Of a stretch of 45,909 bases of DNA, positions 1-45,909 are shown one piece after another. This DNA comes from a virus. The notes below the pieces were generated by a model, which ran no database searches, was not told the origin of the DNA, and was given only the letters and a program-made list of their open reading frames with translations. The position numbers and the translations under genes were made by a program. Each line of letters opens with the position of its first letter. Position 1 is the first letter of the stretch. Location: the IMG/VR virus record IMGVR_UViG_3300000230_000009, positions 1-45,909 of that record; one strand, written 5' to 3'.

Positions 1-759
1 TACGCGGCTGCTTGGGCGACACCGACAGGCGGTGAGCCGTCCCGAACTTGGAGCGCTATACTAAATAGGTCATCAGCTCCGTTTGTCGCTGTCACTGATT
101 GTTTTTCCGCATACGAAGGGGGTTGGGGCAGCACTGGAACAGGAGGCGCTGGCGGGTTGTTGGCCCAAGCAACCACGGATGCGGCGGGCACATTGCGGGT
201 ATCTAGCGGCACAACCGCTACCGGACGATTCGCCATTGCCAGCAACCTGACTAGCACCATTAACAACAATAATAGTAGTATGTGGACGGGCGTGGGCGAA
301 CTCAATTTTCTTACTCGAATAAAATCAATCACGGCTTCCGATGCCACAAATTCATTCTACATTTTGGCGGGTCTGCACGACGGACAGGCAGCTGCCCCCG
401 TTGATGGCGTTTTTTTCCGAAATATCCACTCGGAAAACGCTGGGAATTGGGTGTGTGTCGCTGTTAGCGGCGGAACTGAAACCGCAGTAAATACCGCTGT
501 GGCGGCGTCTGGGGTATGGCAGGTGTTTGAGATACAAATTACCGCCGACGGTTCGACCGCGACAATGAAGATTGACGGGGTAACAGTAGCCACATTTACC
601 ACAGACGTCGGACACAACATCCCGCAGGGAAGTTCACGTGCTTTTACGTATTCTGTAGGCGCCAGAAAAACCGCTGGAACAGCAAATACGATTATGCTGG
701 AAATTGATTACGCGGCAGTCAGATGGGATTGGAATATAACAAGGAATTTACAGCCATGA
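1..759 (+). CDS. Tail fibre / receptor-binding protein, C-terminal part (5' end outside window)
   Basis: The frame is open from the first base, so only the last 252 residues are seen; the TTG at 157 is not a credible start. The sequence is rich in Ala, Gly, Thr, Ser and Asn with alternating hydrophobic strands, and ends in an all-beta segment containing FEIQITADG, TMKIDGV and MLEIDYAAVRWDW. That pattern is typical of concanavalin-A-like or other beta-sandwich tips of phage fibres, so a role in host-surface binding is likely but inferred. The gene is clearly richer in G+C than the rest of the window, and the change falls at its stop codon, which suggests a recently exchanged adhesin module. 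Its TGA overlaps the ATG of the next gene (ATGA). Confidence 0.6.
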   Translation, partial: YAAAWATPTGGEPSRTWSAILNRSSAPFVAVTDCFSAYEGGWGSTGTGGAGGLLAQATTDAAGTLRVSSGTTATGRFAIASNLTSTINNNNSSMWTGVGELNFLTRIKSITASDATNSFYILAGLHDGQAAAPVDGVFFRNIHSENAGNWVCVAVSGGTETAVNTAVAASGVWQVFEIQITADGSTATMKIDGVTVATFTTDVGHNIPQGSSRAFTYSVGARKTAGTANTIMLEIDYAAVRWDWNITRNLQP

Positions 760-908
760 AAACGCAAACTATTTATAGAGTAGTGTACGAGACAGGTCAC
801 CATGATATGTCTATATATGATGATGCGAAATTGTGGAGAGACACAAATGCAATTAATGGTGAAATAATTGAAATCTTGATAGAAATTGAAGAAAACAATG
901 TAGTATAA
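756..908 (+). CDS. Small protein of 50 residues, unknown function
   Basis: I chose the ATG at 756 because it overlaps the stop of the fibre gene in an ATGA arrangement and has AAGGA about ten bases upstream; an in-frame ATG at 723 would add 11 residues inside the fibre gene. The product begins MKTQTIYRVVYETGHHDMS and ends in an acidic helix with IIEILIEIEENN. It has no membrane segment and no motif I recognise. Composition has already returned to the AT-rich norm. It is probably translationally coupled to the fibre gene and could be a small accessory or chaperone-like protein, but nothing shows this directly. Confidence 0.6.
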   Translation: MKTQTIYRVVYETGHHDMSIYDDAKLWRDTNAINGEIIEILIEIEENNVV

Positions 909-913
909 ATAAT

Positions 914-1273
914 ATGGAAAAAGAAACTAATAACTTTAAACATTGTTTTGAGCATGAAACACGTATAATCAAGGTGGAACATGAAATGCAAGCATTTATA
1001 GAAACAAATAACATAAAAAATCAATCTATGGAAGACACCATTTCTCAATTGCATAGTGAATATCAGAATGTGCAATCTATACTAGAGACGTTGGGTAATA
1101 GTGTACAACGCATTGAATTTGTTTTAACTGGGACGATGGGAACAGATGGATTTATTAAAGACTATGCGGAGACAAAAAAAACTGTGAATTTTTTAAATAA
1201 AGCCGTGTGGTTTGTTACTGTTTTACCAGCAGTGTTGGCTGGCATAGGAGTGGTATTACAATACTTTAAATAA
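914..1273 (+). CDS. Tail-anchored membrane protein with N-terminal coiled coil (lysis-cassette candidate)
   Basis: The 119-residue product has a polar, heptad-like helical N-terminus (about residues 1-75, including EDTISQLHSEYQNVQSILET) and one C-terminal transmembrane segment around residues 95-117 (AVWFVTVLPAVLAGIGVVLQ). There is no signal peptide, so the helical part should face the cytoplasm. It begins five bases after the preceding gene and ends three bases before another membrane-protein gene, followed by a lipoprotein. A position after a tail-fibre gene is a common site for phage lysis genes, so it may be a holin partner or spanin-like part, but no family match is certain. Confidence 0.6.
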   Translation: MEKETNNFKHCFEHETRIIKVEHEMQAFIETNNIKNQSMEDTISQLHSEYQNVQSILETLGNSVQRIEFVLTGTMGTDGFIKDYAETKKTVNFLNKAVWFVTVLPAVLAGIGVVLQYFK

Positions 1274-1276
1274 CAT

Positions 1277-1636
1277 ATGACCGAGATTTTAATTACATGG
1301 TTACTTTGGTTTGAAACTTCATCGTATATTACACTGGCCACATGGGCAATACAATCATTATATATACATAATAATTACTATCCAGTAAAAATAAAAATCG
1401 CAAATTATGGTATAATACTAATATGTATTTCTCACGCTATCTTAAATTGGGAATATACATTGTATGAAACTGGATTCACTAACACGGTTGACGCATTATG
1501 GTGTGTAGTTAATATATCAACGGCAACGTTACTAGGATATTACAAATCTATGACGGAAGCAGCAAGTATCAAGTCAATTTTAATAATAGATAAAAAAACT
1601 ATATTTAATTCAAACAAAACTAAAAATTCTAACTAA
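1277..1636 (+). CDS. Multi-pass membrane protein, holin candidate
   Basis: The 119-residue protein has three likely transmembrane segments, at about residues 3-29, 38-60 and 72-91, followed by a short polar tail ending in KTIFNSNKTKNSN. Small size, three membrane passes and the position between a tail-anchored helical protein and a lipoprotein fit a class I holin, but no family signature is recognisable. The start lies three bases after the previous stop, with no good Shine-Dalgarno sequence, so translation is probably coupled. No endolysin with a familiar muralytic domain is found in this cassette. It could also be a superinfection-exclusion or other inner-membrane protein. Confidence 0.5.
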   Translation: MTEILITWLLWFETSSYITLATWAIQSLYIHNNYYPVKIKIANYGIILICISHAILNWEYTLYETGFTNTVDALWCVVNISTATLLGYYKSMTEAASIKSILIIDKKTIFNSNKTKNSN

Positions 1637-1670
1637 TTATAAAACCACAATTCATAACTAGAAAGATTTT

Positions 1671-2057
1671 ATGGTTAAAAAATTATTGAACAGACTGCTA
1701 TTATTTTTCATATTGACGGTGTTAATTTCGGCATGTGCAACTGTTCCGACACAAGACATAGATATACAGACTGGAAAAAATGCATGTACCATAGAAGCAA
1801 TCCAGATGCACTTGGCACTTAAACAGCGTGGTCTGGAATCGCATGTATTATCGATGTGGTGGTTTAAGGAAAATATGGGACATTCGGTTACTGTATATTT
1901 TTATCCACCTGGAGTAAACCAATTATTTGTATGGGACGCTGGAACCGGATCAACTCGCATTCGTGCATATGTTAATAACCCACAACAAATTGCAAGAGAA
2001 TGGACAAAAATTTATTTTCCTGGTAGAATGGTGTTTGATGCTATTTTTGAAGAATGA
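1671..2057 (+). CDS. Lipoprotein with transglutaminase-like Cys-His-Asp pattern
   Basis: The 128-residue product starts with a type II signal peptide (MVKKLLNRLL, hydrophobic core) and a lipobox LISAC, so Cys22 should be lipidated after cleavage; the next residue, Ala, is compatible with outer-membrane sorting. The mature part has Cys39 at the start of a helix (NACTIEAIQM), His71 in GHSVTVYF and Asp89 in VWDAGTG. That order and spacing resemble the catalytic Cys-His-Asp of transglutaminase-like or papain-like folds. This is my reading of the pattern, not a confirmed match. Placed after two small membrane proteins, it may act in the envelope during lysis or as a surface-exclusion protein. A promoter for the next gene starts just after its stop. 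Confidence 0.65.
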   Translation: MVKKLLNRLLLFFILTVLISACATVPTQDIDIQTGKNACTIEAIQMHLALKQRGLESHVLSMWWFKENMGHSVTVYFYPPGVNQLFVWDAGTGSTRIRAYVNNPQQIAREWTKIYFPGRMVFDAIFEE

Positions 2058-2066
2058 ATTAAAAAA

Positions 2067-2094
2067 TTGACATTTTTATTTTTTTGTGCATAAT
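2067..2094 (+). promoter_or_regulatory. Sigma70-like promoter for hsp20
   Basis: TTGACA (2067-2072), a 16-base spacer and CATAAT (2089-2094) lie upstream of the heat-shock gene, with a leader of about 100 bases and a strong AAGGAGA ribosome site before its ATG. This differs from the CTATTTAT-type elements found elsewhere in the window, so the host polymerase could read hsp20 early or constitutively. Confidence 0.6.
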
Positions 2095-2205
2095 TATTTT
2101 TAGAATAATCTAACAGATATTCGTAATATGATTGCGTGAGCGACATTTTAATTAAAAATAAACATGTTGACCTAATAGGCAACAAAAACAAAAGGAGACA
2201 ATAGT

Positions 2206-2682
2206 ATGAACTATCTATATAGTTACAGTTTGCCAGTGAATAGAAAAAATGTTTTATCTACATTTGAGAGTGCGTTTGATAAAATTTTTAATGACGCCTT
2301 TCCTGACCTGGGAAAAACATTTGGTGTATCAACCTTCAAAAATCAAGCATATCCCAGAGTAGATATTGTTGATTATCATAATCGTGTGGAGTTAGACGCG
2401 GCGATCCCTGGTTGGAATAAAACGGATATTAGTGTAGAATATGCTAATAGCATCCTGACAATTTCAGGAGAAAAGAAACCCGATAGCGAAGTCGATACAA
2501 CTGCATCGTATATTGTTCGTGAATTGAAACGTTCGTCATTCTCACGTAGTTTCAGTGTGGACTCGACAACATTTGATACGTCTGATATTAAAGCAGTATT
2601 CAAAGATGGTCTGTTGAAACTTACATTGAAAAAAATTGTTGAAGATAAAACACCGGAAAATAAGAAAATTGCTATTGAATAA
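2206..2682 (+). CDS. hsp20: Small heat-shock protein, Hsp20/alpha-crystallin family
   Basis: The 158-residue protein has the layout of the family: a variable N-terminus (1-45), an alpha-crystallin domain at about 46-145 (PRVDIVDYHNRVELDAAIPG, then ISVEYANSILTISGEKK, then FSRSFSVDS and AVFKDGLLKLTLKK), and a short tail. The GLLKLTLKK strand is the family hallmark. Such proteins are ATP-independent holdases that bind unfolding proteins as oligomers. They are frequent in T4-like phages of aquatic bacteria, where a role in protecting or assembling phage proteins is proposed but not proven. The gene has a good Shine-Dalgarno site (AAGGAGA), its own sigma70-like promoter and its own terminator, so it forms a single-gene unit. 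Confidence 0.93.
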   Translation: MNYLYSYSLPVNRKNVLSTFESAFDKIFNDAFPDLGKTFGVSTFKNQAYPRVDIVDYHNRVELDAAIPGWNKTDISVEYANSILTISGEKKPDSEVDTTASYIVRELKRSSFSRSFSVDSTTFDTSDIKAVFKDGLLKLTLKKIVEDKTPENKKIAIE

Positions 2683-2700
2683 ATAATAATTTCTTATTGT

Positions 2701-2731
2701 AAAAGGCCACCAATTAGCGGTGGCCTTTTTT
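2701..2731 (+). terminator. Rho-independent terminator after hsp20
   Basis: GGCCACC (2705-2711) pairs with GGTGGCC (2719-2725) around a seven-base loop. The stem is flanked by AAAA on the left and six T on the right, giving a strong stem plus U-tract that may work in both directions. Confidence 0.9.
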
Positions 2732-2787
2732 ATTTATCATGACCGCTGAATTTTTGATAAATGTAACATTGTATTTTTATATTTTTA

Positions 2788-2796
2788 CTATATATT
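2788..2796 (+). promoter_or_regulatory. Candidate late promoter element CTATATATT
   Basis: The element lies five bases before the ATG at 2801, with no Shine-Dalgarno sequence between. It belongs to the recurring CTAT(T/A)TAT(A/T) family of this window. Confidence 0.45.
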
Positions 2797-2800
2797 AACT

Positions 2801-3859
2801 ATGAAGCATAAACTTTTATTTATTACCAAAAAACGTTCTACTGAATATGGATATTTAATGTCGTCTGGGTTATTAAATTCAGCACGTATGGTAATTGACG
2901 CATTAAAAAAGAAATATAAATGTGAATGTACGTTGGTTGATGTTATTGATGGAAATTGCATAGAACGTGAGATATGCAAATATGAACCAACCGTGGTAAT
3001 TTTAGAAGCAATTTGGTGTCCGCCGTATAAACTCAACGAACTTGCAAATAAATACCCTGATATAAAATTCACGGTTAGGAATCACAGCAATCCAACATTT
3101 TTAGCAGGAGAAGGTATGGCGTTGACATGGATAAATGAATATGCATATATATCTAATTATAGATTGTCGGCAAATTCGGTGGAGGCAGTTAGTGATTTTA
3201 ATGGAATTGGCATAAAATGTTTATATGCACCAAACATTTATTCTGACTTATTGAATGAAACACCGCATGGGTTTTCATTAACTGATTTTATCTATGATTT
3301 ATTTTGTAAAAACAATAAATATATTAAAAAAGAAACGCTTGATATAGCATGTTTTGGTGCAATTCGGCCATTAAAAAACCAATTATTGCAAGCGATGGTG
3401 TCGATAAAATTTGCGAATGATTATAAAAAGAAACTGCGTTTTCATATTAATGTTGGTCGGATTGAAATGTCTGGAAATAATTTTTTAAAAAATATACGAG
3501 CCATATTTGCTGACAGTATGCATGAATTGATTGAACATGATTGGGTAGAACATGCTGATTTTTTAAAATTAATTAAAACGATTGATCTCGGATTACAATG
3601 TTCATTAAGTGAAACTTTTAATATTGTTTTTGCTGATTTTGTTGCAGCCGGTGTTCCATGTGTTGGTAGTCCAGAAATAAAATGGTCACCGAAATATATG
3701 CAAGCAAATCCCACATGCGGTTCGGATATTTATGAAAAAATGGAGTATTTATTATTTAAAAAAAATAGAAGACGTTCCATTAAAGATTGCATTAATAATC
3801 TTATCAAACATAATAATAATGCGTTGAGCGCATGGAAAAAATTCTTAAAAACTATTTAA
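2801..3859 (+). CDS. Glycosyltransferase-like protein (GT-B fold, GT4-like)
   Basis: The 352-residue protein has a Rossmann-like N-terminal half (LLFITKKRSTEYGY..., then VVILEAIWCPP) and a C-terminal half with SLSETFNIVFADFVAAGVPCVGSPE at about 267-292. The ETFNIVFAD segment matches the nucleotide-sugar-binding E-x7-E region of GT4-like enzymes, although the second acidic residue is Asp, and the GVP-V/I-GS turn is also typical. Residues around 186-190 (GAIRPLKNQ) fit the loop at the start of the second domain. Phage enzymes of this type often modify phage DNA or virion or host surface glycans; the substrate cannot be told here. The gene lies alone between the hsp20 terminator and a membrane-protein gene and has its own promoter-like element. 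Confidence 0.7.
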   Translation: MKHKLLFITKKRSTEYGYLMSSGLLNSARMVIDALKKKYKCECTLVDVIDGNCIEREICKYEPTVVILEAIWCPPYKLNELANKYPDIKFTVRNHSNPTFLAGEGMALTWINEYAYISNYRLSANSVEAVSDFNGIGIKCLYAPNIYSDLLNETPHGFSLTDFIYDLFCKNNKYIKKETLDIACFGAIRPLKNQLLQAMVSIKFANDYKKKLRFHINVGRIEMSGNNFLKNIRAIFADSMHELIEHDWVEHADFLKLIKTIDLGLQCSLSETFNIVFADFVAAGVPCVGSPEIKWSPKYMQANPTCGSDIYEKMEYLLFKKNRRRSIKDCINNLIKHNNNALSAWKKFLKTI

Positions 3860-3920
3860 ATATCACCTAGAATAAAATTCTTGTATATTTAGCGGATTGT
3901 AACACAATAGATAAAAATTA

Positions 3921-3929
3921 CTATTTATA
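3921..3929 (+). promoter_or_regulatory. Candidate late promoter element CTATTTATA
   Basis: The element lies four bases before the ATG at 3933, with no Shine-Dalgarno sequence. The same word recurs at 29357 and, with a final T, at 25165, 33805 and 44420. Confidence 0.5.
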
Positions 3930-3932
3930 ACC

Positions 3933-5261
3933 ATGTTTAAATTTATTGTATTTATCAGTGCTATAGCAACTGCATTTGTTTCTGGATTTTTCTCTGTTAG
4001 AGGTATCTCATTATTATTTGCTGGTGCGGTTATGGAAACAGGAGTTATGGCTGCAACGCTTGAAGTTTCAAAACTCGTATGCACGTCTTTTTTATATCGT
4101 TATTGGAATAAAATACCGACATTATTAAAATGTTATTTAGTTAGTGCGGTAATATTACTAATGGGTATAACGAGTTTGGGTATATATGGGTTTTTGACGA
4201 GTGCATATCAACTATCAGCATCTACGTTTGGAAAATACTCATCAGAGGTTGCGATATTAGAAAGTCAACGTGTATTTTATAACCGTGAATTAGAATCCAT
4301 TCAGGGTCGTATAAATTCTATAATAGAAGCAAGAACGCTGCAAGAGGAGAGTATTAATCGTGCGATAGTATCATCTAGTGAGAAGAACAGTAAAACCAGT
4401 GCTGTATCTGCTCGAAAAATACAAGAGAATGCGATGAAGATGATCGATAGTGGAACAGAAGATTTAAAACGGGCACAGTCAAAAGCAGAAGAGGTATTGC
4501 ATAAAATAAGTGAATTGGATTTAAAGATGCTTGAATTAAAAACGCATTCCGAACAGTCTAAAGATATACTTACGTTTAAATTTGTAGCAGATGCGATTGG
4601 ATGGAAATTAGAAGATGTGGTTAAATGGTTTATATTTATTATAATTATTGTATTTGATCCATTGGCCGTAGGGCTTATTCTTGCATATAATTTAATATCA
4701 GTCGGAAGTATAACAAAAAATGAAAACATTGTAATTAAAATTGATAAAAATATTATATCTGGAAATACACATACCGACAATGGATATGAAAATTCACTGG
4801 CAGTAAAAACTGATATTGTTCAAGAAAACACTAAAAAATCAGAAATTATAAATAACAATGGAATAAAGGTAACCCCCATAGAAACAACCGAAGCTTATGT
4901 AGATTCACATATAGAACAAAACGAAGAGGTAAAATTAGAAACTAATACTGAAAATATAGGCAGTGAACCAATTCCTGATACCATTAAGGTATATGGTGAG
5001 ACAAAGGGGTACACTGATAAACATCGGTATTCATCATCATTTGATGAAATTATAAATCAAACGGATAAATATATTGATACAATCGGTGATACAGGTGCAT
5101 TGAATATTACTGACTATATACAAACAATGTCTGAAGATTTACGGGAGGGTATGACGGATCAGGAATTATATAATAAAATACAAAAAGAGATTGATGATAG
5201 CCGTCGGAATAACGTTAAAAATATATCATTAAATATCAATTCAAATAATGAAATTTTATAA
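3933..5261 (+). CDS. Membrane protein with coiled coil and long acidic cytoplasmic tail, unknown function
   Basis: The 442-residue product has hydrophobic segments at about 2-22, 24-46 and 66-92, a long heptad-rich region at about 98-210 (for example LESIQGRINSIIEARTLQEE), another transmembrane segment at about 228-252 (WFIFIIIIVFDPLAVGLILA), and a polar, probably disordered tail of nearly 190 residues. The layout suggests an inner-membrane protein with a helical hairpin domain between membrane passes. I recognise no named family. The gene starts four bases after a CTATTTATA element and lacks a Shine-Dalgarno site. It may remodel the host membrane or anchor a phage complex, but this is a guess. 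Confidence 0.75.
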   Translation: MFKFIVFISAIATAFVSGFFSVRGISLLFAGAVMETGVMAATLEVSKLVCTSFLYRYWNKIPTLLKCYLVSAVILLMGITSLGIYGFLTSAYQLSASTFGKYSSEVAILESQRVFYNRELESIQGRINSIIEARTLQEESINRAIVSSSEKNSKTSAVSARKIQENAMKMIDSGTEDLKRAQSKAEEVLHKISELDLKMLELKTHSEQSKDILTFKFVADAIGWKLEDVVKWFIFIIIIVFDPLAVGLILAYNLISVGSITKNENIVIKIDKNIISGNTHTDNGYENSLAVKTDIVQENTKKSEIINNNGIKVTPIETTEAYVDSHIEQNEEVKLETNTENIGSEPIPDTIKVYGETKGYTDKHRYSSSFDEIINQTDKYIDTIGDTGALNITDYIQTMSEDLREGMTDQELYNKIQKEIDDSRRNNVKNISLNINSNNEIL

Positions 5262-5306
5262 ACAATAAAACTTGCATAAATTCGCATGATGCTATATCAT
5301 ATATAA

Positions 5307-5939
5307 ATGATTCAAATTATAAGAAATAAAAATGAGTTGCGAAAACCAAATCAAACTATTACCGATATTGACGAAGGTAATGAATTGTGTGCAAAATTAT
5401 ATTCTATATTAGTTGAGTCAAAAAAAACCGATTATTTTGCATTGTCGGCACCCCAGATTGGTATCAAAAAACGGGCATGTGTCGTGTGTGTTGACACCCC
5501 TGTATTTCTAATAAATCCGCGCTATATACCAGCGAAATCAACGGATGAACGCATATTATATCGTGAAAAATCTCTATCATTTGACGATGTGGTTTTCACA
5601 CAACGTCATGAAAATATAATTGTTACTTCTGATGCATTTGCAAATGACATTGAATATGGTCCTATAGAAACGGACAGAACGAAGTGGACAAAAAATTCAT
5701 ATTGGAATGATATGGGTATAGCAAAATCTGTATATATCCAACACATGATTCATTTATTGAATAATGAATTTTACACAGATGAAAAATTTTTATATATACG
5801 ACCACCGATTAGAAATACTCAACCTAAAATTGGCAGAAATGAATACGTGACAATCTCAAATACAACTACAAATGAGTCTAAAACAATCAAATATAAATTC
5901 GCAAAAGAACTTATACAAAACGGATGGATTATTACATGA
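5307..5939 (+). CDS. def-like: Peptide deformylase homologue with degenerate active site
   Basis: The 210-residue protein shows the deformylase layout: ALSAPQIGI at 45-53 matches motif 1 (GLSAPQIG), EKSLS at 87-91 sits where motif 2 (EGCLS) is expected, and QHMIHL at 145-150 sits where motif 3 (QHExDHL) is expected. Deformylases remove the formyl group from nascent proteins and bind a metal through the motif 2 Cys and the two His of HExxH. Here the Cys is Ser, the catalytic Glu is missing and the spacing between the two His is one residue short. As written, the protein should not be a normal deformylase. It may have a binding role or unusual metal chemistry. It overlaps the next gene by ATGA, so the two form a pair. 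Confidence 0.8.
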   Translation: MIQIIRNKNELRKPNQTITDIDEGNELCAKLYSILVESKKTDYFALSAPQIGIKKRACVVCVDTPVFLINPRYIPAKSTDERILYREKSLSFDDVVFTQRHENIIVTSDAFANDIEYGPIETDRTKWTKNSYWNDMGIAKSVYIQHMIHLLNNEFYTDEKFLYIRPPIRNTQPKIGRNEYVTISNTTTNESKTIKYKFAKELIQNGWIIT

Positions 5940-6958
5940 AACGCGCTTTAACGTATGATGATGTTCAGATTATTCCAAAATATTCTGAAGTAAAAAGTCG
6001 ATTGGAATGTAAATTAAATACAAGATTTACAAAAAATAAGTATATAAATATACCAATCATTGCTTCGCCAATGGACACAATATGTGGCAGTGACATGGCA
6101 AACACATTGCGACATCTTGGTGGTGTAGGTATTTTGCATCGTTTTTGTTCTATATCAGAACAGTGTTCATATATTGATAAACAAACATCGTGTTTTCATG
6201 TAGCTGCTGTTGGTGTAACGGGTGATTGGTGGGAACGCAGTGTTGAATTAATTAATCATGGATGTGACGTTTTATTATTAGATGTTGCACATGGTAATCA
6301 TATAAATGTAAAAAATGCAATAAATAAAATAAAGAGTGTATATTCTAATATTGAAGTAATTGCTGGTAATGTTTGTACTTATGAAGGTGCAAAGAATTTA
6401 TGTGAATGGGGTGTTGATTGTGTTAGGGCTAATATAGGAAACGGTGCGATGTGTACTACACGTATAAATACTGGTGTGGGTATTCCGTCAATAACATCTA
6501 TTTTAGATTGTGTTAGGGCGTGTGATGCATTTGATGTTCCTGTGATTGCCGATGGTGGAATACGATACCCGGGCGACATTGCTAAAGCACTGGCATGTGG
6601 TGCCGACTCAGTTATGCTTGGTTCTTTACTTTCAGGGACATATGAAACACCGGGCGAAATCCAGAAAATTGGTATATGGCCAAACGAAACATTATATAAG
6701 AAATATCGAGGAAGTGCATCACTTGATATGAAACTTGATAATGGTTACTCCAAACAAAATGTAGAGGGTGTAAGCAAACTTGTTCAATATAAAGGATATG
6801 TTAAACATATTATTGACGATATACTAGATGGTATCAGATCATCCATGAGCTACGTTGGAGTCACGAATTTAACTGAATTTAGAATAAATGCGGAACTAAT
6901 TGAAGTGACGCATTCTGGTATTATTGAAGCGTCTCCACATGGTTTGGAAAAAAAATAA
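5936..6958 (+). CDS. guaC-like: IMP dehydrogenase/GMP reductase family enzyme, GMP-reductase-like
   Basis: With the ATG at 5936, which overlaps the previous stop as ATGA, the protein is 340 residues, the length of GMP reductase and shorter than CBS-containing IMP dehydrogenases. A second in-frame ATG at 5924 would add four residues. The TIM-barrel signatures are clear: IIASPMDT, LLLDVAHG near 113-120, the catalytic loop with Cys173 in AMCTTRINTGVGIP, then VIADGGIR and the phosphate-binding ADSVMLGS. The C-terminal DILDGIRSSMSYVGVTNL is closer to GMP reductase than to IMP dehydrogenase, and the Arg of the IMPDH flap (EGRV) is absent (VEGVSK). The likely reaction is NADPH-dependent GMP to IMP, feeding purine balance during phage replication. 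IMP dehydrogenase activity cannot be excluded. Confidence 0.85.
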   Translation: MKRALTYDDVQIIPKYSEVKSRLECKLNTRFTKNKYINIPIIASPMDTICGSDMANTLRHLGGVGILHRFCSISEQCSYIDKQTSCFHVAAVGVTGDWWERSVELINHGCDVLLLDVAHGNHINVKNAINKIKSVYSNIEVIAGNVCTYEGAKNLCEWGVDCVRANIGNGAMCTTRINTGVGIPSITSILDCVRACDAFDVPVIADGGIRYPGDIAKALACGADSVMLGSLLSGTYETPGEIQKIGIWPNETLYKKYRGSASLDMKLDNGYSKQNVEGVSKLVQYKGYVKHIIDDILDGIRSSMSYVGVTNLTEFRINAELIEVTHSGIIEASPHGLEKK

Positions 6959-7019
6959 TTTAAATCATTGTTTAAATACTTTTAATTATATTTACTAGTA
7001 ATGGAGAAAAAATAAGTTT

Positions 7020-7142
7020 ATGGATGATATATTTTATGAATTGATTGATTTGTTGGAGTATGCGGTTGACGAACATGCTTGGTCTTCTGTCGAGGAAGCA
7101 CTGGTATTACTACAAGAGCATCAAATGAGTTTTAATGAGTGA
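7020..7142 (+). CDS. Small acidic protein, 40 residues, unknown
   Basis: The ATG at 7020 has GGAGA about 13 bases upstream. The frame runs 40 codons to TGA and encodes an acidic, probably helical peptide (MDDIFYELIDLLEY..., ending EHQMSFNE). It lies in line with the following two small genes, and the 7166 gene starts 23 bases later behind its own AAAGG. The mix of acidic residues and hydrophobic heptads is protein-like rather than random AT-rich translation. No family is recognised. Confidence 0.55.
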   Translation: MDDIFYELIDLLEYAVDEHAWSSVEEALVLLQEHQMSFNE

Positions 7143-7165
7143 GTAAATGAATTAAAAGGTTTTAT

Positions 7166-7486
7166 ATGGAAATACTGTTGTATAGTTTGTTGGTTATAAA
7201 TATATGTCTTGGATATATTATATATAATGTATATAATAAATACATGCTTGTACACAAAATAAATACGTTTAATGCAATGTTTATTGAACATGTGGATGCC
7301 GAAATAAACAAATTATATATTAAGTTGAAGCAAGTTGACCGGGCAGGTTGGTTTGAACATGATGATGATGTTGGTTTTGTATTCACCGAACTGTTGCGGT
7401 TGATTAAAGAAAATGCGTCAAAAATTGAAAACTATAATACAGAATTAAAAAATTATTTGGAAAAAAATGTTTCAGTTCAAGAGTGA
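7166..7486 (+). CDS. Small protein with N-terminal membrane anchor, unknown
   Basis: The 106-residue product begins with a hydrophobic helix at about 2-22 (EILLYSLLVINICLGYIIY), followed by a soluble helical part with the sequence WFEHDDDVGFVFTELLRLI and a coiled-coil-like end. This suggests an inner-membrane anchored protein with its C-terminal part in the cytoplasm. AAAGG lies upstream of the ATG at a workable distance. The gene sits just before the late sigma factor gene and is probably co-transcribed with it. I do not recognise a function. Confidence 0.65.
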   Translation: MEILLYSLLVINICLGYIIYNVYNKYMLVHKINTFNAMFIEHVDAEINKLYIKLKQVDRAGWFEHDDDVGFVFTELLRLIKENASKIENYNTELKNYLEKNVSVQE

Positions 7487-7517
7487 ATTGGATGTGTGTA
7501 AATGACTGGAGAATAAA

Positions 7518-8348
7518 ATGCTAACAATGAAAAACAAAAAAAAACTAGTTAATAAAAAAACTATAAAGTTAAAAAAATCAATTGATTCATTGTGTATAAT
7601 TGCTAAATTACCACAAAACGAACCGGAAACAAAAGTTTCTCCAGTGAAAAAAAATAAGATTATATATTTCACTACCGACACCGAAGCGGCAATAATACAG
7701 TTTAATGCAGAAAAGAGAATTAAAATTCGAAATAAAATATATAACGAACGTATAAAACATGCATTTGAAAAAATCGCTGAAAACGTATTAAATACATTTA
7801 AATTTTCATATTTTGAAGTTACTTCGTTGGATGTCCAAAAGGAAGTAGTTTCGTATTTAGTATCTAATATTCATAAATTTGATCCTAATAAAAATAAAAA
7901 TATAAATAATGGAAATAAAGCATTTTCTTATTTTTCAGTTGTAGCAAAAAATTTCTTAATATTATATAATAACACAAATTATTCTAATTGGAAAAAACAT
8001 ACAATAATTGACCAGACAACAATGGAACGTAATGAATTTAAAATTGATCCAGATAATATTATAAGAAAAGAACAAGCTAGAGAGTTTATACAACTTTTAG
8101 TAAAATATTGTGAAGATAATTTAAATACATTATTTAAAAAAGAACGGGATCGTTTAATTGCCGATTCTATATTAGAATTATTTAGAAGATTTTCTAGTAT
8201 AGAACAGTTTAATAAAAAAGCATTATATCTTTATATACGTGATATGTCTAACTGTAAAACACAACACATAACGAAAGTTATAAATAAATTAAAAGTAGTT
8301 CATAAAATATTGGAACAGCAATATAGGGATTATGGTTACATAAAATAA
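7518..8348 (+). CDS. 55: Late-transcription sigma factor, T4 gp55-like
   Basis: The 276-residue protein has a basic N-terminus and, at about 85-165, a sigma region 2-like helical segment: AENVLNTFKFSYFEVTSL, then IHKFDPNKN, then KAFSYFSVVAKNFLI and YNNTNYSNWKK. The pattern of a conserved FDP, an aromatic AFSYFS helix and a basic end is that of phage gp55 proteins, minimal sigma factors that bind host RNA polymerase core and direct it to late promoters together with the sliding clamp. The C-terminal third is an extended helical domain not present in T4 gp55. The start at 7518 is supported by GGAG six bases upstream. Its likely targets are the CTATTTAT-type elements noted in this window. I am fairly confident from the motif, but a structural search would settle it. 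Confidence 0.7.
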   Translation: MLTMKNKKKLVNKKTIKLKKSIDSLCIIAKLPQNEPETKVSPVKKNKIIYFTTDTEAAIIQFNAEKRIKIRNKIYNERIKHAFEKIAENVLNTFKFSYFEVTSLDVQKEVVSYLVSNIHKFDPNKNKNINNGNKAFSYFSVVAKNFLILYNNTNYSNWKKHTIIDQTTMERNEFKIDPDNIIRKEQAREFIQLLVKYCEDNLNTLFKKERDRLIADSILELFRRFSSIEQFNKKALYLYIRDMSNCKTQHITKVINKLKVVHKILEQQYRDYGYIK

Positions 8349-8375
8349 AAAAAAAATAAAAACCTAAAATATATC

Positions 8376-8384
8376 ATATATATA
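8376..8384 (+). promoter_or_regulatory. Candidate late promoter element ATATATATA
   Basis: This AT repeat, preceded by C, lies five bases before the ATG at 8389 that opens the baseplate operon, with no Shine-Dalgarno site. It is a weaker match than the CTATTTAT words. Confidence 0.3.
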
Positions 8385-8388
8385 CAAT

Positions 8389-8796
8389 ATGGATAATTCA
8401 GATTTTGTAATATACGATAATAGAAACTTCACATCGTTAGTTAAGGGTATTGTTGAAAGTTCGGAGACTCGGCGCGAACAAATACTGTTACTAATTGACG
8501 ATTTGCGATCCTTTATCAAAGGACCTGGTGATGTTCCAATTATTGCACCATATATTAAAGAATACCTGAGTGTGGCATCAAATAATGATGCAAACTTAAC
8601 AAAATTGGCAAATGTATTAACGAGGATGATACTTACTAATAAAAAAGAAGATGATGCTGTTATTGAATTGTCGGAAGAAGAAAAACGCCAGTTATTTGAC
8701 AATGTTTCCAGTAATTTAAAAGTAATATATGATGAAGAATCCGCATTTAATGAAGATGTAATATCAATTAAAAAACGTTTGAATAAAAAAAGTTAA
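8389..8796 (+). CDS. Unknown helical protein at the head of the baseplate operon
   Basis: The 135-residue product is acidic and mostly helical, with no membrane segment. Recognisable stretches are SSETRREQILLLIDDLRSF, VPIIAPYIKEYL and IELSEEEKRQLFDN. It is followed three bases later by the spike-like protein gene and is the first gene of a run that includes gp25 and gp6 homologues, so a role in baseplate assembly or structure is likely from context only. It has a late promoter-like AT element directly before the ATG and no Shine-Dalgarno sequence. Confidence 0.7.
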   Translation: MDNSDFVIYDNRNFTSLVKGIVESSETRREQILLLIDDLRSFIKGPGDVPIIAPYIKEYLSVASNNDANLTKLANVLTRMILTNKKEDDAVIELSEEEKRQLFDNVSSNLKVIYDEESAFNEDVISIKKRLNKKS

Positions 8797-8799
8797 TTT

Positions 8800-10818
8800 A
8801 TGGCATATGTGGATAAACAGTCTCAAAACGAAGAATTTATTAAAAATGATGATCGTTTGGAAACTAAACGTGGATCATATGACCGAATTGCAGAAGACTT
8901 TAAATTTTACGAGTTGGAGGCGGGTGTCGTATTAGACGTAATTCGTGATGAAACCCATGAAGTGTTTAAAGATAAAATATATACTATTATACCACCAACT
9001 CTTCCACCGGCATACAATGATACCATGCATGTGGATAATATATATAAAGTTCCTAATGAATCGGTGGAGCAGCATATCACCTCACCAAATACTACGCATT
9101 TTGAACTGTCATTGGGAACGGGACAATCAAATACTACATCAGATACTACAACCGGCGATGAAACAGGTGAAGTGCTAGTATATGGTAATCAAGATTATTC
9201 TTATGTGGGTAGGATTCTAATTAGAATGATATTTTCGAATAAAAATATGCCACGTGAAATGCTCACCTGGGCAAAACCATTAGAAAACGGAATAAAAGAA
9301 TATCCATTATTGAATGAAGTTGTTATTGTTCATAAATACTTAAATTCATATTATTATACACGCAAATTGAATACACGAAATAATATGAATCATGATGCTG
9401 AATATGCAATTGAATATGAATATGGTCAAGGTTCACTTGTTGGTTCTCCTGGAATGCCACCACCATTTCTAGACCCATCTGCACCACTCAATACATTTTC
9501 ATTTTCACCACCAGTAAATGATGAACATATACCTATAGCAAATTCATTTGCCGGATATTTGGGTAATTATTTTAAAGAAAACCATAAATTAAGACCATTA
9601 AAACATTTTGAGGGTGATTTAGTAATAGAAGGACGATTTGGCAATTCGATACGGTTTGGTGCATATGAAGAAAATCCCAGTGTAGATGCTGGTAGACCAG
9701 ATGATTCTTATCCAACTGGAACTGGAAATCCATGTATATTAATACGAAACCGACAACGTATTTTACCACGTGTTGGTGACAATTATGAAGTGTGTAATAA
9801 TATATTTGGTTTTCCTATTTTGGAAGACGTGAATGATGATGGTTCATCTATACAGATTACAACGGGAAAAACAACATCAAAGTATATACCGATAACAACA
9901 AAATATATGTATGGTAAAGAAGAATATAGTGATTTTACAGGAGACGGTCCACCCTTGCCTATATTAGACGGTGATCAAATTGTAATAAACACCGATAGAT
10001 TGGTGTTTTCTTCACGTGGACGACATGGCGCAGGGGAAACTTTCTTTTTTGCAAAAAATAGATTTACGATAATAACTGATGACATTTTTACAGTGGATTC
10101 AGAACGAAAGATGGCATTGACCACGAATTCCAGCTATCATTTAAAAGCACATGATAGAATAGATGTTAAAACACACAATACTACTACATGGGAATCTAAT
10201 ATGTCAATATTACACATGACACAGCAGTCATCGACATGGAATTCACAAGACCCATTTTTATATAACACGCCAAAAACATTCACTGTAAATGCAAACCAAA
10301 AGATGGCAATAAACAGCCCTGTTATATTTTTGGGAAAAGATGAAGAACGTGCAGAACCAGCTTTACTCGGGAATACAACGTTGTCATGGATGGCATCACT
10401 GATATATGAAATAATATGGCGATTAGGCTATAAACAGGATACATCCGCCCCAGATAAAAGCAATCTTAAAGAATGGGTTCACTATACATATAAAGACCAA
10501 GTAATGTTGGATTTAATGCGTCAGGCACCGAACTGTATTAGCCGTAAGGTATTTATCTCTGGGAATGCTACTGGACCGGGTAGAGGTAAAATGAAACGTA
10601 GACCATCGGCTGCACCAATGTCATTTATACGAAGAAAGAAAACAGGGGAATATCCAAATATAGTAAAATCGCCGCACCAACCAGAACAACCACCGTTTCC
10701 GTCAGTACCAGTCATAAACCCGAGAACACCAGTAACACCATCAGCACCACCAGATCAGTTAGCACCACCAGTCCAGGGAACATCAATATCTGCACCAAAT
10801 ATGTCCAATGTGGCATAA
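8800..10818 (+). CDS. Baseplate hub/spike structural protein, gp5-like
   Basis: The 672-residue protein has an apparent OB-fold-like part at about 125-205 (YSYVGRILIRMIFSN, then EYPLLNEVVIVHKYL), the segment EGDLVIEGRFGNSIRFG near 268-284, and a repetitive beta region at about 425-520 with regular short strands (FTVDSERKMALTTNSSYHL, FTVNANQKMAINSPVIFLGK). That plan fits the central hub and spike of a contractile tail: an OB domain followed by a beta-helix needle that punctures the outer membrane. No lysozyme domain is visible, unlike T4 gp5. The last 110 residues are rich in Pro and basic residues (PSAPPDQLAPP) and are probably flexible. Context next to gp25 and gp6 homologues supports a baseplate role. 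Confidence 0.7.
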   Translation: MAYVDKQSQNEEFIKNDDRLETKRGSYDRIAEDFKFYELEAGVVLDVIRDETHEVFKDKIYTIIPPTLPPAYNDTMHVDNIYKVPNESVEQHITSPNTTHFELSLGTGQSNTTSDTTTGDETGEVLVYGNQDYSYVGRILIRMIFSNKNMPREMLTWAKPLENGIKEYPLLNEVVIVHKYLNSYYYTRKLNTRNNMNHDAEYAIEYEYGQGSLVGSPGMPPPFLDPSAPLNTFSFSPPVNDEHIPIANSFAGYLGNYFKENHKLRPLKHFEGDLVIEGRFGNSIRFGAYEENPSVDAGRPDDSYPTGTGNPCILIRNRQRILPRVGDNYEVCNNIFGFPILEDVNDDGSSIQITTGKTTSKYIPITTKYMYGKEEYSDFTGDGPPLPILDGDQIVINTDRLVFSSRGRHGAGETFFFAKNRFTIITDDIFTVDSERKMALTTNSSYHLKAHDRIDVKTHNTTTWESNMSILHMTQQSSTWNSQDPFLYNTPKTFTVNANQKMAINSPVIFLGKDEERAEPALLGNTTLSWMASLIYEIIWRLGYKQDTSAPDKSNLKEWVHYTYKDQVMLDLMRQAPNCISRKVFISGNATGPGRGKMKRRPSAAPMSFIRRKKTGEYPNIVKSPHQPEQPPFPSVPVINPRTPVTPSAPPDQLAPPVQGTSISAPNMSNVA

Positions 10819-10872
10819 ATATTTTATAACTACTATTTTTATTTTTCAAGATAGCTCAATATATATATTATT

Positions 10873-11340
10873 ATGAAAATGACAGAATTAAAAAATATTT
10901 TACGAGAAGTTATACGGTCTGAATGTAAATCGGTATTTAAAGAAGTTTTAACCGAGATGTATGGATCACCAGCGGCTGTATTGAAAGAAACACCATGTGT
11001 AACTGAATCAAAAAAACATACGCTGTCCAATAAAAATACACATAATACGTCATCTAAACCTAAAATATTTAATGAAAATGGATCACCATTGTTATCATTT
11101 TTGAATGATATGGCAACCGACCCAGAAACACAGAAACGCATACAGGTATTACATGGCGGTGTAGTCATTAATGAAGGCGTCGATACGTCAACATTAGAAA
11201 AAATTGGCATTAAACTAGAAAAAACAGAACATAGTAGGGATGTTAAAGCACCATTTGAAAACAATAATATGTCTGAAATTCCAGCACCTACACGTGCTGC
11301 TGAAATTTTACGTGCATCTCTTGCGAAAAAACGAAAATGA
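10873..11340 (+). CDS. Unknown protein with head-type N-terminal signature, in the baseplate operon
   Basis: The 155-residue product starts MKMTELKNILREVIRSE and continues to VLTE at about 25-28. This amphipathic start with (L/I)-x-E sites closely resembles the starts of the small proteins around the prohead protease at 34700-37611. The middle is polar and low in complexity, and the end is basic (EILRASLAKKRK). Its TGA overlaps the gp25 ATG (ATGA), so the two are coupled. It could be a baseplate chaperone, or a head-packaged protein whose gene lies away from the head operon. No named family is recognised. Confidence 0.65.
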   Translation: MKMTELKNILREVIRSECKSVFKEVLTEMYGSPAAVLKETPCVTESKKHTLSNKNTHNTSSKPKIFNENGSPLLSFLNDMATDPETQKRIQVLHGGVVINEGVDTSTLEKIGIKLEKTEHSRDVKAPFENNNMSEIPAPTRAAEILRASLAKKRK

Positions 11341-11732
11341 TACCATTAGGTTTAAAGCTACCAATACGCTCTGGAAATCAGGGATATTTTGATCAATCGT
11401 TTGATACACTTACTCAGTTAAAAAGTAACATGATAAATTTTTTTTTAACTGTAAAAGGTGAGCGACCGATGTTGTATGAGTTTGGCTCCGATTTATATTC
11501 ATATGTGTTTGAAAACATGGAAGAAAATGAAGTTGGTGACGTTGCTGAAAATATTATACGTGATGAATGTAAAATTTGGTTTCCAATGATTGAGGTGAAA
11601 GGTATAAAATTAACACGAAGTTTACGAGAAACTACTATTTATAGTGTAAATATAACGTTGTCGTTTTCAGTGGTAGGAGTTCTGGCACCGCCAACGGAAT
11701 TAGAATTCACATTGAAAAATGATAGAAATTAA
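11337..11732 (+). CDS. 25: Baseplate wedge protein, gp25-like
   Basis: The 131-residue protein is the length of T4 gp25 and shows its family pattern: GYFDQSFDTLTQLKSNMINFF, then the hallmark TVKGERPMLYEFGSDLYSYVFE, an acidic helix, and paired beta strands at the end. gp25 belongs to the lysozyme-like GpW/gp25 fold and joins the sheath baseplate collar to the wedge core together with gp6 and gp53. The start overlaps the previous stop (ATGA) and the gp6 gene follows two bases after its end, so the order gp25-gp6 is kept as in many contractile-tail phages. Confidence 0.92.
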   Translation: MIPLGLKLPIRSGNQGYFDQSFDTLTQLKSNMINFFLTVKGERPMLYEFGSDLYSYVFENMEENEVGDVAENIIRDECKIWFPMIEVKGIKLTRSLRETTIYSVNITLSFSVVGVLAPPTELEFTLKNDRN

Positions 11733-11734
11733 AT

Positions 11735-13672
11735 ATGACACTAGAAAATATAAATAAATCGTTTACGCCGTCAAAAAAGAATAAAGATATAAAATATCTT
11801 TCTAAGGACTTTAACCAATATCGTGAACATTTGATCGAATTTACGAAGACATATTTTCCAAATACGTTTAGAGATTTCACTGATGCGTCTGTAGGTATGC
11901 TATTCATTGAAATGGCATCATATGTAGGTGATGTTCTGTCATATTATATTGATTATCAGTTTAAAGAATCATTGATGGTATATGCAGAAGAACGAAAAAA
12001 TATATTAGCATTATCTAGATATTTGGGATATAAAGTAAAAACATCAACACCATCAACTACTGTTGTCGATGTTGTGCAATTGGTTCCGGCCACCGATTTA
12101 GGTCATCCAAACTTCAAATATGCATTGAACATATCAGAGGGAATGCAAGTTTCAACGAATAATGGTGTTTCATTTAGAACATTGCATCCTGTGAATTTTA
12201 ATATTGACACTGCAAGTGATCCAAGACAAATAACAATATATTCACGTGATTCATTTGGTAATCCAAATTTTTTCTTATTGCAAAAAAGTGTGTTGGTGAC
12301 CTCCGGTGAAATAAAAGTAGCAGATTTCAAAATAGGAGAGGCTGCTCCATTTTATAGAATAAATTTAGGCCAGAGTGTATTAGATATTTTGAGTATTGCT
12401 GATAGTGATAACAATAGATGGTATGAAGTAGATTACCTCGCACAAGATTTGGTTTTTACTGATGTTGAAAATATAAGCAGAAATGAAAATGTTTTTTCCA
12501 TATATCATGACACTGTGCCGTATATAATGCGAACTCTCCGCACATCACGTAAATTTATAACAAATGTGAATCCAAACAATGATACATTCATCGAATTTGG
12601 TGGTGGGACCGAGGCGGTTGCGGATGAAGTTATTTTACCAAATTTAAATACCGTGGGACGCGGTGGCTTATATAGAATTGGAGAGCCATTGGATCCATCA
12701 AGTTTTTTAAAATCAAAAACGTATGGTCAAGCACCGTCAAATACGTTGTTGACAATTAAATATGTGGTTGGTGGCGGGATACAGTCAAATGTAAATAGCA
12801 ATGAAATTACAACAATCCGAAGTTTAGAAATAAATAATGACACCGAGCTATTATCTTCTGATGAAATTGCAATGTTAAATACAGTAAAACGTTCCGTTCA
12901 AGTCAACAACCCACTTTCTGCAACTGGTGGTGGTGAGCCAGAAAGTGATGAAACTATACGACAAAATGCATTGTTATGTTTTATGGCGCAAAATAGAACA
13001 GTAACAAAAGATGACTATATTTTACGTGCATATTCATTACCGAAAAAATATGGATCAATTGCAAAGGTATATGTTGCTCAAGATATGGAATTGGATATAA
13101 AAAATCCACTGTTGCATAATCAGCAAGAATTGATTAACCAATACAATTTTAATTTATTATCAGCGCAACAAAATAATCCGTTTGCATTAAATATGTATTT
13201 ATTGGGTTATGATTCCAATAAGAAACTTATAAATTTGAATGATGCTATGCTTTATAATTTAAGAAATTATTTAAACCGATATAGAATGTTGACCGATAGT
13301 ATTAATTTAACAAATGGGTTTATTATAAATATAGGTGTGAATTTCGAGATCATGGTATATAAAAACTTTTCTAAAAAAGAAGCATTGGCCAATGCGATAA
13401 TAGCAGTGTCAAATTTCTTTGATATTGATAATATGTCATTTTGCCAGCCAATAAATCTATCAAATTTGGAATTAGAAATTGCTAAAGTTGAAGGTGTACA
13501 ATCTGTTTTTAATGTTGAAATAAAGAATTTAAATATTAAACATGGAAATTATTCTGACATTGAATATGATATAAATGCCGCAACAAAAAATAAAATCGTT
13601 TATCCTAGCATGGACCCTTCTATATTTGAATTAAAATATCCAAGAAATGATATAGTTGGTCGTGTTTTATAG
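11735..13672 (+). CDS. 6: Baseplate wedge protein, gp6-like (baseplate J family)
   Basis: The 645-residue protein matches gp6 in length and in its N-terminus: YLSKDFNQYREHLIEFTKTYFPNTF..., then ASVGMLFIEMASYVGDVLSYYID, followed by an AEERKNILALSRYLGY helix. The central part has the baseplate-J feature GGGEPESDETIRQNALLCF at about 403-421 and AQNRTVTKDDYILRAYSLP. gp6 forms the dimeric ring that links the wedges around the hub. All of the expected regions are present without truncation. It closes the visible baseplate operon; other wedge genes such as gp53, gp7 and gp8 are not in this stretch. Confidence 0.92.
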   Translation: MTLENINKSFTPSKKNKDIKYLSKDFNQYREHLIEFTKTYFPNTFRDFTDASVGMLFIEMASYVGDVLSYYIDYQFKESLMVYAEERKNILALSRYLGYKVKTSTPSTTVVDVVQLVPATDLGHPNFKYALNISEGMQVSTNNGVSFRTLHPVNFNIDTASDPRQITIYSRDSFGNPNFFLLQKSVLVTSGEIKVADFKIGEAAPFYRINLGQSVLDILSIADSDNNRWYEVDYLAQDLVFTDVENISRNENVFSIYHDTVPYIMRTLRTSRKFITNVNPNNDTFIEFGGGTEAVADEVILPNLNTVGRGGLYRIGEPLDPSSFLKSKTYGQAPSNTLLTIKYVVGGGIQSNVNSNEITTIRSLEINNDTELLSSDEIAMLNTVKRSVQVNNPLSATGGGEPESDETIRQNALLCFMAQNRTVTKDDYILRAYSLPKKYGSIAKVYVAQDMELDIKNPLLHNQQELINQYNFNLLSAQQNNPFALNMYLLGYDSNKKLINLNDAMLYNLRNYLNRYRMLTDSINLTNGFIINIGVNFEIMVYKNFSKKEALANAIIAVSNFFDIDNMSFCQPINLSNLELEIAKVEGVQSVFNVEIKNLNIKHGNYSDIEYDINAATKNKIVYPSMDPSIFELKYPRNDIVGRVL

Positions 13673-13707
13673 TTGATTTTATTAGTATATCTGTTAGTAT
13701 TATATTA

Positions 13708-14652
13708 ATGAGTATTGACGAAGCATCGATAAATAAAGTGTATAATATATTAAATGTCGTGATGCAAGAGGTTGGTTATCGGAGGGGTAACCAAGTCAAG
13801 TATCATTGTCCATTCTGTCATCACCACAAGCAGAAATTGGAAATTAATATAAATCAAAAATCACATGTATATCATTGTTGGGTGTGCAATGCAAAGGGAA
13901 CAATTCCTGGATTATTAAGAAAAATAAACGCAAGTCGCAAATATGTCAACGAAGTATTGTGTATTTACAGACACTCAAATGGTTATAATAACAAAACCAA
14001 TTCTACCATAGATACCCAAGTAAAATTACCAAATGAATATGTTCCGTTATATGTTGAGCAAAGTGATTTATATTATAAACATGCTATATATTTTTGTAAA
14101 AAACGCGGACTGACTGCGAGTGATATAGCAAAATATAAAATTGGGTATGCGTTCGATAATAAATTTTCTAATAGAATAATACTACCATCATTTGACTGTG
14201 ACGGTAATTTGAATTTTTTTACGGCGCGCTCCTTTTTAAATGATAGTAAATTAAAATATTTAAATCCAGCATGTGATAGAAATATCATAGGTTATGATTT
14301 ATATGTGAATTGGAAACTTGGATATATAAATCTATGCGAAGGGTGTCTGGATGCAATTGCTATAAAAGATAACGCTATTCCTTTATTTGGAAAAACAATG
14401 AGTGTGAAATTAATGAATAAAATTTTGAATACTAATATAAAACATGTTAATATCTTATTAGATTCGGATGCAATAAAATCGACATTACAAATCGCGGAAC
14501 AATTATTAAAAGAAGGAATTACAATTGGTGTGCTTGATTTAGATAAAAAGGATCCATCTGAAATTGGATATATGAACATGCATCAGAAATTAAAAAATAT
14601 AAAAATTCTGGAATGGTCAGAATTAATGAAAAGAAAAATATATATAGGTTAA
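13708..14652 (+). CDS. 61: DNA primase, DnaG/gp61-type (zinc ribbon plus TOPRIM)
   Basis: The 314-residue protein carries an N-terminal zinc ribbon with CPFC (Cys34, Cys37) and CWVC (Cys57, Cys60), then an RNA-polymerase-like region with ILPSFDCDGNLNFFTARSF, and a TOPRIM domain with the acidic Glu in LCEGCLDAIA near residue 211 and the Asp pair in ILLDSDA near 251. This is the order in bacterial DnaG and T4 gp61, which make RNA primers for lagging-strand synthesis with the replicative helicase. There is no C-terminal helicase domain. The gene is one base from the downstream recombination nuclease gene, forming a replication/recombination pair. Confidence 0.9.
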   Translation: MSIDEASINKVYNILNVVMQEVGYRRGNQVKYHCPFCHHHKQKLEININQKSHVYHCWVCNAKGTIPGLLRKINASRKYVNEVLCIYRHSNGYNNKTNSTIDTQVKLPNEYVPLYVEQSDLYYKHAIYFCKKRGLTASDIAKYKIGYAFDNKFSNRIILPSFDCDGNLNFFTARSFLNDSKLKYLNPACDRNIIGYDLYVNWKLGYINLCEGCLDAIAIKDNAIPLFGKTMSVKLMNKILNTNIKHVNILLDSDAIKSTLQIAEQLLKEGITIGVLDLDKKDPSEIGYMNMHQKLKNIKILEWSELMKRKIYIG

Positions 14653-14653
14653 C

Positions 14654-17600
14654 ATGGAAAACTGTAATAATTTAGAAGTTAATTTAGAAGTTAATTTAGA
14701 AAAAATAACACATATCGTTCATATAAGTGATATACATATTCGCTTAACAAAACGACATGATGAGTATAGAGAAGTTTTTGACCAACTTTATGCGGAAATA
14801 AAACAGACACCGGAAACAACACTTATCATTAATACCGGAGACACCTTACATTCTAAAACCGATTTATCCCCCGAATGTGTGAGTCTAGCATCTGAATTAT
14901 TAAAAAAATTAGCAGACATACGACCGTTGGTTATGATACTTGGAAATCATGACCTAAATCTTTCAAATTCAAATCGTTTAGATTCGTTGTCACCGATTGT
15001 TACTGCATTGAACCATCACAATATATTTTATTTAAAAAACAGTGGGTTATATAAAATAAAAAATGTATTATTTAATGTATATTCTGTTTTAGAAGAACCG
15101 GAAAATTATTTAAAAAATTCAGACATTCCATCTAGATATACCGATAATATCGATTGTTTGATTAACTTGTATCATGGTTCGGTTGATGGTATTAAAACAA
15201 ACACTGGATACACTATAAAAAATCCAAGGATGCCATTGGACAAATTTGATGGTGCGGACATTACTATGCTCGGTGATATTCACATTTATAAAACGCTGCA
15301 AGAGTATGATAAATTTAACAAGAAACCGGTTATAGCATACGCGTCATCAATAATATCACAAGATCATTCTGAAACGGATAAATATCATGGTTATATTTTA
15401 TGGAATGTCATAGATAAAACACATGAATATAAAATATTGGATAATCCTTATGGATTTTTTACAGTTGAAATTGTAGATGGTAACTTGGTCACCGACATGT
15501 CTTCGTGTCCTAAAAATCCAAAACTTCGTGTAAAACATACAAATACGGGATTAACAGAAGTTAAAGAACGTGTTTCGGAATTAAAAAATAAGTATCAACT
15601 TTCTGAATTGTCATATGTGCGGTGTGATGCTACTGCCATTGATAATGTAAATTCAGAATCTAACAACAAGTTAGATGACTGGAATATATCAGATATAAAT
15701 GCACAAAATACATTGATCTTGGAATATTTACTGAAACGAGGTGAATTTCTTACAGAAGAACAAAAAGATAATTTGTTTACATTAAATAGAAATATAAACG
15801 CTGAATTGGGAAAAGAAGATTACATACGGCATATTAGGTATAAATTAAAAAAACTTGAATTTGATAATTGTTTTTGTTATGGTGAGGGTAATGTCGTTGA
15901 TTTTTCAAAACTAAAAGACATTATCGGTTTATTTTCAAAAAATGCATCAGGTAAATCATCACTTGTAGAGGTGTTGTGTTTTGCTCTATTTGATAAAACA
16001 TCGAAAGCATTCAAAGCATCAAAAATAATCAATACTGAAAAGAATTATTTATTTTGCAAAGTGACATTTGAGATTAATGGTATTGACCATGTCATTGAAC
16101 GCCGAGGCGTTAAAGATAAAAAAGGTAACATTAAAGTAGATGTCAATTTCTATAAAATAGAAAATGAAAAAGTTATTGAATTGAATGATGAAGCAAGACG
16201 CGGGACAAATGCTGTAATACGCGATTACATTGGATCATTCGAAGATTTTTGTTTGACTTCAGTGGCATTGCAGGGGAAAGACACAGCGTTTATTGATCTA
16301 GGTCAAACTGAGAAAAAAGATTTATTTAATCGTTTTATGGGAATTAATATTTTTGATTCTTTGCATGAAATTGCGGTAGATAAATTTAAACAAACCAATG
16401 CTATATTGAAAAACTTACAAAAGGAAGACTTCACAACCGATCTTGCCAATATACAAAAAAAACTTGAAATCATAAAGTCACAGTTCCAAGACTGTAAATC
16501 AGAATATGATAATAAAATAATATCATTGGAGCAATGTGGAACATTAATTGTTGATAATACATCGAAACTTATAAAAACACATGCTACCAGTGAGAATTTA
16601 AATATAAAGAAACTAACAGCCACAAAAGAGAATTTAGAAAACGAGCGAAACACATTTATCTCTAAAGAATTAAAAATTAAATCCGAATTGAGTGAAATGA
16701 TACAACTGGCAACCAACTTAAATGCCAAATTTGAACAGTTATATGCAAATAGAGATGTCGAGTCACTTTATAAACAGTATAATGAAAAATTTATAGAACA
16801 TAAAGACATGTTGCATACATTTGAATTAAAGAAGATGTATATAAGTGAGCAATTTAAAAAATTACAACATCTTTCTGAACATAAATATGATCCAAATTGT
16901 GCATACTGCATGAACAATGTTTTCGTAAAAGATGCAATAAAAACAAAACAAGAATTAGAGGCTGAAAAAGTAACAATCAATCATTTGAAAGACGGGATCG
17001 CACTGCTGAATGACGAACTTACATCGTTTGGAACAATAGAGGTAGATTATAAAGAATATAAATTATTGGAAAATGAAAAAAATTTATTAAAAGACAAGGC
17101 TATTCGATTGAAGAAATCTCAGATGGATGTAGAAAATAAAATATTGAAGATTAATCAAGAATATTCTGGGATACTACATGCTATAGAACTATATGAAACA
17201 AACAAAGAAAACATACATAACAATTCATTGATTTCTACAAAGATCGAAGAAATCAAAAAAGTAAAACTTGCTCTGACAGAAAAAACACGCGAATTAAATA
17301 AGCAATTGTTGAAACTTAACGGTGACATTTCTAAATTGGAGCACCAGGAAACAGATATTAAAACGAACATTGAAATCGCCAGGAAAATGGAAGACGATAT
17401 TATAATATATAATTATTATATTTCTGCGATCAGTCGAGATGGTCTGCCGTATGATTTAATCTCGGAATCATTACCTCGTATAGAAAATGAAGTAAATAAT
17501 ATACTGTCTCAGATTGTTGAATTCTCCATGCGTATTAGAACAGACGGAAGCAATATATTGACTAATATTGTATATGATGATAAAGAATGGCCATTAGAAC

Positions 17601-17875
17601 TATGTTCTGGTATGGAAAAGTTTTGTTCTGCACTTGCCATGCGTGTAGCACTAACTACGGTATCCAGTATACCAAAGAGTGATTTTTTAATTATTGACGA
17701 AGGGGTTTCTGTATTGGATGCGGAACATATGTCAATGATACATTCATTATTTACATTTCTAAAAACAAATTATACTTTTATCATGGTAATTTCACATTTA
17801 GATTTAATGCGCGATATTGTAAATTCTCATCTAGAAATACAATGTTCCGGTGAATATTCTAAAATAAATAATTAG
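14654..17875 (+). CDS. 47-46: Fused Mre11-Rad50-type recombination nuclease (gp47-gp46 in one chain)
   Basis: The 1073-residue protein joins two enzymes that are separate in T4 and most bacteria. Residues 1 to about 395 are an SbcD/Mre11 phosphoesterase with SDIHI (Asp26, His28), TGD (Asp63), GNHD (98-100), a His in YHGS near 173 and GDIHIY near 206. From about 397 an SbcC/Rad50 ATPase follows: Walker A SKNASGKSS near 427-435, long coiled coils, a CAYC zinc hook near 750, signature ELCSGMEKF near 984 and Walker B LIIDEG near 1012-1017. All key residues are present, so the protein should process DNA ends for recombination-dependent replication. The N-terminus has a short duplication (LEVNLEVNLE), also visible in the DNA. 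It starts one base after the primase gene. Confidence 0.92.
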   Translation: MENCNNLEVNLEVNLEKITHIVHISDIHIRLTKRHDEYREVFDQLYAEIKQTPETTLIINTGDTLHSKTDLSPECVSLASELLKKLADIRPLVMILGNHDLNLSNSNRLDSLSPIVTALNHHNIFYLKNSGLYKIKNVLFNVYSVLEEPENYLKNSDIPSRYTDNIDCLINLYHGSVDGIKTNTGYTIKNPRMPLDKFDGADITMLGDIHIYKTLQEYDKFNKKPVIAYASSIISQDHSETDKYHGYILWNVIDKTHEYKILDNPYGFFTVEIVDGNLVTDMSSCPKNPKLRVKHTNTGLTEVKERVSELKNKYQLSELSYVRCDATAIDNVNSESNNKLDDWNISDINAQNTLILEYLLKRGEFLTEEQKDNLFTLNRNINAELGKEDYIRHIRYKLKKLEFDNCFCYGEGNVVDFSKLKDIIGLFSKNASGKSSLVEVLCFALFDKTSKAFKASKIINTEKNYLFCKVTFEINGIDHVIERRGVKDKKGNIKVDVNFYKIENEKVIELNDEARRGTNAVIRDYIGSFEDFCLTSVALQGKDTAFIDLGQTEKKDLFNRFMGINIFDSLHEIAVDKFKQTNAILKNLQKEDFTTDLANIQKKLEIIKSQFQDCKSEYDNKIISLEQCGTLIVDNTSKLIKTHATSENLNIKKLTATKENLENERNTFISKELKIKSELSEMIQLATNLNAKFEQLYANRDVESLYKQYNEKFIEHKDMLHTFELKKMYISEQFKKLQHLSEHKYDPNCAYCMNNVFVKDAIKTKQELEAEKVTINHLKDGIALLNDELTSFGTIEVDYKEYKLLENEKNLLKDKAIRLKKSQMDVENKILKINQEYSGILHAIELYETNKENIHNNSLISTKIEEIKKVKLALTEKTRELNKQLLKLNGDISKLEHQETDIKTNIEIARKMEDDIIIYNYYISAISRDGLPYDLISESLPRIENEVNNILSQIVEFSMRIRTDGSNILTNIVYDDKEWPLELCSGMEKFCSALAMRVALTTVSSIPKSDFLIIDEGVSVLDAEHMSMIHSLFTFLKTNYTFIMVISHLDLMRDIVNSHLEIQCSGEYSKINN

Positions 17876-17884
17876 TAATTTGAT

Positions 17885-18013
17885 ATGTTATGTACTTATG
17901 TAAAAAACTCTAAAATTAGATATAGAGTTTCATTTGAAGATTTATCTCCAAATGTTTTTAAGCATAAAATATTTAAAAATATAAATTCTAAAATAAATTT
18001 ATATACATTTTAA
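17885..18013 (+). CDS. Possible small protein, 42 residues
   Basis: An ATG at 17885 opens a 42-codon frame ending in TAA. The product is basic (MLCTYVKNSKIRYRVSFEDL..., ending INLYTF), with a plausible strand-loop-helix start. It is the only frame of note in the 210-base gap between the nuclease fusion and the nucleotidyltransferase. There is no Shine-Dalgarno sequence and no recognisable family, so it may be chance in AT-rich DNA. Confidence 0.35.
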   Translation: MLCTYVKNSKIRYRVSFEDLSPNVFKHKIFKNINSKINLYTF

Positions 18014-18071
18014 TAATTTATGGACCTTGAAGTTATTTAACTTAAAAAACGGAATGTTTTAAAAGACAATA

Positions 18072-18080
18072 CTATATATA
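18072..18080 (+). promoter_or_regulatory. Candidate late promoter element CTATATATA
   Basis: The element lies six bases before the ATG at 18086, with no Shine-Dalgarno site. The same word occurs at 37723 before the scaffold gene. Confidence 0.45.
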
Positions 18081-18085
18081 ACTAT

Positions 18086-19966
18086 ATGCAATATGCTGAT
18101 TATTTAGTTAATACGTTAATGGAAGAATTAAACGATAGAAAGATTATCGCCATATATCCTGGACGGTTCCAACCATTTCATAATAATCATTATTTGGCAT
18201 ATAAACAACTGGTCAATGAATTTGGGACAAATAATGTATATATTGTAACATCCGATGCCCGTGTATCTAATAAAAGTCAATTTTCGTTTAAAGATAAAGT
18301 TGAAATTATAACTAGTATATACCATGATATACCAAGCAGCAATATCATAAATTCAATACATAAAGATGCGGGTTCGGTTAAGAATTCACCATATTACACC
18401 AGAAATAATAAACAACACATATTGTCGGATTGGTTAAAAACGATTTTGCAGCAATCTAATACAAACATAAATGATTTTGGATTGGTGATGTGCATCGGTG
18501 ACAAAGATTATAATACTAGAGCATCCAATATCGAACCATATACTAAAAAATCCGATGTAGATAATTTTGTTAATGGCCACGCAACATATTATAAATTGAA
18601 AAATCCGAATAAAATGTATGATGCTGAATTGATTACAGTAACATTGTTAAGACGTATTTTAGCAACTACTCCCCGAGAAGAACTTGCAGTGACATTGAAA
18701 CATGTATATGGTGGAAAAATAATTCCAGAAGAAACTATACATTTAATGTTAGATCGTTTAAATATAAATGATACAGTTAATTTAAATGAGGGTGCCAACT
18801 TTGGATTTATTAAACATGTTGAAGATTTGTCACTATTTGTTGATAATGATGATGTTAATAGTATAAAACTGTTGCGTGAAGGTGGTAATTCTAAAGCATA
18901 TCGGCCGGATAAGACTATTAAACAAATAATTGGTAAAGGCGATGCGACTGCAACCAGTATTCCAATTGCTAAGTTGGGTAGGAGTAAGGTCGTAAATGAT
19001 ATAGTTAATTTATTCGCTGTCTTAAACAATAAATTATCACTCTGGGATGATTTCTCAGTAATAAAGAGCGGGTTTGCATTTAATGGTAGTTCGGCGCATA
19101 TATTTAACAATGATATTGACGATGTGGATATTGTTAAATACAAACCTGAAATGGGTGATGTCGATATAACTATTCCAGAAAATAAATTGAAAATAATGAG
19201 AGATTATTTTGAAAGCATCGAACCTCTACCGGATTATGATAAAAGTAGCAAAAACAAATTAACAAATAACATGTATTTGGTAGGAACGTCACGCATCGGA
19301 TTTAAAGACCAAGTTGTGGCATTATTTGCATATTATATACGTGAAGATGATTTCATTGTAATTCAGATTGATTTTGAAGGTGTTGAGTATGAAAATAATA
19401 AACCAACCGATTTTGCAAAGTATAGCAGAGGGTCTGCATTGGATGATATTAAACTTGGAATAAAGGGACTGGTAAAAACAGAACTATATAAAGCAATATT
19501 GCATACGATTTCATTTTTAGGAAAAATCCATGTTTTATTAAAAAATGGAAAATTGAGTAAAAAAGGAGACTATGCAAATGCAAGCGGTCTGGGACTATCA
19601 GCGTCATATGGATTGAGAAAAAAATACATTAAAGGTGGTCAGCATGATGAATACGGTGAATTGCATGTAGAATTAACATCTGATGAAGCTAAATTATTAA
19701 ATTCATTTGAATCAGGTGGTTACACAAGGAATTTAAATGATATATTTAAAATAATTTTTGGAAAAACACCCACGTCTGCTGAATTGCAAAACATGACATC
19801 TTTTGTGAAAACAATTGAAATGCTGAAAAAATATATATCACCAACACATCATAAAAACATATATAATTCATTTGTAACATATATGAACCCATACTTGAGT
19901 GACACATCAACCGAACATACGGCTCGCATTGCTATAGATTATTTTAAAAAGAACATTGATTTATAA
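18086..19966 (+). CDS. NadM-like nucleotidyltransferase fused to a second nucleotidyltransferase-like domain
   Basis: Residues 20-180 form a HIGH-type adenylyl/cytidylyltransferase domain: IIAIYPGRFQPFHNNHY carries the GRFQPFH and HNNH signature of NadM/NMN adenylyltransferases, followed by VYIVTSD and a basic FSFKDKVEII loop. This suggests NAD metabolism or nucleotide transfer. The C-terminal half has a GSSAH turn near 334, GDVDITIP near 357 and IQIDFEG near 427. That order (G-S, D-x-D, then Asp) resembles the pol-beta nucleotidyltransferase superfamily; this is my inference. The first 19 residues (MQYADYLVNTLMEELNDRK) precede the fold and resemble the (L/I)-x-E starts of head proteins. With 626 residues it is far longer than NadM. 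It has its own late promoter-like element and is not coupled to a neighbour. Confidence 0.75.
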   Translation: MQYADYLVNTLMEELNDRKIIAIYPGRFQPFHNNHYLAYKQLVNEFGTNNVYIVTSDARVSNKSQFSFKDKVEIITSIYHDIPSSNIINSIHKDAGSVKNSPYYTRNNKQHILSDWLKTILQQSNTNINDFGLVMCIGDKDYNTRASNIEPYTKKSDVDNFVNGHATYYKLKNPNKMYDAELITVTLLRRILATTPREELAVTLKHVYGGKIIPEETIHLMLDRLNINDTVNLNEGANFGFIKHVEDLSLFVDNDDVNSIKLLREGGNSKAYRPDKTIKQIIGKGDATATSIPIAKLGRSKVVNDIVNLFAVLNNKLSLWDDFSVIKSGFAFNGSSAHIFNNDIDDVDIVKYKPEMGDVDITIPENKLKIMRDYFESIEPLPDYDKSSKNKLTNNMYLVGTSRIGFKDQVVALFAYYIREDDFIVIQIDFEGVEYENNKPTDFAKYSRGSALDDIKLGIKGLVKTELYKAILHTISFLGKIHVLLKNGKLSKKGDYANASGLGLSASYGLRKKYIKGGQHDEYGELHVELTSDEAKLLNSFESGGYTRNLNDIFKIIFGKTPTSAELQNMTSFVKTIEMLKKYISPTHHKNIYNSFVTYMNPYLSDTSTEHTARIAIDYFKKNIDL

Positions 19967-20110
19967 AAAAATATATTTATAACGAAATCACAATCTTATA
20001 ATATAAAAGCAATATATATATATATAGCATGTTGATTTTTATCAACTTTGTGATGCAAGACAATGTTATTTGTAATACATCGTCTGTTAAAATAGGAGTA
20101 GTTAAATAAT
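19967..20110 (+). promoter_or_regulatory. Leader with AT-rich promoter-like words and a small hairpin
   Basis: This 144-base gap holds ATATTTATA at 19973-19981, a long AT tract near 20011-20025 and a perfect hairpin GTTGAT-TTTT-ATCAAC at 20031-20046, then GGAG about 13 bases before the ATG at 20111. A late promoter with a structured leader is plausible. The hairpin lacks a T-tract, so it is not an obvious terminator. Confidence 0.45.
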
Positions 20111-20767
20111 ATGGCGTATCTTGACAATTCGGTAGTAACGTTAAATGCGGTTCTTACTAAAAAAGGACGAGAAATACTTGCGGCAAATGGTGGATTAAAT
20201 ATAACAGCATTTGCTCTTGCAGATGACGAAATTGATTATACATTGTATCAGCCTAATCATCCTAGGGGTTCCGCATACTATGATGTGGCGATACGAAATA
20301 CACCAGTGATGGAAGCCATTACTGATGAAACACAAGTTCTGAAGCATAAATTAGTAACACTTGCACCCGGAATCACAACTATACCAATTGTAACGCTTGG
20401 ACAAACAAGCATTGTTGTATTGAAGGATTATAAGGGAGCAACTGTTATAAATCCATCAACAAATCCATCATACAATACAAACTTGGGATACACTGCAATA
20501 CTTTCAAATAAAAACGTTGGAACTATTGTTGGAACAGGATTAACAACTACGACACAGGCAACTATACCTGTATATATTGGTGATCTGTCATCGACTACGG
20601 CGCAGGTTGCAGTGGGACTAAGTTTTCAATTTATCCCAAATAGTTCATTAACAAGTAATACGTCAACACGACTGACTGTAATTGGCAATGAAAGTGGCGG
20701 TAGCGTGTCAATACCAGTGACTGTGTTGGTCAATACAATATCTGAAAGCGAACTCTCATCATTATAA
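20111..20767 (+). CDS. Virion structural protein, probably tail or fibre associated
   Basis: The 218-residue protein begins MAYLDNSVVTLNAVLTKKGRE and ALADDEIDYTLYQ, a start I associate with structural proteins of aquatic T4-like phages in which a (T)KKGRE...ADDEIDY block opens the chain. The rest is beta-rich with many Thr, Ser, Val and Ile (VTLGQTSIVVLKDYKG, SVSIPVTVLVNT). It opens a four-gene tail/fibre run and ends nine bases before the next start. A GGAG site and a long leader precede it. The exact place in the virion cannot be told. Confidence 0.65.
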   Translation: MAYLDNSVVTLNAVLTKKGREILAANGGLNITAFALADDEIDYTLYQPNHPRGSAYYDVAIRNTPVMEAITDETQVLKHKLVTLAPGITTIPIVTLGQTSIVVLKDYKGATVINPSTNPSYNTNLGYTAILSNKNVGTIVGTGLTTTTQATIPVYIGDLSSTTAQVAVGLSFQFIPNSSLTSNTSTRLTVIGNESGGSVSIPVTVLVNTISESELSSL

Positions 20768-20776
20768 GGATAATAT

Positions 20777-21835
20777 ATGATTTTTAAAAATTTTCAACAG
20801 AATGATGTGGTTGCCGGCAGAACAAAAATTGTAACGACTGGTATGTGGTCGGATTTAAATCCAATTCTTACAACATTTCACACTTCATCATTACAATCAC
20901 AAATCACCGGATCAAACGCATTTGATATAAAAAATGGACTATATTATTGGGACATATATGATAAAAACCCAGAATCAAATCAAACAGCAGATGTGCAATT
21001 CTCTGTTTCATATGGACATAAATATGGCAGTGGATCACTGTCAGATTTAAATTCGGGTTCTGTATATCCGACACAAGCAATGTATTCTCAATATAAAAAT
21101 ATATTACTTAATCCAAGCGACCGCGTATTCACATTTGCTTTGAGTGGAAGCACATTATCCGGATATGACTCAAATGATATATATGTTATAAATTTCAGCA
21201 GTCATCGTTATAAAGAGAAGATTGATGTGGGACGAGTTGAGTTACATTTATCTGGATCAAACGGTAAATTTAGTTTCATAGATGATTCATTTATAAACAC
21301 AACTAATGTTGGACGGGCCGGTCGCGTGTATAATATAATTAGCGGCAGTTTGGTCAGCGGATCAAACACACAATATGATTCACATGGACGTGGTATCGGA
21401 TTATTATATCCCGATGTTGGTGTAATGCTATTTAATCCAGTTGCATTGGCAGATATAGTTGGTACTGAATTGAGTGCAAGTTTATCCAACAATACATACC
21501 CAGTAAATCATAAAAACTTATATGAATCTATAAAAAACGGTTCAAATTTTCAAGCAAGATCGGTAGAATATATACCTACACGTAATTACTTTGTTCGTGT
21601 TGGAAATCAGGAATTTAATTATAGTAATAATCCAACATTTTTATCAGATGCTACTAGCGGTAGTTTATATGGAACACTCCGTTTTTCTGAATTTTATAAT
21701 GATCCTAAAGTATATATAACTACGGTTGGATTATACAATGAAAACAATGACCTAGTAGCAGTTGCAAAATTAAGTCAGCCATTGCAGAAGTCATTTTCGG
21801 ATGAAGCATTAATAAAAGTGTCATTGTCATTTTAA
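20777..21835 (+). CDS. Virion structural protein with C-terminal module shared with the next gene
   Basis: The 352-residue protein starts MIFKNFQQNDVVAGRTKIV after AAGGA. It is beta-rich with many Ser-Gly turns and ends in a block of about 75 residues (FRVGNQEFNYSNNPTF..., YITTVGLYNENNDLVAVAKL, then QPLQKSF and a final KVSLSF). The same kind of ending (FVTTVGLYQDNELVMVGKLAKPI) closes the 1086-residue protein of the next gene. This suggests a common docking module that attaches different structural proteins to the same tail or baseplate site. It resembles structural proteins seen in aquatic T4-like phages. An AT-only hairpin follows the stop. Confidence 0.7.
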   Translation: MIFKNFQQNDVVAGRTKIVTTGMWSDLNPILTTFHTSSLQSQITGSNAFDIKNGLYYWDIYDKNPESNQTADVQFSVSYGHKYGSGSLSDLNSGSVYPTQAMYSQYKNILLNPSDRVFTFALSGSTLSGYDSNDIYVINFSSHRYKEKIDVGRVELHLSGSNGKFSFIDDSFINTTNVGRAGRVYNIISGSLVSGSNTQYDSHGRGIGLLYPDVGVMLFNPVALADIVGTELSASLSNNTYPVNHKNLYESIKNGSNFQARSVEYIPTRNYFVRVGNQEFNYSNNPTFLSDATSGSLYGTLRFSEFYNDPKVYITTVGLYNENNDLVAVAKLSQPLQKSFSDEALIKVSLSF

Positions 21836-21855
21836 AAAAAACAGCATTGTTTTTT
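21836..21855 (+). terminator. Weak AT-rich hairpin, possible terminator
   Basis: AAAAAACA (21836-21843) and TGTTTTTT (21848-21855) can pair around GCAT, giving an A-tract/T-tract hairpin just after the stop codon. The stem is weak, so termination would be partial at best. Confidence 0.4.
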
Positions 21856-21882
21856 TAATCAGTAAAATGTATTTAAATGCTA

Positions 21883-21895
21883 CTTATAGTATAAG
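21883..21895 (+). promoter_or_regulatory. Palindrome CTTATA-G-TATAAG directly before a start codon
   Basis: A perfect 6+1+6 palindrome ends at the base before the ATG at 21896. It overlaps the place where other genes in this window carry a CTATTTAT-type element, so it may be a promoter variant or an operator. No Shine-Dalgarno sequence is present. Confidence 0.35.
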
Positions 21896-24800
21896 ATGCT
21901 CAAAACATTAAACAGAAATGATAAAACATTACGTCCATTCTATACATATAAAAATTGGGTAATAGATACAACGTTAAACGAAGATTTAATTATAAATGAG
22001 ACAGGTGACGATATTTATCTGTATCACTATTCATCATCTATAGAAGGTGAAGTTTCTGGTTCACTAGCAACGCAGTTTCAATCATACACATTTGAACAAT
22101 ACCCCATCGAAGGATTAAAGCTTTCTGGACACTTTTATGAATTAAGTGATCCATATTATGAAACCGGTAGTAATCCATTAAATTGGAATATGAAATACAA
22201 ACGTGTTGTATTTTCTACCGTGGATCACATGTTTTATCGACACCAAGACTCACAACTACAAACATTTGGTATAGAAAAATACGATATAGGTCCGAATGGT
22301 GAACGGGAGATTCGTACAATACACGATAGAGTCAATATATTAAATATAATTCAAAATATATATGGTGAAAAAATCAAACCAAATAGTATAGATATTTATG
22401 ATTATTCTGCACATGATGAAGTATATCATATTAAAGATGACGGTTATACAAATCTAATACTTCAAGATAAATATTTTTCAAATATACAGCAGATACAACC
22501 ACCAATTCGCTCACCACAAATGGAAAAGCAATATGATATTGCACATGAGCGTTTTGGTAAAAAAATATGTGCAAGTAATCAATATATCATTGTTGGTGCT
22601 CCATTAGATAAAAATAGTTTAACATACTATAAAAATGGAAATGCATTTCTGTATAGAATTGATACCAGTTCTATGCAAAATGGTATAAATTATAAATTTA
22701 TAAAGCAGTTTGAAACACCATTTATGCAAAATGGATATTCATATGAACAAGTATGGGATTACACATCTCAAATAAAAAATAATTTAGGATTTTACTTATT
22801 ACCCGAACAAACTCCTATAAACGTCATAGACGAATTTGGTGAATCGGTATCTTTAAATGACGATTTTATGGCGATTGGAGCACCCGGTTCATCATATTAT
22901 GGAAATAATATAGACTCTAGCGGTCAGGTGTTTGTTTATGATAAATATAAAGGTGGCTTTGATCACTGGGGATTAATTAATATATTAGAAGGCTCAGGGT
23001 CAAACGACCGGTTTGGGTCAGCCGTATGTGTAAGTGGAAGCAAACTTGCAGTCGGTGCGGAAAATGCATATGATGGTAAGGGTGCAGTTTATATATACGA
23101 AAGATTGAAGATTGGTTCAACATTACCAACCGGTTCTTTCTGGCACATAGCAACTGCAAATCCAGAATTCTGGTTAGCAATGGTTGACGAACTCGGGGAC
23201 ACACTTATTGTATCTGAGGATACTAGTCCAGACTACACTGAAGGAAACAATGTCTATATATTACAGCATGTTGTTACTAGCAGCGAGTGGACAACCGGTT
23301 CATATTTCGGTGGTAGTTTGAAGATGGACAACAACCGTATTGTGGTAGGGTCTAAATATAGCAGTTCACATTCATCTGTATATATGTTCGAATATGATAA
23401 TAATGCAATTGGAACTGGTATATATGATACGTCATCATTTTTAACACCTACTGGAAATTTAGCATTTGGAACAGGGTCATGGACACAGTCATATGTATTT
23501 TCACCATCGAGTATCACAGTTGGGGGCACAACACAAACACATTCTATAAATTTAAATAGAACAAATTATTTTTTTCCAACACAAGTCACAGTCGTTCCAA
23601 ATAATAAAGATTCCTTCGGATATTCATTGGATTTTAATTCGACACATATGGTTGTTGGTGCACCATTTGATAGAGAATTTTACGAGTATAGTGGCTCACC
23701 AATATCATACAAAGCCGGTGCTGCGTATGTTTTTAACTATACACATAGCAACTGGATATTAACTGATAAATTATATGGACGTGAAATAGACACTGTAAAT
23801 AATTTATTTGGTATTGATGTCGCATTGTATAAAAATAAAATTGCGGTCGGCTCACCAATAGCACCATATGATATATATAATTTCTACGACACAAGCTCCA
23901 AGCGATTTAGGGTTGAAAATTTATATAGTGGTGCAAGAAATGCGTCATACTATAAATTTAATACAGGAGAGGCATTTTTATACGAATTAAACACGTCATC
24001 AATATGGGAACCATTGAAAACTATAAAACGTATAAAATATGAATTCGAACCTAAGGGTTTATATGGTTACGGTATTGATATTTTTGAAAATGCATTGGTT
24101 GTTGGATCTCCAGTTAATTCATATACAAATATACCGCATGACACCACTAGTTGGCCTAAAGAATCCGGTAGTTTAGAATCTTCGTTTATACGAAAGAATG
24201 CACCTTACTTTTTAACCGGCTCTGTGTTTTTATATGATTTAAATTTATTATTGGAAAATCACCAAATAGGAAATTCATTTTATAAAAACGGAATATTCAC
24301 AAATACAGCAACGGCATCAATGTTTAAAGATATATTTCAAGGAAATGTTGTAAATGTAAATGACCAACGTGGATATTCATGCAGTTTTCAAGGAACACAT
24401 ATGGTTAATGAAAACGAGATATTCTGTTCAATTGATCCAGGTGAGTTTAATGTTTCCACGAATCCAACTTCGTTGAAATATTTTCCAATTTATTACGATA
24501 TTGAAAAGGACGGATTTTTCAGTTTGTATGATGCCACACTTATATCTAAATATATATTAAAACAATATAATGGATTAATATCTGGTAGCATTTATCCTCC
24601 TGAATACAGAGATACTAGTTCGGCAAAAACTTCCCCAGAAAACAGTTGGTGGAAAGACGATTTAGTATTGTTAGAATCGGAAGATGTTCTGCTGTTTGAA
24701 AATTGGATCGAACCAACCGTGGTCACATCTTCTTATACAAATTACTATGATACGATTCACACGTTGGATCAAGATGGGCTACTAGATGTCAACTTAGATG

Positions 24801-25156
24801 GTAAAACTGACTATAAAGATGCACATCTTATCATGCGGTATTTCTTAGGTTACGGTGGATTAAAACTCACTTCGGGATTAACAGATGATACCTGTCAACG
24901 TAGATATGACGATCAAATCCGAGCATTTTTAGATTTAATGACTGGTAAATTAAATGATAAATATATACGAGATGAATTTTTTAATTATGCAGAATCTTCT
25001 TCATGTGACAAAACAGGTAGCTATTTAGCATCATTTGTGACAACCGTTGGATTATATCAGGATAATGAACTAGTAATGGTAGGAAAACTAGCAAAACCTA
25101 TAAAAAATAGTGGAGATTATCCTATAACATTTAATATTAAGTTTGATTCATTTTGA
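21896..25156 (+). CDS. Large fibre/structural protein: FG-GAP beta-propeller, dockerin-like loops and shared C-terminal module
   Basis: The 1086-residue protein contains about seven repeats of an FG-GAP type, each a [FY]G...V/I-x-V/A-GxP core: near 217 (FGKKICASNQYIIVGAPLD), 311 (FMAIGAPG), 370 (FGSAVCVSGSKLAVGAENA), 475 (RIVVGSKY), 568 (FGYSLDFNSTHMVVGAPFD), 633 (FGIDVALYKNKIAVGSP) and 723 (YGIDIFENALVVGSPV). Seven blades would close an integrin-like propeller. Two calcium loops of the dockerin/EF-hand type follow, at 868-879 (DIEKDGFFSLYD) and 964-975 (DVNLDGKTDYKD), each with a following helix. The last ~65 residues match the end of the previous gene product. The likely role is a tail-fibre or decoration protein that binds sugars or proteins on the host; the binding target is unknown. 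Confidence 0.75.
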   Translation: MLKTLNRNDKTLRPFYTYKNWVIDTTLNEDLIINETGDDIYLYHYSSSIEGEVSGSLATQFQSYTFEQYPIEGLKLSGHFYELSDPYYETGSNPLNWNMKYKRVVFSTVDHMFYRHQDSQLQTFGIEKYDIGPNGEREIRTIHDRVNILNIIQNIYGEKIKPNSIDIYDYSAHDEVYHIKDDGYTNLILQDKYFSNIQQIQPPIRSPQMEKQYDIAHERFGKKICASNQYIIVGAPLDKNSLTYYKNGNAFLYRIDTSSMQNGINYKFIKQFETPFMQNGYSYEQVWDYTSQIKNNLGFYLLPEQTPINVIDEFGESVSLNDDFMAIGAPGSSYYGNNIDSSGQVFVYDKYKGGFDHWGLINILEGSGSNDRFGSAVCVSGSKLAVGAENAYDGKGAVYIYERLKIGSTLPTGSFWHIATANPEFWLAMVDELGDTLIVSEDTSPDYTEGNNVYILQHVVTSSEWTTGSYFGGSLKMDNNRIVVGSKYSSSHSSVYMFEYDNNAIGTGIYDTSSFLTPTGNLAFGTGSWTQSYVFSPSSITVGGTTQTHSINLNRTNYFFPTQVTVVPNNKDSFGYSLDFNSTHMVVGAPFDREFYEYSGSPISYKAGAAYVFNYTHSNWILTDKLYGREIDTVNNLFGIDVALYKNKIAVGSPIAPYDIYNFYDTSSKRFRVENLYSGARNASYYKFNTGEAFLYELNTSSIWEPLKTIKRIKYEFEPKGLYGYGIDIFENALVVGSPVNSYTNIPHDTTSWPKESGSLESSFIRKNAPYFLTGSVFLYDLNLLLENHQIGNSFYKNGIFTNTATASMFKDIFQGNVVNVNDQRGYSCSFQGTHMVNENEIFCSIDPGEFNVSTNPTSLKYFPIYYDIEKDGFFSLYDATLISKYILKQYNGLISGSIYPPEYRDTSSAKTSPENSWWKDDLVLLESEDVLLFENWIEPTVVTSSYTNYYDTIHTLDQDGLLDVNLDGKTDYKDAHLIMRYFLGYGGLKLTSGLTDDTCQRRYDDQIRAFLDLMTGKLNDKYIRDEFFNYAESSSCDKTGSYLASFVTTVGLYQDNELVMVGKLAKPIKNSGDYPITFNIKFDSF

Positions 25157-25164
25157 AAATTAAA

Positions 25165-25173
25165 CTATTTATT
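25165..25173 (+). promoter_or_regulatory. Candidate late promoter element CTATTTATT
   Basis: The element lies 11 bases before the ATG at 25184, farther than in other cases, leaving a short AT-rich leader without a Shine-Dalgarno site. Confidence 0.4.
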
Positions 25174-25183
25174 TTAAATTGAT

Positions 25184-28100
25184 ATGTTATTGGAAAATTT
25201 TAAATTTATTACATTTGATGGTGATGAAAAATCATATATAACATCATCGTATAAATCATCGCATTTTATTAGAGGACACCACCTGGCGCAATCTGAAGTT
25301 AGAACGATGGTAAATACAGCATCGTTATATCACTGTGATTTTGGTAAAGACGAAAAAGATCAGATTGAATTTTTCATATACAATGAATCTGGTAAGATCA
25401 TGTCAAATATGGTGATAACATCGTCACATGTTTATACGGATATAACACGTTCGTACACTGACATACATGGCATAAAAACGTCATATTCATTTTCAAAATT
25501 AAATAACTCATATGTAGTTCTAAATGGAAAGCAACAGCGGGCGCCAGATGGTGAAAAAATAAGTGATGAGTTGTTAATATCGCCTATAGATGATCTGAAT
25601 AAATTTGATCTATCAGACGGATCATATAAGATATGTTACTCACCTATACGAAATGTCGTTGGTGACAGGACAAATCGGTTAATAATAAAAGAAATATCAA
25701 ATGACGGTCGTGAAATTGTCGCATTACCTGCATATCCTAGAAATGATACATCACATGCGAATGTCATTAATGAATTCTATGGTTTTGCTAGTTATTCTTT
25801 TATTGTAAGAGAAATTATAGATGACATTGAATATAATTTAAATAATAACAATTTATATGATGCAATGCGGTCATTTATTGATACAAATAATGATTTATAT
25901 AAACAGATTTCATTTTTATATTCATTTAAAAATGAAGCAGTTCTATATGAATTCTGCTCAAAATTATTTGATATAATAAAATTTCAATACCAACAAACAT
26001 TGTTCGCATCATACAACAACATTGTTCAATATGCCGACTTAGATAATTATTTTAATAGATTATGTTCGTATATAGTTGATAGAGAACTGACCAGAATAAA
26101 CAATAATTTACCAATACATTTATTACCAGATTATATTCTACATATTGCATTTTTTTATAATATATTTGATTCTATATTGGGATTGCTTAGTATTAGAAAT
26201 AAAAAATTTGAGTCTAAATTCGGATTGCTTAGAAATTATATAAATTTCGGCGATGGCTCGATGCAACCGATTTTAACATGGAAAAATCTTAGATTAGAAA
26301 CGTATCCAAATAAACAACAGCATTTTCCAATAATATTAAAACTCTTATATCCGTTACCAACCCAGTTTAAGGTTGGCTCTGAATTTTACATATCAAACAT
26401 ACAATCATCACCACGTGTCTTTAATGTCACGTTATATAAACCATCAGAATACAATTTGCGACATATTAGAAACCCAAATTTTAATATACGAACTGAGAAT
26501 TCTGGAGAAGCAACTAAGACATATACATTTGACGAATTAGTGTCAAGTGGAAGTGCTGTCACGCAAAAACTATTGAATCACATCAATCAAAATGTATTCG
26601 ATAAAAATTTAAATATAGACTATTCTGTGTTGGAAGAATTTGTTCAATTTTCATCGGTTACAGATAGAATATCAGTGTATGACCAAAAAACTGAAAATAT
26701 AGAATATTTAAATCAAAAGATTTCAGAACTGAATAGTTATGCAACACAATCATATAGCATATATTATGACACTGAAAAATTAAAATATATCAATGAAATA
26801 AATAATATAAAAACAAATTTTGACGGGTATGAAAAGTTTTTATACTATTCACCACTGGAAAATGGTGTGCCTTGGAGAGATATACATTATCAATCTGCAT
26901 CATATTATGACAAGTTTAACGACAACGCATTGATAAACAATGTTCCACGTGAAATAATCGATGACCCAGAATGTCGTGAATATAGACGTTTTTTATCAAT
27001 GATTGGTCATCATTTTGATTTGATATATGCATATATAAAAAATTTCCCAACTATAAAATTTGCAGAAAATAATCCGAATCTCGGGATAACACAGAACATG
27101 GTATATCATGTTCTGACGTCCTTGGGATTTGATGCGTTTAGTGGACAGGATACACAGGACTTGTGGCTTAGTCTTTTTGGTGATGGTGTTGATGATTCTA
27201 ATGACAATATATATGCTACCGGTTCGCTTGAAACGATCTCCGGACAAGCAAGAACTAAAACTATATGGAGACGGATACTTAATAATTTTTCATATATAGT
27301 GAAAACAAAGGGCACCGAAGAGTGCATTAGAGCGATCATGTCGTGCTATGGTATACCAAAATATTTATTTAAGATACGTGAATATGGTGGTATAGAATAT
27401 TCTACTGACATTACACAGGATTCATTATTTATATTTGATTCTAACAATTATTATGTGCGATTTTCCGGTAGCATGGATTATCTAAAAACAACATGGTTCG
27501 GCGATGCAAAGAGTTTAGAATTTAAGGTAAAATTCAATGAATATGAAACTGATTTGAACGGGTCAAATTTTAGAATAATATTAAATGATACAAATTGGTC
27601 AGTTGGATTCTTACGTGTGTCTGGAAGTTGGGGAAGGGGATATTTTACATTAACCGATGCAAATGTTGTGTCCGGTTCGTCATTGGTACAGACGATGACG
27701 ACAGATTTAATACCGGTGTTTAACGGTGACATATACTCGGTGTTACTTAGAAAAAATGATAAAAACCCATATTTTGACTATAAGAAAATCACCACCGAGT
27801 TAGAATTAGATTTAATACCTATACAATATGATTTGCTGGTTTCTAAAACAGTCGATGAACGTGTTGTAAACTTCGTATCATCTAGTTTGATTGTGTCTGG
27901 TTCGATGAATACTGCATTTAGAACCGGTAGTAACTTATATATCGGAAATTATTCTGTAAATTCACAAGCTGATTTGTTCTATGGAAATCTGGACCAACTG
28001 AAAGTGTGGAAACAGGCTGTCAAAAATGAAAGATTTAATAACCATACAATGTTTAATAGTTCATATGATTCAGAAAATCCATACAACACAGTCGAAAACT

Positions 28101-29338
28101 TATTATTAAAAATTGATTTTGATTTTCCTGTGTCACTTTATACTACAGGAAGTTATGTTTCCATCCCAAATCAATCATATAATAAATCCAGAACCGAATA
28201 CATAGAAGCATATAATTTCCAAAATGTTCCTGGTTATCCATACAACTTTACACTGTTTGAGAACAGGGAAGTTGTTAATATGCCAAATATGTGTTCGGCT
28301 AAATTCCGTAATAATAAAATACGGAAAGAAGAAATGAAACTGGTATCAAATCTATCACCATTACAACGATCTACATTAAAATCAAGAGATCGGCATCCGG
28401 TTGATTCCAATGGATTAGGTGTATTTTTTTCACCAGTAGACCTGATTGATGATGATATTTTAAAATTTTTTGGAAATTATAACATAAGTGATTTTATTGG
28501 AAACCCATTTGATTACTATAAACCATTATATAGAAGATTTGAAAAGTTCAGAGAAATATATTTTAAGAACGGTGGTGGAAGAGTTGACTTTCAAACATAT
28601 ATAAATTTAGTAAAAGCATATTTTGATAAATCAGTATTTAAGCATTTAAATCAAGTTGCACCTGCACGTGCATCATTTAAAAGTGGATTGTTGATTGAAC
28701 CAACGCTTCTGGAAAGAAATAAATATGAAAACAAACATGTAATACAAAGCATACATCATGTATCATGTTCTATGCATGTGGGACGACCGGCTGATGGTAT
28801 AGTTATATTATCATTGAATTCTGAAATTGATGTATTTGATAAAATCAATAATACACCCAATCCAAATTATTTATATTGCTATCAACCTCTGGAAGAATGG
28901 CAGTATCAAATACATGCAGATGATGATGGCGGTGTCACGTTTGTATCTGAATTTACTACAAACAAAATTTCCAGATTTAAAGCAGAAGCGGTAACCGTAA
29001 AAAAATCATATACCATATTAAATAATTTAAATAAACCCGAGACGATCTATAAAGATTTTAATGTTGTAAATTTAATACGAATTGATAATAATTTCACAGG
29101 TAGTCTATCTCAAATACCGTTGTCAAGTCCAACGGCAAAAGTATTTAAAGGATACCATAAAAACCATTATCGTACCCACCGAAATACTATCGGACATCAT
29201 ACCATGTTGACACAAGAAGATACAACAAATTCAGAAGGTTTGTTAGACAACTCATTGCCATTTTATACAACACGTGTTGATAAAACATCAATTAATGTGG
29301 AAAACAATCAAAATTTAAATATTTTAACAACAAGTTGA
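25184..29338 (+). CDS. Very large virion structural protein with LamG/concanavalin-like domain
   Basis: The 1384-residue protein is the longest in the window. The N-terminal ~700 residues are mixed alpha/beta with a long helical section (about 200-370). Around 754-945 lies a LamG or concanavalin-A-like sandwich: YYVRFSGSMDYLKTTWFG, SLEFKVKFNEY, a variable middle, SNLYIGNYS and FYGNLDQLKVWKQAV, the last being the typical closing strand of such domains. The region after that (950-1384) is rich in Asn, Tyr and Phe and has no motif I know. It is probably a tail-fibre or baseplate-rim protein binding a host glycan. It ends the fibre run and is followed by a late promoter-like element and a small gene before terminase. 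Confidence 0.65.
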   Translation: MLLENFKFITFDGDEKSYITSSYKSSHFIRGHHLAQSEVRTMVNTASLYHCDFGKDEKDQIEFFIYNESGKIMSNMVITSSHVYTDITRSYTDIHGIKTSYSFSKLNNSYVVLNGKQQRAPDGEKISDELLISPIDDLNKFDLSDGSYKICYSPIRNVVGDRTNRLIIKEISNDGREIVALPAYPRNDTSHANVINEFYGFASYSFIVREIIDDIEYNLNNNNLYDAMRSFIDTNNDLYKQISFLYSFKNEAVLYEFCSKLFDIIKFQYQQTLFASYNNIVQYADLDNYFNRLCSYIVDRELTRINNNLPIHLLPDYILHIAFFYNIFDSILGLLSIRNKKFESKFGLLRNYINFGDGSMQPILTWKNLRLETYPNKQQHFPIILKLLYPLPTQFKVGSEFYISNIQSSPRVFNVTLYKPSEYNLRHIRNPNFNIRTENSGEATKTYTFDELVSSGSAVTQKLLNHINQNVFDKNLNIDYSVLEEFVQFSSVTDRISVYDQKTENIEYLNQKISELNSYATQSYSIYYDTEKLKYINEINNIKTNFDGYEKFLYYSPLENGVPWRDIHYQSASYYDKFNDNALINNVPREIIDDPECREYRRFLSMIGHHFDLIYAYIKNFPTIKFAENNPNLGITQNMVYHVLTSLGFDAFSGQDTQDLWLSLFGDGVDDSNDNIYATGSLETISGQARTKTIWRRILNNFSYIVKTKGTEECIRAIMSCYGIPKYLFKIREYGGIEYSTDITQDSLFIFDSNNYYVRFSGSMDYLKTTWFGDAKSLEFKVKFNEYETDLNGSNFRIILNDTNWSVGFLRVSGSWGRGYFTLTDANVVSGSSLVQTMTTDLIPVFNGDIYSVLLRKNDKNPYFDYKKITTELELDLIPIQYDLLVSKTVDERVVNFVSSSLIVSGSMNTAFRTGSNLYIGNYSVNSQADLFYGNLDQLKVWKQAVKNERFNNHTMFNSSYDSENPYNTVENLLLKIDFDFPVSLYTTGSYVSIPNQSYNKSRTEYIEAYNFQNVPGYPYNFTLFENREVVNMPNMCSAKFRNNKIRKEEMKLVSNLSPLQRSTLKSRDRHPVDSNGLGVFFSPVDLIDDDILKFFGNYNISDFIGNPFDYYKPLYRRFEKFREIYFKNGGGRVDFQTYINLVKAYFDKSVFKHLNQVAPARASFKSGLLIEPTLLERNKYENKHVIQSIHHVSCSMHVGRPADGIVILSLNSEIDVFDKINNTPNPNYLYCYQPLEEWQYQIHADDDGGVTFVSEFTTNKISRFKAEAVTVKKSYTILNNLNKPETIYKDFNVVNLIRIDNNFTGSLSQIPLSSPTAKVFKGYHKNHYRTHRNTIGHHTMLTQEDTTNSEGLLDNSLPFYTTRVDKTSINVENNQNLNILTTS

Positions 29339-29356
29339 TGTTTATTAAAAACATAA

Positions 29357-29365
29357 CTATTTATA
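29357..29365 (+). promoter_or_regulatory. Candidate late promoter element CTATTTATA with separate ribosome site
   Basis: Here the element is 16 bases before the ATG at 29381 and is followed by a good Shine-Dalgarno site AAGGAG (29369-29374), so this transcript would have a short normal leader. It would drive the terminase-portal operon. Confidence 0.5.
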
Positions 29366-29380
29366 TATAAGGAGAAATAT

Positions 29381-29632
29381 ATGGCAACAGCAAGTGATAT
29401 AAATTCAACGGCATTTAACAATGTTCGATCACGTGAATCATTAACCGTAGATATGGAGACACGGTGGGAACAAAGCAAATTGCCATCCAAACAATATCCA
29501 TCTCTAGCAGTAAATCATCTTGTCGACACCTTTGCAAAGGGTTTCACAGTGAAAACACAATTGTTTCACAGTAGTTTTACAAATCATCCATCCAGAATGA
29601 CACAAGGGTTTTCAAATAGACGATATAAATAA
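29381..29632 (+). CDS. Small protein before terminase, unknown
   Basis: The 83-residue product is soluble and basic at its end (MTQGFSNRRYK), with a helical centre (DMETRWEQSKL, AVNHLVDTFAKGF). It has the best ribosome site of this region (AAGGAG, six-base spacing). Its place just before the large terminase is where a small terminase subunit often lies, but at 83 residues without a recognisable DNA-binding helix-turn-helix this cannot be claimed. A virion or tail-completion role is equally possible. Confidence 0.65.
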   Translation: MATASDINSTAFNNVRSRESLTVDMETRWEQSKLPSKQYPSLAVNHLVDTFAKGFTVKTQLFHSSFTNHPSRMTQGFSNRRYK

Positions 29633-29655
29633 AATCAGTCGAGAATTGTTTTAAT

Positions 29656-30234
29656 ATGTCAGAAGTTTCAATTAGACAGCAGATAAAGGAAGAATACAAG
29701 AGATGTATAGAATCACCCGTGTATTTCATGAAAAAATATTGTAAAATTGAACACCCGTTGCATGGGTCAATTCAATTCAATCTATTCAAATTTCAAGAAA
29801 TGACATTGGAACAATTCAATGAACACCGGTTCAATATTGTTTTAAAATCTAGACAGATGGGAATTTCAACATTGGTTGCAGGATATACATTGTGGCTAAT
29901 GACATTTTTTGAATCTAAAAAAATACTAGTTATCGCAACCACACAAAACACCGCAAAAAACTTGGTAACAAAAGTTAGATTCATGCAAACAAATTTGCCA
30001 AACTGGTTAAAACAAAAAAGCATTGAAGATAATAGATTGTCTCTGAAATTTAAGAATGGATCCGAGATTGTAGCTGTTAGTTCCGCATCTGATTCTGCCC
30101 GGTCAGCAAGCTGTTCATTGTTAGTATTAGATGAATGTATTACTGGTGAGTCCGTTGTAACTGTACGTGATAAGGCTACCGGTGAAATAATGGACATTAG
30201 TATAGAAGATTTGTACGAATCTATGGGTGTTTAA
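29656..30234 (+). CDS. terL: Large terminase, N-terminal part fused to N-half of a split intein
   Basis: The 192-residue ORF carries the first 160 residues of a gp17-type packaging ATPase: an adenine-binding/Q-like region near 43-52, Walker A SRQMGIST at 65-72 and Walker B LLVLDE at 155-160. Right after catalytic Glu160 the sequence turns into an intein: Cys161 opens block A (CITGESVVTV), and the ORF stops after 32 intein residues (..IEDLYESMGV). Alone, this piece lacks the rest of the ATPase and the nuclease and cannot work. Trans-splicing with the product of the next ORF would join LDE to CAFIEG. The intein Cys replaces nothing in the host protein, since the C-extein also starts with Cys. 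The stop is followed by five bases and the next ATG. Confidence 0.92.
   Translation: MSEVSIRQQIKEEYKRCIESPVYFMKKYCKIEHPLHGSIQFNLFKFQEMTLEQFNEHRFNIVLKSRQMGISTLVAGYTLWLMTFFESKKILVIATTQNTAKNLVTKVRFMQTNLPNWLKQKSIEDNRLSLKFKNGSEIVAVSSASDSARSASCSLLVLDECITGESVVTVRDKATGEIMDISIEDLYESMGV
30136..30231 (+). other. Split intein, N-half (32 residues, block A only)
   Basis: It begins with the nucleophile Cys1 in CITGESVVTV (block A) and ends IEDLYESMGV. The half contains block A but not block B, so the split is much earlier than in DnaE-type split inteins, where it lies just before block F. Length and ending resemble my recollection of the AceL-TerL N-intein (about 25 residues ending near IEDLY). Confidence 0.9.
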
Positions 30235-30239
30235 TATAT

Positions 30240-30578
30240 ATGTTTGCTATAACTAAAAACAATAAGTATGACGTTTTAACCAAAGATGGGTTTAGGGTAT
30301 TTGGTGGTATAAAGCGTGTTATGGAAAAACAGACAATATACACTGTGTATTTTAAAGAAAAAAATAAAATAAAATGCACGGATGGACATGTGTTTGAAAT
30401 GTCAGATGGAACATTTAAACGCTTATTACAATTGAACCCAAATGATGTTGTAAAGGGCATTGATGGTGACCTGATTGTCAAAAAAATAATAAAATCACCA
30501 CGAAAAAATACTGTATATGATCTAGTTGATGTTGGTGGTGACCGCACATATTTTGCCAATGGTGCTAGTATTCATAAT
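30240..30578 (+). other. Split intein, C-half (113 residues, blocks B and F)
   Basis: It starts with MFAITKNNKYDV and has block B with TDGH (residues 47-50) and a terminal block F: TVYDLVDVGGDRTYFANG, then ASIHN with penultimate His and terminal Asn, followed by the +1 Cys of the C-extein. All splicing residues are present. There is no homing endonuclease domain. The MF start and the GF..F.GI pattern soon after recall the AceL-TerL C-intein. Confidence 0.9.
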
Positions 30579-31709
30579 TGTGCATTTATCGAAGGTGTTG
30601 AAGATATATGGCTTTCTGCACAATCAACAATTTCTACAGGTGGGTCTGCTATATTATTATCTACACCAAGAGGAAAAGGAAATTTCTTTCATAAAATGTG
30701 GACTGAGGCAGAAGCATCATTAAATGGATTTAATACAATAAAATTAAAATGGGATTTGCATCCGGAACGTGATGCGACCTGGCGAGATGAGCAGAGTAGA
30801 ATTTTAGGAGAAAAGGGATCGGCCCAAGAATGTGATTGTGACTTTTCTAGTTCGGGTGATACGGTCATTGAACAATCTGTAATAGATTTTTATAAACAAA
30901 CATCTATTATTGAACCCATTGAGAGACGGTATGTAGATAGAAATTATTGGATTTTTTCATATACTGTCCCAAATCGACAATATATAATATCGGCTGATGT
31001 TGCACGGGGTGATGGTGATGATTTCTCTGCATTCCATATAATTGACGTGGAAACACTGGAACAAGTCGCTGAATATAAAGGAAAAATACCACCAAAAGAA
31101 TTTGGAAATCTACTAGTGGTAGCCGGTATAGAATATAATACAGCCGTAATAGTTGTTGAAAACTTAAATGTGGGAAATATAACAATACAGCAATTGATTG
31201 ATAGAAGTTATCCAAATCTATTTTATTGTTCCGCTGATTTACAATATATTGATGTCGAAAATCAGATAACGAATAAGTTTAATAAACAATCAAATAAAAT
31301 GGTTCCTGGATTCACAACTACCAATAAAAATAGACCGTTGATTATATCAAAATTGGATTCATATTTTAGGGAAAAATCATTGATTTTACATTCTATACGT
31401 TTAATTGAAGAATTGAATGTTTTCATATGGAACAATGGAAAAGCCGAGGCAATGCGAGGCTACAATGATGATTTGGTGATTTCACTTGGTATTGCTTTAT
31501 GGGTACGAGATACGTATTTTAGACTAAACCAAGAAAGTTTAATGTCACAAAAATATATAATTAATAACATCAATTGCAATACCGGTGATACATTTTCCGG
31601 TGGCGGTGTGTCTGGTGGACGTAACCGAGATACCGGGTTATATACAAGAACATCAATTGATAACGACCCGTGGTATGCAGATGGTTTTAATTTGAGAGAA
31701 TTGTTGTAA
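30240..31709 (+). CDS. terL: Large terminase, C-half of a split intein fused to C-terminal part
   Basis: Of 489 residues, the first 113 are intein and the remaining 376 are terminase: CAFIEGVEDIWLSAQ completes the ATPase (with the coupling motif STPRGKGNF near residue 140), and an RNase-H-like nuclease follows with ADVARGDGDDFSAF, VVVENLNVG and NDDLVISLGIALW carrying the acidic metal ligands. After splicing, the mature protein would have 536 residues, a normal size for gp17-type motors, which cut and pump concatemeric DNA into proheads. The ATG is five bases after the stop of the first half, in a different frame. There is no clear Shine-Dalgarno site, so coupling is likely. A 70-base gap leads to the portal gene. 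Confidence 0.92.
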   Translation: MFAITKNNKYDVLTKDGFRVFGGIKRVMEKQTIYTVYFKEKNKIKCTDGHVFEMSDGTFKRLLQLNPNDVVKGIDGDLIVKKIIKSPRKNTVYDLVDVGGDRTYFANGASIHNCAFIEGVEDIWLSAQSTISTGGSAILLSTPRGKGNFFHKMWTEAEASLNGFNTIKLKWDLHPERDATWRDEQSRILGEKGSAQECDCDFSSSGDTVIEQSVIDFYKQTSIIEPIERRYVDRNYWIFSYTVPNRQYIISADVARGDGDDFSAFHIIDVETLEQVAEYKGKIPPKEFGNLLVVAGIEYNTAVIVVENLNVGNITIQQLIDRSYPNLFYCSADLQYIDVENQITNKFNKQSNKMVPGFTTTNKNRPLIISKLDSYFREKSLILHSIRLIEELNVFIWNNGKAEAMRGYNDDLVISLGIALWVRDTYFRLNQESLMSQKYIINNINCNTGDTFSGGGVSGGRNRDTGLYTRTSIDNDPWYADGFNLRELL

Positions 31710-31763
31710 AACAAATCGGTTAAAATAACTAATTGGGCTGACCGTTTAATAATGTTTATCAAT

Positions 31764-31772
31764 ATATATATA
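31764..31772 (+). promoter_or_regulatory. Candidate late promoter element (AT repeat) before portal
   Basis: ATATATATA lies six bases before the ATG at 31778 without a Shine-Dalgarno site. It is a weak match because AT repeats are common here. Confidence 0.3.
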
Positions 31773-31777
31773 CATCT

Positions 31778-33763
31778 ATGGATATTTTTACTGGATTAAA
31801 ACAATTATTTTCATCAAATGTCATTATAAGAAATATTGGTGGTAAAAAACTTAAAATTGCTGACACTGATGGGTATCAGATGACACCCGAAGCACACTTG
31901 CATGATAAATTTGCAAAGATGTTTTCATCCACATATATGGGCCACATGAATGACACCAATGTTCTGTCACACAATTCAAACCGTTTGGAAATTTTTAAAG
32001 ACTATGATGCGATGGACCGTGATCCAATCATTGCAGCAGCAATCGATATAATTGCAGACGAATGTTGTACAGCAAATCCATATAATGAAATACTCTCAAT
32101 AACATCTCAAAATGACAATATCAAAGAAATTTTATATAATTTATATTATGATATTCTAAACATAGAATCAAATCTATGGTCATGGATTCGAAATCTTGTA
32201 AAATATGGTGATTTTTTCTTATTATTGCAAATTTCAGAAGAATATGGTGTCTATAATATAATGCCAATGACGCCGTATAGTATGACACGGGTTGAAGGCT
32301 CAGACGATTCAAATGTGAACTATGTATATTTTGAAATAGAACATTCTAAAAAGAATAAGTTTGAAAACTACGAAGTTGCACATTTCAGACTATTAAATGA
32401 TTGTGGTATTTTACCATATGGCAGAAGTCATATTGAACCTGCTAGACGTGTGTGGAAACAATTGACATTATTAGAAGATGCCATGTTGATTCATAGAGTA
32501 ATGCGAGCACCTGAAAAACGAATTTATAAAATTGATGTCGGTAATATACCAGCAAATGAAATCGACTCACATATGAATACTGTTATATCACGTATAAAAC
32601 AAATTCCATTTGTTGATAACCGAACCGGTGAATATAACTTGAAATTTAATTTACAAAATATGGTGCAAGATTTCTTTTTTCCAGTTCGTGGTGGTGACAG
32701 TGGGACAGCCATAGAGAGTCTTCCTGGAATGACTTGGTCTGGAATTGAGGACTTGAATTATTTAAAACATAAACTTTTTTCAGCATTGCGGGTCCCAAAA
32801 GCATTTTTAAATTTCGATGAAAACGCGGGGTCAAAATCCAGACTGAGTATGGAAGATTTGAGATTTAGCCGAACCATTGAAAGAATTCAACAGATCGTAT
32901 TATCAGAATTAAAAAAAATCGGAATCATTCATCTGTATGCACAGGGATATAAAGATGAAGAATTGCTCGATTTCAATATACAATTGACAAATCCATCTAC
33001 TATACATGAACAAGAAAAGGTAGCATTATGGGCAGAAAAGACAACACTTGCAAAGGATTTGATGGATTCAAAACTGATGTCACGTGATTGGATTTATAAA
33101 TATTTATTCAATATGACCGGTGAGGAAGTTGAAAATGAACGTGAAAAAATACTTGATGACTTAAAAGAAGAATACAGAAGTGAGCAAATTAAAACGGAAG
33201 GTGTGGATCCAGCGATGTCGGAAAATGAAAAACAGATTGATTCGATTGGTGCAGGTAAATCTTCTGGTGGTGATGATCTAGGGGGTGATGATCTAGGGGG
33301 TGGTGATTTGGGTGGTGGTGATTTGGGTGGTGGTGATTTGGGTGGTGGTGATTTGGGTGGTGGTGGTGGTGATTTGGGTGGTGGTGATCTAGGGGGTGGT
33401 GGTGGTAGTAACTCTAGTGCAACCGGTGATGTATCCGGTGGATCAACTGACACCGCTCCTATAACCGAAACAAAAAAATTCAGTGAGATGACTGACAAAG
33501 AAAAAAATGCATTTTTTAAAGCGCAAGGTAAACTCGGTGGTTTAGCCGGAGGTCGACCTAAAAAAAATAAGCATCGTCTTGGAACTGATGGTCATCATGC
33601 CGGACGTGATTATAATGGACGACTAGAAATGCGCCGCAGAGCAAGACAAGATGGAACGACAATATTAAATACTAAAAAGAGTCGCCGTAAATATGAACCG
33701 ATAAGTTTAATGGAAGAACAATTATTCGCACTTGATGATTACTTGTCAATGATTGCTAAATAA
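31778..33763 (+). CDS. 20: Portal protein, gp20-like, with Gly/Asp-rich C-terminal tail
   Basis: The 661-residue protein matches gp20-type portals: AMDRDPIIAAAIDIIADECC near 78-97, a GDFFLLLQIS strand, the CGILPYGRSHIEPARRVWKQL stem region near 208-228, LIHRVMRAPEKRIYKIDVGNIP near 236-257, and PGMTWSGIEDLNYLKHKL plus RVPKAFLNF near 314-345. Portals form the dodecameric ring at one head vertex through which DNA is packaged. The unusual part is the tail: from about 497 a tandem (GGGDL) repeat encoded by a 12- to 15-base DNA repeat, then a basic end (GGRPKKNKHRLG) and a last helix with a LMEEQLFALDDYL motif. T4 gp20 has no such repeat. The gene directly follows terminase, so the sheath and tube genes usually found between them are absent here. 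Confidence 0.92.
   Translation: MDIFTGLKQLFSSNVIIRNIGGKKLKIADTDGYQMTPEAHLHDKFAKMFSSTYMGHMNDTNVLSHNSNRLEIFKDYDAMDRDPIIAAAIDIIADECCTANPYNEILSITSQNDNIKEILYNLYYDILNIESNLWSWIRNLVKYGDFFLLLQISEEYGVYNIMPMTPYSMTRVEGSDDSNVNYVYFEIEHSKKNKFENYEVAHFRLLNDCGILPYGRSHIEPARRVWKQLTLLEDAMLIHRVMRAPEKRIYKIDVGNIPANEIDSHMNTVISRIKQIPFVDNRTGEYNLKFNLQNMVQDFFFPVRGGDSGTAIESLPGMTWSGIEDLNYLKHKLFSALRVPKAFLNFDENAGSKSRLSMEDLRFSRTIERIQQIVLSELKKIGIIHLYAQGYKDEELLDFNIQLTNPSTIHEQEKVALWAEKTTLAKDLMDSKLMSRDWIYKYLFNMTGEEVENEREKILDDLKEEYRSEQIKTEGVDPAMSENEKQIDSIGAGKSSGGDDLGGDDLGGGDLGGGDLGGGDLGGGDLGGGGGDLGGGDLGGGGGSNSSATGDVSGGSTDTAPITETKKFSEMTDKEKNAFFKAQGKLGGLAGGRPKKNKHRLGTDGHHAGRDYNGRLEMRRRARQDGTTILNTKKSRRKYEPISLMEEQLFALDDYLSMIAK
33266..33407 (+). 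repeat. Tandem Gly/Asp/Leu repeat in the portal gene
   Basis: Units of GGTGGTGATTTG, with variants GGGGGTGATGATCTA and extra GGT triplets, run for about 140 bases and encode GGDDL, GGGDL and GGGGGDL. Unit number is likely to vary by slippage. The reverse strand shows a Pro-rich frame that is only a shadow. Confidence 0.9.
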
Positions 33764-33804
33764 TGTTTTTTATTTAAAAATGTAATATTTATGTAAATAC
33801 ATTG

Positions 33805-33813
33805 CTATTTATT
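33805..33813 (+). promoter_or_regulatory. Candidate late promoter element CTATTTATT
   Basis: The element lies four bases before the ATG at 33817, with no Shine-Dalgarno site. This spacing supports the ATG rather than an upstream TTG at 33802. Confidence 0.5.
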
Positions 33814-33816
33814 TAT

Positions 33817-34698
33817 ATGATAAAGCCAAATAGAATAAAACACTCTAAATTCAAAAATAGCGGGATATTATTTGAATTGTTAGTAAAGCAAGTTACGTCT
33901 GATATTTTGAAAGGTAAAACCGAATCAACGGCAAAAGACATTTTAACAAAATATTTTGGCGAATCATCTTGTATAGGCAAAGAATTAAAATTATATCAAT
34001 TTATATTAAATGAAAAAGTAAAATCCAGTGACTATGCAAACCGATTATTAAGCACCGTATTGGACGCCAGGAAAAAAATAAACGAGATTCAGTTGTTAAA
34101 AGAAAAATATAGCTTGGTCAACGATATAAAAAACACATATGATCTAAATATATTTTTTAAAGGAAATATAAATGATTATAAGGTCCTAGCATCAATATAT
34201 AAATTATTTGAAGGTCTACGTATTCAGTCACAATCAATTGATATTTGTAAAGAATTGTATCAATCTAAAAATACAATAGTTGAACACATTGTTTCAAAAT
34301 CAACAATGAAGTTGATTAAAGAAACAGATGCTGATGTTGAAACATATAAAAAACAAAAATATGACGAACGTATATTAACATATAAAATATTAGTAGATTC
34401 GTTCAATAAAAAATATGGTACATTTTTATCAGAGGAACAAAAACAATTATTGCGGGAATATATAAATTTATCGGACACATGTGATTTAAAGGTATATATT
34501 GAAAAACAAATACCTGTTTTAATTAAAAAATTAAAAGATATGTCACCCAAAATTACGAGCGATGTAATAAAAATAAAAATAAATGAAGTAACGTCACAAT
34601 TAAATACGTTACGAGTGGGTATGTCAATAAAAGATTCACATATGTCGACACTCTTAATGGGCTATCAATTATTAGACGAACTGAAACGCGAATTTTAA
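33817..34698 (+). CDS. Helical protein between portal and prohead protease genes, unknown
   Basis: I place the start at the ATG at 33817 (293 residues); a TTG at 33802 would put the promoter-like element inside the gene. The protein begins MIKPNRIKHSKFKNSGILFE and LLVKQVTSDILKG, then is almost all helix with many Lys, Ile and Leu, including LYQFILNEKVKSSDYANRLL. I associate this start with proteins found next to the portal gene in aquatic T4-like phages, where the function is not known. It lacks the short LK..I N-terminus of the later small head genes. A role in head assembly or as a core protein is inferred from position. Confidence 0.75.
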   Translation: MIKPNRIKHSKFKNSGILFELLVKQVTSDILKGKTESTAKDILTKYFGESSCIGKELKLYQFILNEKVKSSDYANRLLSTVLDARKKINEIQLLKEKYSLVNDIKNTYDLNIFFKGNINDYKVLASIYKLFEGLRIQSQSIDICKELYQSKNTIVEHIVSKSTMKLIKETDADVETYKKQKYDERILTYKILVDSFNKKYGTFLSEEQKQLLREYINLSDTCDLKVYIEKQIPVLIKKLKDMSPKITSDVIKIKINEVTSQLNTLRVGMSIKDSHMSTLLMGYQLLDELKREF

Positions 34699-34699
34699 T

Positions 34700-35158
34700 A
34701 TGCGTAGCAATGAATTAAAAGAATTGATACGATCATATATAAAAGAGTTAGCTTCATTAAAGGAGTCCGAACACAGTATATGCACCGGCTACAACACACC
34801 TAAAGCATTTATCAAAAATACAAAATCAGTTAATGATCTCACCGATGAACTTAGTACAGTAGTAGGATATAATCAAGTTAAACCTTCAAATAGATGGACG
34901 GTTAAATTAAACGAGAATAGGTATCATAATTTTAAAAATCATCCGGCTGGAACACGTAAGAAATTAAATATTTGTTTGCGTGAAATTAAAAAATGCTTTA
35001 AAAACATCGACTTTTTAATAAAGATTGCTACTAAATTAAAGGATGATACAGGCGTTTCATCTGATATTTATTGGAAAAATGTAAAAGAAAATGATATTCC
35101 AGAAATATTCGAACATATTGCGACTATATATAAAAAGATGGAAAGATTGACAAAATGA
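34700..35158 (+). CDS. Small head-operon protein with N-terminal targeting-type helix
   Basis: The 152-residue product begins MRSNELKELIRSYIKELASL, an amphipathic helix with (L/I)-x-E sites (IKE at 15-17) like those of its neighbours. The remainder is basic, with many Lys and Asn and the segment FKNHPAGTRKKLNICLREIKKC. The start is one base after the previous stop, and the end overlaps the next gene (ATGA). Basic small proteins in this place in T4 are prohead core or internal proteins that are cut by the gp21 protease; that role is inferred here from the N-terminus and position. Confidence 0.65.
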   Translation: MRSNELKELIRSYIKELASLKESEHSICTGYNTPKAFIKNTKSVNDLTDELSTVVGYNQVKPSNRWTVKLNENRYHNFKNHPAGTRKKLNICLREIKKCFKNIDFLIKIATKLKDDTGVSSDIYWKNVKENDIPEIFEHIATIYKKMERLTK

Positions 35159-35679
35159 ACAATGTAAAACAATTAAAACGTGCTATTTTAAAAATATTGA
35201 ACGAGGATTCAGAAGTGATTGCGGCTACCACTGCTCCTGCTCCTGAACTTACACACACTTCACCCTCTGTACCGAAAACAATACGTGATAATTTTAACTT
35301 AATGATAGGTTCATTGAGTTCTTATAAACAAAATTTAACTAATAAATATGCTATAATATTCTCAGCATTATTAAAGGGGAAGACAGTGGACGCATCGGTG
35401 TCACTGGGCGGGCCGAGAAATACAACACAACAAGTTGAAAATTTAATCATTTCTAAAGTAACAGTATTGAACCCGTATAATAAAGAAAATGATTATAGTA
35501 TAGTTTTACGTGGGAAAATAAAAAACGCACAAACACAAGAAAAGGATTATTATTTAACAGATGAATTCAATATAACAATTAAATCCACAGATGCACCACA
35601 AGCTCCTGCCGCGATTCCGGTTGGAAACAAACCGGCCAATCCAGCAGTTCCTGCTACACCCACAGTCCCTCCAATATAA
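35155..35679 (+). CDS. Small head-operon protein, N-terminal targeting-type helix and Pro/Ala-rich ends
   Basis: The 174-residue product starts MNNVKQLKRAILKILNEDSE, with a possible protease site LNE at 15-17. A short Ala/Pro linker (TTAPAPELTHTSPSVP) follows, then a compact central domain (about 42-145) with strands such as YSIVLRGKIKNAQTQEKDYY, and a Pro-rich tail (TPTVPP). The start overlaps the previous stop (ATGA), and the protease gene begins six bases after its end. A processed head protein is the most likely reading; the central domain is not recognised. Confidence 0.65.
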   Translation: MNNVKQLKRAILKILNEDSEVIAATTAPAPELTHTSPSVPKTIRDNFNLMIGSLSSYKQNLTNKYAIIFSALLKGKTVDASVSLGGPRNTTQQVENLIISKVTVLNPYNKENDYSIVLRGKIKNAQTQEKDYYLTDEFNITIKSTDAPQAPAAIPVGNKPANPAVPATPTVPPI

Positions 35680-35685
35680 TCGATT

Positions 35686-36300
35686 ATGGAAAATAAACAA
35701 CTATTAATAGAACATCGCTTATTTGTTTTTTCAAAAGAACAAATTAATGAGTCATTGCAAAAAAATAATGGTAAATTAATTGTTCAGGGCATACTTACAA
35801 CACGAAACGAAGAAAAAAATCAAAACGGTAGAATATATCCCAAAAGAATAATTGAGCGTGAGGTGGGAAAATACATAGATGAACGTATAAAACAAAAACG
35901 TGCAACTGGTGAATTGGATCATCCAAATTCAAATATTATAAATTTAAAAAACGTTTCACACCATATAACAGACGCATATTGGAATGGTGATAATTTGATT
36001 GGAACAGTGGAAATTTTAACTACACCATCTGGTAATATATTAAGAGAATTATTTAAATGTGGTGTCGCTGTTGGTATTTCATCTAGGGCACTCGGATCCG
36101 TAAAAACCATAGACGAAAGCACTGTAGAAGTACAAGATGATCTGCAATTGTTAGCATGGGACTTCGTGAGCGATCCAAGTGTAGCAAATGCTTGGATGAA
36201 ACCATTAAATAGTATAAATGAAAATGTTGAATACAATATGATGGATAAATATGGAAAAATAAATTCTCTTATACATGATATTTTATCTGAAATAAAATAA
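35686..36300 (+). CDS. 21: Prohead core protease, gp21-like
   Basis: The 204-residue protein has the herpesvirus-protease-like fold pattern of gp21: LIVQGILTTRNEEKNQNGR and IYPKRIIE near 31-56, catalytic His79 in GELDHP, and the serine in GISSRALG at 130-137, followed by WDFVSDPS near 158-165. These are the His and Ser of the T4-type maturation protease, which assembles inside the prohead, cuts scaffold, core and capsid proteins after (L/I)-x-E sites, and then destroys itself. Length and order fit well. The gene is flanked by small proteins with candidate cleavage sites and lies upstream of scaffold and capsid genes, as in T4. Confidence 0.9.
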   Translation: MENKQLLIEHRLFVFSKEQINESLQKNNGKLIVQGILTTRNEEKNQNGRIYPKRIIEREVGKYIDERIKQKRATGELDHPNSNIINLKNVSHHITDAYWNGDNLIGTVEILTTPSGNILRELFKCGVAVGISSRALGSVKTIDESTVEVQDDLQLLAWDFVSDPSVANAWMKPLNSINENVEYNMMDKYGKINSLIHDILSEIK

Positions 36301-36304
36301 TAAT

Positions 36305-36751
36305 ATGAACCGAGCACAATTGAAGAAAATAATTTTAAATATACTAGATGAATGTTATATGTCCGAGATTCGCGGTGAAAAAACCCGCCCTAATACTATA
36401 CAATATGCATATGAAATAAGTAATGAATCATTTGATCTGTATCTATCAAAATTAAATTCGTTAGTATTTTCTGAACAAGAAAAAAATTGTTTGGTGAATT
36501 ATTCACCAACACAGCTATTAGATAAAACAGCTATATTTTCATGGAATAATGAAATTGGAAAAAATATAAGATTGGCAGTGATGAAAATGACACAATATGA
36601 TGACATATGCTTTGTATCCGTTTGTTCAAAAGTGAGAAATGAAAAAGAGATTTTAATTATAAAAGTTTCTCAACCCATAAAAAAAATTAAAAATACAACC
36701 GGGCCATTAATAGATTTTATAAATGAATTAAATATCGGTGGAAATGTTTAA
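36305..36751 (+). CDS. Small head-operon protein with N-terminal targeting-type helix
   Basis: The 148-residue product begins MNRAQLKKIILNILDECYMS, with LDE at 14-16 as a possible protease site. The rest is a mixed alpha/beta domain (NESFDLYLSKLNSLVFSEQE, NIRLAVMKMTQYDDICFVSV, LIIKVSQPIKKI). It is five bases after the protease stop and is followed by a short AT-rich gap. No family is recognised. The shared N-terminus and position make a packaged or core head protein likely. Confidence 0.65.
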   Translation: MNRAQLKKIILNILDECYMSEIRGEKTRPNTIQYAYEISNESFDLYLSKLNSLVFSEQEKNCLVNYSPTQLLDKTAIFSWNNEIGKNIRLAVMKMTQYDDICFVSVCSKVRNEKEILIIKVSQPIKKIKNTTGPLIDFINELNIGGNV

Positions 36752-36783
36752 TTTTTTATCAACCGATTTATATATATAAAGAT

Positions 36784-37197
36784 ATGATGCCAAAACTAAA
36801 AGATTTATTAAACGAAGTAATTTGTGAAAACACAAAAAAACAACCACTTACAACCGAAGAAAAACGAAAGTTATTGGAGATGGTAAAGGGTTTCAACTCA
36901 CTTGGTGAATATCTATATAGAAAAAACAGTTTAATAGAGCTTTCAACAAAAATAAATGAAATAACAGAAAGTACGGCCAGACTCATGGAAAATGAAGGAT
37001 ATGGCTGGTTCGAAGAAGTGACAATTAAAGAAGACATGAAACATTTAAATAATAATGCGGCGTCATTATCTAAATTGGCGGAATCAGCCAGTGTATATGA
37101 AAACCGTATGAAGGCTCTATATGAAAATATGTATCATATCTTAGAACGATATTTTGATTTAAAAACTAACAATCCAGAAAATGATAAAAAACAATAA
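36784..37197 (+). CDS. Small head-operon protein, coiled-coil, N-terminal targeting-type helix
   Basis: The 137-residue product starts MMPKLKDLLNEVICENTKKQ (either of two adjacent ATGs may serve), with LNE at 9-11. The remainder is strongly helical and acidic/basic mixed (LLEMVKGFNSLGEYLYRK, STKINEITESTARLMENEG, KLAESASVYENRMKALYENM), fitting a coiled coil. An AT-rich ATTTATATATATA stretch lies 10-18 bases upstream and may be a promoter; no Shine-Dalgarno site is seen. A core or scaffold-associated protein is plausible. Confidence 0.65.
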   Translation: MMPKLKDLLNEVICENTKKQPLTTEEKRKLLEMVKGFNSLGEYLYRKNSLIELSTKINEITESTARLMENEGYGWFEEVTIKEDMKHLNNNAASLSKLAESASVYENRMKALYENMYHILERYFDLKTNNPENDKKQ

Positions 37198-37218
37198 AAT
37201 ATCAAACGAAAGAATATT

Positions 37219-37611
37219 ATGACAAAACACAATTTAAAAAGAATTATCAAAGAATGTATAATCGAAACACGACTCAATGAAGATGATTACGGACCAGGTC
37301 ATAAAGCAATAGCAAGAAAAGAATTCGGTCGCAAGAGCAACGTTGGTGATTTTAAAACATATGAAATGGGATTCCAAGATGGCTACAAATATGGGGAAGA
37401 AAAATATTCACCGGGTTCTACGTCAAAAATAAAATTAGAAGAATCGGGTAATACACTCTTCCAACGTAGGCATTATGAAAAATTTGCCGATTTCATAAAA
37501 CAGTTGGATGGTGATGTAAAACAAAAAATGTGTGATGACTTGATTAAATTATTTAAACAAGATAGCACATCTTTTAACCCTGCACGATTTAGAAAAGCAA
37601 GTGGATGCTAG
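37219..37611 (+). CDS. Small head-operon protein with N-terminal targeting-type helix
   Basis: The 130-residue product begins MTKHNLKRIIKECIIETRLN, with LNE at 19-21 as a possible cut site. The part after that is Gly- and Lys-rich (EDDYGPGHKAIARKEFGRKS, then FQDGYKYGEEKYSPGS), and a short helical end includes YEKFADFIKQLDGDVKQKM and a final RKASGC. After cleavage it would give a basic protein that could sit with DNA in the head. It is the last small gene before the scaffold leader. Confidence 0.65.
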   Translation: MTKHNLKRIIKECIIETRLNEDDYGPGHKAIARKEFGRKSNVGDFKTYEMGFQDGYKYGEEKYSPGSTSKIKLEESGNTLFQRRHYEKFADFIKQLDGDVKQKMCDDLIKLFKQDSTSFNPARFRKASGC

Positions 37612-37814
37612 TGGACTAACCACTCGCTAACGCGATTAGGATATGTGGTGTGGGGTCCCAGAGATAAAAAAATTATTTTTTATTTAAAAAATAAAAAAAT
37701 GTTATTTTTGTAAATATCAATACTATATATACAAAATACGCATGTTTATATGTCGTAAATATTATTAACAAGTAATATCGAAATTTATAATAATTTCGCA
37801 AGGACGATATAAAT
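37612..37814 (+). promoter_or_regulatory. Scaffold leader: AT hairpin, late promoter element and leader hairpin
   Basis: This 203-base gap has, in order, a weak A/T hairpin around 37673-37700 that may be a terminator, CTATATATA at 37723-37731 as a candidate late promoter, and a perfect seven-base-pair hairpin CGAAATT-TATAAT-AATTTCG at 37779-37798. AAGGACG then lies close to the ATG at 37815. The long structured leader sets scaffold and capsid transcription apart from the near-leaderless genes. No small ORF or tRNA is convincing here. Confidence 0.5.
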
Positions 37815-38984
37815 ATGAACTCAAAACTATTAAGAGAAAGCATTGCTGACGCAAAAGCTATTAAAGCAATCGCTTTAGAAAATGCAAAAATCGCATTGGC
37901 CGAACAATTCGGATCAACGTTATCAGCAATGCTTGAGAAAAAAATTAGAGAAGAAGAAGACCCTACTATAGCAAATCCATCCGATGCAAATACAGACTCA
38001 ACTTCAACAGACACAACTATTCCAACGGTCACCGCACCTGTAAATGTTGTGGCACCTGCTCCTGTTGCTCCTGTTGCTCCTGTTGCTCCTGTTGATCCTG
38101 TTGCTCCTGTTGCTCCTGAGGCTGATACTACAGCACCAATACAAGAAGAAGAATTGGATGAACTCTTACAAGAATTAGAAAATGCGGCTGCATCCGAGGA
38201 AGCCGAGGAAGCTGAAGAAGCTGAAGAAGATGAAGAAGCTGAAGAAGATGAAGAAGCTGAAGAAGATGAGGAAGATGAGGATACAACCGATGAATCCGAC
38301 ATAGATTTAGATTCCATCTTAAACATAAATCAAACTGACGATGCGTTAGATATATCAATTGATCTTGACCAAGACGGTGAAGATGATATTGAATTAGATA
38401 TTAAACTAGACGATGATATTTTTTCTTCAAATGACGGCACCTTAGATGGTGAAGTAAATCCTATTGATGGAGAAGACTCAGATGAAGACAATGAGGAAGA
38501 CAATGATGAAATATCATTGAATGAACTCTTGCGGGAAATCGATGACGTAATCACTGATGAGGATGATGACGACACCGATGCAAATAAAATAGCTGAATTA
38601 GAAGATGAAGTAACTGGACTTAAACATGAGTTACATGAACATAAAACGACAGTTCGTGTTCTAAAAAATAAACTCGAAGAAATTCATTTATTAAATGCTA
38701 AACTGCTATACACAAATAAGGTATTCAAGTCATGTTCTTTAACAAATGAACAAAAGATTAAAATCGTTGAATCATTTGACAGAACAAACACTGTCAATGA
38801 AGCAAAAGTAGTCTTTAATACATTGATTGAAGCCATACAGACAAAGAAACCAAGAACACGTATTGTTGAGAGTATATTTAAACCAACTCCAAGAAATGCG
38901 GCTCCAGCAAAAACTCCTGAGATTTTGACAGAAGCTAACGCTTTTGCAGAACGTATGAAAGTTCTAGCTGGTATTAAAAAATAA
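37815..38984 (+). CDS. 22: Prohead scaffold/core protein, gp22-like
   Basis: The 389-residue protein is acidic and low in complexity. It starts MNSKLLRESIADAKAIKAIA, with LRE as a possible protease site, then a Pro-Val-Ala run (about 83-102), a Glu/Ala/Asp repeat (about 129-155), a long acidic region, and a final helical domain from about 255 with a coiled coil (NKIAELEDEVTGLKHELHEH) and LTNEQKIKIVESFDRTNTV, which resembles the C-terminal region of gp22-type scaffolds that binds the capsid shell. Scaffold proteins guide shell assembly and are then cut and expelled. The gene lies directly before the capsid gene, as in T4, and has a good ribosome site and a structured leader. Confidence 0.85.
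   Translation: MNSKLLRESIADAKAIKAIALENAKIALAEQFGSTLSAMLEKKIREEEDPTIANPSDANTDSTSTDTTIPTVTAPVNVVAPAPVAPVAPVAPVDPVAPVAPEADTTAPIQEEELDELLQELENAAASEEAEEAEEAEEDEEAEEDEEAEEDEEDEDTTDESDIDLDSILNINQTDDALDISIDLDQDGEDDIELDIKLDDDIFSSNDGTLDGEVNPIDGEDSDEDNEEDNDEISLNELLREIDDVITDEDDDDTDANKIAELEDEVTGLKHELHEHKTTVRVLKNKLEEIHLLNAKLLYTNKVFKSCSLTNEQKIKIVESFDRTNTVNEAKVVFNTLIEAIQTKKPRTRIVESIFKPTPRNAAPAKTPEILTEANAFAERMKVLAGIKK
38061..38118 (+). repeat. Tandem CCTGTTGCT repeat in scaffold gene
   Basis: A nine-base unit encoding Pro-Val-Ala is repeated six to seven times, with one variant (CCTGTTGAT). It forms a probably extended linker between the N-terminal helix and the acidic region. Confidence 0.85.
38198..38281 (+). 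repeat. Tandem acidic repeat in scaffold gene
   Basis: An 18-base unit GCTGAAGAAGATGAAGAA and shorter variants encode a Glu/Asp/Ala run. The opposite strand shows a Ser-rich frame that is only a shadow. Confidence 0.85.
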
Positions 38985-39030
38985 CAATAGGAAAACAAAA
39001 AACAACTTCCCAGAAAGGAAAAAAAAACAA

Positions 39031-40629
39031 ATGAATGTTAAACAATTATTGAGTGCGGATAATCCGTATTCAAAACTTATTACAGAATCCCGTGGTTTAG
39101 TAAACAAATGGGACAAAACTGGCCTTTTAGAAGGTATCAAAGATAATTCTGAAAAAACTGGAATGGCAATCCTTTTGGAAAACCAAGCTAGCCAATTGCT
39201 TTCAGAAGCAACTGCAACTGGAACATCAGCAAACAGTGAACAATGGGCAGGCGTTGCCTTACCATTAGTTCGTCGTGTGTTCGCTGAACTTTCTTCTAAA
39301 GAGTATGTCTCCGTTCAACCAATGAACCTTCCATCCGGTCTGGTGTTCTACCTAGACTTCAAATATGGAACTAATCAACCTGGTAAACCGTCGTATGTTG
39401 GTCAATCATTGTTTGGTGGAACAGGAACAAAACTCGGATCAACCGACTCAGCAGTGAACGGTTTATACGGTCCAGGTCGTTTTGCTTACAGCAGCAATGA
39501 CCAAGTTTCCAGTTCTCTCAGTGCAATTGTTACATCTGGTTCATTAGTAGATGTGAACTTTGCTCCTGAGTTGTCTGCATCCGTAGCAGCAAATACAATC
39601 AAAAAAGTTAGTGTTTCACTCGGAACCGATGCTGATTTCTTAGCCGCTCGCAGTTTCACTGTTAGTGGTTCTGGAATCGTGGATTTCTATCCAACAGCAA
39701 CAACCGTAAGTGGAAACAATGTCACATTCATTGTGTCCGGTTCCTCACCAGCAACAACTGGTATCTCCGTGACATATTCGGTTCAACCAATCGACAGAAC
39801 TCGCGGTGACTTTGAAGACAAAAACACCTCAGCCGGTGCCGGAACATCTGGTCTCGCTGCCGATGTTGGAATCCCAGAAATCAACCTTGAGTTGCGCTCC
39901 GAGCCAATTGTGTCAAAAACACGTAAATTGAAAGCCGCTTGGACACCAGAACTCGCACAAGACATGAATGCGTATCACAGCATTGATGCGGAAGCCGAGT
40001 TGACAAGCTTGTTAAGTGAATATATCACTATGGAAATTGATCTTGAAATCATCGACATGCTTGTAATGGCTGCTCCAGAAGCAACAACTGATTACTGGTC
40101 TGCCGCTGTTGGTGCTGAATACAATCCAGCAACACGCGCATTCGAGCAAACAGCCGTCAATAGAACAGCATATACCAAGTCATCATGGTTCCAAACACTC
40201 GGAACGAAACTTCAAAAAGTTAGCAACACTATCTACCAATTAACATTGCGTGGTGGTGCAAACTTCCTTGTTGTTTCACCTAACATTGCTACAATTCTTG
40301 AAAGCATCCCCGGCTTCTCAGCCAATACAGATGGTGACAAGAACCACTTCGCAATGGGTGTTTCCAAAGTCGGTGACTTAGCAAACCGCTTCCAAGTGTG
40401 GAAAAATCCATACATGGTTGATAATGTCGCACTTCTCGGATTCAAAGGCTCGTCCTTCTTAGAAGCCGGTGCAGTGTATGCACCATATGTGCCATTAATG
40501 CAAACACCATTAGTGTATGATCCGATCAATCTGACACCTCGCAGAGGTGTTATGACGAGATATGCCAAAAAAGTTCTTCGCCCAGAATTTTATGGACGTA
40601 TCATCATCGGTGACACAAACCAAATCTAA
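39031..40629 (+). CDS. 23: Major capsid protein, gp23-like
   Basis: The 532-residue protein shows gp23 features: an N-terminal propeptide, LVRRVFAELSSKEYVSVQPMNLPSGLVFYLDFKYG near 79-113, a mid-region with ELRSEPIVSKTRKLKAAWTPELAQDM near 290-315, and the C-terminal GVMTRYAKKVLRPEFYGRI. The likely maturation site is LLSE59|ATATG, a (L/I)-x-E sequence at the same relative place as T4's LTE|A. An insertion of beta-rich, Ser/Gly-rich sequence at about 135-250 may be a surface domain. AAAGGA gives a good ribosome site. Codons end in C more often than in neighbouring genes, as expected for the most highly expressed protein. A strong terminator follows. Confidence 0.95.
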   Translation: MNVKQLLSADNPYSKLITESRGLVNKWDKTGLLEGIKDNSEKTGMAILLENQASQLLSEATATGTSANSEQWAGVALPLVRRVFAELSSKEYVSVQPMNLPSGLVFYLDFKYGTNQPGKPSYVGQSLFGGTGTKLGSTDSAVNGLYGPGRFAYSSNDQVSSSLSAIVTSGSLVDVNFAPELSASVAANTIKKVSVSLGTDADFLAARSFTVSGSGIVDFYPTATTVSGNNVTFIVSGSSPATTGISVTYSVQPIDRTRGDFEDKNTSAGAGTSGLAADVGIPEINLELRSEPIVSKTRKLKAAWTPELAQDMNAYHSIDAEAELTSLLSEYITMEIDLEIIDMLVMAAPEATTDYWSAAVGAEYNPATRAFEQTAVNRTAYTKSSWFQTLGTKLQKVSNTIYQLTLRGGANFLVVSPNIATILESIPGFSANTDGDKNHFAMGVSKVGDLANRFQVWKNPYMVDNVALLGFKGSSFLEAGAVYAPYVPLMQTPLVYDPINLTPRRGVMTRYAKKVLRPEFYGRIIIGDTNQI

Positions 40630-40653
40630 TAAATTAGATAAAGTTAGTTAAAG

Positions 40654-40686
40654 ATAGGGTGGAAGAAATTCCACCCTATTTTTTTT
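40654..40686 (+). terminator. Strong rho-independent terminator after the capsid gene
   Basis: ATAGGGTGGAA (40654-40664) pairs over 11 bases with TTCCACCCTAT (40669-40679) across a GAAA tetraloop, followed by a run of T to 40686. This is the clearest terminator of the window and marks the end of the head operon. Confidence 0.95.
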
Positions 40687-40734
40687 ATACTAAATGATTT
40701 ACATTTTATTTATATCTGATATAATTACATAGAA

Positions 40735-42597
40735 ATGAATGTCACGTGTAAACAATATAATATAAAAAAACAAGCAATTTGTACTATATGTGGATGGTTA
40801 TCATCTGATTTAAAAAACAAGACTGGATCATGGACAAAACATTTAAAAAACATTCATAATATAGCTGATGATGTTGAAAGTAATTTTAAAATTATTGATT
40901 ATAAAAAATCTGATATATTTAAATGTCCGATGTGTGATTGGCAAACATCTGATATAAAAAACCGATCTGGAGTAATAACATCACACATTATTAAACAACA
41001 TCAGATAACCGTGTCGGATTTCTGCAATAAATACAACAATTGTAGAGAATTATTTGTTAAACAGCTTAAAAAAGAATTACGTGATTTGTTTTTGAATTTA
41101 AATGATGAAAATAGAATACGCTGTGAAATATGTAATAAATATTTTAAAAAATTATCAAATACACATTTAAAATCACATGGAATAACACCAACTGTATATA
41201 AACAGAAATATAACATATACAGCACAAACTCAATTAGAACAGGTAAACTACAATCAACATATACATGTAAATTAAACACAACACATAATTTATATAATAG
41301 AACATCTAACTATGAAATTGGAATTGCTGACATTTTAACACGGCTAAATATAAATTTTATAAAATCATTTTTATATAATGGAAAAAAATTTGACTTTTAT
41401 ATACCACATTTAAATATGGTTCTTGAAATTGACGGTGATTTTTTTCATCCAATAAAGTTGGAAAAATTAACAATAAAAACAATTAATAATACCATTAATG
41501 ATTTTGAAAAAGATAATTTAATGCAAGAATCGCCCTACAAATTTCATAGAATTCGGTATAACAAAAACCATAACATAACAACCGAAACGGAGTTCATTAA
41601 ATACATAGAAAACGCATCTTATAAAAAGGATTACAGATTAAATGGCGATCAAGTATTTTTAGAAAAGGAATATCTTAGAAAATATATAGCTATCAAATCA
41701 AAAGATGATTTAATTAAATATGTCCCACTGATTTATAAATTTATAAAAACATTTCATGCAACCTTTCCATTGATACAAACCAGTGAAAACTTAAAGGATG
41801 TTATAAATAAAATACAAACATATGACATGTCATTGGTTTTAAAAAACGATACGTTCATACAATCATGTTGGAATGTAGGAACGTCATATTTGAAGTCAAA
41901 CTTTAAAAGTTATTGGAAATCACATTTCAATAACAAATCATCTCCTGTAAATGCATGGGAAGATACTAAGATTATGTTAGATATTATAAAATATAGAATA
42001 GGTTGCAATGCCTCCAATGAGATTTTTGACATATCTCTGAATGAAATAATTAATGGTTTAAAAGCATCCCGATACACAATATCATTTTTCAAACCGCTAC
42101 TGGCATCCGCTATATATAAACATTATTTAGGTGGGAGCAAATCACCGACTGTTTTAGATCCATGTTGCGGATTCGGTGCAAGATTACTTGGATTTAAAAG
42201 CATTTATCCAGATGGAACATATATCGGATGTGAACCGAATAGTGAGACATATTGTGAATTAATGGAACTGATAAAAAATGGAAAATTTTCAAATGTAAAG
42301 ATATTCAATTGTAAATTTGAAGATTACACCGATACTATGGATGTGGATTTAACGTTCACTAGCATTCCTTATTTTGATACTGAAATTTATAGTAAACATA
42401 TATATTACGAGAATTTTAATGCATGGGAAAATACATTTATTTCTAAAATAACTAAATGTAAATCTTGCTATATAAACACGACTATCGGGTTGGGCAATCA
42501 ATTGGGATGGAACAATATAGATAAATATATAAAATTAAAACGTTCTCATTTTGATAAAACGCGAGGATACAAACAGGAAGCAATATTTAAAATATAA
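40735..42597 (+). CDS. Zinc-finger / Vsr-like nuclease / DNA methyltransferase fusion protein
   Basis: The 620-residue protein has three parts. The N-terminus has three zinc fingers: C16-x2-C19-x16-H36-x4-H41, a second with identical spacing (C64, C67, H84, H89), and a MucR/Ros-like one (C130, C133, H144, H148) followed by GITPTVYKQKY. Residues about 190-290 look like a PD-(D/E)XK nuclease of the Vsr/DUF559 kind: Glu194, Asp220 in FDFYIP, then LEIDGDFFHP (Glu231, Asp233, His238) and FHRIRYNKNH. The C-terminal part has a SAM-binding motif LDPCCGFGARLLGF near 470-483 and TSIPYFD near 541, a variant of the TSPPYFD catalytic motif of amino-methyltransferases. A mobile or defence-type enzyme that cuts and marks DNA is likely; specificity and activity are unknown. 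It lies behind the capsid terminator and is two bases from the next gene. Confidence 0.8.
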   Translation: MNVTCKQYNIKKQAICTICGWLSSDLKNKTGSWTKHLKNIHNIADDVESNFKIIDYKKSDIFKCPMCDWQTSDIKNRSGVITSHIIKQHQITVSDFCNKYNNCRELFVKQLKKELRDLFLNLNDENRIRCEICNKYFKKLSNTHLKSHGITPTVYKQKYNIYSTNSIRTGKLQSTYTCKLNTTHNLYNRTSNYEIGIADILTRLNINFIKSFLYNGKKFDFYIPHLNMVLEIDGDFFHPIKLEKLTIKTINNTINDFEKDNLMQESPYKFHRIRYNKNHNITTETEFIKYIENASYKKDYRLNGDQVFLEKEYLRKYIAIKSKDDLIKYVPLIYKFIKTFHATFPLIQTSENLKDVINKIQTYDMSLVLKNDTFIQSCWNVGTSYLKSNFKSYWKSHFNNKSSPVNAWEDTKIMLDIIKYRIGCNASNEIFDISLNEIINGLKASRYTISFFKPLLASAIYKHYLGGSKSPTVLDPCCGFGARLLGFKSIYPDGTYIGCEPNSETYCELMELIKNGKFSNVKIFNCKFEDYTDTMDVDLTFTSIPYFDTEIYSKHIYYENFNAWENTFISKITKCKSCYINTTIGLGNQLGWNNIDKYIKLKRSHFDKTRGYKQEAIFKI

Positions 42598-42599
42598 AC

Positions 42600-43370
42600 A
42601 TGGCAAGATATAGAAATCGTGAATGGGTGGAGGCTGTGGACAGATATATACCTGGACCACGTAATGTCTATGATCTCCGTGAATTAATTGCAACTGATGG
42701 TGACGTGTTTTATGAAAGTGTGCGAAAGACTAAGGATGAGATGGACTATCTATTGCGTACATTTGATGGTTATTATATTAATTTAAAGCCACACTTGTAT
42801 TATGACAGTAGTGAATGGTGCAGGATGACTCATGGATTTTTTTATTATGTGTCATACAATAAAATATTGGAAAGTGTCCGTTATAATTATCGTCAATCAA
42901 TGTTTAATTTCTTAGGTATAGGAACACGCAAAACGTTGAATAGATTATCACATCGATACATGTCAACTAATAATATTATTTCTTACATTTTATATACGGT
43001 TCTTATTATTGAGCGTTGTACTGGATTAATTAGTTATTTTAGAAAAAAATCACGTAGGCTAGAACGTCATATTAAATGGAAGAGGGTATGTATGATTTTA
43101 AAATTGACAGATTTATATGATGATACTGGTTTAAACTATGGCATAAAAACGGATACCTATTTCACACACAATAATATATATAACATATATTTTGATTTAC
43201 CTGGAATGCACACTGTAATCTTTAATGTTTTACAAAACAGATTTAAAACTGAAGAACGTCATAAGAAATATAAGAACTACAATGGTTACACATCAGATGT
43301 AACATATACAGGTAATTTAAAAAAAATAGAACAATCTATTTATCGTTTTGGTGACATAAGCAAATACTAA
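42600..43370 (+). CDS. Orphan protein coupled to the nuclease-methyltransferase gene, unknown
   Basis: The 256-residue product is rich in Tyr, Arg and Lys and contains YYINLKPHLYYDSSEWCRMTHG, a hydrophobic helix near 120-140 (IISYILYTVLIIERCTGLISYF), and a basic segment (FRKKSRRLERHIKWKRV). It starts two bases after the fusion gene, so translation is probably coupled and the two may act together. Its end overlaps by four bases with the convergent HNH gene. I do not recognise a family; it may be a DNA- or membrane-associated partner of the fusion enzyme, or an unrelated insertion gene. Confidence 0.65.
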   Translation: MARYRNREWVEAVDRYIPGPRNVYDLRELIATDGDVFYESVRKTKDEMDYLLRTFDGYYINLKPHLYYDSSEWCRMTHGFFYYVSYNKILESVRYNYRQSMFNFLGIGTRKTLNRLSHRYMSTNNIISYILYTVLIIERCTGLISYFRKKSRRLERHIKWKRVCMILKLTDLYDDTGLNYGIKTDTYFTHNNIYNIYFDLPGMHTVIFNVLQNRFKTEERHKKYKNYNGYTSDVTYTGNLKKIEQSIYRFGDISKY

Positions 43371-43657
43371 TTGTTTAATTTCACTAGTTTTGTTTCTCCC
43401 AGTTGTTCATATTCTAATACCTTTCCACCAGTCGATTGATATATGTTTTTTATAATTATCGATCCATCTTTTTGTATTGAATGCATTCCTTTTTTTGAAC
43501 CTGGTATATAAATCAAACGATGATGGTTTGGACACAACCATATTTTATTAAAAGTTAAATCGGAACCATTATGTTCTCTTGGCACTACATGATGATGATC
43601 TATTAAATTTCTATCAGTAGTTTCATACATACAGCTTGGAAATTGACATTTAAACAT
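43367..43657 (-). CDS. HNH endonuclease, free-standing
   Basis: This is the only convincing minus-strand gene. The 96-residue protein has the HNH pattern: DHHHVVPREHNGSDLTFNKI near 20-39 and LCPNHHRLIYIPG near 41-53. Cys4, Cys9 and Cys42 suggest a structural zinc site. Small HNH nucleases in phages often act as homing enzymes that spread themselves between related phages. It is convergent with the orphan gene (four-base overlap) and divergent from the metallopeptidase gene. Its orientation against all neighbours supports recent insertion. It might alternatively have a role in DNA packaging, but it is far from the terminase. Confidence 0.85.
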   Translation of the reverse strand: MFKCQFPSCMYETTDRNLIDHHHVVPREHNGSDLTFNKIWLCPNHHRLIYIPGSKKGMHSIQKDGSIIIKNIYQSTGGKVLEYEQLGETKLVKLNN

Positions 43658-43703
43658 AAAAATATATATAAGTTAAATCGTAGAAAAACAATATTTATGT
43701 GGT

Positions 43704-44411
43704 ATGGAATATCTTAATTTTTTCAATCATCTATTTGAAGTCACTATGAATAATAAAATTAGTGACGACATTGCTAAAATAGAAACATATTTTGATCAAT
43801 TATTTGATAGATGCAAATCATCAAAAACTAAAAAAACGACAATAATCAAAAATATTATCAATAATGATACTAAATTTATAACAGATGGCAATGATATTAT
43901 CATTTATATAAAAGACATATTACATAAAAAACTAGACAAATTATCACATATACGGTTTACAGATAAACAGACCACCAGTTTTTATCAACATAATGGAACA
44001 CATGCCGAACAATATATATTAATTTCATGTAAATTGAGTAATGCACTTTTACCAGATAATCAAGCATATGACCGCTGCCAAGGTTCAATAGAGCATGAAT
44101 TAGAACATGTTCGACAATTTTATGATAATACATTGGTCGTTGACTATGATAACAGCGTGGATGGATTTGATAGCTATGACGATTATGTTAATTCAAACAT
44201 TGAAGTGATGGCGAATGCAAGGTCATTTGCTAAGTTATACAAAAAATACGTTGGTGATACATTTGATTTAAATAAAGCACAGGACTTAGCTATAAAACAC
44301 ATGTCAAGTGATAAATTTATTATATATCTAATTAGTTTTAAAAACAAAACAGGAAAACAATTAGATATACATAATAATTTTATCAAGTATGTCAAATCAC
44401 ATTTAAATTAA
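43704..44411 (+). CDS. Putative zinc metallopeptidase (HExxH)
   Basis: The 235-residue protein has HELEH in SIEHELEHVRQF near 131-135 and a downstream NIEVMANARSFAK near 167-179, whose Glu could be the third zinc ligand, as in gluzincins; this is an inference from the pattern. The N-terminus MEYLNFFNHLFEVTMNN carries an LFE site and looks like the T4 capsid-targeting peptide type, so the enzyme may be packaged in the head and injected or used in maturation. The rest is Lys- and Asn-rich. The promoter-like ATATTTATG lies five bases before its ATG, and no Shine-Dalgarno site is seen. The substrate is unknown. Confidence 0.6.
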   Translation: MEYLNFFNHLFEVTMNNKISDDIAKIETYFDQLFDRCKSSKTKKTTIIKNIINNDTKFITDGNDIIIYIKDILHKKLDKLSHIRFTDKQTTSFYQHNGTHAEQYILISCKLSNALLPDNQAYDRCQGSIEHELEHVRQFYDNTLVVDYDNSVDGFDSYDDYVNSNIEVMANARSFAKLYKKYVGDTFDLNKAQDLAIKHMSSDKFIIYLISFKNKTGKQLDIHNNFIKYVKSHLN

Positions 44412-44419
44412 TTTTTTAA

Positions 44420-44428
44420 CTATTTATT
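44420..44428 (+). promoter_or_regulatory. Candidate late promoter element CTATTTATT
   Basis: The element lies four bases before the ATG at 44432, the same spacing as at 3921 and 33805. No Shine-Dalgarno sequence is present. Confidence 0.5.
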
Positions 44429-44431
44429 GAT

Positions 44432-45637
44432 ATGCCAGACTATTCACAACATATGGACAACAGTAGAATCCGTTGGCCAGGCAGCGGCTCAACTCCAGTC
44501 GGTTTAACACCATTTGGGTTTTATGATAGTGATCCACGTTACCAACTGGAAATAATGAGTGCAGCAAAGTGGGCAGCATTTCAATTAGGATACCCAAATG
44601 TAGATGTTGAATTGCTTGATATTCATTTTTATTCATGTTATGAGTCTGCGGTAAATGAATACGGTGCACAAATCAACCAGTTTAACATACGACAACACAT
44701 ATCAGCTTTGCAGGGCACGTCAACAACGGTGTCCGCAACTGGACAGAATATACAATCCATCGGATTGCAACAAATAATTAAAATAGCAAAGTCATATGGA
44801 ACAGAAGCCGGTTCTGGTGGAACGGTGGATTATAAAAAAGGAAATATAAATGTAACTGCAAGCATACAAGACTACGACCTACAAGCTTTATGGGGAAATC
44901 CAATAGAAAATAATCAGAGAATTGAAATCAAACGAGTATATCACTACGAACCACCCGCAGTAAACAGAATATATGATCCATATTCTATGACCGGTATGAC
45001 ATATAATAATGTTTTGTCTGAACTTGGATTTACAGGATACTCACCAGCCGTTCAATTTATGCTGACTCCAATCTTTGAAGATTTATTTAGAATACAACAA
45101 ATCGAATTTAATGATTTAGTAAGAAAATCCGCATTCTCATTTGAACTCAAAAACAACAAACTTCGAATGTTTCCTATCCCAATATTCCCATATAAATTAT
45201 TTTTTGATTATATTATAGAGTCGGAACGTGACTCTGCAATATATAATGGAATGACACCAAGTGCATCACTATCTTACTATGGATCGTCATCGCTAGTAAG
45301 TGACTATTCAAACGTGCCATATGATATTATACCATTCAATAAAATAAATTCAGTCGGGTTACAATGGATACGTAGATATTTTTTAGCACTCTGTAAAGAA
45401 GTTTTAGGCGGGATACGGCAAAAATACACAACCATAGAAATACCAAATGCAAATATAACATTGGACGGCGCAGAACTGCGATCACAAGCAGCAGAAGAAA
45501 AAACAGCATTGATTACAGAATTAAGAGAGAATTTAGAACAAACAAGTAAATCAAAGCAAATGGAACTGCAATCAGATATGAATGATAAAGTACAAAATAT
45601 GCTAAAGGGGATTCCGACATATATATATGTTGCATAA
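44432..45637 (+). CDS. Virion structural protein, probable neck/head-completion protein
   Basis: The 401-residue protein begins with a Gly/Pro-rich arm (IRWPGSGSTPVGLTPFGFYD), then a helix-rich part. The C-terminal region has LQWIRRYFLALCKEVLGGIRQKY near 308-330 and ITLDGAELRSQAAEEKTALI near 338-357, a pattern I associate with gp13/gp14-type neck or head-completion proteins of T4-like phages. Such proteins close the head after packaging and connect it to the tail. The gene has its own late promoter-like element. A distinction between gp13 and gp14 is not possible from what I can see, and another tail-junction role remains open. Confidence 0.6.
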   Translation: MPDYSQHMDNSRIRWPGSGSTPVGLTPFGFYDSDPRYQLEIMSAAKWAAFQLGYPNVDVELLDIHFYSCYESAVNEYGAQINQFNIRQHISALQGTSTTVSATGQNIQSIGLQQIIKIAKSYGTEAGSGGTVDYKKGNINVTASIQDYDLQALWGNPIENNQRIEIKRVYHYEPPAVNRIYDPYSMTGMTYNNVLSELGFTGYSPAVQFMLTPIFEDLFRIQQIEFNDLVRKSAFSFELKNNKLRMFPIPIFPYKLFFDYIIESERDSAIYNGMTPSASLSYYGSSSLVSDYSNVPYDIIPFNKINSVGLQWIRRYFLALCKEVLGGIRQKYTTIEIPNANITLDGAELRSQAAEEKTALITELRENLEQTSKSKQMELQSDMNDKVQNMLKGIPTYIYVA

Positions 45638-45664
45638 TTTAACAAATAAAATGTTTTAATCGAT

Positions 45665-45909
45665 ATGAGCGAACTTAAATTGCCAAATACAGGATTTCAA
45701 ATTCCTTCACCCACAACGGTTACACAGGCAATTACATCTAATATAAAACAATCAGTAACAACTGTTACACAAGCTATACCAAGTAACATAAGTGGTGTAA
45801 TGTCCAAGGTTCCAAGTGTTAGTTCACTAACATCTTCAACGGGCAATATAATAAATTCTGCACTGGGAAAAGCCAATAATTTAACCGGTGCGTTAGGTGG
45901 ACTTACAAA
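45665..45909 (+). CDS. Start of a virion protein, cut by window end
   Basis: Only 81 codons are visible. They start MSELKLPNTGFQIPSPTTVT and are rich in Thr, Ser, Asn and Val, with no membrane segment. The ATG is 27 bases after the neck-like gene, so it probably belongs to the same transcript. The composition suggests a structural protein; no family can be named from this part. Confidence 0.6.
   Translation, partial: MSELKLPNTGFQIPSPTTVTQAITSNIKQSVTTVTQAIPSNISGVMSKVPSVSSLTSSTGNIINSALGKANNLTGALGGLT

What the first reader, a model, noticed from the sequence alone, without database searches (positions are those of the whole stretch)
29656..31709. Naturally split intein divides the large terminase into two genes
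The terminase reading is broken after LDE at the Walker B site. The first ORF continues with a block A start (CITGESVVTV) and stops after 32 intein residues. The second ORF starts five bases later in another frame with 113 intein residues that carry TDGH, YFANG and a terminal HN followed by Cys. All splicing residues are present and no endonuclease is. The break before block B is rare; I recall the same place in the metagenomic AceL-TerL intein, so this may be a complete genomic context for that class.
Basis: partly seen in the sequence, partly recalled or inferred. Interest (0 to 1): 0.95.

Follow-up and report, generated by a model that had tools for sequence, protein, structure and literature searches.

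The report
Split intein in phage terminase gene
A phage's DNA-packaging motor gene is cut in two by a self-splicing protein element that most likely stitches the halves back together; it is real but belongs to a family already studied and, as shown here, common in phages.

Summary
ORF1 (29656-30234) encodes the first 160 residues of a T4-type large terminase (TerL) up to Walker B LVLDE, then a 32-aa N-intein. After 5 bases, ORF2 (30240-31709) encodes a 113-aa C-intein ending in HN, then Cys+1 and the other 376 terminase residues. All class 1 splicing residues are present. The C-half models with confidence as an intein fold (pLDDT 92). Its only direct sequence match in the PDB is CatC, the consensus of the atypically split TerL inteins (6DSL, E 1e-8), and its start aligns with CatC's start. 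Protein trans-splicing is the best explanation; splicing itself is not shown.

It is not unusual as a kind. The same insertion site holds inteins in dozens of phage records and IMG/VR contigs, including cultured phages with complete genomes: E. coli HY03, Yersinia phiR1-RT and Campylobacter phages (CPX has its halves 22 kb apart on opposite strands). Most split environmental copies carry a nuclease ORF between the halves. Some have only a 77-168 bp spacer, one a decayed nuclease. The window, with 5 bp, is the tightest split seen. So it is a new member of a known kind, not the first genomic context for the class.

The parts
29656..30135 (+). TerL N-extein, 160 aa, ATPase half up to Walker B LLVLDE
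   Evidence: PHROG terminase large subunit families, E 6e-46 and 1e-20; 61% identity to the intein-less Microcystis phage Mel-JY01 TerL
29848..29871 (+). Walker A-type P-loop SRQMGIST
   Evidence: read from translation; motif assignment from knowledge of T4 gp17
30118..30135 (+). Walker B LLVLDE; the intein follows the catalytic Glu directly
   Evidence: translation
30136..30231 (+). N-intein, 32 aa, Cys1 ... YESMGV
   Evidence: aligns with 13 other N-inteins of split TerL inteins, 31-44% identity, same length class 31-41 aa
30232..30239 (+). TAA stop of ORF1 plus 5-bp spacer TATAT; no ORF, no endonuclease
   Evidence: spacer comparison
30240..30578 (+). C-intein, 113 aa, with block B TDGH, block F VYDLVDVGGDRTYFANG and terminal HN
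   Evidence: CatC 6DSL E 1.4e-8; AlphaFold2 model pLDDT 91.8; Foldseek and VIA matches to inteins
30579..31709 (+). TerL C-extein, 376 aa plus stop, starting with Cys+1 (CAFIEG), nuclease half
   Evidence: PHROG terminase families 4e-21 and 8e-16; 58-59% identity to many intein-less TerLs starting at the Cys+1 region

Best explanation
The terminase is made as two proteins. The 32-aa tail of the first and the 113-aa head of the second associate into one HINT-fold intein. The intein cuts itself out by the class 1 pathway (Cys1 thioester, transfer to Cys+1, Asn cyclisation) and joins ...LVLDE to CAFIEG..., giving one 536-aa large terminase. Shown: the anatomy, the homology, the predicted fold of the C-half, and a start codon and split point shared with other split copies. 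Inferred: that both ORFs are expressed and that splicing happens. The element is a member of the atypically split TerL intein family. It most likely descends from copies that carried a homing endonuclease ORF between the halves, and that ORF is now gone (inferred).
For: All splicing residues are intact. CatC matches from Met to Cys+1, and the fold model matches Cat with Z 14.1 over 105 residues at 29% identity. The Met-to-VLT distance is 11 residues in the window and exactly 11 in L180, L191, L193, L195 and L211; in L180 and L211 that Met follows an intervening ORF of about 1 kb, so the start is a homologous real start. Intervening ORFs tested are TnsA-like or GIY-YIG-like nucleases. L206/L216/L221 versus L237 show a 211-bp deletion inside such an ORF in near-identical sequences, 99.6% over the downstream 498 bp. 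In cultured Campylobacter phage CPX the two halves lie 22 kb apart on opposite strands, so only splicing in trans could join them. HY03 and phiR1-RT C-inteins differ with dN/dS about 0.04, though dS is near saturation.
Against: No expression or splicing data. The N-intein alone matches CatN only weakly (E 0.072). NCBIfam and Pfam intein models score below their curated cut-offs. There is no near relative of the window's own copy in which selection could be measured. Endonuclease loss in the window's own line is inferred from other lineages.
Confidence: 0.9

Rival explanations
1. A base-call or assembly error of one base between about 30201 and 30240 breaks what is really a contiguous mini-intein.
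For: The ORF2 frame stays open back to 30201, so the frames overlap by about 30 bases. Contiguous copies at this site exist: Nitratidesulfovibrio phage SRB7757 (L171), L190 and CP21.
Against: The window's ATG sits at the same distance from VLT as in five split copies, and its N-intein ends at the length of other split N-inteins. The leader TTTAATATAT-ATG resembles the A/T-rich, mostly SD-less starts of the other genes in the window.
Confidence: 0.05
2. A programmed -1 frameshift makes a contiguous precursor that splices in cis.
For: The shift needed is -1 and the frames overlap.
Against: No X-XXY-YYZ heptamer lies in the overlap, and split relatives with 77-1778 bp between the halves cannot use a frameshift.
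Confidence: 0.02
3. The two halves work, or have died, without splicing: a two-subunit terminase or an inactive relic, as in the gene-in-pieces ribonucleotide reductase cited in PMC10448857.
For: Some relatives have lost individual residues: L003 has Ser at the penultimate position, L191 lacks the block B His.
Against: In the window every splicing residue is intact and both extein halves are full-length; the intein parts would not be expected to stay in this state without use.
Confidence: 0.03

Closest known systems
AceL-TerL / GOS-TerL / consensus Cat (PDB 6DSL) atypically split inteins
   Same: Host protein TerL, short N-half and long C-half (25/104, 37/115 and 30/104 versus 32/113 here; sizes from PMC11766414), Cys1/Cys+1 as in AceL and Cat, C-half homologous end to end with CatC starting at the same Met
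   Different: Only about 28-29% identity to Cat; here both whole gene halves and 45.9 kb of surrounding phage sequence are available
Same-site TerL inteins in cultured phages (HY03, phiR1-RT, JK32, Thanatos-2, Campylobacter CPX)
   Same: Inserted at DE|C of a T4-type TerL; split into a short N-half and a ~100-aa C-half
   Different: HY03 and phiR1-RT have a 199-aa ORF between the halves; JK32 and Thanatos-2 have a long extension after the N-intein; CPX halves are 22 kb apart; the window has 5 bp
Contiguous TerL mini-intein of Nitratidesulfovibrio phage SRB7757 (L171) and IMG/VR L190
   Same: Same site and same intein family
   Different: One ORF, not split
'Fractured gene' arrangement (Dassa et al. 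2009, cited from memory and via PMC11766414; paper not held)
   Same: Split intein in a phage gene; relatives such as L003 have a free-standing nuclease ORF between the halves
   Different: No nuclease between the halves in the window

Membership tests
Class 1 intein | Cys or Ser at position 1 | tested here: met
   Cys1 at 30136-30138; invariant in 14 of 14 aligned N-inteins
Class 1 intein | Block B TxxH | tested here: met
   TDGH in ORF2; His column at least 90% conserved
Class 1 intein | Block G His-Asn followed by Cys/Ser/Thr +1 | tested here: met
   SIHN|CAF
Class 1 intein | HINT fold | tested here: met
   AlphaFold2 model of the C-half (pLDDT 91.8) matches inteins: Foldseek E 5.6e-6 to 6DSL, VIA Z 14. 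Only the C-half was modelled.
Class 1 intein | Protein splicing activity | not testable with these tools
   Needs expression
Atypically split TerL intein (AceL/GOS/Cat) | Split close to the N-terminus: N-half about 25-37 aa, C-half about 104-115 aa | tested here: met
   32 and 113 aa; Met1 of the C-half aligns to Met of CatC
Atypically split TerL intein (AceL/GOS/Cat) | Sequence homology of the C-half to the family | tested here: met
   E 1.4e-8 single sequence, 1e-26 by profile, to 6DSL_B
Atypically split TerL intein (AceL/GOS/Cat) | Sequence homology of the N-half to CatN | tested here: inconclusive
   Top hit but E 0.072
Atypically split TerL intein (AceL/GOS/Cat) | Same insertion site in TerL as AceL-TerL | not testable with these tools
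   Native extein of AceL-TerL not available; the same site as HY03, phiR1-RT, CPX and L003 is shown
Fractured gene with intervening homing endonuclease | Endonuclease ORF between the intein halves | tested here: not met
   5-bp spacer in the window
Fractured gene with intervening homing endonuclease | Gene broken inside a split intein | tested here: met
Group I/II intron (considered) | Structured intron RNA at the break | tested here: not met
   No Rfam match up to E 1 in 29000-32000

The most novel reading that the evidence does not exclude
The nuclease-free split is kept because it is useful: placing the break at the catalytic Glu keeps the packaging ATPase inactive until both halves are made and spliced, so trans-splicing would time DNA packaging.
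Probability: 0.07. Interest if true: 0.65.

Novelty: new member of a known kind. Interest (0 to 1): 0.4.

Why it matters
Natural inteins with a short N-half are sought for protein labelling, and this adds one, plus about two dozen distinct relatives in phage terminases. The relatives also show what looks like a decay series: intact nuclease between the halves, truncated nuclease, nuclease remnant, short spacer, 5 bp. That makes the origin of natural split inteins by nuclease insertion and loss directly testable in one gene.

Tried and rejected
A close-relative scan with the window's C-intein alone found nothing in IMG/VR, so no near copy of this intein was found there. Group I/II intron: no Rfam match. 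Programmed frameshift: no slippery heptamer. L108, L109, L144 and L153 looked like candidates because the N-half match ran past Walker B, but their terminases read on contiguously. A tblastn display script printed nothing and was not used. The paper of Dassa 2009 is not held and the original AceL-TerL study did not come up in the searches, so those points rest on PMC11766414 or memory. The IMG/VR survey used HN-CAFI codon patterns, which miss copies such as L003 (SN) and therefore undercount.

Full report
What is there. ORF1, 29656-30234, is the N-terminal 160 residues of a T4-type large terminase followed by 32 intein residues. ORF2, 30240-31709, is 113 intein residues followed by Cys and the remaining terminase. 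The spacer between stop and start is TATAT. The joined extein is 536 aa. Families: PHROG terminase large subunit for both halves; the portal, head protease and major head protein follow downstream, so this is a T4-like structural module. The nearest isolates are Microcystis phage Mel-JY01 and Flavobacterium immuto phages, whose terminases are intein-less. The record is a 45.9 kb linear viral fragment.

Why it is an intein. The joined 146-aa sequence has one PDB match, CatC of 6DSL, the consensus engineered atypically split intein (E 1.4e-8). A profile of 21 C-inteins finds CatC at 1e-26, then gp41-1, VidaL and others. The C-half models at pLDDT 91.8 and matches inteins throughout. Cys1, TxxH, the block F Asp, penultimate His, terminal Asn and Cys+1 are all there.

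Why the split is real. In other split copies the C-intein starts with Met at a similar distance from the VLT motif; it is exactly 11 residues in the window and in L180, L191, L193, L195 and L211. In L180 and L211 that start lies after an intervening ORF of about 1 kb, so it must be a genuine start. The N-inteins end at similar lengths. The start context is like that of other genes in the window, which mostly lack a Shine-Dalgarno motif. No slippery heptamer was found. A sequencing error is therefore unlikely but can only be closed by reads.

How widespread it is. In the phage collection, 94 records match the window's C-intein at E up to 10, 88 of them over at least 80% of it; the weakest are not all TerL inteins. 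The same DE|C site is used in HY03, phiR1-RT, JK32, Thanatos-2, SRB7757, CP21 and CPX. PX29 and Providencia PSTRCR_127 use another site (QEH|C) and Delftia PhiW-14 the P-loop. Three codon-pattern scans of IMG/VR gave about 40 further contigs with TerL C-inteins, some of them copies of the cultured phages and some (L203, L210, L235 and kin) at another TerL site. Among 161 loci fetched by terminase similarity (the window's own copy included), only the window and L003 have the insertion, so it is rare per genome but scattered. The extein tree needs about 10 gains or losses of the label (at least 4 forced by well-supported branches), and the window's nearest exteins are intein-less; the intein-bearing rows were picked for the intein, so the counts describe scatter and not frequency.

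The spacer series. 1778-573 bp with a nuclease-like ORF in most (TnsA-like in L003 and L180, GIY-YIG-like in L181); 379 bp with a truncated TnsA-like ORF (L237); 168 bp with its remnant, differing by a 211-bp deletion from that nearly identical sequence (L206, L216, L221); 106 bp (L191), 102 bp (L249, L253), 77 bp (L193); 5 bp (window). I read the window as the end state of nuclease loss. This is inference, since its own line has no sampled intermediate.

Trans-splicing in nature. In Campylobacter phage CPX the N-half (2602-3318, minus strand) ends in a 31-aa N-intein, and the C-half (25271-26599, plus strand) starts with the C-intein. The phage is viable and the terminase essential by general knowledge, so halves of this family very probably splice in trans. 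A related group II phage, vB_CcoM-IBB_35, was already described as having a terminase interrupted by an intein and a homing endonuclease (PMC3322345). Inteins near Walker motifs of phage terminases are also known from mycobacteriophages (PMC5050341).

Verdict. The claim of a first genomic context is not right. New member of a known kind, interest about 0.4; what adds value is the nuclease-loss series rather than the window alone.

Noticed in passing
window 40735-42597: 620-aa protein beside the major head protein gene with zinc-finger-like repeats, a Vsr/DUF559-like motif (FDFYIPHLNMVLEIDGDFFH; motif by eye) and a PHROG HNH-endonuclease match: candidate free-standing homing endonuclease, possibly able to act on other sites.
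   Followed up: partly
window 21896-25156: 1086-aa structural-size protein with FG-GAP repeats (E 1e-28) and a dockerin-like match, unusual in a phage.
   Followed up: no
window 5924-6958: Phage-encoded IMP dehydrogenase, E 1.5e-102, uninterrupted.
   Followed up: no
window 14654-17875: 1073-aa protein with both a calcineurin-like phosphoesterase and an SMC/AAA ATPase domain, like an SbcD-SbcC fusion.
   Followed up: no
L162 5004-6332 and L239 1498-2214 (CPX 2602-3318 minus, 25271-26599 plus): Terminase halves of Campylobacter phage CPX, each with its intein half, lie 22 kb apart on opposite strands.
   Followed up: yes
L206, L216, L221 versus L237: Nearly identical intein regions differing by a 211-bp deletion that turns the intervening TnsA-like nuclease ORF into a remnant.
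   Followed up: yes
L240 and L175 (Campylobacter phage CP21 terminase): Three inteins appear to interrupt one terminase: P-loop, a middle site and DE|C.
   Followed up: partly
L003 5163-6860: The portal gene next to the split terminase carries its own intein-like insertion with an HNH-like stretch.
   Followed up: no
window, whole: Most genes lack a Shine-Dalgarno motif and have A/T-rich leaders, which would fit a Bacteroidota host; host not established.
   Followed up: no
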